A stretch of 64,000 nt of DNA. It comes from Chondrosia reniformis. Lineage: Eukaryota > Porifera > Demospongiae > Chondrillida > Chondrillidae. Made by a program: the position numbers and the translations under genes. The stretch covers positions 5,816,501-5,880,500 of the forward strand of contig OX359201.1 in NCBI GenBank assembly GCA_947172415.1, in the 5' to 3' direction. Within the stretch, counting starts at the first letter, position 1; each line of letters starts with the position of its first letter. Shown here one piece after another: positions 1 through 64,000 of this stretch. The notes beneath the pieces are model-generated. The model saw only the letters and a list, made by a program, of their open reading frames with translations. It ran no database searches and was not told where the DNA came from.

Positions 1-660
1 CACGTCTATCCGAAGGGTCATCGGTGTTCGTATAGTGGGGTGGTCTCTCTACCTATGGGTTAGTGCCTGGAGATGTATCTCACTATTAATCCTGCTTGTG
101 TGTTAAATTGGCACTTGCGGATTCTTGCTATACGACCCGTACCTGGAGGTTGGTGTGGTCCAGTGCCACTACGTAGTCGGTCAGGAAGCTATTGTAGGCT
201 GCCACATCAGGTTGGTTTGGAAGACAATTGCAATTGGAATTTTATTCAATGTTAACATCCGTGTTATTATGTATTCTCTACTTCTTTTCTTGTAGTTCAT
301 CGATGGGTCCCTACTCTAAAGCGACCTGGCCGATCCCAATGAGCTAAAGTCTGTGTACAGTGCTCTCAAGCTGCGTTGTGTGCACATGATGATTCTCATT
401 GGTGGGAGTTTGTGGTCCGCCAGGGTCGGGCTTGTTCTGTCCGCAGCGTGAGGCAGAGCAAGACTAGTAACTGGTCACAGGACGGTCAGGTACGCCGGAT
501 CGCTCCCGAGCAACTTCTCTTACGACGCCAGTAGTGGAAGTGTCAAACAGAGTTGTAAACATTTTTTGGGGCACGAAGTACTTCCACCTCCTCGTGGTGT
601 GCCCTGGGGTCACTCAGTAAAGTGATGCGAAGCGAAGTACTGCAGCAGCAATCCAATAAA
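1..660. other. Unassigned GC-richer stretch, possible 3' end of a gene or decayed element
   Basis: This stretch is visibly richer in G and C than the following kilobase. On the plus strand a cysteine/tryptophan-rich reading frame runs from about 293 to about 530 with one stop in it, and another open stretch covers 73-255. A plausible poly(A) signal (AATAAA) lies at about 652. It could be the last exons of a gene entering from the left or the remains of a transposon; I do not recognise the family. Confidence 0.25.
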
Positions 661-1555
661 ATTTAAAAGGAGAAGAAACAGCATGGTCTCTTTATTTTTT
701 AAAGAACATTGTTTAAACATTTTCCTTTTTTATTAAAACCTGTATACCTATATCTCAGAATTGTCAAACAAAAATGATTATTGTGCAGTGGTTATTTATA
801 TACAATCCCAATTGAGGATAATGAAGATCATTCATACGTATAAAGTCAAAAACATTTAGCAGTGCTATCTGATATCATCAACACATCCCTCTATAAGCAT
901 TCAGTATACTCTTGTAAATTATTGCATTCCAAGTACATACAAGAGCAATATATACAATATAATATATACATTGACTATATAACTACATGGTACAGGATAA
1001 ATAAAAGCTACATGCAAAAACTACAAATGTTAGTACTAAAATAAAGCATATCAGGAGGAGCGCCGGCTCGTGTCTCTAAGTGATTGTGGCAATATTGCTG
1101 GATACAGACGTATGTGTATAATGTCATTCATAAGGTAAGGAATAAAATAAAAAAGAAGGAAAACGAGAAAAAAGAAAAAAAGAAGGAAAACGAAAAAGGA
1201 AAAAATAAAAAAGAAGGAAAACGAAAAAGGAAAAAATAAAAAAGAAGGAAAACGAAAAAGGAAAAAATAAAAAAAGAAGGAAAACGAAAATTTAAAAAAG
1301 GAAAAAAGAAAGATGATATATAATACTGCATTATATACCTATTACATGTATATATGTATGATTAATTAAATAATTATGCTGCATGCCGTATATTTCAATT
1401 ATTTTGATTGCCTGTGGTTCAAATATATCAAACAGACAGTTAAGGTAAAATGAAATAAGTGTACGATGAATTTATATACACATGTATACATACTAAAGAC
1501 ATATCTATATACATTTATAAATGTACATTTATAAATATATAGCATTGAATGTCAT
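661..1555. other. AT-rich non-coding interval
   Basis: I see no gene here. It holds AT-rich sequence with many TATATA/TACGTA runs, plus the purine-rich tract described separately at 1139-1315. It lies downstream of the 3' end of the TMEM232-like gene. Confidence 0.6.
1139..1315. repeat. Purine-rich low-complexity tract
   Basis: Nearly pure A/G on the plus strand, built from roughly 28-bp units with core GAAGGAAAACGAAAAAGG repeated about four to five times. The minus strand reads through as a Phe/Ser-rich open frame that is a composition artefact. Confidence 0.85.
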
Positions 1556-4500
1556 TCAACTTTGGAGTTCATCTTGTCCATATTCCCTAGCTTCTTCTTC
1601 TTTCCATTTTTTCCAATCCTTTTCAGAAATGGACTTTAGAGTTTCAAATCTTTTCTGTTCAGAACTAGCTGGCTTTTTTGGTACAGTATCCCAGTGGGTC
1701 GATACCCTTGAAAATGTTGAAAATATGTTATATAATAATTGTAAATGTGCATGTACGTATATAACAAAAAGTAGCAACAATTGGGAAGTATTTGTATACA
1801 AACTGAGATAGACAGACTATCTGTATGACTGCATGCCTATGATATTCTAGCAGCCCATCCCTTACTTTGATTTAGTCAGGTTTTTTCTTCTTCCTGGTTG
1901 GTGCGATGGAGACTTTGGTGTGGATTCATTGTGCCTAACATAGAAGATATATATATATACAGCTGTCTGGCCCAGTGGAGAAGAAGAGAAGTAGAAGGAG
2001 AAAACTCCTCATCCAAAGCTCTCACTAGGTTAATTCCCTATAGGCCTTTACTCTAAAGTAGTTATAACACGTAAGAAAAATGGTGTGTTAGATTATTCAT
2101 ATGTGTCATTCACATTTGAGGCCATCCTTATCCAATATGAACTACGTTAGCAAAACAATGTACAAACTGCAAGGACCTACATATACGTATATGAAAAGTC
2201 ACTTCCTCATTTAGTCATACAATATTCAGCCAATAAGAGTGATATACTATATATACATATGATGGAATCTCATTATAGAAGCTGTACAGAATTTAGTACA
2301 TTAACTGACATGATAGGATAGGACAACTAATGGTCTTTCAAACTGTTCATTTTTAAGAAGGTGGTTTTGGCATAATGAGATTCCATTTTATTATGAGTCT
2401 ATTTATAGATATGGTTCTGTAGGTGCATTCTGATAAACCTGCTCGGAGTGCTTCTCTGAGGAGACCTGCTGGATACTGTTAACGTGTCAGCAGTGGTACG
2501 CATCTCTGCCATGTTGCTCTCTGGTAGGAACACTGTACTGAGGTACTCAGCTATCTGATCAAACAGAACTGAAAAGTCACTGTCTTTAGACACAAAGTGA
2601 CTACTCATGCCCTGTGTACATAGACAATAGACATGTAATTAGCTATATATACCTACATACTGTATACCTACTGTAATTAGCTATATATACCTACATACTG
2701 TATACCTACATACTGTATACATATATACTTGTATCCTCATCCAAAACTCTCACTAGGTTTTAGTTCCCTATAGGCCTTTACTTTAAAGTACATAGATACG
2801 GCATGTAAGAAAAATGGTGTATTCAATTCATGTGCACATACAAACATATATGAGATATGCAACTCCTTGACATTCTCTTTGGATATGGAAAAGTGTAATT
2901 ATTAACTTACTAAAGTACTCCTAAAGGCTGGAAAGACTCTTTTATCTTTCTCTGCCGTGTGCCTGGATAGCAGCGTCTCCCAGGCAACAGAGCTAAATCC
3001 ATCTTTTACTGTCTGTGACTTGCAAGTGTGTGTCACATTCAGCAGACCCTGAATGGCAACATATCGTATTCTGTATGATTCCTCATCTACGGCAGGACCA
3101 CCTGAGCAGGGAGAAATGTACATACGTATGTGTCTACATACAGAGAGGAGTTATAGGAACAAAGAATGTGCAGTATAGAACAAACACAGAAGGGAGGTGG
3201 CTGTAGTAGGGAGGCAATTACCTTCTAGGATCAATTTATCTGTACTGTTACAATGTATGTCACCAAAAAAACTAAAGCTTATAAATAGTATGTGTCTTTG
3301 GTGAGTAATTTAGGATAATTCAGCCTTCAGCCAGTCTGATCAAATCAGACCCTATTCTTAATAATAATTGTGTAAGAATAGGGTCCGATTTCATCATACT
3401 AACCTTCCCCCAGTTGGTAGGCACTCACCATTGCTAACGTCTGGTAGTGGTTTTATATATGAGGCCAATTGAGTTAATCCGTACAGTTTGTCTCTGCAGT
3501 TCCGTGAGCTGCAATCCAAGTGTGCTACAGCCTCTTCTATAAAACTGTATCCCACAAGTGCTTGCTCCTGAATGCAGGAAGTGATCCCATGTACAACTAC
3601 GGACATCATGTTCATACAGAAACTGGCAGCCAGCTCAAACGGATAATCTTCAAATCTCTCACAAGAGCTCGAGGGACCCTTGCTCAACTCATCACTTCTC
3701 AAGGAGGAGGGAGAGGACGTCGGACTGTGGCAGAGCACAGTGCTGGGAGCTATGCTGCCCAGAAACACTGTTCCATCATCTAAGGGTGCCTCGCTCTCAA
3801 CATATGCAAACTGCAGAGCAGAAGTGACTGAAGTAGAACTCAAGAGCCTGGGTTTCAGTCTTCCGGTGAGTTTAGGTGACTTCTGCAAGGCTGTGATCAC
3901 CTCTGTTTGGTTGACATCTTGAAGATGAGGTGACTTGACAAAGCTCCTCTTTATATTCTTCCCATTAGTAAAACTGGAGCTAGATGGAAGTTTTGAGGAG
4001 CTTGTAAATCCAGTTGTGGTAATAACACTGGAATGCAAAGTTGTCTCATCTAATTTATTTGCCAAGCTATTGCAGTTGTGGCTAGAGGAATGACTAGATT
4101 CTTTAAAAGCCACTTGCTGGCCAAGTAGATTTATAGCTTTGTGAGGAACTGGACCATTTGATACCCTGCAAACACAAGGAGGCTCCACAAAAGATGCCTT
4201 TCCTGTAATAGAGCGTTCCCTGTCCTGTGGAAGTTCAAATGAAAAGCCGCTAGCCATCAGCTGGAGAAGAGTTAGAGCGTCAATCTTGGTTCTTCCAACA
4301 GAAAACAAGATTCCCATTGCAAGAATGCTCTCCAAGCTACACAGCAATGAAGCACACATTGACATCATTAACTGGTCCAATTACTTTTATCAGTTACGTA
4401 CATTTGCTAGCATCTTAACTTAATGTGATAGTCAATAAATTGATTAGAGTTAAGAGGAAAAAAGGGATATCAGTTCAGGTGCAGTACGTACTCATAGCTC

Positions 4501-7112
4501 AGTAGAAATACAATGGATAGGAGTAATGCATGTATAGGGGAAAGGGAGGGATATTCTGGTTAGTGCAAACCCAGGGACTGAACTCTGATTACAGAGGCCA
4601 AGCTTTTGTTTCTGCAGGTACGTACATATACACTGTACGTATATACACCTAGATAAGGGTTGGATGTATACATTATTACATCAATAGTTTGGAGAGACTA
4701 AAATGGTAAGATAAAATTGCAGGGCAATATTCTTCACTCTTTTACCTGCCAATAACCCACAAACATTTAATTCATGTATGTACGTACAGTTGATCTTGAT
4801 GAGGCTTTGGGTTACATCTAATCAAATCCACGATGGCTGAATCAAAGGAGAAGGTGGAGGAGGAGAAGCTGTTGGAACACTTCCACGCGTCCAGTGCATG
4901 CCACAAGTAGGAGGGCAGACTGTGGGCTTCAGGACCAGTCTGACCCATCTCCTTCCAAGCTGGGATCTCTCCACCATCAATTACAGAGTTGATAAATGCA
5001 CCCTATACATACATATATATACATACATACATATATATACACACATACATATATATACACACATACATATGTACATACATATATATGTAATATATACAAA
5101 TGAACTGTATAGTCAATATATTAGGCTAGGATCTCACCACTAGTTTGGTAACATTCCAGCAGAAGAGGGCATCTGGGTGATTTTGGTAGGTAGTGTCTTT
5201 AGAGAGAAGTCCTTCATAATCAGCTTTGAACTGTTCTCCATCTTGTCCCAACAGTACCTCCTAGTGTACAATCAACACTTAAAATTAACTTGTGTTTAGC
5301 TTTACTTAGGTGTACACTGAGAAGTTGGAGAAGATGGAAGATGACAGACTAGTGAAGAAGGTGTACACTGAGGAAATCGTAGGGCCAAGAGGAAGACCGA
5401 GAAAGAAATGGATAGACAGTTTATAGCTATAGTACAAACTGAAATTGTAGTATTAATTAATGTATATATATATAGCGTCGACCTCCTGCATAGGAGATAA
5501 GCTATGGTGCTGATTGATTGATTGATTGCTTAGCTTTACTGAGTGACTCTGGTATCCTCAAGTACATGACTACAGTGTTCACATGAGGCAACTAACATTT
5601 AGCGATCCTGTGATGAGATGAACGTAGAGTCTCAACGAGGCAGCCAGCATAACATGAAGGAGAAGGATTTCCCTTGACTGCAGAAACGTCTCATGTACCT
5701 CATCACTTTTCAGCCAGCGGTATCCAAGACCAACTATATACAACAAACTGCAAGCAGAAACAGACTACGTACTGATAAAAGACTACAGGCAGTCTATTAA
5801 GATACAAGAATATATAAACCCATTTGATCCGAAGCAGATGTCTTCAGTACACCCAACACATTACGTCCTTGCTTACCATGGAAGGTGGGCAGGAGAGAGA
5901 GGAGATTTGGTTAGCGAGGCAGCCAGTATCAGTAAGGCTTCTAATAAGGATGACAAAATGGAAACATTTCATCAGGTCTTTAAACACTCATACCATGTCT
6001 ATATATACACAAGGTACGTATAGTCAGTTAACACAAGTTATAAAGGTAGTGTGTGATATAAATATAATTCAATAGTGATTAATTATGCATACAATTATGA
6101 ATACACCCAGGCAGTCAGGCTATGTACCTGGGCGGACAGCCTGGTAGTCTTAAGTGGCGATGGTTTATACGTGTCCAGGTATAGCCCTGTGCCCCTTTAC
6201 CACTTTTGGTTTACATTTATTGTATGCATGCATGGGCACTCGAATAATAATATACATAATTTTTATTTATTCATTTAATTTCAGTAATTATAACATAGTG
6301 TGAGCTCATAAGGTAACAATGTCTTGAAAAACAAACCTCCCTGCAAGTGTCCTTCACACTGGGCAAGAAATATCAACTCATACCATACGTCAGATTTGTC
6401 AGTTATTTTCTTTAAAAGGTCTTCAGATCTACCAGTTTTATTAGCAGGGCTCTCATATGAAGTACTCAACTTGTGCTAAAGAGAGATTGTAAGAAAATTC
6501 ATTTTGTTTATTTTTATATATATTTATTTGTATATATTTATGTTTACATTTATTTTGTTATTTTGTTTGCAGTGAATGTACCTTGATTTGCAAAAGGGCT
6601 CTTCTACCCCTTTCCTCTGCTTGCTCCCTTACAGGACCAGAACTGGAACAGAACTGGACCAAAACACAGATCTTCACATTGCTTCACTCTGACTACTTAT
6701 ATCTGTTTAAAATACACATTTGATCTACTGTCCTTTCTATTTAATACATCAAAACACTGGTACATCTGAAGGACTAGTAGTAATATTATGTACATAGCTA
6801 CTTAGTTATAAATGAAATTATTAATCTAAAATGAACACTCTGGCCTAAAGCCTGTTTAGTGCGACAGTTGTAGTTCCACACCTTCACTACATAGTCCCAG
6901 TCAATTTTACAAGGGCTCTTAGGGCTGAGAGGAGAAGGCAGACAGAGAAGACCATTAAAATGTAGCAGATTATCAAAGACGACTTAAACGACCTACTTGG
7001 CATTTGGCTGTTGTTCCGTTTTCTTTTCGACAACTTCCTTCAACAGCTTTCCAGCCTGTCCCTGCGATAATATTCCAAACTTGTGAGATACAGGAACTCG
7101 AACCACAGGCAT
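1556..7112 (-). CDS. TMEM232: TMEM232-like protein, multi-exon
   Basis: Multi-exon minus-strand gene. The start is the ATG at 7112 (exon 6997-7112, reading MPVVRVPVSHKFGILSQ). Exons follow at about 6882-6924, 6591-6630, 6281-6475, 5876-5938, 5593-5740, 5150-5258, 4800-5001, 3429-4370, 2911-3101 and 2439-2611, with the last exon at 1556-1706. The exon near 6.3 kb contains LAQCEGHLQ, close to a segment I recall in vertebrate TMEM232, a poorly characterised multi-pass protein linked to sperm flagella. A hydrophobic exon near 5.65 kb (LLYIVGLGYRWL, then LLLHVMLAASLRL) fits membrane segments. A later exon (RYVAIQGLLNVTHTC) and the lysine/glutamate-rich tail also look coding. Exon 3429-4370 carries an extra serine-rich stretch. 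The joins of exons 2-3 and the 3' limit of the 4.8-5.0 kb exon are uncertain. Introns hold a LINE tail and two MITE-A copies. The family name rests on memory of short similarities. Confidence 0.6.
1960..2105. mobile_element. MITE-A copy in TMEM232-like 3' intron
   Basis: Contains AGCTGTCTGGCCCAGTGGAG, AATTCCCTATAGGCCTTTAC and AAAAATGGTGTGTTAGATTA. A second, truncated copy of the same family follows at 2729-2832. Confidence 0.7.
5310..5532 (+). mobile_element. LINE 3' end in a TMEM232-like intron
   Basis: Codes for a tail of the type LEKMEDDRLVKKVYTEEI followed by GRPRKKWIDSL and a stop, typical of the C-terminus of non-LTR retrotransposon polyproteins. About 100 bp later it ends in TGATTGATTGATTG repeats, as CR1/L2-type 3' ends do. 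It is 5'-truncated. Confidence 0.75.
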
Positions 7113-7193
7113 TCCCTTAAATTAAATCGCCATATTGTCAGTTGTCTAGGTGATTTGGGGAATCCCCAAAATCTCGTCTTCGATCTGATTACG
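7113..7193. promoter_or_regulatory. Bidirectional promoter TMEM232-like / STEEP1
   Basis: Only 81 bp separate the two divergent start codons. The core promoter elements and 5' UTRs of each gene must therefore overlap this interval or the first exon of the neighbour. No TATA box is obvious. Confidence 0.6.
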
Positions 7194-9055
7194 ATGCCAA
7201 AGGTTATTTCAAGAAGTATAGTTGTAACAGATACCAAAGATACTCAGGACTACACAGAAGACAAACCGCTGTATGTATTCCATTGTGTCTGTGGTCAGTT
7301 AGGGCTCATCTTGGGTGAGTGGACACGTTGACATGATTAAGACGTAGGTACACATTTCAAATACATCCATGTATAGATAATCAATCGCTCCAGTGGTCAA
7401 AATGTCATTTTAACTTTTATCCTAAACGTTTCTCCGCGGTCTACCAGCCAAATGAGCTGATGGGGCTTCCTATTCAAATGATAAATAATGAATGAATGAA
7501 TGAATGAACAATCTCACATTACCATTTCTACCTTTGTACTGATAGATACTACTATTGACAAACTACCTCTGAGAGAGAAAGATGGCTCCAGAGTATTAGA
7601 TGGCTCCAAGAATGTGTATAAGATCTACTCTGAAGTTGGTGCAACAGTCTTTTTGAAGCAAGAAAAGGGAATTGAGCAACAATTTAGACAGAATTGTAAA
7701 AAGTAAGCTTTGAATGTCTTGACTGTAAAATCCAACTAGTTAGTGTCAACTATTTACATTTTTGATGATAGTGATTTCTTCTAACTATGTCAAACGTATC
7801 TTTAAGATGGTTCATCTTCATCTAGAATTGGACCCTTCGACCCTCTAAATAAGAACCTTAGAATAGAAACGTCTGATTCTATTAAACAAACTTTGTCTTT
7901 GAGATGGTACATCCTTCGACTTTTGAGTGTTTAGAAATGCAGTTTGGTTTCGTTTCTTGGTCACACGTTTTGACCCTGGGGATTTGACCAAGAAATGGGA
8001 CCAAAAGATAAGTTCGACGCAGTTAGAAGGAATCCTTATTCTATTAAACAAACTGTATCTCTAGACCCTCAAGAGACTAAAGATGAACCATCTCAAAGAT
8101 ATTTACATTTCCTTGTTAAGGTATCCATTTTGATTAATTATTCTTGATTGAGCAATCTACCTACATTAGACTACAAACTGGTATGTTTATGCTCTGATGC
8201 GACAATGTTTCTCTGCCTCTGTCACAGGTGCAGCTTACCCCTGTACTATCGTCACACTGAGATGGACTCAAAAGTGACATTTATTATGAAGGATGCTCTT
8301 GTGAGGAGTGAGGGAGATGGCGTCACAACTCAGAAGCCGAAGACACTAAATGTGGCCGATAATAAAGGGAAGAAGGTAATGGAATCATTGGTCTCAGTAG
8401 ATTTATGAGATTTTGTATAAATACTGTAGAAGGATTGCATTAATGTGGTATGCATACTGTACATGACAGGCTATAAGGTACACAAAAGAACATATACAGT
8501 ACATCTTAATAACCTTTCATCATATTCTCAGCAGTCACTTGCTAATACCATCTTTTTGCCTCCATTTTGTTTCTCTTTGTGCATCTTTTTGCTTCCATCT
8601 ATGTATGTACTACAGCTGTATAGACACACAATGGAGGCTGGCAAGTTTAGTACTGTCACAGTGTCGACAGTTGATGAGGAGGAAGCAGAAATTGAAGCTG
8701 TAAGTTGTCCTTTAATATACATACATTTGTTTCACGTCATAGTTCCTCATACTCTAGACCTTAATAAGCATAAACTTTGTTCTAAAACCCCTATTTAGAA
8801 AGAGATTGCAGATTCGTTTGCAAGTAATGCTGGCTTGATCCACAAGCAGTTAATCAGAACTGAAGAAGGAAGAAAAAGATATTCGGAGCAGGTAAGATAA
8901 GTCACCCACACAAATCTTACCATTCATTTATGATATGTTTTATGTACATCTGGAAATGCTGATATATCTGTGTTATTTTGTTATCACAGAAAGCTATTGA
9001 AGAGTTCATTAAAGCCAAGAAGCAAAGAGGAACGTTAATTGATAGAGTTACCTGA
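7194..9055 (+). CDS. STEEP1: STEEP1 (CXorf56 homologue), STING ER-exit protein
   Basis: Six exons: 7194-7314, 7546-7702, 8228-8375, 8616-8699, 8799-8891 and 8990-9055. They total 669 bp, or 222 residues, the same length as I recall for the human protein. The N-terminus MPKVISRSIVV, the CVCGQ motif, the KGIEQQFRQNCKKC segment (with the second zinc-binding-like cysteine), KFSTVTVSTVDEEEAEIEA and the ending KQRGTLIDRVT match the family throughout. In vertebrates STEEP1 promotes exit of STING from the endoplasmic reticulum; a splicing-associated role has also been proposed for the family. Intron 2 contains a complete fold-back element (MITE-B). The gene is divergent from the TMEM232-like gene. 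Confidence 0.95.
7797..8106. mobile_element. MITE-B, fold-back element in STEEP1 intron 2
   Basis: About 310 bp bounded by inverted ends: TTTAAGATGGTTCATCTTC at the left and its counterpart GATGAACCATCTCAAAGAT at the right. No coding capacity, so it is a non-autonomous terminal-inverted-repeat element. Relatives occur near 11.4-11.6, 25.52-25.66, 38.16-38.35 and 45.12-45.24 kb. Confidence 0.75.
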
Positions 9056-9124
9056 TTTGTGTAGTACATGTGACTACCTATTGCGTAATACAATTATCAG
9101 ATTTCGACATTACGCAATGATTCG

Positions 9125-9838
9125 ATGGCTCAGAAAGTTGGAGGAATTTTGAGACGTTTTGGACCCATTTTACAATGTAGGTGTATCCTTACTAGTTCAA
9201 TTAGACTAGGAAAAGACTATTATGCTATTCTGGGAGTCGATAGACAGGCGGCGCCTAAAGAAATAAAGTCAAGGTTTGTTGAACTCTCAAAGAAGCTTCA
9301 CCCGGATTTAAATCCTGACGTTCCAAGTGCGACGTTTGTGGAGCTTAATGAGGCTTACACAATGCTCAGTAACAGCCACAGACGTCACCAGTACGACTTA
9401 GAACTGGCGAATGAACTGGCTAATAGAACATCAGGGTACTCCGGGGCCCGGGGCTGGTCGCCCGCCAACCCCGGGGGGCAGGGGTGGTCGGGTTCTGTTG
9501 GAAAGACCTACAGTGCTACTGGCGCCTATGCGCCCCCGCGAGCGGACTACAGGTTCACCAATGAGCAAGGATATTATAAGAATCTGAAGAGCAAGAATAG
9601 CAAAATGGTTGTGTACATGTTGATTGTACTGGTTGTGGGAACAACCTTACACATCTTGCGTATACAATCAAACCATAAGATGTTGCTAAAGGGCATGGAC
9701 GAACGGAATCATAAAGTTAATAATATTTACAATGATGTCTGTTCACAAGCAAAAGAAAGGTCTTTGCAAGAACAATTGGACAAACTTAGAGAAAAACACT
9801 CCAGCAGGTTGGAGAAGGTGAAAGGTCAAAAAGGATGA
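9125..9838 (+). CDS. DNAJC4: DnaJ-domain membrane protein, DNAJC4-like
   Basis: Intronless 237-residue protein. A J domain covers about residues 29-96, with the HPD tripeptide in KKLHPDLNP, and starts KDYYAILGVD. A glycine/proline-rich linker follows, then one predicted transmembrane segment at about residues 160-180 (MLIVLVVGTTLHI), and a charged coiled tail rich in Glu/Lys. The N-terminus (basic, few acids) could target mitochondria. The layout J domain, linker, single TM resembles DNAJC4 (about 240 residues in human), but DNAJC30 and other mitochondrial J proteins share parts of it. J proteins stimulate Hsp70 ATPase. The start ATG lies 70 bp after the STEEP1 stop. Its last 140 bp and 3' flank are duplicated at 11.6-12.0 kb. 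Confidence 0.75.
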   Translation: MAQKVGGILRRFGPILQCRCILTSSIRLGKDYYAILGVDRQAAPKEIKSRFVELSKKLHPDLNPDVPSATFVELNEAYTMLSNSHRRHQYDLELANELANRTSGYSGARGWSPANPGGQGWSGSVGKTYSATGAYAPPRADYRFTNEQGYYKNLKSKNSKMVVYMLIVLVVGTTLHILRIQSNHKMLLKGMDERNHKVNNIYNDVCSQAKERSLQEQLDKLREKHSSRLEKVKGQKG

Positions 9839-9961
9839 CACAACCATTTCTCTAGATCTGTCCTAGCCTTTGTATTATTTATCTCTCTAAATGTAATTTA
9901 TTATACATGTGGAATTGTGTATATAAGTACGTACATATATTATCTAATGCATCTGTTATCT

Positions 9962-9967
9962 GCAATA
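9962..9967 (+). terminator. Poly(A) signal of DNAJC4-like gene
   Basis: AATAAA inside TGCAATAAAATTCAAGG about 125 bp after the stop codon. The same signal is present in the duplicate at about 11863. Confidence 0.65.
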
Positions 9968-10039
9968 AAATTCAAGGATTTAGACATTTAATTCGACCCA
10001 TGTGTCTTTATCAGGTCAGAGATTATGTATCCCAGCCTA

Positions 10040-10100
10040 GATTAGGCTGCAGTCACTTGGCTGGTTTGGCGTAATACATTCCAGTGATTATTTCTATCAC
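10040..10100. repeat. Partial MITE-C copy
   Basis: One half of the inverted-repeat element seen complete at 40.93-41.10 kb, sharing GCGTAATACATTCCAGTGAT with its terminal repeat. A second partial copy (about 11935-12000) lies in the duplicated segment. Confidence 0.6.
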
Positions 10101-10718
10101 ATTATAATAATAATAATAATAATAATAATGATTTTTATTAATGTGACATGCTATTCTGAAAAAAAGATCAGTCAGAAATAGCCCAACCCATGGTGGGTTT
10201 ACAAGTCACTAGCAGGGGGTATACATTTCCAGGGCCATGCAGGGAGGGTGTATGTATTACAAAACCTTTATGGAACAAAAATTAGTGAGAATGAGTGAGA
10301 GATTTACGATGAATGTACATACTGTAAATATAATTTGAGATCTTTTGATTTGGGTATGTTAGGATGAAGTGGTTATATATGTATATTACTTTAAAAATTA
10401 ATTTAAATAGGTTGCATGGATAAGAAATTTATACATAGGAAATAACTGTCTTCTATCTAGCAATGTTTGTGTGCAAAAGATTTGAACAATGCAGCCAGAT
10501 AATTTGCTTGATCCTCTGTGCTGAATAGCAAGTGTTTCCACTCAAACCAAGGAATCTACCAGAGCACAAATACCACATCCATTATATATAGTACATTATA
10601 CTGCACTCTCTAAGTAGAGATAGCTGAAAAATATGGGCCACCCTACTCAATTTATAAATTATAAATAAAATTTATACACTCCGTTGCTGGGGCAACCAAG
10701 GCAAATTATATTCCACAA

Positions 10719-11102
10719 CGGAAGTATAACTGTAATAATAGGCACTTTGGCCTCCTATTGCAGTAACTGTAATAATAGGCACTTTGGCCTCCTATTGCAG
10801 TAACTGTAATAATAGGCACTTTGGCCTCCTATTGCAGTAACTGTAATAATAGGCACTTTGGCCTCCTATTGCAGTAACTGTAATAATAGGCACTTTGGCC
10901 TCCTATTGCAGTAACTGTAATAATAGGCACTTTGGCCTCCTATTGCAGTAACTGTAATAATAGGCACTTTGGCCTCCTATTGCAGTAACTGTAATAATAG
11001 GCACTTTGGCCTCCTATTGTAGTAACTGTAATAATAGGCACTTTGGCCTCCTATTGCAGTAACTGTAATAATAGGCACTTTGGCCTCCTATTGCAGTAAC
11101 TG
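10719..11102. repeat. 37-bp minisatellite, about 10 copies
   Basis: Near-identical 37-bp units with core AATAGGCACTTTGGCCTCCT. Each unit can fold (AATAGG pairs with CCTATT, and internally AGGC with GCCT). The duplicated segment at about 12358-12400 holds a single unit, which points to recent expansion here or contraction there. Confidence 0.95.
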
Positions 11103-11407
11103 TTACACAATGTGATATCCCACCAAAAACTCAGTAAACTCCTATAAGCTTGTGTATCCTGCAAAAATGCAAGAAAAGCCTAGGGGTGGAGTGTATACCT
11201 ATTACATATACTATATTAGCAGAATCCTATCAAGATTGCAATTTGAACATGTTCCTGATGTAACAGCTATCAATCCTGATGTCAATGGCCATCCAAAGAG
11301 CCAATACTGTGAGTCATGAGATCAGCCCATTCATACCATTAACTTGGTTAACTTGTATATACATTTGATAGTTTAAAAATTAGGTACATCTCAAATTATA
11401 TGAAGTG

Positions 11408-11737
11408 ATAGGGCTTTTGAGTGTTTAGAAATGCAGTTTGGTTTCGTTTCTTGGTCACACGTTTTGACCCTGGGGATTTGACCAAGAAATGAAACCAAAA
11501 GATAAGTTCGACGCAGTTAGAAGGAATCCTTATTCTATTAAACAAACTGTATCTCTAGACACTCAAAAGACTAAAAATAAACAATCTCAAAGATATTTAC
11601 AACGGAATCATAAAGCTAATAATATTTACAATGATGTCTGTTCACAAGCAAAAGAAAGGTCTTTGCAAGAACAATTGGACAAACTTAGAGAAAAACACTC
11701 CAGCAGGTTGGAGAAGGTGAAAGGTCAAAAAGGATGA
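11408..11737 (+). pseudogene. Duplicated DNAJC4 3' end fused to MITE-B
   Basis: From about 11600 the sequence repeats the DNAJC4-like gene from 9704 onward, including the final 45 codons and stop (NNIYNDVCSQAKERSLQEQ in both), then the 3' UTR. Directly upstream, 11408-11599 is nearly identical to the right part of the MITE-B in STEEP1 intron 2. An open frame runs across the junction (11489-11737), but there is no J domain and no promoter evidence, so I treat it as a truncated duplicate. Confidence 0.85.
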
Positions 11738-12720
11738 CACAACCATTTCTCTAGATCTGTCCTAGCCTTTGTATTATTTATCTCTCTAAATGTAATTTAT
11801 TATACATGTGGAATTGTGTATATAAGTACGTACATATATTATCTAATGCATCTGTTATCTGCAATAAAATTCAAGGATTTAGACATTTAATTCGACCCAT
11901 GTGTCTTTATCAGGTCAGAGATTATGTATCCCAGCCTAGATAAGGCTGCAGTCACTTGGCTGGTTTGGCGTAATACATTCCAGTGATTATTTCTATCACA
12001 TTATATATGTATATTACTTTAAAAATTAATTTAAATAGGTTGCATGGATAAGAAATTTATACATAGGAAATAACTGTCTTCTATCTAGCATTGTTTGTGT
12101 GCAAAAGATTTGAACAATGCAGCCAGATAATTTGCTTGATCCTCTGTGCTGAATAGCAAGTGTTTCCACTCAAACCAAGGAATCTATCGGAGCAAAAATA
12201 CCACATCCATTATATATAGTACATTATACTGCACTCTCTAAGTAGAGATTGCCGAAAATATGGGCCACCCTACTCAATGTATAAATTATAAATAAAATTT
12301 ATACACTCCGTTGCTGGGGCAACCAAGGCAAATTATATTCCACAACTGTTGTATAACTGCAATAATAGGCACTTTGGCCTCCTATTGCAGTAACTGTTAC
12401 ACAATGTGATATCCCACCAAAAAGTCAGTAAACTCCTATAAGCTTGTGTTATCCTGCAAAAATGCAAGAAAAGCCTAGGGGTGGAGTGTATACCTATTAC
12501 ATATACTATATTAGCAGAATCCTATCAAGATTGCAATTTGTACATGTTCCTGATGTAACAGCTATCAATCCTGATGTCAATGGCCATCCAAAAAGCCAAT
12601 ACTGCTGCAGTCATGAGATCAGCCCATTCATACCATTAACTTGGTTAACTTGTATATACATTTGATAGTTTAAAAATTAGGTACATCTCAAATTATATGA
12701 AGTGATAGGGCTTATTTGTC
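11738..12720. repeat. Segmental duplication of the DNAJC4 3' flank
   Basis: Matches 9839-10095 (3' UTR), then 10372-10730, then 11085-11410, in the same order. Stretches present only in the first copy are a short ATT-repeat region with adjoining sequence (about 10100-10370) and nine of the ten 37-bp units. The duplicate is therefore a shorter version of the block about 2 kb upstream. Confidence 0.85.
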
Positions 12721-12729
12721 ACAATCATG

Positions 12730-12812
12730 ATGAGATATTAAGTTTATTGCTGATGAAGACCTACGGGTTGAAACGTTCTATTCCAAAGATTTAATAAACT
12801 TCATATCTCATC
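12730..12812. mobile_element. Small fold-back element (MITE-E)
   Basis: An 83-bp element with imperfect 20-bp inverted ends (GATGAGATATTAAGTTTATT and AATAAACTTCATATCTCATC). Between them lies GATGAAGACCTACGGGTTGA followed by AACG, a core of a kind I have seen in small repeats of marine invertebrates. No coding capacity. Confidence 0.6.
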
Positions 12813-12831
12813 AAATTATATACGTATATGA

Positions 12832-12861
12832 AGACATTATACTTGAACAAGTATAATGTCT
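12832..12861. other. Perfect 14-bp hairpin beside the RAP exon
   Basis: AGACATTATACTTG and its exact complement are separated by only 2 bases. The hairpin overlaps the TAG stop (12860-12862) of the FASTK/RAP gene and starts about 13 bases beyond its alternative splice donor. Confidence 0.8.
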
Positions 12862-15569
12862 ACCAACTTACTGATAGAACTTTCCAACCCATTGCACTCA
12901 GGAGTCTCTTCTTTAAGGCAGTCTTACCAGTGACATGAAGGGAATTCCCCACATAATGATGGGGCCCATCCGCCTCCAAAGCTACTTTGAACAAACCATC
13001 CCCCACAGTCACAGTATACCAGTCACTTGCAAATTTAACTACACATTTCAGAAATGAAGAGCAACTATAAAGACACATAATTAAGAGGTGAAGAGTTGAT
13101 TCCCTTAATAACTGCTGTCTCACCCAATGAACAGCCTCCAAATAAGGAATCACTGTATCTTCATCCAAACCTTATGTACGTATTCAGGAAATCAGAAAAT
13201 GTCCCGTTAGATATCCATAAATTATCATTTTTTCTCAACCTCTGAATACAGCAGACATACTGACCATAGGCAGACCCTTGGATTAAGATACAGTCTTTCG
13301 ACTGCCCCACTGATTTCTTTAGTACATGCAGACCCTTGGATTAAGATACAGTCTTTCGACTGCCCCACTGATGTTTTTAGCACATGCAAGTCATAACATT
13401 TATATATATAACAAATTCATTAGACTCTGGCAGGGTAAATCCAGAGTCTAATAAAGTGACATTCAAAGCTTCAAGACCAGCTTAAGATCTTAAAGCTGTA
13501 AAGATTTTAGAGCTCCTAAGTTGTTATTGACATACCATTTTGGTAGAAGCTATCAGATCCTTGAGTAGCTGAGTTTATTATGAAGGGCTTTTCCACCCAG
13601 AACCCTTCAGGTGGTAGTACCAGCTTCCCATCTTGGTTCAGCAGCAACTCAAAGTCAATAATGTATGGTCCGTAGGTTAGAGCTTCCGTTTGAAAGTATC
13701 TTCAAGGGTGAATAAAAAGTGCAAAAGATGACATACAATAAGAGAACTGGTTATTAAGAAGTGGCTTGTGAATAATAAGACTTTGGTATAACCACAAATT
13801 TACTTTCAGACTGATCAAATCAACAAGTTGTTTAGGCTTGTCATAGCCATTATGTTGAAGAGCTTACTCACTTTTCACTGCCAGCCAACTCTATCAGGGC
13901 GGCAGTCATGTTTTTGTTATAATTGGAGGAATCCGTAATGACTGGTAGCTGTTGGATCAACAACTTCTGGAGGTCCAGGAAGACATCTAATTGGAGAGGT
14001 TCAATATTCGAGTTTGGGCGTTCATATCTCAGGGCAGTGTCACACTGTAACAGAAAGTTTGCAATCACTTTGCTATTACTCCTCAAAGCGTCTACAGAAA
14101 TGTAAGATGAAGGTGTTAAGGTTTATATTTCAAAAGAATGGTTGGTGCCTTTTTAATTGTGGTCCGATCACTAAATATATTCATGAGAGCTACAGTACCT
14201 TTATATAGTCACATCTAGTAACAATGAAGCATCCACAATGTGCATGCCAGAATGTTTTTAGCAAGAAAGATATACAAGAATACAATATGAAGGAGATTTC
14301 ATTCAAATTCACTTATTCTATAAGAAAACACTTCTACTTAGGTCACATAATGAGCAAAGTAAAGGTAGAAGACATTTTATTGTTTACCTATTTTGTATGG
14401 TATTACTCACTTTGGGCTACAGAAGGACGGAGAATTAATGTGAGTAGTTCCATTGGAAATATTCCGAAAACGAGGCAAGCCCAGGTTATGTTGAATGTGG
14501 CCTGTCTGACTGTATTTTGACTAGCAGTGTCTTCTTGCAGCTGCTTGGTATGAATATCGACCACCTTCAGCAGCAAGTCTTCCGCTCTGTGATTGAGTGT
14601 GCCAAAGGCATAAGCTAGATTTGAAAGAGACTGTTCTGGGAAATTTTCCAACAATGGCAGTACCTTGATAGCCAGTTGATCCATCACCTCCGGGCTGTAC
14701 ATTTGATTACATGACATTGACCATGCTACCATTGATATCACGCGTGGAGCCCATCTCGTAATATCCTCATACAAAAGAATGCTAAAAATTTTATCGTAAA
14801 ATCCCTTGTGACACATTTGTCGCTTTCCCAAGGTCCAAGCAATAGTACTGATTGATATTTGATTCAAAGGGCCTTTCATTATTTTGTCAATCAGTTCTAT
14901 TGTCTGTTCATCAGTAAATGCTTGCGGTGCCACTGCTGAACTCCAAATGAGTAACCTCAAAATGTGTCGAGACAGATTATGTCTCTTTAACACCTCGCTC
15001 AACAAACTTGAATATATCTCTGGTGTCGTACATTTAAGAATTGCACATGCCTCTAAAATGGAGGCTAACTGAAGAGAGGTGAAGTTGGTTAGATCTTGTC
15101 GCATTACTTCAGCTTCTGCAAAGTTGATCACTTCTCTGTCTTTAGTGTGCACTTTGGCTGCAGCAGTCATCATCCACACCACATCAGACATTTTCAATGT
15201 GGAACTGTTAGCTTTAAATCTTCTTAGTGACTTTTCAGTTAATTCCCTTTTAAAAGGCAAATTGCTCGTATTAGCAGCGAGATCTACAATTCTAATTAGC
15301 TGTTGAGGCTGAAAGATCGCAATGTTATCCAAAACATTGCTACAGGCAATTCTCAACTTCTCCTTGTCACCTTTGTCTGACAATTCCGTAATGTCCTTCA
15401 ACAAGATTTCCTGGCTGGACAAACTTGCCTCTCTAATTAATGGGGAATCTGTAAAATGGCGCGCTGAGCTTGAGATTCTGCGAGCTACCAATTGAAATTC
15501 ATATCCGAAACACTTCGGATACAGCAGCCTCAAATGAAACGCTAGTCTTGAAAATACTTGGACGCGCAT
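12860..15569 (-). CDS. FASTK-family / RAP-domain mitochondrial RNA protein
   Basis: Four exons: 14411-15569, 13872-14091, 13536-13699 and 12860-13038, about 573 residues. The first exon encodes an arginine-rich, acid-poor N-terminus (MRVQVFSRLAFHLRLLYPK) typical of a mitochondrial presequence, then helical repeats as in FASTKD proteins. The last exon carries the RAP domain (VALEADGPHHYVGNSLH, then KRLLSAMGWKVLS). FASTK/RAP proteins act in mitochondrial RNA processing and ribosome assembly. I cannot place it in a named subfamily (FASTKD1-5 or TBRG4). The C-terminus is ambiguous: reading through gives VLSVSW then a stop, but a consensus donor (GTAAGT) sits inside it, so a further exon may exist. 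The start is 105 bp from that of TYW3, on the opposite strand. Confidence 0.8.
13266..13385. repeat. Two tandem copies of a ~60-bp unit
   Basis: Sequence GCAGACCCTTGGATTAAGAT and about 40 following bases occurs twice in succession in the last intron of the RAP-domain gene. Confidence 0.85.
13419..13452. other. 12-bp perfect inverted repeat
   Basis: ATTAGACTCTGG and its complement flank a 10-base loop in the last intron of the RAP-domain gene. The stem is too long to be expected often by chance, but no U tract or gene end is nearby. Confidence 0.7.
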
Positions 15570-15674
15570 CCAAAATTATCTAACAAAATGTGTTGCGCAA
15601 TCTGTCAAGGTCGTTGAGTATTTCGACCACCATTTTTATCTCGATAAGGAACCAGTTGTGGTTTTCTAGTTTAA
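15570..15674. promoter_or_regulatory. Bidirectional promoter RAP-protein / TYW3
   Basis: 105 bp between divergent starts. It contains GTTGCGCAATC at 15592-15602, whose exact reverse complement occurs in the MRPL47 promoter at 61864-61874. Confidence 0.6.
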
Positions 15675-17321
15675 ATGATGATGGAAATATCTCCGTCTGT
15701 TTTCAAGCAATGGAAGCACCAGTGTTTACAAGATCATCTAGATCACAGCCGAAAAGCTTCCATTGACAAAGCGATACTTGAATTAACTGTAGCCATCAAC
15801 CAACAAACAGACTACTTTACAACCAGTTCTTGCTCGGGTAGATTGATTTGCTATTCCGAGGTCCGAAAGAGCAATGTCCTCCTTATGACGGCCTTTGACG
15901 TGTCCTCATCTCCTACTCCTATATAGGGCGAAGAATCTTCGAAGAAAGGTTGTATGTGGCTCCTGGTGTCACATGACCTACTTCAAAGGGAAGCATTGGT
16001 AAGGGGCTGATATATGTAGTTCAGAGATACATGAAAAATCTAATACACCATTTTCCTACATGCTATGCCTACTCTGTAAATAAGCCTATAGGGAACTAAA
16101 CCTGAAGAGAGCTTTGGATGAAGATATAGGTCCTGGAGACTTTTCTTTTCTTTTTTCTTCTCCACTGGGCCAGACAACTGTTTTTGGGAATTCCATCCTT
16201 CATCAGTGACACTGGGAATCTTTGTCTTTTCTTGATCTTCATCTTTTCTGAATCCTTGGCCATGATATAGTTGAGTGGTCTATAGGTGGAATACTGATTG
16301 TTTGATTTATTTGTCACATAATGTCATTTGCTCTTCTATTGAAAAGGATGAGGCTGTGAGGGAACCTCTTCCCCAAGGATATGTCTTCTTCAAGTTTGAG
16401 CCCTTTATACTTCATGTTTGTTGCAGGACACTTGAGAAGGCAAGGCAACTGGTACGCCAGACTACTGCCCAACCCTGTACTACAGACACCATCTCTCTAC
16501 CATGGCCTGGGAAGGTGTGACTGATTTGATCAATTCTTACATTAGCAATATCATTCATAATCACTTGGTGTCCCCCATGCAGGGTTGGATATGAGATTTT
16601 ACACTATTATCTTCATGGAACATTCTCTACCATCTTGTGTGTGTGTCTAGATGCAAGCAGCAGTGAACTCAGGGTTTAGAAATTCTGGAATTTCTGTCAG
16701 CAAAAGTGGCAAGATGATGATGGTGTGTATACATATGTATACAGAGAATGATGATGTGTAAACATGTGTATATAGTCTATAGTAAGTTCTTTGGTTATGC
16801 AAATGGTGCTGTTTGATTTTCAGGCAGTGAGAAGTACTCATTCTCTGGAAGTGCCAATAGCTGTTCACCAAAAGTTGATAGTTGTACCTGAGGTTGGTGC
16901 AGTTTCCTATCTATTAATGTTACCTTGACTGTAATGTATCTTTGTATCATTACGAGTTTTCCTTAAATATCTAGTATTTGGACCATATAGTTCAGTTGGG
17001 TAATGAGAAAATGACTGAGAATTTTTGTAGAATTAAAAGGTAAGCTTACACAATATTAGTTTCTGAATTGAAAACTGATTTTTGAATGTACATATACTTA
17101 GGTTTGAAGAAAGTTTTAGAACAGCAATTGCCAATATCACAAGTGCAACTCCCTCAAAACTGGTTTTAAAGAGTAAATCTGATGAGCATGCACCAAAAAA
17201 TGTGCATCCTTCTCCAGAGAAACAGGTCAACCGAGTTAGAGAAGAAACAAGAGAAACAATTGAAGACTTAGCAAATGATTTTGATTTCTTATTTGTACAA
17301 AGTGGTGAAAATCAAACTTGA
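15675..17321 (+). CDS. TYW3: TYW3, tRNA wybutosine-synthesising methyltransferase
   Basis: Seven exons: 15675-15860, 15927-15998, 16347-16451, 16651-16722, 16824-16892, 16975-17039 and 17102-17321, giving 262 residues. Three in-frame ATGs open the frame (MMMEISPSVFKQWK). Diagnostic TYW3 segments are FTTSSCSGR, MWLLVSHD, FKFEPFILHVCCR, NSGFRNSGISVS and AVRSTHSLEVPI. TYW3 methylates the N4 position of the tricyclic wybutosine precursor in tRNA-Phe, in the cytosol. The donor of exon 1 (GAG|GTCCGA) is weaker than usual but is the only one keeping frame and homology. Intron 2 contains a long MITE-A copy. The last exon is a charged extension weakly related to the family tail. Confidence 0.93.
16028..16265. 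mobile_element. MITE-A copy in TYW3 intron 2
   Basis: Long copy of the most abundant dispersed element of the window. Landmarks in order: GAAAAATCTAATACACCATT, GCCTATAGGGAACTAAACCT, TTCTTCTCCACTGGGCCAGA and CATCCTTCATCAGTGACACT. Confidence 0.75.
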
Positions 17322-17422
17322 GGGATTACATTATTGGTCATGTGATTATAACAGACTATGTAATATGTACATCACACTCACAACATATACAGAGTCAAAC
17401 ATGGAAAAAGGATTATGAAACT

Positions 17423-19465
17423 TCAACAAATTCTTGGTAAATTAGTTGCATCTATTCTGAGAGTACTTGCAAGTGTTGATTCCCTGGGTTTTGCAGACTT
17501 TTTAACCTGTGTTGCATCACTGGGTACCATGGCCAACATACAATTGGCACCTCTGAACTGGCCAGAATGAAGTGATCTTCTTGATAAGAGCTTCTTAATG
17601 TTTGATGGAGGTATGCTTGGTTGCTTGCTTGTAGAAGACTGCTTTGAGTGATTTTGCTTTGTCTTGTCTTGATAGCTGTCAACTTGCTCTTCTCCTTTCA
17701 AACCTTTCCTGGCTCCCTGTTGAGTTGAAACGGCTCTCTTCTGTTTAGAGGATTCTACTTCTGAACACTTGGTCATGTAGATCCTCATTGCCGCATTCAT
17801 GGTGTCATTGACTTGACTTTGGTTTTCCTTTGCGTCTTTCTTTTGACTTTTCTTTGCCAGCTTGCTGGGGGCTGTGCATTGCTCTAGAACACTTTGTAGT
17901 GTCTTCTCTCTCAGTATGTACGGAGACATCAGCCCTAGAGCCCTTGCCTTGTTAGTTAGTGTTTGTCTACTACTTTTGGTCCTTGGGACTAGGAGGGATG
18001 CAAGATCAGGAATTGTGATTGGCTGAAAGTAGGGATACTCAATCGCTTTCTTTGACTTTGAGACCTCAAAATCTACTTTTTCTTCACTTGGGTCAGATTT
18101 AAGAGATATCCCAGAATCACACTCAGGAATTAAACTTTCTGAATGACTCTCAGAGTTGAACCTGTCGTTTTCCTCTGCTGCACCATCAACTCCTACATCA
18201 GTTCTTCCTTCTTCTTCCCTGGAGTGTACAATGAGGTACTTACTCAAAGAGATATTTGAGTTAGTCTTCACTTCACTGGTCCTTGAGAGTGCACTCCTTA
18301 TAGCCTGTTTCCTAGTGGAAGGACGAGATGGTTCTGTTTCGCTCTTTGCATCTTGGCTAGATACACACAACACAATATCAGGATCCTTTGCGCAACTTGT
18401 CATGGAAGATTGAGTGAGCTTGGACATGTGTTCTTGTTTGGCCTTAGGAAGACATTCTTCTGTGACAGGTGATTCCTCTTCAATCTTGCAAGTGTTGTTA
18501 ATGTCTTTAAACCTTGGGAAAGCAGAGTTGAAGCGTGCTACAGGTCTGACGACATTAACTGTAGCATATGTGAAGCAATGATTGTTCAAGTAATCAGTAA
18601 TATAGTCCTTAGGAGTATCCAAATGTTTGAATGATACAGTGTTTCCAGGCCGTCTTTTACAAGATTTTTTTGCCTTTTTACTAGTCAGTTCCAGAAATGG
18701 TTCCTTTGGATCACAGATGACATCACGAGAGAGATTTGGATCTTCCGCCAGCCATCCAGTAAAGATCGTAGGATTTATTGGATCTGGGGTACACCAGTTT
18801 GAGAAGGAACGTACCTTTTCTAGAATATTCCTTGTTCTAATGTGGTCCCAATACTGAGGATCAGTTTTATCCTCACAAGCGGCAGCATGTACTGGCTCAT
18901 TTGGTAATCCGCCGTGATCACCTTCTGAAATGCATTCAGTAACCTCCCTACACTCCTGTTTTACTGCAACATCGCTCACATGGTCCATCTTGGATTTAGC
19001 TTTTCCATAGCTATCTTTTCGGATAGATTTCACGTCTCGCCTAGCTTCCGGATTAGGAGGCTTGTTTCTAGGAAGACGTTGTCGGTTTCCTACTTGGGAA
19101 ACAGGTCTTTTAGGTGTACATTTCACAGAGTCTTCTAAGTCAGGGTCTACTACGGAAGGAAGTTTGGCCTTGTCTGTGGCCAGTGTGTGATTGTAGCCTA
19201 TACGAGCCGCACTCGCTTCCTTCAAGTCATTTATCTTTGTCCCGCATACCTGAGGCACTTTGGTAATTGGTGAAGGATTCTTGGCCAATTTCTTTGAATT
19301 TCTATTCTTCGAAGTTTGAGGAACCGCGTCATTTGACTGCCTTAAAATTCCTGATTGTTGAGAGGATGGTCGCAACACCAAACCTTTCTGGGTCGGTTTA
19401 CTAAGTGCTGGTAATGTGCTGGTTCCCGGATACCATAAGCTGTGCATAGTAAAGCTAACCCTCAA
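17423..19465 (-). CDS. Unrecognised 680-residue basic protein
   Basis: Single open exon of 680 codons, far longer than chance in this AT-rich DNA. The alternative start at Met7 (MHSLWYPGTS) lies 18 bp downstream. The ends are low-complexity and rich in Ser/Lys/Thr. A compact middle block (about residues 205-325) looks folded and conserved: it begins YWDHIRTRNILEKVRSFSNW, continues with a DPINPTIFTGW-type segment and ends near RFNSAFPRFKDIN. A second aromatic/leucine block lies near residue 500 (YPYFQPITIPDLASLLVPR). There is no signal peptide, TM segment or recognisable catalytic motif. The composition suggests a scaffold or cytoskeletal/nuclear protein. It converges on TYW3 (101 bp between stops) and diverges from SURF2. 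Confidence 0.85.
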   Translation of the reverse strand: MRVSFTMHSLWYPGTSTLPALSKPTQKGLVLRPSSQQSGILRQSNDAVPQTSKNRNSKKLAKNPSPITKVPQVCGTKINDLKEASAARIGYNHTLATDKAKLPSVVDPDLEDSVKCTPKRPVSQVGNRQRLPRNKPPNPEARRDVKSIRKDSYGKAKSKMDHVSDVAVKQECREVTECISEGDHGGLPNEPVHAAACEDKTDPQYWDHIRTRNILEKVRSFSNWCTPDPINPTIFTGWLAEDPNLSRDVICDPKEPFLELTSKKAKKSCKRRPGNTVSFKHLDTPKDYITDYLNNHCFTYATVNVVRPVARFNSAFPRFKDINNTCKIEEESPVTEECLPKAKQEHMSKLTQSSMTSCAKDPDIVLCVSSQDAKSETEPSRPSTRKQAIRSALSRTSEVKTNSNISLSKYLIVHSREEEGRTDVGVDGAAEENDRFNSESHSESLIPECDSGISLKSDPSEEKVDFEVSKSKKAIEYPYFQPITIPDLASLLVPRTKSSRQTLTNKARALGLMSPYILREKTLQSVLEQCTAPSKLAKKSQKKDAKENQSQVNDTMNAAMRIYMTKCSEVESSKQKRAVSTQQGARKGLKGEEQVDSYQDKTKQNHSKQSSTSKQPSIPPSNIKKLLSRRSLHSGQFRGANCMLAMVPSDATQVKKSAKPRESTLASTLRIDATNLPRIC

Positions 19466-19587
19466 GGTGGCTCACAGTGAAATAACGTACGCTCCATAAT
19501 TAGTCAGCCATTTTCCTATTATGTTGTCATAGTAACGTCTGAATAAATAGGGGAATACCCACTTACAGCTGACTCGTGTAACGTACA
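19466..19587. promoter_or_regulatory. Bidirectional promoter orphan gene / SURF2
   Basis: 122 bp between divergent start codons. No further motif was recognised. Confidence 0.55.
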
Positions 19588-20757
19588 ATGAGTTTGGATT
19601 CTTTACTGAAGAAGCATCCTTCTTTAATACTTTGTCATGACGGGCAAAAGGTGCTATTATTACTCTTACAATAAAAACTAATTTCTTTCCGTGTGCTTGT
19701 GATTTTGTACCAATAATAAAGTGTTTTCTCCCTTTGAGGGTCCAATGTAAATATCTTTTAATTTTAGGTTAAGTGCAATCTGGGTGGCCATGAAATGCCC
19801 GCCAAAGCAAGCGCGATAGAGCCCTATGTCTCTGGTAAAAAGTTTAGGAAATTACTAGAAAGACACTCTGCGACCTTTCCAAACGACACTGAGCTACATC
19901 TAAGTCCAAGCCTTAAAAGGAAGTATGTATGTCGCTTCTTACACAGAGCCAGACTTTCATGTAATCTTTGTCTCGTGCTAGAAGACAGTTGTTTTGTAAA
20001 TTAACAGGCAAGTACATCAACAACATTCCGAGTCACATTACGAGGCATTGTAATGGCAAGAGATACCTGAATGCACTCAAAAAATGTAAGTTTACATATA
20101 CATATCAAATGTCTTGTCTTTGTTACAATTGAAAATCAAAACTTAACATTAATCAGGAATCAAAATTTGGTTGTATAAATGATTGGAAACAGGAAATGTC
20201 AATCGTACACACCTACAATGGTGCTATAGATTAATAACAATAACACGGGTTCTGCGCATTCTCTGCTTAGATAAGAAAGGACAAGGAGAACTCAGGACAG
20301 AGCTTCAAAACAGGACATTAAAAACTGGAGGAAATATACCTAGGAAAGAAAACATGGATGTAAATCATTTAAGCATAGATCCTAAGGATGCTAGCATGGT
20401 GAAGCATGGTCAAGGCGTGGAGGATATATGGGTGGCTAGCGATGTGGAATCAGAAAAGGAAACTGGTACAGGTAGTAGGAGAGAAGGAACAGATGGCCAT
20501 CCAATTGATAGCAAGAAGGGGGAAGATCAAATTGGCAATACAGCAGAGAGCAAAGAGATATTGTTACAAAGTCCCCAAAGAGAGGTTGATACTAAAGCAT
20601 GTTTTGTAATAATGCAGTGGTCCTCATGTGTACAATATAGCCAGCTCTGAATTATTAGTTGTAAATAATTTTATCTTGTTTTTCTCATTAGAAAATTAGG
20701 AAAAGCAAGTTGCTTTGTAAGAATTTTGTCCCCAGCAGAATAAAGTTTGGCTACTAA
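19588..20757 (+). CDS. SURF2: SURF2, surfeit locus protein 2
   Basis: Five exons: 19588-19650, 19768-19926, 20013-20085, 20271-20584 and 20692-20757; the frame closes at 224 residues. Family hallmarks are the N-terminal LLKKHPSL, KVKCNLGGHEMP, YVSGKKFRKLLERHSA and the segment SHITRHCNGKRYLNALKK. The acidic, poorly conserved middle (DIWVASDVESEKE) parallels the human WEPTSSDE region, and the tail is basic (KIRKSKLLCKNF). SURF2 is a nucleolar protein reported to bind the free 5S RNP. The exon 2 donor and exon 3 acceptor are chosen to keep frame and are the least certain joins. The stop lies 41 bp from that of the converging INPP5E gene. Confidence 0.88.
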
Positions 20758-20797
20758 TGTTGCAAGTGATGAATTGAAACACAATCACATACCTCAG

Positions 20798-23700
20798 CTA
20801 CAAAAGGGAACAAACAGAGCTTGATGTTCTTCTCACTGACAATTCATCTTTAGATTTTTGATTTTTCAAAGCCAAACATTTTTCATAAATAATTCTTCTA
20901 TTTTCATTGCCTGAATAATAGTAAAGAAATGTTAAATTATCCCTATATTCATGTACGTACAAAGCATTTTGTGAGTGTGTTTGATGGGGAAAATGAAAGT
21001 GCATTGAGGGGTTATTTGAATGGTACTTGAGGGGGTATTTGAAAGGTGCTTGAGGGGGTATTTGAAAGGTGCTTGGCTGGATATTTGAAGGGTGTATGAT
21101 GGAGGAAGAGTGGATAGAACTGTGGATATCATTAATGAATAAGCTCACCCAAGTTATAGACAGTAGCATCAAAAGAAGCTACTTGTTTTGGACAACTTTC
21201 CAGTACCTTGCTAGCTTGTAAAGTAGATCTAAAGATGCCGTAGACGGGTCTATAGTTGGAGAATCAGTCCAGTGAATTCATAATTTGGAAAATGAGAAAT
21301 CTGATTCATTTAGCAGAATGAGTCCTGGTGAAGTGATAACCAAACCACAACTATTTCACTTTATGCATGTATCATAAGGACACGGGAAATGGATCTAGGG
21401 CCCCTAGCACCTGACATATATACGTAGTACTGTTAGACCTCTTACTTGTGGTCTGAATGCTGCATTGTGCTACAGATGTTGTATGCTACACCAACCAACG
21501 CACTGTCTCCGTTTGACTTAAACATGACACGATCCTACAGATCACAGCATGAGTTGTAAATGGATAGGTGGGTGGATGTGTGGGTGGATGGAAAGATGGA
21601 TGTGTGGGTGGATAAATGGATGTGTGGGTGGATGGAAAGATGGATGTGTGGGTGGATAAATGGATGTGTGGGTGGGTGGATAAATGGATGTGTGGGTGGA
21701 TGTATAAATGGATGTAGACTTACTGTCCAGGATGGAATTCTTTGTTTCTCGGAGGTATCATAGTTGTTTGTGTTGATATCAAACTTGTAAGAAGGCTGAA
21801 AGTTAATAGGTTGCTCAGAGAAGCCACAGAAGACATTACCCTTTAAGATTTCTTTGGTAAGTTGATCTTGCAGAAGCAAAGACTGTGAAATTGGACACAT
21901 ACAGAGAAAAGTTAACTGATATATTACTAAACTTCCCATATGGCAACCAAACAAGTATATGTACATACGTAGACTACTGTATCTTCATCTAAGGCTCTCT
22001 TTAGGTTTAGTTCCCCTATAGGCTCTTTTTACAGAATAGGCATATTGCATGTAGGAAAATGGTATCTTAGATTTTTCATGCAGGTATGTAATTTGGATAT
22101 GAATCAAAGGACACAAGCCACAAAACTGCATTGTATGCTCTAATGCAGCCCGCTGGTTAGACAGCTTCTTCCACTGAGTTAAAGTAGAACAAGTGACCAA
22201 TGTTATGCAGTCACGCAAGCCAGTGGAAGTACAGCTGTCTTTGGTGGTAATTCCCAGCAATTGTGTTCTATCTTTGAGGTTCCCTCTTCTCTAAAGCAAC
22301 AGTCATTGATTGAATGATTGAGGCATAAACACCACTTCTTTCATATCTCTCCCATTACATATGTCCTTACATTAAACAGGTGGTCACCCAAGCTTAAATA
22401 CTTAGGTGATAATTGTCTGTTTTTAGAGAATTTCTATTTCTGTTTGGGGATATATTAACTCCAGTTGGCTGAAGGTTGACTGCCCATACATGCAGTCTCA
22501 GCAATGTCCATTGAATACTACCATGTTGTCTACACACAGAACATCATGTTTGTCTGAATACCAACAGCTTCTCTAAGGCTTACCATGTAATCCTTCTTCA
22601 CGATGAGGTCTATCGCATCTTTCCTTGGTAGATCCACTCTGTAGTTCAAGTCCCCACACCAAAATATATAATCAAAACGAGAAAATAATTCCCTCTCATC
22701 ACTTTCGTCACTGACAGAGAGAACTAGGTTAGCACTGATCTTTGAAACATCACTATTTCTCTCTGCAACTTTGTCATCATAAGCTACAGAATTGATACAA
22801 ATTCAGCTTCAATCCAAAACAGTACAAATGTATAGGACAGAGAGCCCCTCGTAACTCCTCTACATTCACCCATCAAGGACAGAGGGCCCCTTGTTACTCC
22901 TCTACATTCACCCATCAAGGACAGAGGGCCCCTCGTTACTCCTCTACATTCACCCATCAAGGACAGAGGGCCCCTCGTTACTCCTCTACATTCACACATC
23001 AAGGACAGAGGGCCCCTTGTTACTCCTCTACATTCACACATCAAGGACAGAGGGCCCCTTGTTACTCCTCTACATTCACACATCAAGGACAGAGGGCCCC
23101 TCGTTACTCCTCTACATTCACCCATCAAGGACAGAGAGCCCCTCGTAACTCCTCTACATTCACACATCAAGGACAGAGAGCCCCTTGTTACTCCTCTACA
23201 TTCACCCATCAAGGACAGAGAGCCCCTCGTTACTCCTCTACATTCACCCATCCAGGACAGAGAGAGCCCCTCGTTACGCCTCTACATTCACCCATCAAGG
23301 ACAGAGAGCCCCTCATTACTCCTCTACATTCACACAGAGGTACAAACCTGTCAGATGCGAGTTGATGAACAGAAAGGATGATCCAAACAAGGTCCAACAG
23401 AGCCCTATTCCTCCCTTGGTTCTTACTAGATTACCTGGTTTTGTTGAAAAGGTTGCCATATCCACAGCTGTAAAGGAAACAGAGACAGTCTCAAGATAAT
23501 GACACCACAACTACGTAGATTATGTCAGAATTCCAATGTGCAGGATAACTACAAGGCTAATCTACTAGTAATGAGCTAATGCACTTTTATGTTAAATTAT
23601 GGAAGGGCTACATAGATAAGGAGGATAACAAAGAGAGAAAAGTCAACTCATCTAAGCTCTATATTGTATACACATATTCTGGTTATAGGAATGATAATGG

Positions 23701-26700
23701 GTGCTCTAGAAATTTCATCTTTTCCCTCTTTAGTGATGTATATACCAAGATTTAACAGTTGTGGTTTGATTATCACTTTTGCATTAATTACCTGAACAAA
23801 ACCATAGCAAGTCCCTTCTAATAAATAGTGATACGTGGAGACCTCCGAAGAGTGTGTGTTGAATGAGGCAGTGGGAGGGTCCCAGGGTCTGCTGGACCAG
23901 TACTAGCCAGTCTTTGATGTCACATGCCACCTCTTGGACACCAACAAAATAGACATCTGACACAAGATCTTGGGAAAGCGGTAACAGGAAGTTGTCCAAG
24001 GAAGGAGGCAGTTCCTATTGATAGAAATGAATGAAATGCTGACAACTATCAGAGGAGATTACATTTAATAATGTTAATTGACACCAGTGGATTGAACAAT
24101 TCAATAAGACACAATCTACTACCTAAGGCAGAGATGACAGGAACAAGAAGGGATTCACTTAGGAGGGGCAAATACATTATAGGGAGGGGGCAACATAATT
24201 CTATGTGTTTGTTCTTAAAATTTGGCAATATGAGTTTCTTCAAGGGGTGGGACAAAATATTTACAAGAGGGAGGGGAGAGGGGGTGTGCCCTTCTAAAAG
24301 ATAACCATATGTTTGCATTTATATAAATACCAACTTTTCAAAGCATAGAACAGCTAATGTTCTCGCTTAGCAAACACTTGCTATGACAATAGTACTATAT
24401 AATGCAGTTTGGTATACCAGTAACAATGTCTATCCTAAACTAAACCATATTAGTTGAGGTTGGTATTCTAATAGTGTCATTATGAGGTCCACTTCCTGTG
24501 ACCCAACAAGGAAATACAAATTTCCATAATCGGTTATTGATCTCACTAATAGAATACTAGAAAGGATCCCAGGCAACCAGGTTAAGGCAATCCTCTCCAG
24601 GATCCTCCCATGACCCAATACAGTGGATTTAGGATCAAGTGGATGGTCATTAGATACAGTGATGAGATCAGAAAAAAAAACAATATCACAGGATGTCTAT
24701 ATTCAACAGATAACATCAACCTCTTCTGTGTACCTTCTTATGCCTATTAGCACTTCCTGAGTGCAAAGTATATACCATTAAGATCAATCAGCTGAAAAGG
24801 AATAGATATACCCCTCACTCACTGGTATCCATTTATTATACACTACAATGTATGGCAATACTATGAAATATGGGAGATGTCGCATGATGGGTGTATAAGG
24901 TTATTATAAGGGTTATACGTACATACAAGGATTCACAGAAGATCAAGATAAAGAGAAAGACAAAGACTCCCAGGATCACTGATGAAGGGTGGAATTCCCA
25001 GAAACAGCTGTCTGACCCAGTGGAGAAGAAGATGAAAGAAGGAAGAAAAGACTCCTGTATCTTCATCCAAAGCTCTCTTCAGGTTTAGTTCCCCTATAGG
25101 CTCTTTTACAGAATAGGCATAGCATGTAGAAAAATGGTGTATTAGATCTTTCATATATACTAGATGGCTAGACCTTAGAAATGCATAGCTTAAACACCTG
25201 AGCTGAAGGTGGTACAACTCAAGGAATTACCACTTCTATGCTGTGTGACTCATCACTTGTGGTTTATTAATCACTAATAAGGCGGAGGGTAGCTGAGAAT
25301 AAACATTTGTTACCAGCTCACACAGTGAAAAGGACACATCCACAAGGACAATGGAAAGGACAATCAACTCCTCAAGATGATTATTTGAGCAAAATGTCTT
25401 CATCTCTTCTACACTTTTATAAAACTTGATAACCAATAAAAATGCACCTTTTATCATACACACATTAGTCTTGTTGAAAAAGGCAGTCTTATCTGATAAT
25501 TTTTTCAACTGCACCAAACTTATCTTTGTGGCGGTTCATCTTTAGTCTTTTGAGCGTCTAAAGACAGTTTGTTTTCTGGAGAGTTAGACATTTCAACCCT
25601 TGGGGTCTTCTTCAGTTGCTCAAAAGGCCATAGATGAACCATCCCAAAGATACATAAATGATGCTTTACAGAGATTTTTGCAACTAGACAGCTTCTCATT
25701 TTGATCACTTCCTACAGCTAGGAACAGACATTATTCGTGTGTACACTAATGGACAAAGTGTCAAGTCTTTTATAGTCTTTCTACTTAACTGATATATATT
25801 TTATAGATATATTTGGCCATAGAATAACATCAACCTTAATATGACCATGTAAATTTTTTAAATAAACATTTAAAATCTGATGTGTAGCATAGAGAACATA
25901 ACTTGCTCAAATTAGGAAGAAAGTTTAAATGGTATGAAAGCAAAGGATTTGAGAATTTGAAATTGGCAGCAATGGTGATCGGAAATGCATGCCTAATTCT
26001 ATACTACTAACAACATAGTACATAGCCCTAATCAAATATATGTATAGTCTCGTATAGCTACACCTACGCACTCTAACAGAAAATGGATGTGAGCTCTCTA
26101 TCATAAGTTTGACTTTACAGATGGGTTATGTATGCCTACGGGTCTAAGGTATATATCTATGAGCCGAGGTTACCTTTATTTCGGCCATGTTCCACGTCCC
26201 AACAAATATTGTCACTTCTTGATCAGGAAAGTACGAATGCATCAATGATTTGGCATCGTTCTCCCAAACCGTGTCGGCAGAGGGCACGCGCCCGCCTTTG
26301 CGCGCTGTACTGGTCAGCAGGGCGGGACACTGGCCTATGCTAGAAGTTGAACTTGAGCTTCTAGTAAACACCTCGTCAGTTCCTGTTACACTAAAGTGAT
26401 ATCGAGGACGGTCCTCTGTGTGAAACTTGGACCTTTTCTGAGCAACTGTGGGCGCAGGAGAACGCTTTGAGCTAGATTTTAACTTGGTATTCACAAATAC
26501 ATCGTCCATACCCTTCACAGAGCACCCTAGATTCTCGGAAGCGTAGGAAGAATTCTCGTCTACAAAACCAACAACCGGGGTAGACTTATTCTTTTCTGGG
26601 TGTACTGCCTCGGTAAGCGGTGACTCGTCTCCTGCTAAAGGTGAACGCTTTGTTTCATAAGCCAGCTGGTTGCCACCCTCCCTGACAGGCCGTAGTAGTC

Positions 26701-26719
26701 CAGAGCGATTCTCCTCCAT
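20798..26719 (-). CDS. INPP5E: INPP5E, phosphoinositide 5-phosphatase with CaaX end
   Basis: Eight exons: 26174-26719, 23792-24014, 23348-23467, 22584-22783, 21724-21882, 21446-21534, 21149-21249 and 20798-20910, giving 516 residues. Exon 1 is a disordered Ser/Pro-rich N-terminus ending in the start of the catalytic fold ([14 protein letters not shown]). Next come GVQE with [18 protein letters not shown], then [12 protein letters not shown], then [11 protein letters not shown] (the WxGDxNxR signature), then FQPSYKFDI and RIPSWTDRV. The catalytic SDHKPVYGIF is split by a phase-2 intron. The protein ends in CSLL, a prenylation box like human CSVS; Leu at the last place would favour geranylgeranylation. 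INPP5E removes the 5-phosphate from PI(3,4,5)P3 and PI(4,5)P2 and sets ciliary membrane lipid identity. Introns hold three minisatellites and MITE copies. Confidence 0.95.
20990..21095. repeat. ~23-bp minisatellite in the last INPP5E intron
   Basis: About four units of the type TTGAGGGGGTATTTGAAAGG. The frames that read through it are artefacts of the repeat. Confidence 0.8.
21555..21716. repeat. GGAT/GTGG-rich minisatellite in INPP5E intron
   Basis: Irregular 20-44 bp units built on GGATGTGTGGGTGGAT. It abuts the donor side of the exon at 21724 within about 10 bp and is G-rich on the strand opposite to transcription. Confidence 0.85.
21975..22083. mobile_element. MITE-A copy (truncated) in INPP5E intron
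   Basis: Reads CTGTATCTTCATCTAAGGCT to GGAAAATGGTATCTTAGATT, the same part as in the 55.53 kb copy. Confidence 0.7.
22828..23335. repeat. 42-bp minisatellite, about 12 copies
   Basis: Units of 42 bp with core CCTCTACATTCACCCATCAA, differing by a few substitutions, in an INPP5E intron. Because 42 is divisible by three, several frames stay open (for example 22784-23251 on the minus strand with 14-residue repeats). These are not supported as genes. Confidence 0.95.
24930..25160. mobile_element. MITE-A copy in INPP5E intron 1
   Basis: Long copy in inverted orientation relative to the one at 16.0 kb. Landmarks are CAAAGACTCCCAGGATCACT, CCCAGTGGAGAAGAAGA and GGTTTAGTTCCCCTATAGGC. It is about 90 percent similar by eye to the copy at 55.53 kb. 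Confidence 0.75.
25523..25655. mobile_element. MITE-B relative in INPP5E intron 1
   Basis: Inverted ends CTTTGTGGCGGTTCATCTTT and GATGAACCATCCCAAAGATA flank about 90 bp. It is shorter than the STEEP1-intron copy. Confidence 0.7.
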
Positions 26720-26913
26720 CTATGAGGCTACAGAATACGACGAGAGTGTACGAATGCTCTTTGGGGAAACTAAAGTTTTAAATAAAGACACAACTTTATA
26801 TCTCAAAATCCCTATGATGATTTAGTAACTCTCTCACAGATGATTGGAGGAACACCTTTAGCTTGTCGAGCTCTAATTGATTAAGTCATCCAGTGGGCGT
26901 CATTTGAATCAAA
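26720..26913. promoter_or_regulatory. Bidirectional promoter INPP5E / NUBPL
   Basis: 194 bp between divergent starts. A TTTAAATA run occurs at about 26776; otherwise no recognised element. Confidence 0.55.
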
Positions 26914-29900
26914 ATGGTATCCGCTTTAGGACGTCTAATATTCGCGGTAGTTGCGCGGCGTATTTCACGAAAGGGAACTAATTTGGAGAAAAGATTGATT
27001 TCAAGTGCAACCAAAGATACCAAGTTCCCCACAAAATGGCCAATTCCAGGTATTAATCACATTCTTCTGGTGGCTTCGGGAAAAGGAGGTGTAGGAAAGT
27101 CGACCACTGCAGGTATAGCGCCTCTCAGAATCACTTCAATCCCTTCACAATCAAAGAGATGATGTCTACTAGCTAAGATGGCCCAATATGGCTCAAGAGT
27201 CACTGTATAGAGTTTGGCCATTCTATAAACAAATGTGTACATGTACAGTCAGTAGCTGAGTAATATAGCCATGAAGCTTAGACATGTCATCAAAGGGATG
27301 AGATGAGATGTCCCCCAGAGATTGGTGGGATATATAAATCATATCTGGCCTGGAAGAAATTTGCTTTGATTGATCCCTATCATCTATGATGTGTGTTTGT
27401 ATATATGTGTGTGCGTATGTGGTACATATATTGCTACAATAATAATGGTACTTGATTTGTAAGCATCCATTGGTTAATGAGGCATCTATGCCCATTGAAA
27501 TGAAATTAATTAGTAGTACTGAACGTAAATAGGAACTGAGGTTGTTTGAAAGGCTGTTTTCTTTCCTTCTGGAAGTAACCTTCAACTGAGAAGAGCACTG
27601 TGACTTCCAATTTCCTAATTACAAGTAGACATTCACATCAACACATCCCTGTATTAGGAGCAGTACACGTACCTGTATTAGGAGCAAGCACATGTCCCTG
27701 TATTAGGAGCAAGCACATGTCCCTGTATTAGGAGCAAGTACACATCCCTGTATTAGGAGCAAGCACATGTCCCTGTATTAGGAGCAAGCACATGTCCCTG
27801 TATTAGGAGCAAGCACATGTCCCTGTATTAGGAGCAAGCACACGTACCTGTATTAGGAGCAGTACACGTACCTGTATTAGGAGCAAGCACATGTCCCTGT
27901 ATTAGGAGCAAGCACATGTCCCTGTATTAGGAGCAAGTGTATTCACCTGAACACATCCCTATATTAGTTGAACACATCCCTATATTAGTTGAACACATCC
28001 CTATATTAGTTGAACACATCCCTATATTAGGAGCAAACAAAAAGTATAATTTATAACTTAATCTCTGAAGCCATACCAATACTTGTGGTTATCCTTATTA
28101 TATCATTATATTTATACTTTATTATAATGATATACGTATATATTGATCACTTATCAAAAGGTAGCCTTCAAGATTAGTGTATTTGTAGAATGGAGGAATT
28201 GGAAGTTGCCACTCCTTCACTTCCCGTGCTGTTAAAACATAGTTTAAAGCGTGTATAGAAAAGGACATCTATTACAGTGAGATTTACTAACCCAAACAAG
28301 AAATCTTTAACTAGACAGTTTTGGTAGCCTCAATCTCATATAGTAATGTTGTAACCACCTCAGTAGTATTAACGTACTAGAAATACTGCCTTTTAAGGGT
28401 TCCCAAAGGGTAATTGGTTTAAAGAAGATTAACTGTATTTGGAATCATCTTAACAATCCCTAACAATATAGATTATTAATGTATATCCTTACCAGATGAC
28501 TGTTGCACCAAAGTTAAATAATTACGTTTACAAAGAGAACTATTAAAATATTAATTAATAACCAGGGTTTCCCTCTTGTATTCTATTTCCTGGTAGACAA
28601 TCTTGCATTGTTATGGCACGCTGGTGTGCATATACGTAGCTTGACAAGGACAAGCAGAAAGAGAAAGTCTATAACTACCAGTCCAAAAACCTGAAATGGT
28701 GTAAAGGGATGTTTTGTGTAACTTTACTTAATACAACGACCCCCTTTAAAGTTAACATCATTGAGAACATTAATGTTTGGATATTTTTAGATTACAAAGG
28801 TTATCTCAACACTATACTGAGATTGAGGACCACTGTAAATGTACAGTCAATGAGAATGTTATTTTCTGAATGCTCAATTAAGAAAATTCACTCTACCTTT
28901 GTTGTCCTAGCTGGTAATTTAAAAAAATGAATTATTGCAAAGGAGAACCTCATGGCCTAAACCTCTGACAAAACATTAAAGCACTGCATTCTTAGATGCT
29001 CAAAATATGAATCAGTCAAAAGATTTGTTAATTTTGCTTCAATTTATTTCTAGTCAATTTGGCTATAGCACTATCAGAGTTGGAAGAGAGGCCTTCAATT
29101 GGACTCCTTGATGCTGATGTGTACGGCCCTTCAATACCTAAGATGATGAATTTAAATGGACAACCTGAACTCACAAAGCGTAAGGTGTTTAAGGTGTTGG
29201 CTGTGCAGGCATGTTTATATAATGTACAACACCATTTTCCTATATTCTATATCCATTCTAGAAATGCCATGTATCACACATACATATCTAATGTTAATGG
29301 TTAGCACTGTGTGCAGGAGGTAGATTAGAGGAGGACACTCCCAGACAGGATGTTTTCTCAACTGCCATTTTGATAATCACAGCTCTTTTCTGAGAGCCTC
29401 CCACTCAGTACCTTTCATATGTGTAATTATCCATCTGTCATAGACTAAACCTAATATACTATTTTATAAGCATGTTATTATAATAGAACCGTTTAGAAAA
29501 TTGTATTCAATGACTGAAACTTTAAGTAATTATAACTACTTATAACTAGACTTCTATTGTAATCATAGTATACTAGATATATGGACCGGTTTACTATTGC
29601 TATAATACCTGTTGCTATAGTAACTGTTACTATGGTAACCACTAAGAGCGGCTGCTGTTAATGATAGCATGGTGTTATGCATGCTATACATTCCTCCACA
29701 TAGAGGATAAAATGATGCCATTGGTCAACTATGGGATAAAATGGTGAGTTTGAAATGTGACGTGCCATCTATTGCGGATCATGTAGGCACCTATTTAGTA
29801 CATGTGTGTAATATTGTCAGTATACTTGTGGTTCAAATGAATGATTGAGCAATCATTTGTGTCTTTTTGGTTCAAATGAATGATTGAGCAATCATTTGTG

Positions 29901-31608
29901 TCTTTTTGGTTTAGCCAATCAGATAGTGCTTACTAATATCCCTATCCATAAGTTATAAATCTAGGTAGATATTGTTTAGATTATTCATGGCTAAGCTATT
30001 ACAGGAAGAGTTAAAAGTGTAGTAAATAAATGTTTCCTTTACATTGGGGTATTCATGACACTGTTTCCTGCATCAGTCCAATCTAAGGTTTGATGATCTT
30101 TCTGCAGAGAGTGACTTATTGAATTGCTATTCCTCTGGCAGTCATTATGTGATGTAATAGGATGTCTAGTATTGTTTACATATTAAGTATGCATGGCACT
30201 TTCCTTTTAGGATAGTAGTCATGGCAACTCAATTTTATCATTGAGCTGTATATAGTTCTTATTATTGATCTTATTGAAGTTGGCCATGTGGTGCATAGTT
30301 ACGAATGTGCTATAGTAAATGACGCGTAAGATATTGTCTAAATTTTTCAGAGGTACATGTGTATATTTGTTATTTTAGCATGTCAATGGGATTCCTGGTG
30401 GAGGAGAAAGCAGCCATTGTCTGGAGGGGGTTAATGGTGAGTATGCACACTATTCATCTGCTACCTGCCTACAGAATTAGTTCACATCCTTCCAATCACT
30501 GAACTTCATTATCTTATTGCTCACACTCTTTTGGTTCTTCTGTTGCTAGGTGATGTCAGCCATTCAAAAGCTGTTGAGAGGTGTTGACTGGGGAATACTG
30601 GATGTTTTAGTGGTTGATATGCCTCCAGGAACTGGAGACACCCAACTAACCATTTCCCAGCAAGTACCTGTTAGTGGTAAGTTCACTGATATGCTATTCA
30701 CCCCTGCAGTGAAACTTACACTTAATCATAAAGTCATGCATCAGCACCTGGCCCAGTGGAGAAGAAGAAAGAAAAGAAAAGTCTCCATGACCTGTATCTT
30801 CACCCAAAGCTCTCTCCAGGCTTAGTTCCCTATAGTTTTTTTTAAAGAGTAGGCATAGCATGTAGGAAAATGGTGTATTAGATTTTTCACCTGTATCTAA
30901 AGACAGTGTTAATCTATAGTTGGCCATGCTATATACATAAGATCAAATCCTCTTATTTAGAGGTTGAATAAATATGCTGTATTTTATTCATGTGCAGGTG
31001 TTGTTATGGTAACAACTCCCCAGGATATAGCACTACAAGATGTGAGGAGAGGAGCTGTCATGTTTAAACAGGTTGGAATTGAGGTAACACTGAAAACTGG
31101 CTGAAACAATATATACAACACTACAATACCAAAAAAGGATATGGTCATCCTATAAAGCTACATATACATAATATTTACAATATTTCAATGGTCTGAAACA
31201 GACTTAAATATAATAGAAAACTAGGGTTGTTCTCTTTTAGCTTTGAAGTGTTTAATTTCTTATTATAACAGGTCTTTGGAATGATACAAAATATGAGTGT
31301 ATTCATATGCTCCAACTGCGGACATCAATCCCATATATTTGGAGAGAATGGTGCGGCTCAAATTACTGATGAATTGGGTATACCACTAATTGGTATGTTG
31401 ACTGTATGGGAAGCCATCTTTAACGAGTTTAAGCTTGTGGTATCATCCTCAGTTTTCTCTGCTTTTAGGAGATGTACCGCTTGAGGCTTCCATACGTGAA
31501 GGAAGTGACATTGGGAAGCCTGTAGCGCGGCAAACTGGCGGACCCTGCGCCACAGTGTACCAGGACATTGCTATGAAAATTTGGTCTAAATTAAAAAGTG
31601 TTAATTGA
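26914..31608 (+). CDS. NUBPL: NUBPL (Ind1), mitochondrial Fe-S P-loop protein for complex I
   Basis: Eight exons: 26914-27112, 29054-29179, 29704-29743, 30379-30436, 30550-30676, 30998-31083, 31272-31392 and 31469-31608, giving 298 residues. A basic presequence (VARRISRKG) precedes the deviant Walker A motif [10 protein letters not shown] at about residues 55-64. Then come [47 protein letters not shown] and the cluster-binding CxxC in [12 protein letters not shown]. The family (Mrp/NBP35 type) delivers 4Fe-4S clusters to respiratory complex I in the mitochondrial matrix. Intron 1 is the longest (1.9 kb) and contains a minisatellite; intron 5 carries a MITE-A copy. Its stop lies 19 bp before the ACBD6 start on the same strand, unusually tight. 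Confidence 0.96.
27640..28040. repeat. 25-bp and 21-bp minisatellite in NUBPL intron 1
   Basis: About eleven units near 25 bp with core CCCTGTATTAGGAGCAAGCA, followed by four units near 21 bp with core ACACATCCCTATATTAGTTG. The second family looks derived from the first. Confidence 0.92.
29829..29912. repeat. Two tandem ~39-bp units with an internal palindrome
   Basis: GGTTCAAATGAATGATTGAG continues into CAATCATTTGTGTC and repeats at once, in NUBPL intron 3. Each unit contains the inverted repeat AATGATTG-AG-CAATCATT. Confidence 0.85.
30744..30892. mobile_element. MITE-A copy in NUBPL intron 5
   Basis: Contains GGCCCAGTGGAGAAGAAGAA, CTTAGTTCCCTATAG and GGAAAATGGTGTATTAGATT, in the same orientation as the 24.9 kb copy. 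Confidence 0.75.
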
Positions 31609-31627
31609 TTTATTTTGATCAGTTAAA

Positions 31628-34336
31628 ATGGCGACCGCCAGCCTAGACGAAAACCGACCTACGAATGATTTGTTTGAAGATGCATCCGAGTGTATGAGAA
31701 ATGCTAAAGGTTTGCGTCTCAGCAGTGAACAGAAGCTGTCTGTCTATGCTCTGTTTAAGCAAGTGAGCTCTCGATATACGTTTATTAAAAATAGTGATTA
31801 AATACTTCTAATCTCTTCTCTCTGTACTCGACGAGTGATGCGTGTAGATAAAGGTTAATTTGTGTGTGTAAGTGAAGTTGGTCTGCTTTGCTCATAGGCA
31901 CAATTGGGTGCGTGCACTACTGAAAAACCAGGATTCTTTGACATGATAGGGAGAGCGAAATGGTGAGCATGTATTGGTATAGATTTGGTCTCTTCCACAG
32001 ACCAACCCGTTCCGCCATTTTAATTTGGGTCTGGGGGCGCGAGCCTAGTATAGGACACTATGGAATTTAGGAATGTCAGGTGAATCATGTTTTAATTGTC
32101 CGATGTTGGTGTTCTCTTCTTCTGAAGGACTCAGTCTAATCCTCTCCTTCTCTCGGCTTAGGGATGCTTGGAGGAAGTTGGGTAACATGGGCCAGGAAGA
32201 AGCAATGCTGAAATACATTGAACTTGTTGACTCACTGCTACCCAATTGGAGGACCAAATCAACTCATGTTGGTTTCCACTTCACGTCTCACAACACTTCT
32301 TTACATGAATAATCTAACACACCATTTTTTCAACATGTTACATCTACTTTATAGTAAAAAGGCCTATAGGGAACTAAACCTAGTGAGAGCTTTGGATGAG
32401 GATACAAGAGTTTTCTCTTTTTCTTTTTCTCCACTGGACCATGCGATTGTGCATACATTTGATCAATAGAGATGTCTGTATCCAGGCAACCAATTTATAA
32501 AAGAAGCTACACAGACCCTCAAATAGAAGTGAAATTTGAGAGATTAAGGGTCTACCCCCACTATAGAGTACCCTGTATTACTTTGATATGCATCTGTTGT
32601 CAACATTCCTTAGATCAAGGGGAATGATGAAGGTAGAACCAATGAAGGCGGAGGGGGAGGGGGAGGGGCAGTTGTAATGAGTATTCTAGCTAGCACTGAG
32701 AAACCTCTATTGGATAGTGAGAAGTGTCTATTTGACTGGTGTAAGGAGGGAAATAAAGAGAAGTTGAGCCAGCTGCTAAAGAAAGATGAGGTCGATAGAA
32801 GGGACGAAAGTGTAAGTTAATTTAAAGAGTTTCTCAGCAAAACCTGACTATAGGAGCATGTCTCAGAAATGTGTTATTCTAAGACATTTAGCCCTTTCTT
32901 ATTAATATAAGCGTAATTCACATAAGTTAATATGAAAATGGACATACCTGGAGGGTCTGTATATCCCATACTACTCTGATACTTTGAATAATTCATGATA
33001 TTCCAAATAGTTCAAATAATGTACCAAATATACCCTTGATATGCTTAAGGTTCTAAAAATATTTTAAGACTTTGAATTCATTAATTTCCTGACATTGTCA
33101 ACTTATTATGTAACTGGATACGCCCACAAATCTCCATTTTTCAAATTCCAAATGTAGATATAGGAATGGTATTTGATACTAGACCTGAGATATCCGTAAC
33201 TATTCCTTTATTAAGGGAATATTTTAAATTTTCTCACACTAGATATGAAAATAATTTATAGCTAGATTGGTTGGCCACATGGCACTTTTTTCATTAATTT
33301 GATTGGCTGATTCCATAGGGGATGACCCTGCTGCATTGGTCCTCTGATAGAGGACATGTAGAGCTGATTGAGCATTTGCTAGTGCTAGGGGCAAACGTCA
33401 ACCTTCAGGTCTGTTCACTAACTGGCTTACTGTAGAAATAATAATTTGCATTATTACTTCCAATTTGTTTTTGTTCTAGTTCTGGTAGTTATGATTTAAA
33501 CATTTTAAAGTCCACATGTATCATAGTTGTATATAGATAGTCTGGAAGGGTATTAGTGTAAGGTTCACCTAATCTTTGACCCATTCAGGAAGGCCAGCGA
33601 AGCATGATTGTCTTGTTGTCTCCTTCTTTAGGACGAGGATGGCCAATCTTCTCTGCATTATGGTACGTACGTATGTATGTAGTATTATAATAGTATAAGG
33701 TATTCTAATGTAATACAGTATAAGGTATTATAAGATATTCTAATGTAATACAGTATAAGGTATTATAAGATATTCTAATGTAATACAGTATAAGGTATTA
33801 TAAGATATTCTAGTGTAATACAGTATAAGGTATTATAAGATATTCTAATGTAATACAGTATAAGGTATTATAAGATATTCTAATGTATTACAGTATAAGG
33901 TATTATAAGGTATTCTAATGTAATACAGTATAAGGTATTATAAGGTATTCTAATGTAATACAGTATAAGGTATTATAAGATATTCTAGTGTAATACAGTA
34001 TAAGGTATTATGAGGTATTAAAAGGTATTCTAATGTATTACAGTATAAGGTATTCTAATGTATTCTAATGTAATTATATTCTAATGTAATACAGTATAAG
34101 GTATTATAAGGTATTGAAAGGTATTCTAATGTATTGTATTATAAGGTATGCTGTTGTATTATAATGGTCTGTATTATGAATGTCCCCTTCCAGCTGTATC
34201 CTGTAGCCACGAAGTAGTAACAAGACTTTTACTTGATCACGGGGCAGACCCTTATGCTAAAGACTCAGATGGAAGTACTCCAATAGAACTAGACACAGAA
34301 GGGTTCTTATCGAGGATGCTCTCATCTTCTTCATGA
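31628..34336 (+). CDS. ACBD6: ACBD6, acyl-CoA-binding protein with ankyrin repeats
   Basis: Seven exons: 31628-31762, 31898-31962, 32162-32267, 32614-32811, 33319-33408, 33632-33662 and 34194-34336, giving 255 residues. The N-terminal acyl-CoA-binding domain runs through LSSEQKLSVYALFKQ, KPGFFDMIGRAKWDAWRKLG and EEAMLKYIELVDSLLPNW. A glycine-rich linker follows, then ankyrin repeats (GMTLLHWSSDRGHVELIEHL, then DEDGQSSLHYAVSCSHEVV, then DHGADPYAKDSDGSTPIEL). The family binds long-chain acyl-CoA and supports N-myristoylation by NMT enzymes. Introns carry a MITE-A copy (32.3 kb) and a 35-bp minisatellite. It starts 19 bp after the NUBPL stop, so its promoter must lie within the 3' part of NUBPL, or the two genes are co-transcribed. 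Confidence 0.95.
32306..32450. mobile_element. MITE-A copy in ACBD6 intron 3
   Basis: Forward orientation, with GAATAATCTAACACACCATT, GGCCTATAGGGAACTAAACC and a CT-rich end before CTCCACTGGACC. Confidence 0.7.
33670..34145. repeat. ~35-bp AT-rich minisatellite in ACBD6 intron 6
   Basis: Some twelve units of the type TAATACAGTATAAGGTATTA plus TAAGATATTC, with irregular length near the right end. It fills almost the entire intron between the last two exons. Confidence 0.92.
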
Positions 34337-34660
34337 ACATTGGCAATGCCTTCTTTTAGAACAACAATTAATTTTAATTTTGCAATAATTGATTTGTCTA
34401 TTTATGAAATGTTAATTCAAAGGTGTATATATAAGGAAATAAATTTGAACTCAGTATATATATATATGTACAATTGCTTTGTACATATATAATGAGTATA
34501 TACGTGCATGATTGTGTCATTTTGAATCACGATGCTGCTGTGGCTTGCTCAAGTTGAGTTTGAGAGGTGGTAACTTGTTCCCAGGTAGGGCTGATGAGCT
34601 GTTGTATGTAAATATGAGAAGGGAAACACTTAACACATCATTGAAATGTATGTACCAATC
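34337..34660. other. Convergent 3' flanks of ACBD6 and EVC2-like
   Basis: AT-rich interval with no ORF of note. It contains ACBD6 3' UTR (an AATAAA at about 34438) on the plus strand and the 3' UTR of the EVC2-like gene on the minus strand, plus a short TATATATA run near 34460. Confidence 0.6.
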
Positions 34661-37600
34661 TCACTTGAGTATCCATGGAGCAGAAGCCCTTGAGGCTCCT
34701 TGGCCCGGATCCAGTTTTATATTCTCCTCTTTAAGTGGAGGAAGTGCAGACTGCCTTCTTCTGTAATTAGTATTATGTAACAAGGAATAGAGATTACTTT
34801 TCTGATGCATATATATACGTATATACCCTCCTGGGGTCCATATAAATTATTTACATTATATTTTATTATACGTACGTATTTAACAAACTAATAAATGTAT
34901 ATACATATGCAATAAATGTATATGCACTAGTTATGACTCATATATACGTATAGTATATATACTCACATTGTGGTAATTCTTTTTTCATTAACATCCAGTC
35001 TAACTTGAGCCAATGGAACGGAGCCTGCTTCAGCAAACAGTTCTGTTAATTTGGAGTCCTACATGTGTACAAACAATTGTTTTATTATTATGGAAAACAT
35101 TGAGGATATTAATTATATAAGAAGTGAGAAGGAAGTATATTGTTTTGAAAGGAAAAGGCCTAAATAATCATATACGTATAACTGACCAGTTGGGTAATGG
35201 CTTCAAGGCCTTTTAGTTCATACTTCCTGCTAATGCTTTCTGACATTTCCTTAAACCTCTCCTCATAATCTCTCCTGTGAGTATTAATGAATACCAAATT
35301 TACACTTGTCCAATTTATTAATTAATTTGTTTTTTTATTGTGGTAATTTTAATTATATCACTCATGGATCATATATACGTACATACGTACTCTGACCTTA
35401 TGGATTCTAGTTTAATCTCTAGTCTGTATTTTAAGACTAGCATCTTGAATTTTGGCATATCTTGGAAGGTCTCAGATTCCAGACCATTCACTAATGATCT
35501 GTTTTCCTCTGCCATATTTTCCCTTTTAAGCTTTCTTTCCTCAATCTTGTCTCTTATTTGATCTAACTGGGCTTGTTTCTCATTTTCCAGTTTAGTTGTT
35601 ATTGCTTGAAGATCCTATATATACGTATATACATACATAGACCATTAATTAGATCTCAAAGGAAGAAAGGTTAAAACAGATAATACATTTAGTTGTTTTT
35701 GTTCATGCTCTCCAATGCCTTCTTCAATATACTACATGCATGTCTGACTACTTATCATACGTACGTATACGTACATAAGCATATGTAGCATGAAAACTTA
35801 AGTTTTCTATATACCTTTATATGTGACATTATGCATACATATATATTCAACCAAATTGGGTATATGTACAGCATTGTACAAATTATATACGTATAACTAT
35901 ACCAACCGTTGTGTACTGCTCCATTATAACTCTCATTTCCTCTTGATGTGGCTTTTTCTGTTCCACAGCTTCAATCAACAGCATATTCTAAATCAGTAAA
36001 GTTACAAATTTTCGGATCAAAATCTTTAATCTTTTTCCTACAAGACATTTCCTCTTGTTAGAGGATGTATCAGATTGTCCCTCTAACATAACACAGTGTG
36101 CATAGATGTTTCAATACAAAAATATTCACTAAGATTCAAAAACTGATTACAAGTTTCTGGATCTCTTAGTGAATAGATTGTGCACATCAGATTTAAGAAG
36201 TGCTCTGGAATTTGGAATACACATTTTGCAGGGAATTTATAAAACTCTTTATGATGCATGCATGCTTACTTGGGCTTGTTCATGAGAAGATAGCTCTTGC
36301 TTCATTTCTACAGCCTGAATTATGTGACAAATACGTGTAAATATGAGTACAAAATAGGAGATATGGATCAATGTGTACACTGTACCTGTCTAGTCTTCTC
36401 GACTTCAAGTTTTGTTTTGTTACCACTCCTCTTGCACTTTGCTAAAACCAATTGTTGCCTTGCCTGCTCACTACTTTTCTTTGTGAGAGATTGCCTTCTT
36501 GAATCTAGCAGCTCTGACATGGTTCTCTCTTCCTTAGCCTGTTTTTGTTCAAATTTTGATTTGATTTTATCTGGTCTTCTCTCTTCTTTTAGGACCGAGT
36601 CTACCATTCCACTATAACAAGTCAAATTTTCTTTCAACAATCTCAATCTCTCTTTCCAAGTTTCCTCCAATTCCTCCAAAAGTGATGTATTTAATACACT
36701 AAGGTGGATGTACGTATATAATCAATATAAATATATACAGTATAATAAGCCACCTTATATATATAAAATTAATGACGCATATTATATACAAATGTGTACG
36801 CACAAATGTACGTACGTACATACATACATAAATGAAGAGGGAGGTTCCCAGATAGAATGGTCTGGCCAGCCCAGTGGAAAAGGAAGAAAAGGTGATTATA
36901 TGCAGCTGCATGTAATATGTACATACATTAATCACCTGATTTTAAATATATTCTCATATTCCCTCCCAAACTCATCTGATTGGCTACTTCTGACACTGCA
37001 TGAGGTACTTGGCCTGTATATACATACATAAAATACATATTTATATGCATTCCCATGTGAGTATATGCGCATTAAGTGTCTGCTATATACTTTTATTCTA
37101 ACCTATTAATTCCAAAACATTCCTTCTTGAAATATTTCAGGGTTTCACTCCCAATGTTGGCATCAGTTAGGGCCATATTGACAATGTGCTTCAATTTTGA
37201 TATTGTCTCAAGCTCAATTTTCCCCTTCCACTCTCTCAGTTCTCTGTCATTTTCTTCCAAAAGGTTTGTGAACATATCTTCCAACTTTCTAGTTTGTTTC
37301 AAGTGGACACCTCTCAGCATCAGTTTGGTACTAAATTCATTCTTCTTATCAGCAATTGATTGGTTGATTTCATTGTGCCTTTTAACCAATAATTGCTTCA
37401 ACTCATCCAAATCCTACGTGCATGCATAAGTATGTACATGTACGTATATGTACATTCATGTACATACATAAATCAGTTTCTATATATAACATAAAATATG
37501 TTCCATTGTGTTCCTACATTGCGTATATATACATATGTAGTTTCAATAGAAATTATCGATATACGTACATGTCTATACCTACCTGATAGCAACAAGTATT

Positions 37601-40600
37601 GGCAGAGAATATATTTGGAAATTCAACTGTCTAGACAAATTGATCTCCAATTATATTACCTTTTCATTGTTTGCATTTTCTTGTTTTCTTAGTTTTCTCC
37701 ATTTTTCCAGTAAATACTCTTTAATCCCAACATCTGAATTACGTAAGTAATACTTTTCAAATATATATATCTCCATGTCATATACGTACATGCATATGTA
37801 CATATAATATATGTTCATATGTACATATTATTACCATTAAACTAACTAAATGTGTGTGCTAACTAACATAACAATCAGAGTATTGGAAGAATTAATGTTT
37901 ATTCTTCCTTCACTAAGCCAAAGAACACTCAATTTGATGAATATATATAATCTTACTCTCATAAGATTTAAGTTTCCAGTCTTCTTTGATAATTCTTAAA
38001 GCTGTTTTGTTTTCTTCCTTTTTGGCAGATGGGGCTGGTTGCCGGGGCAACTGACCGAGGCTTGCATAATCAAGTAAGGTGTTCTCCAACTGTTCCGCAT
38101 CTTCATGTGCAATAACATCATTTCTGTAGAATGGCATGATAGAATAAATCAACCAGCTGAATACATCTTTGAGATGGTTCATCTTTAGTCTTTCTAGCAT
38201 CTAAGAGACACATCTTTGAGATGATTCATCTTTAGTCTTTCTAGCATCTAAGAGACACAGTTTGGCTTTTGATAAGTGACTTCTCAAAGAAAACAGACTG
38301 TACCTTTAGATGCTCAAAGGACTACAGATGAACCATCTCAAAGATAAGTTTGGAGTAATTAAAAGAAATATCATATGCATCTTACAGCTATTAGAGTGTA
38401 TGTGCACTGCTATTATTTGATATACATATGTGTGCATATGCATATACGTATGCAGCGTACTTCTCTAGAGTTTTAGTTGATTTTTGGATGTGTCTCCTGA
38501 GTAGGTTTAATTTCTTATCATCGGCCACTTGTAAATATTCCTGTTGTGCATAATATAATATGTACATGATATATACACATGTACGCAAACCAACAGAAAA
38601 AGTAGAAAAGCTAGAAAAGACTATAAGATTATAAGATTATACCATGTACAGTAATACTTAAAGATATTTAAGTCAATAGATTAATATTTTCCCTATATAT
38701 ATAAATAAAATATTTTAATCAATACCATTTCACAACTCATTTTCATCATTTGTGCAAGTGTCTCAAAGGCTGCTTGTCTTAACAGTTGCTTTTCTTCATT
38801 CAAGGTTTCCATAGCAGCTAATAAACTGATTGTTAGTTGTTTCAATAGCTCAGACCTTTGAGCAGTGTTTAATAAAATTGATTCTTTGTCCTTTTCATTG
38901 AAGCACGCCTGTACTGCCTGGAAAGCCTCCAAAAATGAATCCTAAAGTATTAGGCTTATATACACATACGTACGTGTATATATATGAAGCTAATAATATT
39001 ACATATAATAATGACAGTAATCTCCCAGTAAGTACGTATATAGGGATGACATAATGATTAACCTTAACATGTTTAGTTTTGCTCTTCAGTTCTCTTATTA
39101 TTTGCAGTTCTTTCATTGCATTGAATATCCATTTTTCACCTTTTAACATCGTCTTTTTGAAGAAATCTTTAAGCTCTGCCCAAACACTTCCAGCCATGTT
39201 GAGATTGTTCTCTAATTTTTCACTTTGCTTTTCAATCTCTTCTTTTACTTTCTTAAACTCTTCCCATACTTGGTTGACAGGCAAGGAATATGTAATTCCA
39301 CCTTCTCCTTCTTTTGGAACTACTGGCAGAGTGGTTTGCAATATTTTGCTGCAGATATCCTGCAAGTTATCTATTATCTACAAAGAGAAGAGAAGGTGTG
39401 ATGTATGTACGTACGTAAATGAACTAGATTCAGTTCACAAATAACAAAGCCTCGTATAAAGTACATATATGGTCCAGTGTAGAAAGGAATTATGAAAAAT
39501 CAGTATGAGAACTGTATTCTCATCCAAAGCTTAATAGACTTTCCTTAAAATAAATCCAGGAAATAAAGATAGGGTATTTTAGTCTATAGAATAGTGCCTT
39601 AGACTAGCTAATGTGTCTCACTGTTCTTTTTGCTTTCTCTGACAGATCACTAAAACTTTGAATACACTTTAATCCAGAAATCATCAGAGCATGAAGAAGA
39701 AAGGTGTAATACTCTGCTTCTATATCTTGGAGTTCTTTGCTAAACACCCTCAACATTTTATCATGTTTAGAGCTCAAATGAAGATTGGGTAGAAATAGGA
39801 TATTCATGTAAGATAATTCAAGAATATCTTCAGAATAATTGTTCATCTCTTGAATGTTTGGATATAAATGTCCAGCTGCTGAGCTCCTTGAAGCTGCCCT
39901 CATTTCACCGTCTGGATCCTATTGGAGGCAATTAAAGAATGGATGTTATATACGTACTTACAGTACGTATGTATAATATACGTGGCTTATATACTAACTT
40001 CTCTTTGTAATTTGGTATTAAGTGGTTGGGCAATAATGACTTGCATTCCAACTGCCTCATCATCGTTCTCAGTGAATTCAAAGGGCTCTATTTTACTAAA
40101 CTGTCCAAAACACCAGTATCGCTTCTTCTTTAAGTAGAACAAACAGCAGCCAATGAAACAACACAGGCCAAGCACTCCAGCAAATACAGTCACAAGTACA
40201 ATTGCCAGTATATTGATTATCGGGTTTGGAATTGCCACTACATTAATACACTGCTGCTGTGAAACAGCTGGAAGGTGAATGTAAGATTTGGAGCCCATTT
40301 CTCCAAGTTCATGATCAGGCATCTATATATAATGAAAGGTACATGTAAGTACATTGATTATACTGCCTTGAAATACATGTACCTATAGGTCTGCATGGAG
40401 TCATCATTTATATATATACATATGTATGTATACTGTATATTTGCTAATATATTATATACACATATATATCATGTCTGTATACATATTCATCACATGTATA
40501 AAACAAAATTTTCCTAAAGATAAGGTTGAGAGGCTAAAGAAGAATATATTATATTATACTATTTGCCTAAGTACCTCATTCCATGGTGGTGTATCATGAA

Positions 40601-43533
40601 TGATGTTTGTATAACTAGTTGTGGTTGGTAGATTCTGATTTTGACCTGATCTACCAATCAGGCTTTCTGAGTCCAATCTGGTGTAGTACCATATATCCAC
40701 AGAATCCCCCAACACCAAGGTAACATTAAGCTTGAAAATAACAAATCCTGAAGTAAAACCAATCTATACACAAAGAAGATTAATTAAATTTTAGATTAAA
40801 CTTTATAAGTACATTCACCATGTGATTACCTAGATCTATATAAGTAAGTAAGTATGTACATGTAATTATATAGATGAACTATATGTAGGGGAGTTAATTG
40901 CACTGAGCCGTGCATAGGCTATAGATATGATGATAAGCAAAATAATCACTGAAATGTATTACGCTAAACCAGCCAAGTGACTGCTGACTAATCTTGCCTG
41001 GGGGAATGACCTATTAGCAACCAGTGATCGCCTCCCATTCGACTTAGGACTTTGGTTTGGCATAATACATTCCAGTGATTATTTGCTTATTATGTACGTA
41101 ATAGGGGAGCTAAGGATCTATGTTGGGATTCAAAGAAGAACTTCCATCAAAACTTCCAGGGTCACCGATGAATGGTTACCAGAAACAGCTGTCTGGCCCA
41201 GTGGAGCAGAAGAATAAGGAGAAGACTCTTGTATCCATATCCCTCTCACTAGGTTTAGTTCCCTATAGGCCTTCTATGTTGTCTTAATGGGTATTTCTTG
41301 AAGAATAGGGTAATTTAATGAATTTAGCCCAGTACGTATATACAACATTGCTCATCCTCACTATGATCATTTGCCTCGCTGAGCTGTTCCAGCCATCAAA
41401 CTTGATCCCTGGGAGAAGTGTGTCTCTCACTACTATATCAACAGCTGCACTCTCACTGCCTGCTCCATGCTGTACTTTAAGATGGACCGTTAAAATGGGT
41501 GGCTGATGGATGCTCTCTTGAGATAGCTACATACATATATACAGTATGTGGGGATGCAAACATTAGACCATTTGAATTTGAATGTTTGTCAATTCTAGAA
41601 TTTTCTATATTCTACGTACGTATATACGTATGTACGTACTCATAGAAATTTTCAGCAACACTTCAAATTCTTCAAACAAAGGATTAAGACATTGACCCTT
41701 TCGTCTTTATCAGTTATAGAATGATGAAGGTCAATGGATTGAAGCCTCTTAATCATTGTCTGAAGAAGTGTATGTTGTTAATTGCTCCAAAATCATTAAG
41801 ATGGCAACAAGTACCTCTTTCTCCTTTCACATATACACACACATGTTCCTATCTTCTTATTACATTGAGATGTACATACGTACATACGTATATGAATGAT
41901 AATCTAAATTGTGGCTCACCATTAAAGACTTGGATGTCAGAAGCTCTGGTTCAATGATACTTATGAGGAGATCCCTGCCAATTGGTATTGTGCAGCTGGT
42001 GTGTGTGAGGTTGTCCCTAAGTGACATTGTGACAGCTGCCAGTTCTCCATTGCTAGCATTACTATGCACTTGAAATTGCAGGTCAATCCAAGCTGGAGGG
42101 CTTCCTATGCTAGTACTTTCAGGTATAACAAACTGCTGAAATTCCCAACAGAAGCAACTTTGTGGAACAAATGTATTAAATAAACAGTTTTGAAATGGTG
42201 GATTAACAGTTTTGTTCAAAATGCTAATTTCAACTTCCTCCCCATGGACAACCAATGTAAAATTGACCAATCCAATTGGTCTATTCTGTCCAAGAGGGTA
42301 TTTCACACATAGTATGCTGTCCACGGCTACTGGTTGATCTAGTGGTACTAAAACAGGTGATCTGACCTTAAAATACTCATACAGAGTTAGCTTGTCATCT
42401 AAGGTAAAGCTGAAGGATGATGCAATTCCTCCTTCCCATCTTGGATAGGATCTGATATGGAAGAGTGATTGGTTAGATTCTGTATACAAATTCCAAAGTT
42501 CATCTTGATACGACAGGCTCATTTTAATGTTATGATAACTTCCTGGTATCAGCACTGGAATTCTACTTCTTAATGGAATGGTTGTGTTGAAATCCAATTC
42601 AAGCAAAGTTGGTGTAATCAAGGAGCGTGTATTAAAGTTGCCTCCTCTCCAGATATTTAGAGAATAAGCATCTCTTCTTGAAATTGAGCTATGTTGGATG
42701 AAGGCATTGGAAAACACTCTATCACCGGGACACCCAGGTGGAAATTCTTGTACAACAAATGTCAAGTGCGGTTGGACCACGAAGAGTGTTACAATTATGT
42801 CTGTTTCTAGTTCAGATTGGTTAGAATTCTCATATGTGAGGGCACTGAAGTAGACCTCACTCTGCTGCCATGGATCCAGCCTTACCATAAGTGGCACATA
42901 AAACTGAATCAATAGGGTCCCATTTTGATCAATAGTGTTATTTCCATCAATAGTGCTGTTTCCATCAATAGTGCTGTTTCCATCAATAGTACTGTTTCCA
43001 TCAATAGTGCTGTTTCCATCAATAATACTGTTTCCATCAATAGTGCTGTTTCCATCAATAGTGCTGTTTGAAAGAATTGCCTCTATGTCGATCAGAAATG
43101 TGCATGCAGAATGAGTAGTATCATTGGAACATGTGAAAATTGTAGTCTGTTCTGTCTCATTCACTGACATGTTGCCGAGTACATCTGTTCCATTCAAAGT
43201 GATGTTTACACTCTCAGCAGAGAAAAACAAGAAATTATCTTCATCTTCTAGTTCAGACCAGTTAGAAGATATAGTGAATTCCAGTATAGATGAATTATAA
43301 GGTATATTGAGATTTAGTAGAAAAAATAGTGCCTCATTTGGTAGCACTTCTCTAGTAAAGTTCAAATAAAACTGTTCCTCACTCTGATTGACAAAGGAAA
43401 TATTGCTGGTCTCTTCTGTCACAAAATCAAGTTCAACAATTGAATCAAATACTTGGCTACTTGCCTCATTCTTACTGCAGCTGAAATGTAGGGCAATGAT
43501 ATAGGCCAATCCACAGTAGAAGAACCAGGACAT
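34661..43533 (-). CDS. EVC2: EVC2 (limbin)-like single-pass coiled-coil protein
   Basis: Nineteen exons. The first, 41920-43533, is followed by 41344-41502, 40575-40763, 39999-40322, 39622-39918, 39063-39377, 38726-38941, 38461-38540, 37957-38123, 37660-37733, 37103-37413, 36936-37013, 36386-36698, 36270-36314, 35907-35987, 35397-35614, 35187-35274, 34967-35058 and 34661-34760. They sum to 4761 bp, or 1586 residues. A signal peptide (WFFYCGLAYIIALHFSCS) opens a ~680-residue ectodomain rich in N-glycosylation sites. A TM segment follows at about residues 685-712 (ILAIVLVTVFAGVLGLCC), then a long cytoplasmic coiled-coil region (EEFKKVKEEIEKQSEKLE and others). This is the architecture of limbin, the ciliary-base Hedgehog modulator that pairs with EVC. 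Similarity is structural more than literal; the main support is the head-to-head EVC-like neighbour. Confidence 0.7.
38165..38345. mobile_element. MITE-B copy in EVC2-like intron
   Basis: Inverted ends CTTTGAGATGGTTCATCTTT and GATGAACCATCTCAAAGATA. The left arm is present twice in tandem (38162 and 38210), an internal duplication not seen in the other copies. Confidence 0.8.
40933..41097. mobile_element. MITE-C, complete fold-back element
   Basis: About 165 bp with inverted ends of about 28 bp (ATAAGCAAAATAATCACTGA at the left, CCAGTGATTATTTGCTTATT at the right). It has no coding capacity and sits in an EVC2-like intron. Partial copies lie near 10.05 and 11.95 kb. Confidence 0.8.
41165..41280. 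mobile_element. MITE-A copy in EVC2-like intron
   Basis: Shows CAGCTGTCTGGCCCAGTGGA, TCTCACTAGGTTTAGTTCCC and TATAGGCCTT. It is a truncated copy. Confidence 0.7.
42931..43070 (-). repeat. 18-bp coding minisatellite in the EVC2-like ectodomain
   Basis: About eight in-frame copies of an 18-bp unit encode STIDGN. Because the unit joins as N-S-T, each junction forms an N-glycosylation sequon; one unit reads SIIDGN and loses it. Confidence 0.93.
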
Positions 43534-43851
43534 TTAGACTCTGACTTCTCTCCTAGCTTCCAAGTTTGTTACTTTTTCTCTTGCATGATCTTTTAGAAGT
43601 TTCACACTATGCAGGGAAAGGCATTAACACAATTTATGTTAATTGATACATGAGTAAACAATATAAAAACAAAGTATTGCCCTAAACATACTAGTCTGCA
43701 TACTGTGTTCTTTATCCTTTCTTAACACTCTAATTAATAAAATAACTGTCAATAGTTGTTAAAATGTGGTCATTTAGTCTTCTTGGGAGGTGTCATACTC
43801 AATCACTGAGAAGTCTCTGGAGAATTAGTTTAGTCTAAAGAGGAGCCAATC
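43534..43851. promoter_or_regulatory. Bidirectional promoter EVC2-like / EVC-like
   Basis: 318 bp between divergent start codons, the widest of the divergent intervals here. AT-rich; no motif recognised. Confidence 0.6.
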
Positions 43852-46800
43852 ATGAGCAGTTGTGAGGAGGGACAGTTTGTGTATGAACTCCTGTATGTCC
43901 ACCCTCTGTTCACTCCACTTGGAGCCTTTCTTGGTTTTATTTTTGGATTGGGAATGGGAATGGTACTTCTCTGTGTGGCCCTGCCAGTATATGATATTGT
44001 AATGGTATTAACAGGAAGAAATGAAAAGCCAAATATTGAGGTATGTTATAGATCTTATATACTGTAATATATATAGATGATTCAGCACAGTAGTGATATA
44101 TGTGATGTATAGTTGGTGGAAATAGGAAGGTATATTGTATTCTCAGGTATTATAGGCTTTCCTTAAGTAGCAAGCCTAAAAGAAAACTATTATAGTTATA
44201 GTCCTTAGCCTATATGCTGTATATATGTACTAGCTCTATAGTCATTGTAGTACTTGAATTGATCCTTAATTAAATGGTGTATGTATGTATAAGTAAGTGT
44301 TTATGCATTATAACACATACTTACAGAATTACAATAATTGTATATAGGACACCATATTAGGTAATTATATAAAGAGATTATTTGCATGGATATATATATT
44401 TATATGTATAAGCATGCATGTGTATATACATATTGTACTCACTGTATATGTATATGTTCAGTACAATGTATTACAGCAAGGTTTTGTATTATAGTGTCTT
44501 GACTTTTGTAAGTTTGGACATGACGACACTGTCTCAATCCTGTCATCCAGAGCAAGTTTGCAAGGCTATAACTTAGAAGAAACTTGGCCAAGATTCAGTA
44601 TTCCTTATCTTTGGTCAGAAGTAAGCACTAATATATAAAATTAGCCTATATTTTATATGCTTATATCTTTATGTACGAAAATGTGGTACATTATGTAATT
44701 TAGTTAGCTTTTAAAATCCAAGAAGATGAAAGTAACCAAAGCAAAGATGAGGTTGGGTTTCAAGAACACTTCAAGCACATTTCAAGCAGGTCCTTTAAGT
44801 TGTCTTCTCAATCCTTGGGACCTCATTCTTTGGAGATTTCCTCACTTGTTGAAATACTTACAATGGACAGGTAATTGGAGACTGCATGTACAGTATATGG
44901 TATCTGTATATATGTATGTATAACATTATGCTGGCACTTTACATTTTAATGAAACACTTAATAGAATAAGGATAACTGTATATTCAACTTATGTTTTGTA
45001 GATAGATAGATAAATTTTGATTTATAACAGGAAGTGCCCCTTCGGCAATGCTGGTCTACCAGGGGATCCTACATATAGGTGTAGACACACCATTACATAC
45101 ATGAAAAGTAACGATTGTTGATGAAGATAAAGTAAAAAATTATCTTTTGAGTTAGTGTCTGAAGACACAGGTTGGTAATTCTTTGTTAAAACTTTCGACC
45201 CCGAGAATCTTCTTCTGCAAATTGAACCATCCAAAAGACATGAAATGTTTTCTTATTAAAACATAATTTCATGTGCGTATCTGTACATGTGTACCCCTAA
45301 CAATGCATGTCTTATTTAAACATTTATGTAGATCTACTGCCAAACTAGCCTTACCTGTGTACCATACTCGGAAGATTCTTGAAGTAGACATCACAAAGAT
45401 TGCAATCTTACTTGAGGTGTGTCAGTAACTCTTTAATTTTGGCATACTATAATTATGTACGTATTTTAAAACTTTCTATACATTTACGTATGTATTACAT
45501 ATATGATCAAACCTTTAGGGATTTTCTTTGCTCAAAGATGCATTGTATAAACATGGATTTCAAAGTGCATTGAGTATTTCTGAGGTATCACAAGATATTG
45601 AGGAGATCATCCAAGAGTTGAAAATTCATTTAAAACAAAGAGAAATTGTGAGTATCAGAGAGTACGGTTGTTTAACCATGGTCACCCCCTGAATGAAGCC
45701 ATCGCAGTTTTGAATTCTACTTTTTTGTATATTATATATACAGTTACTAGGTTCCCTTATAACTCAAAGTGGCAATGATATTATTGAGTCCCTGCTAAAC
45801 TGGGAGAAGCAGTGGAATAACAAGAAAATGTCTGCAGTTAGTGTCCACTATTCTAATTCCATGTCTCTGTGTTTATACTAAATAGCATGCATTATTAACC
45901 CATCTAGGTGAGACTACTAAATGAAGGTGTGACTTTAATTGAGGATATATGGAACCAAAAGAAGAGTAAAGAGGCACGTTTATAGTATGAAATTATAAAA
46001 TTTCAAAATTTAATGTTTTTATGATAACTGTGCATGAAAAATCTAATACGTAAGTACACCATTTTCCTACATGCTATGCCTACTCTGTAAAAAGGCCTAT
46101 ATATAAGGTACTAAACCTGGAGAGAGCTTTGGATGAAGATACAGGAGTCTTTTCTTTTCTTTCTTCCTCTGCTCCACTGGGCCATGTTAGCTAAAGGTTT
46201 TTCTCCTACATATTAGGAGTTCCCTAAACTAAACTTTTCCTTAAATAAAATATACTCAATGTTATGGGAACTAATTAGTTAATTCTCATTAATGCTCGTA
46301 TTAGAATGGAGAGTCTGTTGATGTTAGAACCATTTGGTCGGAGTATCAGAATAGTGTTGTGCAACAACTTGAAAAGCAACTTGCACAGGTGAATATGCAT
46401 GTATATACGTACATAGCACATGCAGACATGTTAAGGGCTCACAGAGGACCAAGAATATTCACAAGTCAGTGATGAGAGATGCATGATATTATGGTCGTCT
46501 GGCTCAGCAGAGGAGAGGAAGATAGTACTAATGGCATCCTCATCCAATATACTATCTACTTATCCTACACAAACCTAGGAAATTGTGCATGTAGTTTATT
46601 TATTTATTTATTTCAATTGTCACGAATCTAAAATATATATTCCAAAAACTATGATCATCATGTCTATGAAGCTAAGGAACATAAGGAGAATATGTTTAAA
46701 AACACAATTTTCATATCCGCCAGATGTTTATGCATAGGCTTAGAAAATTCATGTTTTGATAAACGCACATATACACATTTACACATACGTACGTATGTTT

Positions 46801-49800
46801 AATCTTACATGTGTACAATGCTATTGGTTGTAAATCCCTGTTTCTCCCTGGTATCCATTAAGATGCGGTACAGAGTGCTTCCTTTGGAAGAACTTGTATT
46901 AAATGAAGTCAATGCTTATCAGAAACACTTTGAGGGTCACATTAAGCAGTTATCTGATAGGCTAATGGAAATCATAGGAAGAGAGATTATTAACAGTCAA
47001 CTAATTGACGGCGAAAAAGAAAAGTTAGTAAAAAATCAGTGACACCACTTTTTAGTTAATAAGCTTATAAATGTACATGTACTCCACCATGTACCCACAA
47101 ATACAGATATGTACATACGTACATACATGTACATTCATACAGTATATGTACGTATATACATAGTGCTTACAAATATTTTAAGTATCGATTTTTTTTTAAA
47201 ACTCATTAGAGATGCTTTATGCATGTGTGTACATATGTCTGAACAAGTGTGAGCTTCATATCAGTTCATTTGATAGAGTTGTGACCCTAAATGTACATTA
47301 AATTTTATAAAATACCCATGCCAGCTTAATGTATGGTCAGAGATATACATACCCATTTGCTTGTTTGAGTTTTGTGGAGATTTTTTTGAATGTATATAAT
47401 ATGAAGATTGTACGTATACCTGAATTTTTTATGATACAATGATATTTAGGATTCTTGGATATGCTAATGCTTTCATGGAGACGCTCAAGAAACAGATAAA
47501 TAGATCCAGTATGACCATTAATGCATCTGGTCAAAGCTTTCGTGGGTTTGACTCTATCAGAAGGCAACTGAAGGAAGTCAAAAGAAGAGTTTGTATGGAT
47601 GGAGACTACAAGAAGATGACCAGCTCATTCCTGAGTGTGGTAGAGGAACAAGAGAAAAAGCAGGAATTACAAAAATCTGAACAACTTCATGCCTCACTAA
47701 AGGAATTTCTTTCCCAAAATGAAGTACATCAATACATGTTTATTTTAGTATTCTCTATACATTCTCTATATAAATGTGTGCTTTTATTATGTATATGTAT
47801 TATACTTATGTACACATGCATTATACGTATTTAGATGTACATGAAATTTATGTACAGTATACTTATTATACAGACATATATACTTATAATATATGTAGCA
47901 ATGGCTGCTGGATCTTTTTGATGAAGTAGCTAATTGCGGCTGGATGTTTAAAGCCAAAGAGGTTAGCAGCAATGTTACATTTCAGTCAAAACTTAAGGAA
48001 GCATGTAAAGTTGTCAGTGATGATGTGAAAAGTGAGTATATGGAGGATTTTACATTATTTAAATAGAGTATGTATATATACATAAATAGAGTATATATGT
48101 GTATATGTAGTAGATATTGTACCTACTTTTTATGTACATAGCTTAGTGTATATGAATATGGGATATATGTACATATATGTATATTTGAGCATCAGCGACA
48201 CTTCAAAAATGGACGTTTAGATTGTTTCTTGAAGTGGTGCAACGTGATGATGCTCAAATATATACGATACGTACCTCTAATATTCATTATGAATGTAACA
48301 AATACTCCTAACACTAGCTTATTATATATGTACTTAAAATATACAATGTACATATAATAATGTATATGTATTAATATATAAATGTTCACATGCACATAAG
48401 TATGTCTGCATTTATGTGTATATGTATGCATGTAATGTACATATGTGTATATACATATAGGTACTTTGATAGAGACACAAGAGGAATTGAAGGATAAAAT
48501 ATTGAGACCAGTTTGTATTTATATAGAGGAAGTATGTGTATAGACATATAATATAAATGTATATTATATGTGCCTATATTTGCTATATATCTATATCAAT
48601 ATCTAGAGCAATGTGCTCATACAGTCATTTGTGATTATGATAAACATACGTACAAGTATTACTTGCTCCTAATTATCTTTTATTAGTTACAGAAGAAAAC
48701 TGATTCAATTAGAAATCCAATTGAAAGAGAAGGATTGTTAGACCAATTTTCTCATTCAGTGGCTACCTCTCATACTATCATGTCAGAAGTACTAGATAGC
48801 ATGGATCCACTTCTACAGCTGTCAGTTTAAACCTACCTATGTATATACATATTACATCATATTACATCATATTCTTGTCTGAGGGCAAATGTATATATAT
48901 GATATTTCACATGCAAAACCAATTATCCTTTGGTCCTTTGAAGTTCTATATATATCAGAGGATACGTCTAAGTAGGGATGGCAGGAAACAACATGGGTGC
49001 CCCTATTCAATGTATTACAGATTATCATCAATAACAAATACATTTTTAGTCTTTTTAGCTCCCACAAATATGGTCAGAATTCAAAGATATATTATTGGCA
49101 TATATGTATACGTACATATGCATATGCATATGTATATAGGAGGTGTAGTAGTCTGCTTGAGCAATACATGACCAAAAACAAAGTGATGGAATGCAGTCTG
49201 ACACTGTCGCTCCAAAGACTCAATACAAGGTACGTATGCTTCGTATACTGTATATGTTATGTACATATAATATGCTAAAATATTGAATATGTAATGGTTG
49301 CATGTTAATTTAAATACATTACACATATTTATGTATAACAATACAGTATTAAAGGAATTTTCAGTTTCAAGGAATCCAATCGCTGCAAGAAAAAATTTGG
49401 CAAACAAAAAGCAAAGGCCACAGAACAAACTCCCAATCCTCAGGATGAAGCAAAGGCCAAAGAACAAACTTCTAGCTATTCAGATGAAGAAGTCGCATCA
49501 GATATTATGAAACTTGCACAAAGGTTAGAAATAATAATTGTCTTCAATAAAGAGTTACAAAATATTGCATCTCACATACATGAAAAATCTAAGATACCAT
49601 TTTCCTACATGCTATACCTATTCTGTAAAAGAGCCTTTAGGGGAACTAAACCTAAAGAGAGCTTGAGAGCTTTGGATGTATATTATAAAGTAGATTACAT
49701 GTATTTCTATTCTTGTGTAGCCATCTTGAAAGTGATGCAAGGAATTTCTTGAAAAGAGAAGAAGAAGCTTTAGAGACAGCTTTTGAAACTGCCAGGGTAT

Positions 49801-51783
49801 TTACATAATTGAATGTATTGCAGCAGGTGTGGTCATTGTGATTATAATAAACTTGTACATAATATATGTAGAAAGATTTTCAGAGGGAATCTCAGCTGGA
49901 GGATAGTAAGAGACGCATCCTCAGTGGAGTCAAAGTGAGCACAATTATATATACTTTATGTACAATACATGTAGTATTAAAACACGTACATATTGTACAC
50001 ACCTAAGTTATCTCCTCCTCATAACTACTGGATGAAGACTACCTCAGGTTGTAATGTCTAAATCTGTTAAATAGTTGGTGATACTCAATAAATCATGCAC
50101 TGGCTACCATGAGTCTTATATTATCATGTTTAGAATAATTTGATAACAAAAGCGGTTTCATCCACCGGTATGACACATTTAGTAAGTGAAAAAATTCTCC
50201 AAGAACATAACACAGCTGTGAGGAAAATACAAGAAGACATAAACAAGTTAGATGAATCTCTTTGGCTTTGTAATACATCCAGTGCACGCAGGGATACACA
50301 TATATATGTATGTATACAGATGCGTACATAATATTGTGATATACCGAATGGGGCCATTATGGGGTTTATATAGTAAATATACAAGTTTTATTGATTAAAA
50401 CATGTTTGGGTATAATTCTAATAAGTCAAAAGTCCTAAAGACATCCAATCAACAAATTAATAACTGTGATTCCTTCTTGCAGAGCAAAGCAGCATCAATT
50501 GTTAATGATTCAGCAGAAAATACAAGCAAAAAGACTACTACAGCAAAGGTTTGTCTCATGTCTACTTTCTTGTTTAACCAACCCTCCTGACACACTATAA
50601 ATAATTAGTTGGCTCGTCTATTGAGCTATATAGAGAGACAGATTGCAGTGGAAAATATACTGTTTTTAAATAATGTTCAATTCTATATATTTATGTACGT
50701 ACGTATGTAGTATGTGTGCAGATGCTTAAATAGTATTGAATATTGGTATATAGGCAAATTTCTAAGGAACAAGAAGACTTGGTCTCCATCACGGCCAACA
50801 GGTATATGTGGTATTTGAAGTAAAAGATGCTTGTATACATATGTATACGTATATTCATGACATCCATTTTAAATAATATACATACACAGTGCTGTTGGAC
50901 GTGCTCTCCTACTCTTACTAATGGAAGTCAGACAGAAACGGGCAGAGAAGGTAACTTTAAGATTCTTTCCACACTTTACTGCCTTCAGTGGTGACTGCTA
51001 CTGACTTTGTATGACTGTACTGCTGTATTGTTCTTAAGGAATTAGAAAAGGAACTAAATATAGAACATGGAAGGCAGTTGAGACAACTGGAGGCAAAGCT
51101 GAGCACACAACTGAAAAAGAGGCTGAAGGTAATGTTTTTATGTATATACTATACCATTAGGTGTGCAGGTACAACTATATAACCTACAGGTATACGTAGA
51201 TGGTGTACTACATGCGTATGTATATACTGAGATTATGCAGTATATATGTACAGTGCTGTATGGTAGAAAATTCTTCAGGGGGGGGGGGGGGGGCTGAGGT
51301 TCCAAGTAACATGGGGGCAAGCACAGAAGTTAAAGGTTTCTAGGCATATGAGGCATTTCAAGAAGGGGGACAAGATGTAAACGGGGGGGGGGGGGGGCAT
51401 GTGAATGACATACTATATTATATTTTGTACAAATATATTAGACCAAAGAACTCCAGGTAATTCAAGAAATTGCAAAAGCTTGCAAGATGACAAGTGAAGA
51501 GCTGACAGCCACAGTACAGGCATCCACTCTGGGTAAGACCCATATTATTATGTATACGTATGTGTGGGTAGTGATGTACAATATACATTTATATACGTAC
51601 TCTTAAGTAGAGATGGTGAATTTATGCATGGCTTCTGTATTCAATGTACGTATATATTTTTTTTATGCAACTTAAATATTGTATTGTCCTTGATCGTATG
51701 TATATGTAGGTTCAAGGGACACCACAGACGTGGTTCTTGCAGAAGTAATGCATGGTTATGCAATCAAATCAGAAATTGGCTAA
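43852..51783 (+). CDS. EVC: EVC-like, N-terminal TM anchor plus coiled coils
   Basis: Twenty-four exons: 43852-44040, 44495-44620, 44704-44870, 45332-45416, 45519-45647, 45744-45836, 45908-45973, 46305-46388, 46863-47023, 47450-47723, 47899-48031, 48461-48531, 48687-48820, 49140-49229, 49365-49523, 49721-49796, 49872-49934, 50134-50246, 50483-50548, 50754-50801, 50890-50950, 51039-51128, 51442-51532 and 51710-51783. They sum to 2643 bp, or 880 residues. One N-terminal TM segment (about residues 21-48, LGAFLGFIFGLGMGMVLLCV) is followed by an almost entirely helical, charged cytoplasmic part (EEIIQELKIHLKQREI, QQLEKQLAQ, QLLMIQQKIQAKRLLQQR). This matches the layout of EVC, partner of EVC2 at the ciliary base. 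The seventh intron appears to use a GC donor. Distant family assignment, supported by gene order. Confidence 0.68.
45115..45245. mobile_element. MITE-B relative in EVC-like intron
   Basis: Diverged fold-back with AATTATCTTTTGAGTTAGTG and TTGAACCATCCAAAAGACAT ends. Just upstream (45030-45080) lies AGTGCCCCTTCGGCAATGCT, related to a piece at 60.18 kb. Confidence 0.5.
46028..46190. mobile_element. MITE-A copy in EVC-like intron 7
   Basis: Forward copy: GTGCATGAAAAATCTAATAC, CATTTTCCTACATGCTATGC and GAGAGCTTTGGATGAAGATA. Confidence 0.75.
49577..49685. mobile_element. MITE-A copy in EVC-like intron 15
   Basis: Truncated forward copy with ATGAAAAATCTAAGATACCA and GGGGAACTAAACCTAAAGAG. Confidence 0.7.
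51276..51397. repeat. Two poly-G tracts in an EVC-like intron
   Basis: Runs of about 16 and 14 consecutive G lie about 90 bp apart between exons 51039-51128 and 51442-51532. Such runs are prone to length error in sequencing and could form G-quadruplexes in the pre-mRNA. Confidence 0.85.
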
Positions 51784-52153
51784 TAATGCACTGTCTTCCA
51801 TCCAATCATGTGCCAAAATAACAATTTCTTTTCACTGTCATGACTAAACCATTTACATAGGTCAAGTACTTGAAATCCTTATAACTTGCACGTGTTGCTG
51901 ATATTCATGAATACGCATTATGAGTTGTAGTTATGCACGAGGGCTCCCTATATAACTACTAAAGGAAATTTTACAAGCACAATCCATACACGGCCAGGAA
52001 ACTCAAATTATGAGTCATATGCGTATACATAATGGTTCAAAAGGAATTGGTGAATTCCATAACTACTATGCACACTAAATCACAGTCACCCTAAGAATAA
52101 ACATTAATAGCACAAGAAATACTTAAGAGAAGGAAAGTACACAGAGAAGAGAT
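51784..52153. other. Convergent 3' flanks of EVC-like and WASHC3
   Basis: Non-coding AT-rich interval holding both 3' UTRs. AGAATAAACATTAATAG at about 52093 carries a plus-strand AATAAA. Nothing else recognised. Confidence 0.55.
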
Positions 52154-53525
52154 TCAGTCAGAGTCGCTAGTAGAAAAGTCAGAAGAGGAACTCTTTCTTA
52201 TTTCGGATTTAGCCTGTACAAAGTCATCTTCACTGTCACTGCTGCCTAGACTATCACTATCACTGTCACTGTCACTTGTATCACCCTGTGTATCAAAGGG
52301 AAGCAGTGATGGCAGGGGAGCGGCTGGAGCCCCTCCCCCAGATGAGGGGGCGGGAGCATCTGGATTCCTATATAAGTCAAAGAAAAGCTCTCTGTGAAAT
52401 AGAACCCATTATATGCATATAGGTTTAGTGTAACCAATATAGCCTGCACATAAGCTAATAGAAATAACAATATGTCTTCAGCCCATACTCTAAATAAGCA
52501 GGATCTAAGCCTTTAGCTTTCATCTCAATCTGCAGCTGCAGTGGATTTGCTCCCTGTGAAGAACAATGAAAGGAAGTCACTCAAAATACCATTATACCTA
52601 CCAAGGGAGAGACTTACAATCCTCAACTTTCTAAAGTAGTCCTTATACAATGGGTGGTCCTTTACCTTCAAAGCTAATGAGTTATAAACATATAAAGTTA
52701 TAGGAATGAAAACCAAAGCAATAAAAATTCTTGTATACCTTCATCTATAAAGTGGTTGCCATGACAATAACATAGGACAGAGAAGAGAAGAGAAATAATA
52801 ACAACAAAGTTATGAATATTAAGTGTTTACTTTCTGCTGCTGGAGGAGGGGGCGGACCTTCTTCCTCAGTTGCCATGGCACCAGGCAGTGGGGGAGGGCC
52901 TTCTGCAGGAGGGGATGGTGGATTATTAGTGCTGGATTCCACAGGGTCACGGACTGGCTGTGCTGCACTTGAGCTGGTAGCTGCAGTCATGGTCCCAGCA
53001 GCTGCCAGTTCAACTGGAGGGGTATACACTGCAGTGGCTTGGACATCCTCAAGACCTCCTATTGACTGCAACTACACGTCCAAAGGAACAACAAAAACCA
53101 AAATATTGAAAAGTAACTAAAAATAAATTTTAGCAAACTATTTTACTACCAGAACTGGTAACCATACCTGGGCATCTAGAATGTCAAGTGTAATCTCAAG
53201 TTGATGAATCCGAAGGGATAGATTGTGAAGTTTCTGTAAAAAAATCATTCAAATATAAGTCCTGGTCTACGTTTCAGTACCTGACCAATGTAATTAACAG
53301 TACCTCTTCAGCCGTGGAGGCAAACTTGTTCAAAAATGTTACACTATGGATGATGAATTTGTTTAAAATGTGAAGTGTTCGCTTTGGGTCTAAAGCATTC
53401 ACCTATTCACGGAAAATTTATTAATTATTGAGCATCACAAATGCAAATGCGTAATAAGCGCAAAGAGACCTTACTCGAGTATAGTCAATTCCTTTTCCAA
53501 CAATTGGCAATCCATGTTCGTCCAT
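52154..53525 (-). CDS. WASHC3: WASHC3 (CCDC53), WASH complex subunit
   Basis: Seven exons: 53475-53525, 53304-53402, 53168-53233, 52831-53071, 52618-52673, 52489-52553 and 52154-52367, giving 263 residues. It begins MDEHGLPIVGKGIDYTR like the human protein (MDEDGLP). It continues with RTLHILNKFIIHSVTFLNKF and the helix LHNLSLRIHQLEITLDILDA. A proline-rich disordered linker of about 75 residues follows, longer than in vertebrates. Then come the conserved VKDHPLYKDYFRKLRI and MKAKGLDPAYLE and an Asp/Ser-rich acidic tail. WASHC3 belongs to the pentameric WASH complex that activates Arp2/3 on endosomes; the trimeric coiled coil binds other subunits. The proline segment could recruit SH3 or profilin partners (inference). 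The start codon is 119 bp from NAMPT. Confidence 0.95.
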
Positions 53526-53644
53526 TTTAAAGTCACGCGACTAGGATGCACGCAGGGACCGTCCCTATTCCCTTTTCCCAATATCAGCATCGGCATTCTA
53601 CGAATTGAATGATTTCCGCTGGACTATTAATTTAGCAAGCGAAG
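53526..53644. promoter_or_regulatory. Bidirectional promoter WASHC3 / NAMPT
   Basis: 119 bp between divergent start codons, visibly richer in GC than the flanking introns. Confidence 0.6.
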
Positions 53645-57873
<4,229 letters not shown>

Positions 57874-58026
57874 GTCAGTAACATGATTACAGTCAGCATA
57901 TAGTAATTAATTATAGCTTGTTTTCTGCAGGTTACTAGAAACCTGAATTTGGTGGCAGTTTGTATATACATAAACAGACTGTAAAATATGTAGTATAGAC
58001 ACAAGTTTATTTTACCCTATATTGCT

Positions 58027-59211
58027 TTAGTCACTTTCAAATGTATAGTCTCGATACCATGGAAATGTTCTAGTTGCATTTTCTACAATCTTTTTCAAGG
58101 CTGGAGTCCACCGGATCCCAGCTCTTGTTCTGTGTACTTGTTTATACAGCTTACTCATGCACACCTTGATATAGGAAGGGGAACATTCTAGCTCAAAATA
58201 ATTACACAATTTTTGCAACTCTTCTTGTGGGTTGTTGACCAAGTTTGGTAAATGTACTTCATGAATGTCTAGTTGTAAATTGTTCTTCATCTCATATACA
58301 GCCTGCATGTTATTAAATAAATTTTTCAGCGTAATCTCTGGTGTTGGGTTTCTTGCTTTATTGCGATACATGGTTGCAGCTTGGTCATACGGATTCCTAA
58401 CCACTTGGACGAGCTTCACAGGTATATCAACTGTATGCTTCAACTCGTACAGTATAGCCTTCCATATAGTAGCATTAGCATGATACCACGCTGTGGCAGT
58501 CCCTGCCTCTTTTTCCCCTATAACTGTCACATGATCCTCGTATTTGCCCATAAAACCAGTTGGAATGTGATAATGTGTCTTTGCCAGACTTACAGCCTGT
58601 CTGATTTGCTGAGCATGAAGAGCGCCATACAGTAACGTTCTGTTGCAGTGGTAGTCCGCGTTCTGTGGCCACTTGGTGAACAGACAATAGTCGCGAGCTA
58701 AGATAACGCTAGGGTGGGCGTCTAGTAATGCTCCTACGATTGTAGTACCACTTCTTCCCGCTCCCACAAAAAATGTGAAATATTTAATTCCATTCATTAC
58801 ACGAGGAGGAAGAATGCTTTGTTCTACTTCTGTTTGAGGTAGAAGATAATTAAAGCCAGTCTTCTTTGCAGGCCAAACGTTTGGCTTTAAATAAGAAGGC
58901 CTCTTGTAATCCTTTGAAAGCAACAGACTTGAAGTGTCCTTGAAACCGTCGGGGGGAGGTACATTCCACAGCAGATCCTGTATGGGATGACCATAGTTGC
59001 TAAAATCGAGCGTATGATCATTAGGAAAGCTATCGCTACTCCATCTTTTCTTTGCTGCTTCTTGCGTGGTGAAAGTTGAAGGTGAGGCGAAATACCATTT
59101 AACTACTAGTAAGAAATAGATTACCAGAGCCAATAAAGAAAGTGGGACCCAAACCCTGAGAAATTTCTTTATAATAAACATTGGAATCGGGAGAACTCTA
59201 CGCCACGTCAA
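58027..59211 (-). CDS. Golgi-type membrane sulfotransferase, copy 1
   Basis: Intronless, 394 residues, or 384 if translation starts at the second Met (59181), the position where copy 2 starts. A type II anchor lies at about residues 19-38 (WVPLSLLALVIYFLLVVKW). The catalytic part begins with the PAPS 5'-phosphosulfate loop FFVGAGRSGTT (about residues 148-157) and includes the 3'-phosphate segment VVRNPYDQAA near residue 270. It ends with a W/Y-rich tail (TFPWYRDYTFESD). The sulfotransferase_1/3 family transfers sulfate from PAPS to glycans or tyrosine; the acceptor cannot be read from the sequence. Its 3' end lies about 150 bp from that of NAMPT (convergent). It is nearly identical to the gene at 60608-61771. 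Confidence 0.88.
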   Translation of the reverse strand: MTWRRVLPIPMFIIKKFLRVWVPLSLLALVIYFLLVVKWYFASPSTFTTQEAAKKRWSSDSFPNDHTLDFSNYGHPIQDLLWNVPPPDGFKDTSSLLLSKDYKRPSYLKPNVWPAKKTGFNYLLPQTEVEQSILPPRVMNGIKYFTFFVGAGRSGTTIVGALLDAHPSVILARDYCLFTKWPQNADYHCNRTLLYGALHAQQIRQAVSLAKTHYHIPTGFMGKYEDHVTVIGEKEAGTATAWYHANATIWKAILYELKHTVDIPVKLVQVVRNPYDQAATMYRNKARNPTPEITLKNLFNNMQAVYEMKNNLQLDIHEVHLPNLVNNPQEELQKLCNYFELECSPSYIKVCMSKLYKQVHRTRAGIRWTPALKKIVENATRTFPWYRDYTFESD

Positions 59212-59720
59212 ACGCCTCTTAACTGCATGAATCTACCAAATATTCCGAATTCCCCATCTAGGCGAGATAACTAAGGCTAACCGTTAAGTAGGGGATTTCC
59301 GGACCCAGCGTCGCTTTTCGCCTGTACACGATAGAACAACTTCTTACTTTGTTCCCAGTTAGAACTGAAGCCAAGCTAACGAGGGACGAAGTGAGAGGCT
59401 GCTCCTTCTCGTAATGACAAAATACGGAACCGTGGGTTGCGTTGTCACCTTAACTTCTCTTTACGAGGTCCTCCATCAGAGGGGCACACTCAACAGTTGG
59501 ATATGCTACCACGCGCATACCAGCAGTGGACCTTGCCGTCCTTGAAGGGCATGTGCAAGTTGGAGCTCCCACTCCATCTTATAACTTTGACAGTACTATA
59601 TATACCTGTTTACATGAACATCCCCTTCACCATTCTGTATGTTCTCATGATGTAAAAAATATTGATGGGCGTGGTTGTATTGCAAAAGATATATTAATTT
59701 ATCATATTAATTTTCTAGCT
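59212..59720. other. Interval upstream of sulfotransferase copy 1
   Basis: GC-richer than its surroundings. An open stretch starts at the ATG at 59414 (MTKYGTVGCVVTLTSLYEVL) and other frames are open across 59437-59680, but none gives a recognised protein or a clean exon set. It may be the promoter of copy 1 plus a truncated exon cut off by the duplication. Confidence 0.35.
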
Positions 59721-59868
59721 CATCATATTATTGTGCACATGTGCATAATTATGGCTACTTTAATTTGGAATCTTCTGGTGGCAGTTTTTAAAAACGGTGA
59801 GCTTCTAATAGACTATAATTTGGATGACATTCGGGATAGAGCAAAGACTGATGTTGTGAATAAATAGG
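59721..59868 (+). pseudogene. Orphan duplicate of NAMPT exon 12
   Basis: Repeats the end of the last NAMPT intron and the last exon through the TAG stop with few changes (VFKNGELLIDYNLDDIR is intact). The acceptor TTTTAG|AATC of the real gene reads TTTGG|AATC here, so the AG is lost. It lies beyond an opposite-strand gene and has no other NAMPT exons. Confidence 0.9.
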
Positions 59869-59984
59869 TCAGTAACATGATTACAGTCAGCATATAGTAA
59901 TCAGTACAATCCCTAAAAATAATAGTAACCCTTATCTGTCAGATAATTATATAACCTACTGCTGCATTATTATCTGGAGGATTT

Positions 59985-60160
59985 CAGTTTATTCAGAGAC
60001 TAATAATTTGATTGTCGAAGAACAGTGTGGTTTTAGACCAGGTAGAGGTTGTACAGACCATCTTTTTACTCATTAGAAGCACGTAAAAAGCAAAGTATGA
60101 ATACATTTGTGTGTTTTATAGATTTTAGGAAGGCATTTGATTCTATTTGTAGGTAACACT
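59985..60160 (+). mobile_element. Fragment of a non-LTR retrotransposon reverse transcriptase
   Basis: Reads IVEEQCGFRPGRGCTDHLF, then after a frame change FVCFIDFRKAFDSI, which are two early motifs of LINE reverse transcriptases. It is truncated at both sides and frameshifted, so it is a dead fragment inside the duplicated block. Confidence 0.85.
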
Positions 60161-60607
60161 TTTCTTTTTTTTTCATTTAATCAGGAAAGCCCCTTCAGCT
60201 CAATAAGGCTGGTCTATCTGGGGGTCCTTACATACATCAGATACTGTACACACATACAGTAAATCAGTCATTAAATTATATTAGTCAGTAGTCAGTAATC
60301 AGTTTATCTGTTCAGTGGCAGTGTTTAACACTTATGGTATAAAATGAAACAACTAATATATACTTTGTTTTCTGAAGGTTATTAGAAACTTGAATTTGGT
60401 GGCAGTTTGCATATATTCAATATTCAATATAATTTTTAAGCCCACCATGTGCATTGCACAATAGGGCAAAAGTATGCCCCATGCAGCACTATTAAGAAAG
60501 CAAAAAGTTAAAAAAAATGTTATAAAAGAACACTGTTGCAAAACAAACATATATATTATGTAAATAGACTGTAGTATAAACACAAGTTTATTTTACCCTA
60601 TATTGCT
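60161..60607. other. 3' flank of sulfotransferase copy 2
   Basis: Non-coding. 60180-60240 resembles a piece at 45.03-45.09 kb (CCCCTTC, GGCTGGTCTATCTGGGGG), suggesting another dispersed repeat. From 60360 the sequence matches the 3' flank of copy 1, interrupted by a stretch at about 60410-60550 absent from copy 1. Confidence 0.5.
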
Positions 60608-61771
60608 TTAGTCACTTTCAAATGTATAGTCTCGATACCATGGAAATGTTCTAGTTGCATTTTCTACAATCTTTTTCAAGGCTGGAGTCCACCGGATCCC
60701 AGCTCTTGTTCTGTGTACTTGTTTATACAGCTTACTCATGCACACCTTGATATAGGAAGGGGAACATTCTAGCTCAAAATAATTACACAATTTTTGCAAC
60801 TCTTCTTGTGGGTTGTTGACCAAGTTTGGTAAATGTACTTCATGAATGTCTAGTTGTAAATTGTTCTTCATCTCATATACAACCTGCATGTGATTAAATA
60901 AATTTTTCAGCGTAATCTCTGGTGTTGGATTTCTTGCTTTATTGCGATGCATGGTTGCAGCTTGGTCATACGGATTCCTAACCACTTGGACGAGCTTCAC
61001 AGGTATATCAACTGTATGCTTCAACTCGTACAGTATAGCCTTCCATATAGTAGCATTAGCATGATACCATGCTGTGGCAGTACCTGCCTCTTTTTCCCCT
61101 ATAACTGTCACGTGATCCTCGTATTTGCCCATAAAACCAGTTGGAATGTGATAATGTGTCTTTGCCAGACTTACAGCCTGTCTGATTTGCTGAGCATGAA
61201 GAGCGCCATACAGTAACGTTCTGTTGCAGTGGTAGTCCGCGTTCTGTGGCCACTTGGTGAACAGACAATAGTCGCGAGCTAAGATAACGTTAGGGTGGGC
61301 GTCTAGTATTGCTCCTACGATTGTAGTACCACTTCTTCCCTCTCCCACAAAAAATGTGAAATATTTAATTCCATTCATTACACGAGGAGGAAGAATGCTT
61401 TGTTCTACTTCTGCTTGAGGTAGAAGATATTTAAAGCCAGTCTTCTTTGTAGGCCAAACGTTTGGTTTTAAATAAGAAGGCCTCTTGTAATCCTTTGAAA
61501 GCAAGAGACTTGAAGTGCCCTTGAAACCGTCGGGGGGAGGTACATTCCACACCAGATCCTGTATGGGATGACCATAGTTGTTAAAATCGAGCGTATGGTC
61601 ATTAGGTAACCTATCGCTACTCCACCTTTTCTTTGCTGCTTCTTGTGTGATGAAAGTTGAAGGTGAGGCGAAATTTGCCATGTACCATTTAACTACTAGT
61701 AAGAAATAGATTACCAGAGCCAATAAAGAAAGTGGGACCCAAACCCTGAGAAATTGCTTTATAATAAACAT
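60608..61771 (-). CDS. Golgi-type membrane sulfotransferase, copy 2
   Basis: Intronless, 387 residues, differing from copy 1 at a small number of positions. Three codons (MAN) are inserted after the membrane anchor, GAGRSGTT becomes GEGRSGTT in the PAPS loop, and NNMQAVYEMK becomes NHMQVVYEMK. All core motifs remain, so it is probably functional. The Gly/Glu change sits in the phosphosulfate loop, where some variation is tolerated in the superfamily. Its start codon is 120 bp from that of MRPL47 on the other strand, whereas copy 1 has no such partner, so copy 2 may be in the ancestral position. Confidence 0.88.
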   Translation of the reverse strand: MFIIKQFLRVWVPLSLLALVIYFLLVVKWYMANFASPSTFITQEAAKKRWSSDRLPNDHTLDFNNYGHPIQDLVWNVPPPDGFKGTSSLLLSKDYKRPSYLKPNVWPTKKTGFKYLLPQAEVEQSILPPRVMNGIKYFTFFVGEGRSGTTIVGAILDAHPNVILARDYCLFTKWPQNADYHCNRTLLYGALHAQQIRQAVSLAKTHYHIPTGFMGKYEDHVTVIGEKEAGTATAWYHANATIWKAILYELKHTVDIPVKLVQVVRNPYDQAATMHRNKARNPTPEITLKNLFNHMQVVYEMKNNLQLDIHEVHLPNLVNNPQEELQKLCNYFELECSPSYIKVCMSKLYKQVHRTRAGIRWTPALKKIVENATRTFPWYRDYTFESD

Positions 61772-61891
61772 TTTTAGTTACGGAGTCAACTCTACGCCAT
61801 GTCAAACTTTTATATTAAACTGCATGACTCGATGGGCGTGGCTATATTGCAAAACGTCATTGTGATTGCGCAACGCATACATACGTATAAT
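61772..61891. promoter_or_regulatory. Bidirectional promoter sulfotransferase 2 / MRPL47
   Basis: 120 bp between divergent starts. It contains GATTGCGCAAC at 61864-61874, the exact reverse complement of a motif in the RAP-protein/TYW3 promoter. Confidence 0.55.
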
Positions 61892-62109
61892 ATGGCGACA
61901 GTTTTACGAGCTTTGAGCGAGTACAAGTTGTGTACATCAACTGTTGTATTTGGAAGGAGTAGAGCAATATCGACTACAGCAGTTAGAAATGGTCTAGAAG
62001 AGTTTTTTCCAAGGACGGATGATCCCTTGGAAGAGGCACAAAAGATTGGGCGACCTTGGAGAGCAAGAGAATTGCGACATAAAAGCAATGCAGATCTACA
62101 CAAGTTATG
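61892..62109 (+). CDS. MRPL47: MRPL47 (uL29m), first exon, gene continues off the window
   Basis: The ATG at 61892 (MATVLRALSEYKL) gives a basic mitochondrial presequence, then RNGLEEFFPRTDDPLEEAQ and ARELRHKSNADLHKLWY, the conserved start of the mitochondrial uL29 domain. An upstream in-frame ATG at 61799 exists but would add a stretch unlike a presequence. A donor (TATG|GTACGG) ends the exon at 62109 just where the family's conserved block continues. No further exon is recognised before 64000, so the next ones lie beyond a large intron containing a fold-back element and a minisatellite. The protein belongs to the large mitoribosomal subunit near the exit tunnel. Confidence 0.93.
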
Positions 62110-62249
62110 GTACGGCTGGCCTTATGTACATTCCAGTTATGACATCATAGTTTTGTGGTATACGCACATATTAAACCCGGCCCTCTTTAGAGTAAGCTAG
62201 TATTATACAGGCTATCACGTGACATATAAGTAATCTACTGTTTTGTGAG

Positions 62250-62560
62250 ACCATATATTATGCACCTATCAATGTATAGCCCCACTTCCACCACTGGGAC
62301 AAGGTAGGGCGCCAGGTGGGAATTGGACAACCTCAGGTGTCAAATGCGCTTGTGAACTTCCCTATTATGAGAAGGAGATGGACATAGTAAGGGATTTGAA
62401 CACTTAGACCACACGCTAGAAATCTAGCGATCTACAATCATGTCAAAATCCCCATTATTGGGGCAAAGTTTCAGGTCGATTCCCCCTTTCACCCATTACC
62501 CCTTCTTGGGAGAAGGGTAATGGGTCCATACATTGATAGGTGCATTATTATAGGACCACT
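62250..62560. mobile_element. MITE-D, fold-back element in MRPL47 intron
   Basis: About 300 bp bounded by inverted ends TATGCACCTATCAATGTAT and ATACATTGATAGGTGCAT. It has an internal GGGG/CCCC-rich hairpin near 62500-62530 (CCCATTACCCCTTCTTGGGA, then AAGGGTAATGGG). No coding capacity. Confidence 0.8.
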
Positions 62561-62831
62561 TTAAAGTGTATCTCTTTAGGCATAATCATGTATTAAGAAT
62601 ATCCATAATTGTATACACAAGGAAGAGGTCTATTCTAAATTTACTTAAAAACATAGATATGGCAGTGTCAAGTTTGCCTTGGTTTATTATTGGGCTGGCT
62701 CATCTTTCACTGCCTGAAGGGGTGTTGGATGAAATGCTCTGGAACACAAGGCATTGTAATTATGAGAGTCTCTATACGACTATGGATTAACTACTCCCGG
62801 CTGTGGTGATACTGATTGGCACAGTTAGAAG

Positions 62832-64000
62832 AACCCACCCACTTCCATCCATTTCTCTAGGACCCACCCACTTCCATCCATTTCTCTAGGACCCACCCAC
62901 TTCCGTCCATTCCTCTAGGACCCACCCACTTCCATCCATTCCTCTAGGACCCACCCACTTCCATCCATTCCTCTAGGACCCACCCACTTCCATCCATTCC
63001 TCTAGGACCCACCCACTTCCGTCCATTTCTCTAGGACCCACCCACTTCCGTCCATTCCTCTAGGACCCACCCACTTCCATCCATTTCTCTAGGACCCACC
63101 CACTTCCATCCATTTCTCTAGGACCCACCCACTTCCATCCATTTCTCTAGGACCCACCCACTTCCGTCCATTTCTCTAGGACCCACCCACTTCCGTCCAT
63201 TTCTCTAGGACCCACCCACTTCCGTCCATTTCTCTAGGACCCACCCACTTCCATCCATTTCTCTAGGACCCACCCACTTCCACCCATTTCTCTAGGACCC
63301 ACCCACTTCCATCCATTTCTCTAGGACACACCCACTTCCATCCATTTCTCTAGGACCCACCCACTTCCGTCCATTTCTCTAGGACACACCCACTTCCACC
63401 CATTTCTCTAGGACCCACCCACTTCCATCCATTTCTCTAGGACCCACCCACTTCCGTCCATTTCTCTAGGACCCACCCACTTCCGTCCATTTCTCTAGGA
63501 CCCACCCACTTCCGTCCATTCCTCTAGGACCCACCCACTTCCGTCCATTCCTCTAGGACCCACCCACTTCCGTCCATTCCTCTAGGACCCACCCACTTCC
63601 ATCCATTCCTCTAGGACCCACCCACTTCCATCCATTCCTCTAGGACCCACCCACTTCCATCCATTTCTCTAGGACCCACCCACTTCCGTCCATTTCTCTA
63701 GGACCCACCCACTTCCACCCATTTCTCTAGGACCCACCCACTTCCACCCATTTCTCTAGGACCCACCCACTTCCACCCATTTCTCTAGGACCCACCCACT
63801 TCCACCCATTTCTCTAGGACCCACCCACTTCCACCCATTTCTCTAGGACCCACCCACTTCCACCCATTTCTCTGGGACCCACCCACTTCCATCCATTTCT
63901 CTGGGACCCACCCACTTCTGTCCATTTCTCTAGGACCCACCCACTTCCATCCATTCCTCTAGGACCCACCCACTTCCATCCATTTCTCTGGGACCCACCC
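62832..64000. repeat. 29-bp minisatellite, about 40 copies, running off the window
   Basis: Units of exactly 29 bp with core AGGACCCACCCACTTCCATC and end CATTTCTCT. Variants fall at a few fixed positions (CATC/CGTC/CACC, TTTC/TTCC, TAGG/TGGG). Runs of the same variant lie next to each other (for example successive CACC units near 63.7-63.85 kb), as expected from local unequal exchange. The minus strand carries GGGTGGGT in every unit. Confidence 0.97.

Follow-up and report, generated by a model that had tools for sequence, protein, structure and literature searches.

Loss of EVC or EVC2 in humans leads to a dwarfism syndrome, and the two proteins are usually regarded as a Hedgehog-specific adaptor. 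The main text of Blair et al. 2011 (PMC3052239) traces EVC and EVC2 to a gene duplication early in metazoan history and shows that the mouse proteins pair physically and are co-dependent for their localisation at the ciliary base. As far as that text reaches, the head-to-head order extends to bilaterians (vertebrates, amphioxus, sea urchin, and the snail Lottia), the presence of both genes to Nematostella, where they are not head to head, and an EVC-like gene to Trichoplax; the words sponge and Amphimedon are absent from it. No report of a sponge EVC/EVC2 pair was found in the titles and abstract openings of the open-licence papers searched, and in the accessible part of PMC5792066 Amphimedon appears only among the species abbreviations. 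The earlier note on this locus placed it in a lineage with an incomplete Hedgehog pathway, which holds insofar as the pathway as a whole has not been found in Porifera, but Smo and similar sequences are on record for three classes of sponges, and every sponge studied has Gli/Ci homologues (PMC9695228, in the portion available). One Amphimedon receptor has been placed basal to the Smoothened cluster (PMC4302439).

The locus described here lies in a window of 64,000 nucleotides (the whole stretch of DNA analysed) from the sponge Chondrosia reniformis and comprises two adjacent genes, A and B, arranged head to head (Table 1). They are likely to represent the EVC2 (A) and EVC (B) homologues and to retain the head-to-head order of the ancestor, and a single short promoter probably drives the co-expression of both. 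It is a locus of a known kind, in which the novelty most likely consists in the deeper lineage of the pair and not in the divergent order; that the order itself is new can be rejected, as it was already reported by Blair et al. 2011 (PMC3052239, main text).

The 45 exons of genes A and B are a prediction, joined by eye from the open frames of both strands. Neither joined chain contains an internal stop; all 20 introns of gene A are of the GT-AG type, as are 22 of the 23 introns of gene B. The median intron length is 195.5 bp in A and 197 bp in B. The exceptional GC-AG intron of gene B, starting at 45974 (AG|GCACGT at 45973/45974), was picked because the frame is kept. The G+C content is 0.38–0.39 in the exons and 0.31 in the introns of both genes, and the word TACGTA is absent from the exons while occurring 8.2 times per kb in the introns of gene A and 4.0 times per kb in those of gene B. 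The same way of joining exons also yielded the neighbouring WASHC3/CCDC53 gene, coding for a subunit of the WASH complex and matched by Pfam CCDC53 at 3.3e-30 with a piece that carried one erroneous letter; it lies on the minus strand at 52154–53400, adjoining gene B in a convergent orientation. The divergent arrangement reported in the earlier note was borne out, with exon chains in phase, and so were the two membrane layouts, while the lengths given there, 1586 residues for A and 880 for B, have been revised to 1621 and 886. In the case of A, the former chain stopped at the in-frame TGA at 34661–34663, which is met when exon 20 is left unspliced; the gene probably terminates at 34517 via a last exon of 82 nt joined by a predicted splice.

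Table 1. Features of the divergent gene pair and of the interval between the genes (positions in the window)
Feature	Position	Strand	Description
Gene A, EVC2/limbin-like	34517..43533	minus	21 coding exons, 1621 aa; predicted exon chain, phases consistent
Juxtamembrane block of A, residues 717–831	39712..40136	minus	one intron inside; aligns with EVC2 330–442, including SK[LI]EP[LF].FT and EDP
Membrane span of A, residues 692–710	40155..40211	minus	mean hydropathy 2.83, single strong span
LPA tripeptide of A, residues 671–673	40266..40274	minus	ahead of the span; LPA at 261–263 in the working human EVC2 sequence
Exon 1 of A, 538 aa	41920..43533	minus	signal peptide and most of the ectodomain, from exon chain, hydropathy and composition
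18-bp tandem repeat in exon 1 of A	42928..43069	minus	ca. 8 copies; codes for NSTIDG-type units, adding N-glycosylation sites
Interval between start codons	43534..43851	.	318 bp; candidate bidirectional promoter
Gene B, EVC-like	43852..51783	plus	24 coding exons, 886 aa; predicted exon chain, phases consistent
N-terminal membrane anchor of B, residues 26–44	43927..43983	plus	hydropathy 2.46
B residues 697–767	49905..50757	plus	spread over four exons; gapless 71-residue match to EVC 759–829

By analogy with the mammalian proteins, gene A would code for a type I membrane protein. Its N-terminus is hydrophobic and, judged from the sequence, signal-like (MSWFFYCGLAYIIALHFSCS), 27 N-X-S/T sequons are located upstream of the span, and the tail beyond it is charged and, judged from its composition, coiled-coil-like; a second, weaker hydrophobic stretch (up to 1.85) comprises residues 583–609. 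A signal peptide, an ectodomain, a single span, and a charged tail (ca. 910 residues in A, 986 in EVC2) are common to A and EVC2, but the ectodomain is ca. 670 residues long in A, where it carries the NSTIDG repeats, and only ca. 275 in EVC2. AlphaFold2 run on exon 1 alone was uninformative (mean pLDDT 32.2).

The sequences used for comparison were working versions of human EVC and EVC2, not database entries. The working EVC2 sequence was checked for its length and for residues given in publications, and it matches the Pfam family EVC2_like (PF12297) with 720 bits (1e-216) over residues 237–660. The working EVC sequence has one residue too many and was subjected to residue checks only. Apart from standing divergently to a gene with the EVC layout, A resembles EVC2 by a matching block within the first ca. 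115 residues beyond the span: this juxtamembrane match occupies the equivalent position, just past the span, has a p of ~3e-5, and is the top one of 2021 cells compared. The tripeptide LPA, a putative motif of the EVC2 family, is present in both proteins. Over the whole tail the similarity of A to the working EVC2 sequence is not significant. A also differs from EVC2 in lacking a match to PF12297, a check proposed in the earlier note that failed with the whole protein as well as with two pieces around the span up to E 10, a negative limited by the HMMER filters, which lose most matches above ~0.1. Nor is the C-terminal W region recognisable in A (Z −0.3 with the final 120 as well as with the final 43 residues of the working EVC2 sequence). 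In the accessible part of PMC7711556 this region of EVC2 is reported to bind EFCAB7, and the FV ciliary localisation motif of EVC2 to be conserved across almost all vertebrates. A is very probably an EVC2 (limbin) homologue.

Gene B, again after the mammalian proteins, would code for a single-anchor protein. There is no ectodomain, and the part past the anchor forms a charged tail, coiled-coil-like by composition; weaker hydrophobic stretches are found at residues 13–31 (1.66) and 775–793 (1.70). B shares with EVC the N-terminal signal anchor, the absence of an ectodomain, the charged tail, and a similar total length (886 residues versus 992 in EVC), as well as a first intron of phase 0 located just beyond the anchor. 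The similarity of its first 130 residues to the working EVC sequence corresponds to 3/2000 shuffles in local and 97/2000 in end-free global alignment, and that of the tail, borderline at best, to 7/300 and 35/300, respectively; at a place chosen afterwards the figure is 2/2000. B is quite probably an EVC homologue, although weakly shown as such.

An alternative is that A is a genuine EVC2 homologue and B an unrelated single-anchor coiled-coil protein, placed divergently by chance in a compact genome. The weakness of the B–EVC similarity (3/79 rearrangements for the collinear similarity, 43/399 in a further shuffle test over the tail) agrees with it, and so do the separation of the two genes in Nematostella (PMC3052239, main text) and the finding of EVC2 without EVC in two annelid transcriptomes (PMC9695228, available portion). 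A further point in its favour is that almost one third of the genes of the sponge Amphimedon apparently use bidirectional promoters, 11,379 genes being arranged head to head with start sites less than 1 kb apart (PMC4773876, accessible part). Since head-to-head genes are so common there, divergence alone is weak evidence, and it is the identity of the paired genes that counts. This alternative is nevertheless unlikely, as the divergent partner of A has precisely the EVC layout at a similar length and is collinear with EVC and not with EVC2.

It is quite unlikely that A and B form a pair of membrane coiled-coil proteins specific to their lineage and unrelated to EVC2 and EVC, which they would resemble by a convergent layout and chance similarity. 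Consistent with such a pair, neither gene contains a family reaching a curated Pfam cut-off, the whole-tail comparisons are mostly not significant, and the scores of sequence segments off the diagonal are high; against it stand the juxtamembrane match at the equivalent place and the two-by-two collinearity pattern, which suits A as EVC2 and B as EVC. A profile built of the two human sequences matched neither A nor B, and Pfam returned no EVC family for the working human EVC sequence itself. Direct comparison of A with B (BLASTP, phmmer, hhalign) revealed no convincing similarity. No relatives of B, exon 1 of A, or the juxtamembrane alignment were confirmed among the viral contigs searched, nor any of the latter two among the genome contigs searched. 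No solved structure was found with the sequence of B; the juxtamembrane piece of A gave three matches to solved structures (two transporter-binding proteins and one dehydrogenase, E 0.82 to 1.9), which were taken as chance. The EVC2/EVC assignment made in the earlier note is supported, more strongly for A than for B, by the juxtamembrane block and the collinearity.

The interval between the start codons comprises one GTAAACAA at 43654, presumably a forkhead-type site; with three copies in the window, 0.015 is expected per 318 bp, but the site was noticed afterwards and is a lead only. No RFX X-box was found in the interval when scored by an assumed consensus. The close, divergent start codons are as in the EVC/EVC2 loci of vertebrates, amphioxus, sea urchin, and Lottia, with a spacing of 318 bp here versus 2.86 kb in human and 1.75 kb in mouse (PMC3052239, main text). 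The same source agrees with the earlier note as to the head-to-head order in vertebrates; the further claim, that the pair and its order are older than vertebrates, stands as well, but had already been published there.

If A and B are indeed EVC2 and EVC, their divergent arrangement in a sponge would place both the duplication and the shared promoter at the base of animals. By analogy with the mammalian proteins, the cytoplasmic tails of A and B may pair, and each protein may retain its partner in the ciliary membrane close to the basal body; the large glycosylated ectodomain of A would face the water or a neighbouring cell. The sponge pair, probably co-expressed, might sit on motile cilia, e.g. 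of choanocytes or larvae, and act as a receptor or scaffold of the ciliary base, feeding a Smoothened/Gli-type output where such exists. The presence of the pair, if true, in a group with Smo-like and Gli proteins and no complete Hedgehog pathway would make an older ciliary role testable. Tentatively, and with considerable doubt, one may envisage that the last common ancestor of sponges and all other animals already had EVC and EVC2 as duplicated, divergently arranged, and co-regulated genes before the Hedgehog pathway was complete. The pair would at first have been a sensor at the base of motile cilia, in which a large glycosylated ectodomain of EVC2 formed the receptor surface; Smoothened signalling would have taken the pair over later, the short vertebrate ectodomain being a reduced form.

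As to the general composition of the region, its G+C content of 0.375 is close to that of Amphimedon (64.2 percent AT), a trait that is not diagnostic; the Amphimedon genome is also characterised by small introns and densely packed genes (PMC4773876, accessible part). CpG is strongly depleted in the exons within 34517–51783 (observed/expected 0.15 in A and 0.19 in B), which might reflect gene-body methylation. Directly past the 3' end of gene A lies a 35/105-bp tandem array (33694–34149), adjoined by an ankyrin-like plus-strand frame (34145–34336) that remains under the Pfam cut-offs. Elsewhere in the window, a minus-strand open reading frame of 682 aa (17423–19471) has no Pfam match at E 0.01, and a 42-bp tandem repeat of ca. 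12 copies (22834–23333) is situated inside an open frame of 189 aa. Two sulfotransferase-family frames of ca. 400 aa each, apparently a tandem duplicate, are located on the minus strand at 58027–59232 and 60608–61777, and a 29-bp minisatellite of ca. 40 copies with a strong GC skew (62833–64000) continues past the window end.

What the first reader, a model, noticed from the sequence alone, without database searches (positions are those of the whole stretch)
34661..51783. EVC2-like and EVC-like genes head-to-head in a putative sponge
Two adjacent divergent genes encode the expected partner architectures. One has a signal peptide, glycosylated ectodomain, TM and coiled coils (EVC2/limbin layout, 1586 residues). 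The other has an N-terminal TM and coiled coils (EVC layout, 880 residues). In human and other vertebrates EVC2 and EVC are also head-to-head and their products form one ciliary complex that relays Smoothened signals. If the assignment holds, both the pair and its shared promoter predate vertebrates by far, in a lineage whose Hedgehog pathway is incomplete, which would suggest an older ciliary role.
Basis: partly seen in the sequence, partly recalled or inferred. Interest (0 to 1): 0.78.

Follow-up and report, generated by a model that had tools for sequence, protein, structure and literature searches.

The report
Divergent EVC2/EVC-like gene pair in sponge
A demosponge genome carries two back-to-back genes that look like distant versions of the cilium proteins EVC2 and EVC, known for their role in animal Hedgehog signalling, which suggests that the pair may be older than that role.

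Summary
In detail: two divergent multi-exon genes start 318 bp apart, a glycosylated ectodomain-TM-coiled-coil protein (minus) and an N-terminally anchored coiled-coil protein (plus). Identity as EVC2/EVC is likely, not proven. Pfam EVC2_like (PF12297) does not match; BLASTP and phmmer find nothing against human sequences recalled from memory (recalled EVC2 scores 720 bits against PF12297). But the ectodomain-TM-juxtamembrane block fits EVC2: none of 3000 segment-wise shuffles and none of 1727 windows of other predicted sponge proteins reaches it, and it does not fit EVC. The partner's N-terminus fits EVC more weakly (10 of 2000 shuffles reach it), not EVC2. Coiled-coil similarity of the minus tail fails its reversed control. 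An EFCAB7-like gene (known EVC tether) is present; no clear Smoothened was seen, though three of five Frizzled-type genes stayed unread. That the pair and shared promoter predate vertebrates was published in 2011 (amphioxus, sea urchin, snail; not adjacent in sea anemone). New would be the sponge, a larger ectodomain, and retention without an evident Smoothened.

The parts
41920..43533 (-). EVC2-like gene, first exon: signal-peptide-like start and most of the glycosylated ectodomain
   Evidence: 557-aa open frame; gene models; sequons
42928..43069 (-). In-frame 18-bp tandem repeat (7.9 copies) coding for repeated NSTIDG, a sequon in most units
41697..41759 (-). EVC2-like, optional exon (uncertain)
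   Evidence: in the penalty-7 and -9 models, absent in penalty 11
41362..41526 (-). EVC2-like ectodomain exon
40575..40763 (-). EVC2-like membrane-proximal ectodomain exon (LVLGDSVDIWYYTRL, aligned to EVC2 LQVGDAFAVSYAATL)
   Evidence: local fit alone is weak (168 of 5000 shuffles reach it)
39999..40322 (-). EVC2-like TM and juxtamembrane exon (KKRYWCFGQFSKIEPFEFTENDD, aligned to EVC2 RHRVWQYESKLEPLPFTSAD)
   Evidence: exon alone 9 of 3000
39622..39918 (-). EVC2-like exon following the juxtamembrane exon
   Evidence: exon alone 34 of 3000
34517..39377 (-). EVC2-like coiled-coil tail exons: 39377-39063, 38926-38726, 38540-38461, 38123-37957, 37733-37660, 37413-37103, 37013-36995, 36673-36386, 36314-36270, 35987-35907, 35614-35397, 35274-35187, 35058-34967, 34760-34665, 34598-34517 with stop (3' end uncertain)
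   Evidence: periodicity
43534..43851 (.). 318-bp interval between the two start codons, putative shared promoter; one forkhead-type GTAAACA at 43654, no X-box found
43852..44040 (+). EVC-like gene, first exon: N-terminal membrane anchor (PLFTPLGAFLGFIFGLGMGMVLLC, aligned to EVC [24 protein letters not shown])
44495..51783 (+). EVC-like cytoplasmic exons: 44495-44620, 44704-44870, 45332-45416, 45519-45647, 45744-45836, 46305-46388, 46863-47023, 47450-47723, 47899-48031, 48461-48531, 48693-48820, 49140-49229, 49347-49523, 49721-49796, 49872-49934, 50134-50217, 50483-50548, 50634-50647, 50754-50801, 50890-50950, 51039-51128, 51442-51532, 51710-51783 with stop (a composite of the runs; small and 3' exons uncertain)

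Best explanation
The two genes are the sponge counterparts of EVC2 (minus) and EVC (plus), very diverged in sequence. Shown: the minus protein has an ectodomain, a TM and a long coiled-coil tail, and its TM-flanking block resembles human EVC2; the plus protein is N-terminally anchored with a coiled-coil tail and its N-terminus weakly resembles human EVC; they share a 318-bp divergent start region; an EFCAB7-like gene is in the genome. Inferred: as in mouse, where Evc2 250-671 binds Evc 463-1005 (Blair 2011), the cytoplasmic coils pair just under the membrane, the complex sits at the base of the cilium or flagellum (choanocytes, larval ciliated cells) held by EFCAB7, and the shared promoter keeps the two subunits in balance. 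As no Smoothened stands out, its work in this sponge is more likely a general ciliary-base membrane or signalling platform than relay of Smoothened.
For: Layout of both proteins and head-to-head order. E2 block (ectodomain end, TM, 110-130 cytoplasmic residues; ends differ slightly between calls), semi-global: 99 against 43.5 +/- 10.5, 0 of 3000 segment-wise shuffles reach it, human EVC as control z -0.6; 111, 0 of 3000 with the cytoplasmic part cut into 40-aa segments, reversed 41; 114.5 against at most 93.5 in 1727 windows of the other predicted proteins and at most 67 in 33 TM-centred windows. Single exons: TM exon 9 of 3000, next exon 34 of 3000. Juxtamembrane 60 aa: 2 of 5000, reversed 19 against 47. 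E1 N-terminus against EVC: 119, 10 of 2000, reversed 53.5; against EVC2 709 of 2000; highest of 1629 windows but narrowly (119 against 112). EFCAB7-like: 6 of 12 matches lie colinearly at C6:6810109-6814953 and span residues 62-577, E 4e-8 to 0.32, five of the six below 0.01.
Against: No PF12297 match for exons, pieces or the whole protein. No BLASTP or phmmer match between sponge and human; hhalign at best E 0.013 (E1-EVC, TM) and 0.027 (E2-EVC2, but at another place, 397-487 with 47-128). Human EVC against EVC2, accepted paralogues, also fail there. In whole-protein Smith-Waterman the plus protein fits EVC2 (94, 0 of 200) as well as EVC (90, 1 of 200), so specificity appears only in the N-terminal test. 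The reversed human tail beats the forward one for E2-EVC2 (155 against 114) and for E1-EVC2 (109 against 94). The rest of the ectodomain shows nothing (322 of 1000). In a six-frame scan of 7777 ORFs the juxtamembrane exon ranks 2nd (44 against 48), the longer query 3rd, the Pfam-region query has its best locus exon only 10th, and EVC queries 12th and 19th. A C-terminal motif that I saw by eye is not significant for E2 (269 of 1000). Human references are recalled; windows were chosen after looking.
Confidence: 0.7

Rival explanations
1. Two unrelated membrane-anchored coiled-coil proteins that happen to lie head-to-head; the resemblance to EVC2/EVC is general layout plus chance short matches.
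For: No profile match; coil similarity of E2 fails the reversed control; second place only in the six-frame scan; in a genome of 17,340 genes in 117 Mb close divergent neighbours are expected to be common (inference).
Against: The TM block fits EVC2 but not EVC, the partner N-terminus fits EVC but not EVC2, and the two lie side by side in the order known from other animals.
Confidence: 0.2
2. Only the minus gene is a true EVC2 relative; the plus gene is another N-anchored coiled-coil protein (kinectin/p180-like layout, recalled) next to it.
For: The E1 evidence is weaker (10 of 2000; margin 119 against 112), part of it is a low-complexity TM (41 of 5000, reversed 36 against 41), and whole-protein alignment does not prefer EVC over EVC2.
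Against: Head-to-head position expected for EVC; the E1-EVC tail fit survives its reversed control (90 against 62) and local shuffles at 0 of 200 and 31 and 21 of 2000.
Confidence: 0.1

Closest known systems
EVC2 / limbin (Pfam PF12297 EVC2_like)
   Same: N-terminal hydrophobic start, N-glycosylated ectodomain, membrane-spanning segment, about 800 aa of cytoplasmic coiled coil; GD..Y..L stretch before and W..SK(L/I)EP..FT..D stretch after the TM
   Different: No PF12297 match; ectodomain about 700 aa instead of about 300; most of the ectodomain shows no similarity
EVC
   Same: N-terminal membrane anchor with a GLGxGx core, linker, coiled-coil tail, head-to-head with EVC2
   Different: Very low sequence similarity; shorter (857 aa in my model against 993 in the recalled human protein)
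EVC-EVC2 head-to-head pair of vertebrates, amphioxus, sea urchin and snail (Blair 2011, PMC3052239: abstract, passages and sections 7 and 9 seen)
   Same: Divergent neighbours with a short shared 5' interval
   Different: 318 bp between start codons here against 2.86 kb in human and 1.75 kb in mouse; the sea anemone genes are not adjacent and Trichoplax is reported with an EVC-like gene

Membership tests
EVC2 | Match to Pfam PF12297 above its cut-off | tested here: not met
   positive control: recalled human EVC2, 720 bits. Reported therefore as a probable diverged homologue, not as a PF12297 member
EVC2 | Signal peptide, glycosylated ectodomain, one TM, long cytoplasmic coiled coil | tested here: met
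   signal peptide by eye; a weaker second hydrophobic segment at 613-631
EVC2 | Similarity of the TM-flanking region (the Evc-binding part of mouse Evc2, 250-671, starts just after its TM) | tested here: met
   0 of 3000 shuffles, top of 1727 windows; rank 2 of 7777 ORFs in a wider scan
EVC2 | Homologous C-terminal part | tested here: inconclusive
   269 of 1000 shuffles for the end motif; coil alignment fails the reversed control
EVC | N-terminal signal anchor followed by intracellular coiled coil | tested here: met
   orientation in the membrane not testable here
EVC | Sequence similarity to EVC rather than EVC2 | tested here: inconclusive
   N-terminus 10 of 2000 against EVC, 709 of 2000 against EVC2; small margin over the null set; whole-protein alignment shows no preference
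EVC-EVC2 pair | Adjacent, 5' to 5' arrangement | tested here: met
   318 bp between start codons
EVC-EVC2 complex | Physical interaction and location at the ciliary base | not testable with these tools
   needs protein work in a sponge
EVC-EVC2 complex | Tethers EFCAB7 and IQCE present | tested here: inconclusive
   EFCAB7-like colinear exons found; for IQCE one 40-aa match, E 0.0016; both queries recalled

The most novel reading that the evidence does not exclude
The EVC-EVC2-EFCAB7 ciliary module, with EVC2 and EVC already distinct and sharing one divergent promoter, existed in the last common ancestor of sponges and other animals and works in a demosponge that has no Smoothened; Smoothened signalling was later fitted onto an existing ciliary-base complex.
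Probability: 0.42. Interest if true: 0.75.

Novelty: new variant of a known kind. Interest (0 to 1): 0.52.

Why it matters
EVC and EVC2 are known as Smoothened effectors. A paired, probably co-regulated EVC2/EVC in a demosponge without an evident Smoothened would show that the complex is older than, or separable from, that job, and would make sponge choanocytes a place to ask what it does at a flagellum. It would also put the EVC/EVC2 duplication and its head-to-head order before the sponge split, so that the separated genes of the sea anemone would be a later rearrangement.

Tried and rejected
Tail-wide alignment as proof of EVC2 homology: looked good at first, but the reversed human tail scores higher; rejected. 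A C-terminal VPLA-type motif seen by eye: not significant for the minus protein. Pfam on exons, pieces and whole models: nothing over a cut-off; the best match below one was TrAA12 (E 0.00035 for the whole model) in the tandem repeat. AlphaFold of the first exon alone: mean pLDDT 32, not used for a fold search. PDB by sequence: nothing better than E 0.41 for residues 1-1056 of the minus model, nothing at E 0.1 for the first 504 residues of the recalled EVC2. Two scans of bacterial and archaeal genome contigs, hoping for sponge contamination: no relative. PF12297, recalled EVC2 and recalled EVC against the whole sponge genome: empty, which shows nothing either way. X-box in the shared interval: none. 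Silicatein as a sponge marker: pattern absent and the catalytic sites shown in the fetched Peptidase_C1 loci (20 of 43 matches) are CGSCW-type; identity came from the assembly table instead. Synteny with the human locus was not pursued: the neighbours tested are NUBPL/ParA-type and NAMPT.
Full report
What is there. The window is G000:C13:5816501-5880500 of a 117,379,552-base genome in 15 contigs. I saw the lengths of eleven contigs (C1-C10 and C13); they agree with the chromosome table of Chondrosia reniformis odChoReni1.1 to 0.01 Mb (117.37 Mb, 14 chromosomes plus mitochondrion; PMC12181767, abstract and passages seen). So the sponge guess is right and the species can be named. C. reniformis lacks siliceous spicules (same paper), and no silicatein-type site was found (motif recalled).

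Gene models. I trained a small splice-aware gene finder on 264 kb of this genome. My working joins are 1602 and 857 aa, open throughout with GT-AG introns. The minus protein starts with a signal-peptide-like stretch (by eye), has 27 sequons before a TM at 715-733, a weaker hydrophobic segment at 613-631, and a tail with heptad periodicity (z 3.7); the plus protein has a hydrophobic stretch at 13-53 and a periodic tail (z 2.3). Start codons are 318 bp apart.

Does sequence support EVC2 and EVC? Curated profiles do not: PF12297 is not matched by exons, pieces or the whole model. The recalled EVC2 is 1308 aa and matches PF12297 end to end at 720 bits, so it is a sound reference; the recalled EVC (993 aa) could not be checked that way. 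BLASTP and phmmer find nothing between sponge and human, but nor do they between human EVC and EVC2, which Blair et al. showed by PSI-BLAST to be paralogues.

Position-specific tests are positive. The block of membrane-proximal ectodomain, TM and 110-130 cytoplasmic residues scores above all 3000 shuffles that keep ectodomain, TM and cytoplasmic parts apart, again with the cytoplasmic part in 40-residue segments, and above all 1727 windows from the other predicted proteins (48 predicted in all, those holding the block left out; 114.5 against 93.5 at most). It does not fit EVC (z -0.6). The TM exon alone gives 9 of 3000 and the following exon alone 34 of 3000. The plus protein's first 300 residues fit EVC (10 of 2000) and not EVC2 (709 of 2000), with a thin margin over other sponge windows (119 against 112, n 1629).

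Results against. The coiled-coil tails give no evidence for EVC2, since the reversed human tail scores higher (155 against 114). Whole-protein alignment does not tell EVC from EVC2 for the plus protein (90 and 94). The remaining ectodomain shows no similarity (322 of 1000). In a six-frame scan of 7777 ORFs the juxtamembrane exon is second, behind an ORF in L017, and EVC queries give nothing notable. hhalign puts its best E2-EVC2 match elsewhere. Windows were chosen after inspection, so the shuffle fractions overstate significance.

Context. An EFCAB7-like gene is present as six colinear exon matches on C6 (6 of 12 matches; the other six all lie in residues 19-175, the EF-hand end, elsewhere in the genome; EFCAB7 recalled). 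[quoted passage not shown] the paper is not held). IQCE is unresolved (one match, E 0.0016). One HH_signal place and one SUFU locus with two exon matches exist. Five Frizzled-type places exist; two were read and are Frizzled by PDB comparison. A recalled SMO query gives seven matches: the same five at 66 to 84 bits, none singled out, and two at E above 0.2. So there is no clear Smoothened, with three of five unread. A paper on annelids notes that Smo has been described in Calcarea, Hexactinellida and Homoscleromorpha, not naming demosponges (PMC9695228, passages).

What is known and what is new. Blair et al. 2011 report EVC and EVC2 in amphioxus, sea urchin, snail and sea anemone, head-to-head in all but the anemone, and an EVC-like gene in Trichoplax. 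So 'long before vertebrates' is not new. I found no paper reporting the pair in a sponge in the searches, which cover the held open-access library and of which I saw listings, with passages of the two closest papers; subscription papers and supplements were not searched. New, if the assignment holds, are the sponge pair, its 318-bp spacing, its more than doubled ectodomain, and its retention without an evident Smoothened.

Mechanism. In mouse, Evc2 250-671, just inside the membrane, binds Evc 463-1005; Evc2's N-terminus is outside and both tails are inside. The cytoplasmic half of the block that resembles EVC2 here falls in the corresponding region. The likeliest working is the same: two membrane-anchored coils paired beneath the membrane at the base of the flagellum, made in balance from one divergent promoter. 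That is inference. The interval has one forkhead-type site (0.08 expected), no X-box and no CpG, so regulation by ciliary factors is not shown.

Noticed in passing
46040-46185, 49560-49664, 41120-41280, also near 2086, 16044, 22063, 25141, 30877, 32319, 55757, and in L001, L003, L006, L007, L008, L010, L011, L013: Dispersed repeat of about 70-140 bp, 72-95% identical among the copies listed, present in introns of both genes; probably a short mobile element (first 14 rows of each list seen).
   Followed up: partly
42928-43069: 18-bp tandem repeat in frame within the ectodomain, most units adding an N-glycosylation sequon; a candidate for length variation between individuals.
   Followed up: partly
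38163-38259: 47-bp tandem duplication at an exon edge of the minus gene that makes the local exon start ambiguous.
   Followed up: no
43481-43900: The shared 5' stretch has no CpG at all, against an observed/expected ratio of 0.35 in the window.
   Followed up: no
30550-31484 (+) and 53726-55078 (+): Neighbouring genes: NUBPL/ParA-type P-loop protein and nicotinamide phosphoribosyltransferase.
   Followed up: no
L053 (G000:C2:118760-119090): A Hedgehog N-terminal signalling domain exon, 43 bits to PF01085; whether it belongs to a hedgling-type protein was not tested.
   Followed up: partly
G000:C10:7396765-7494286: Four of the five Frizzled-type genes, each matching in one unbroken frame, lie within 100 kb on one chromosome.
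   Followed up: partly
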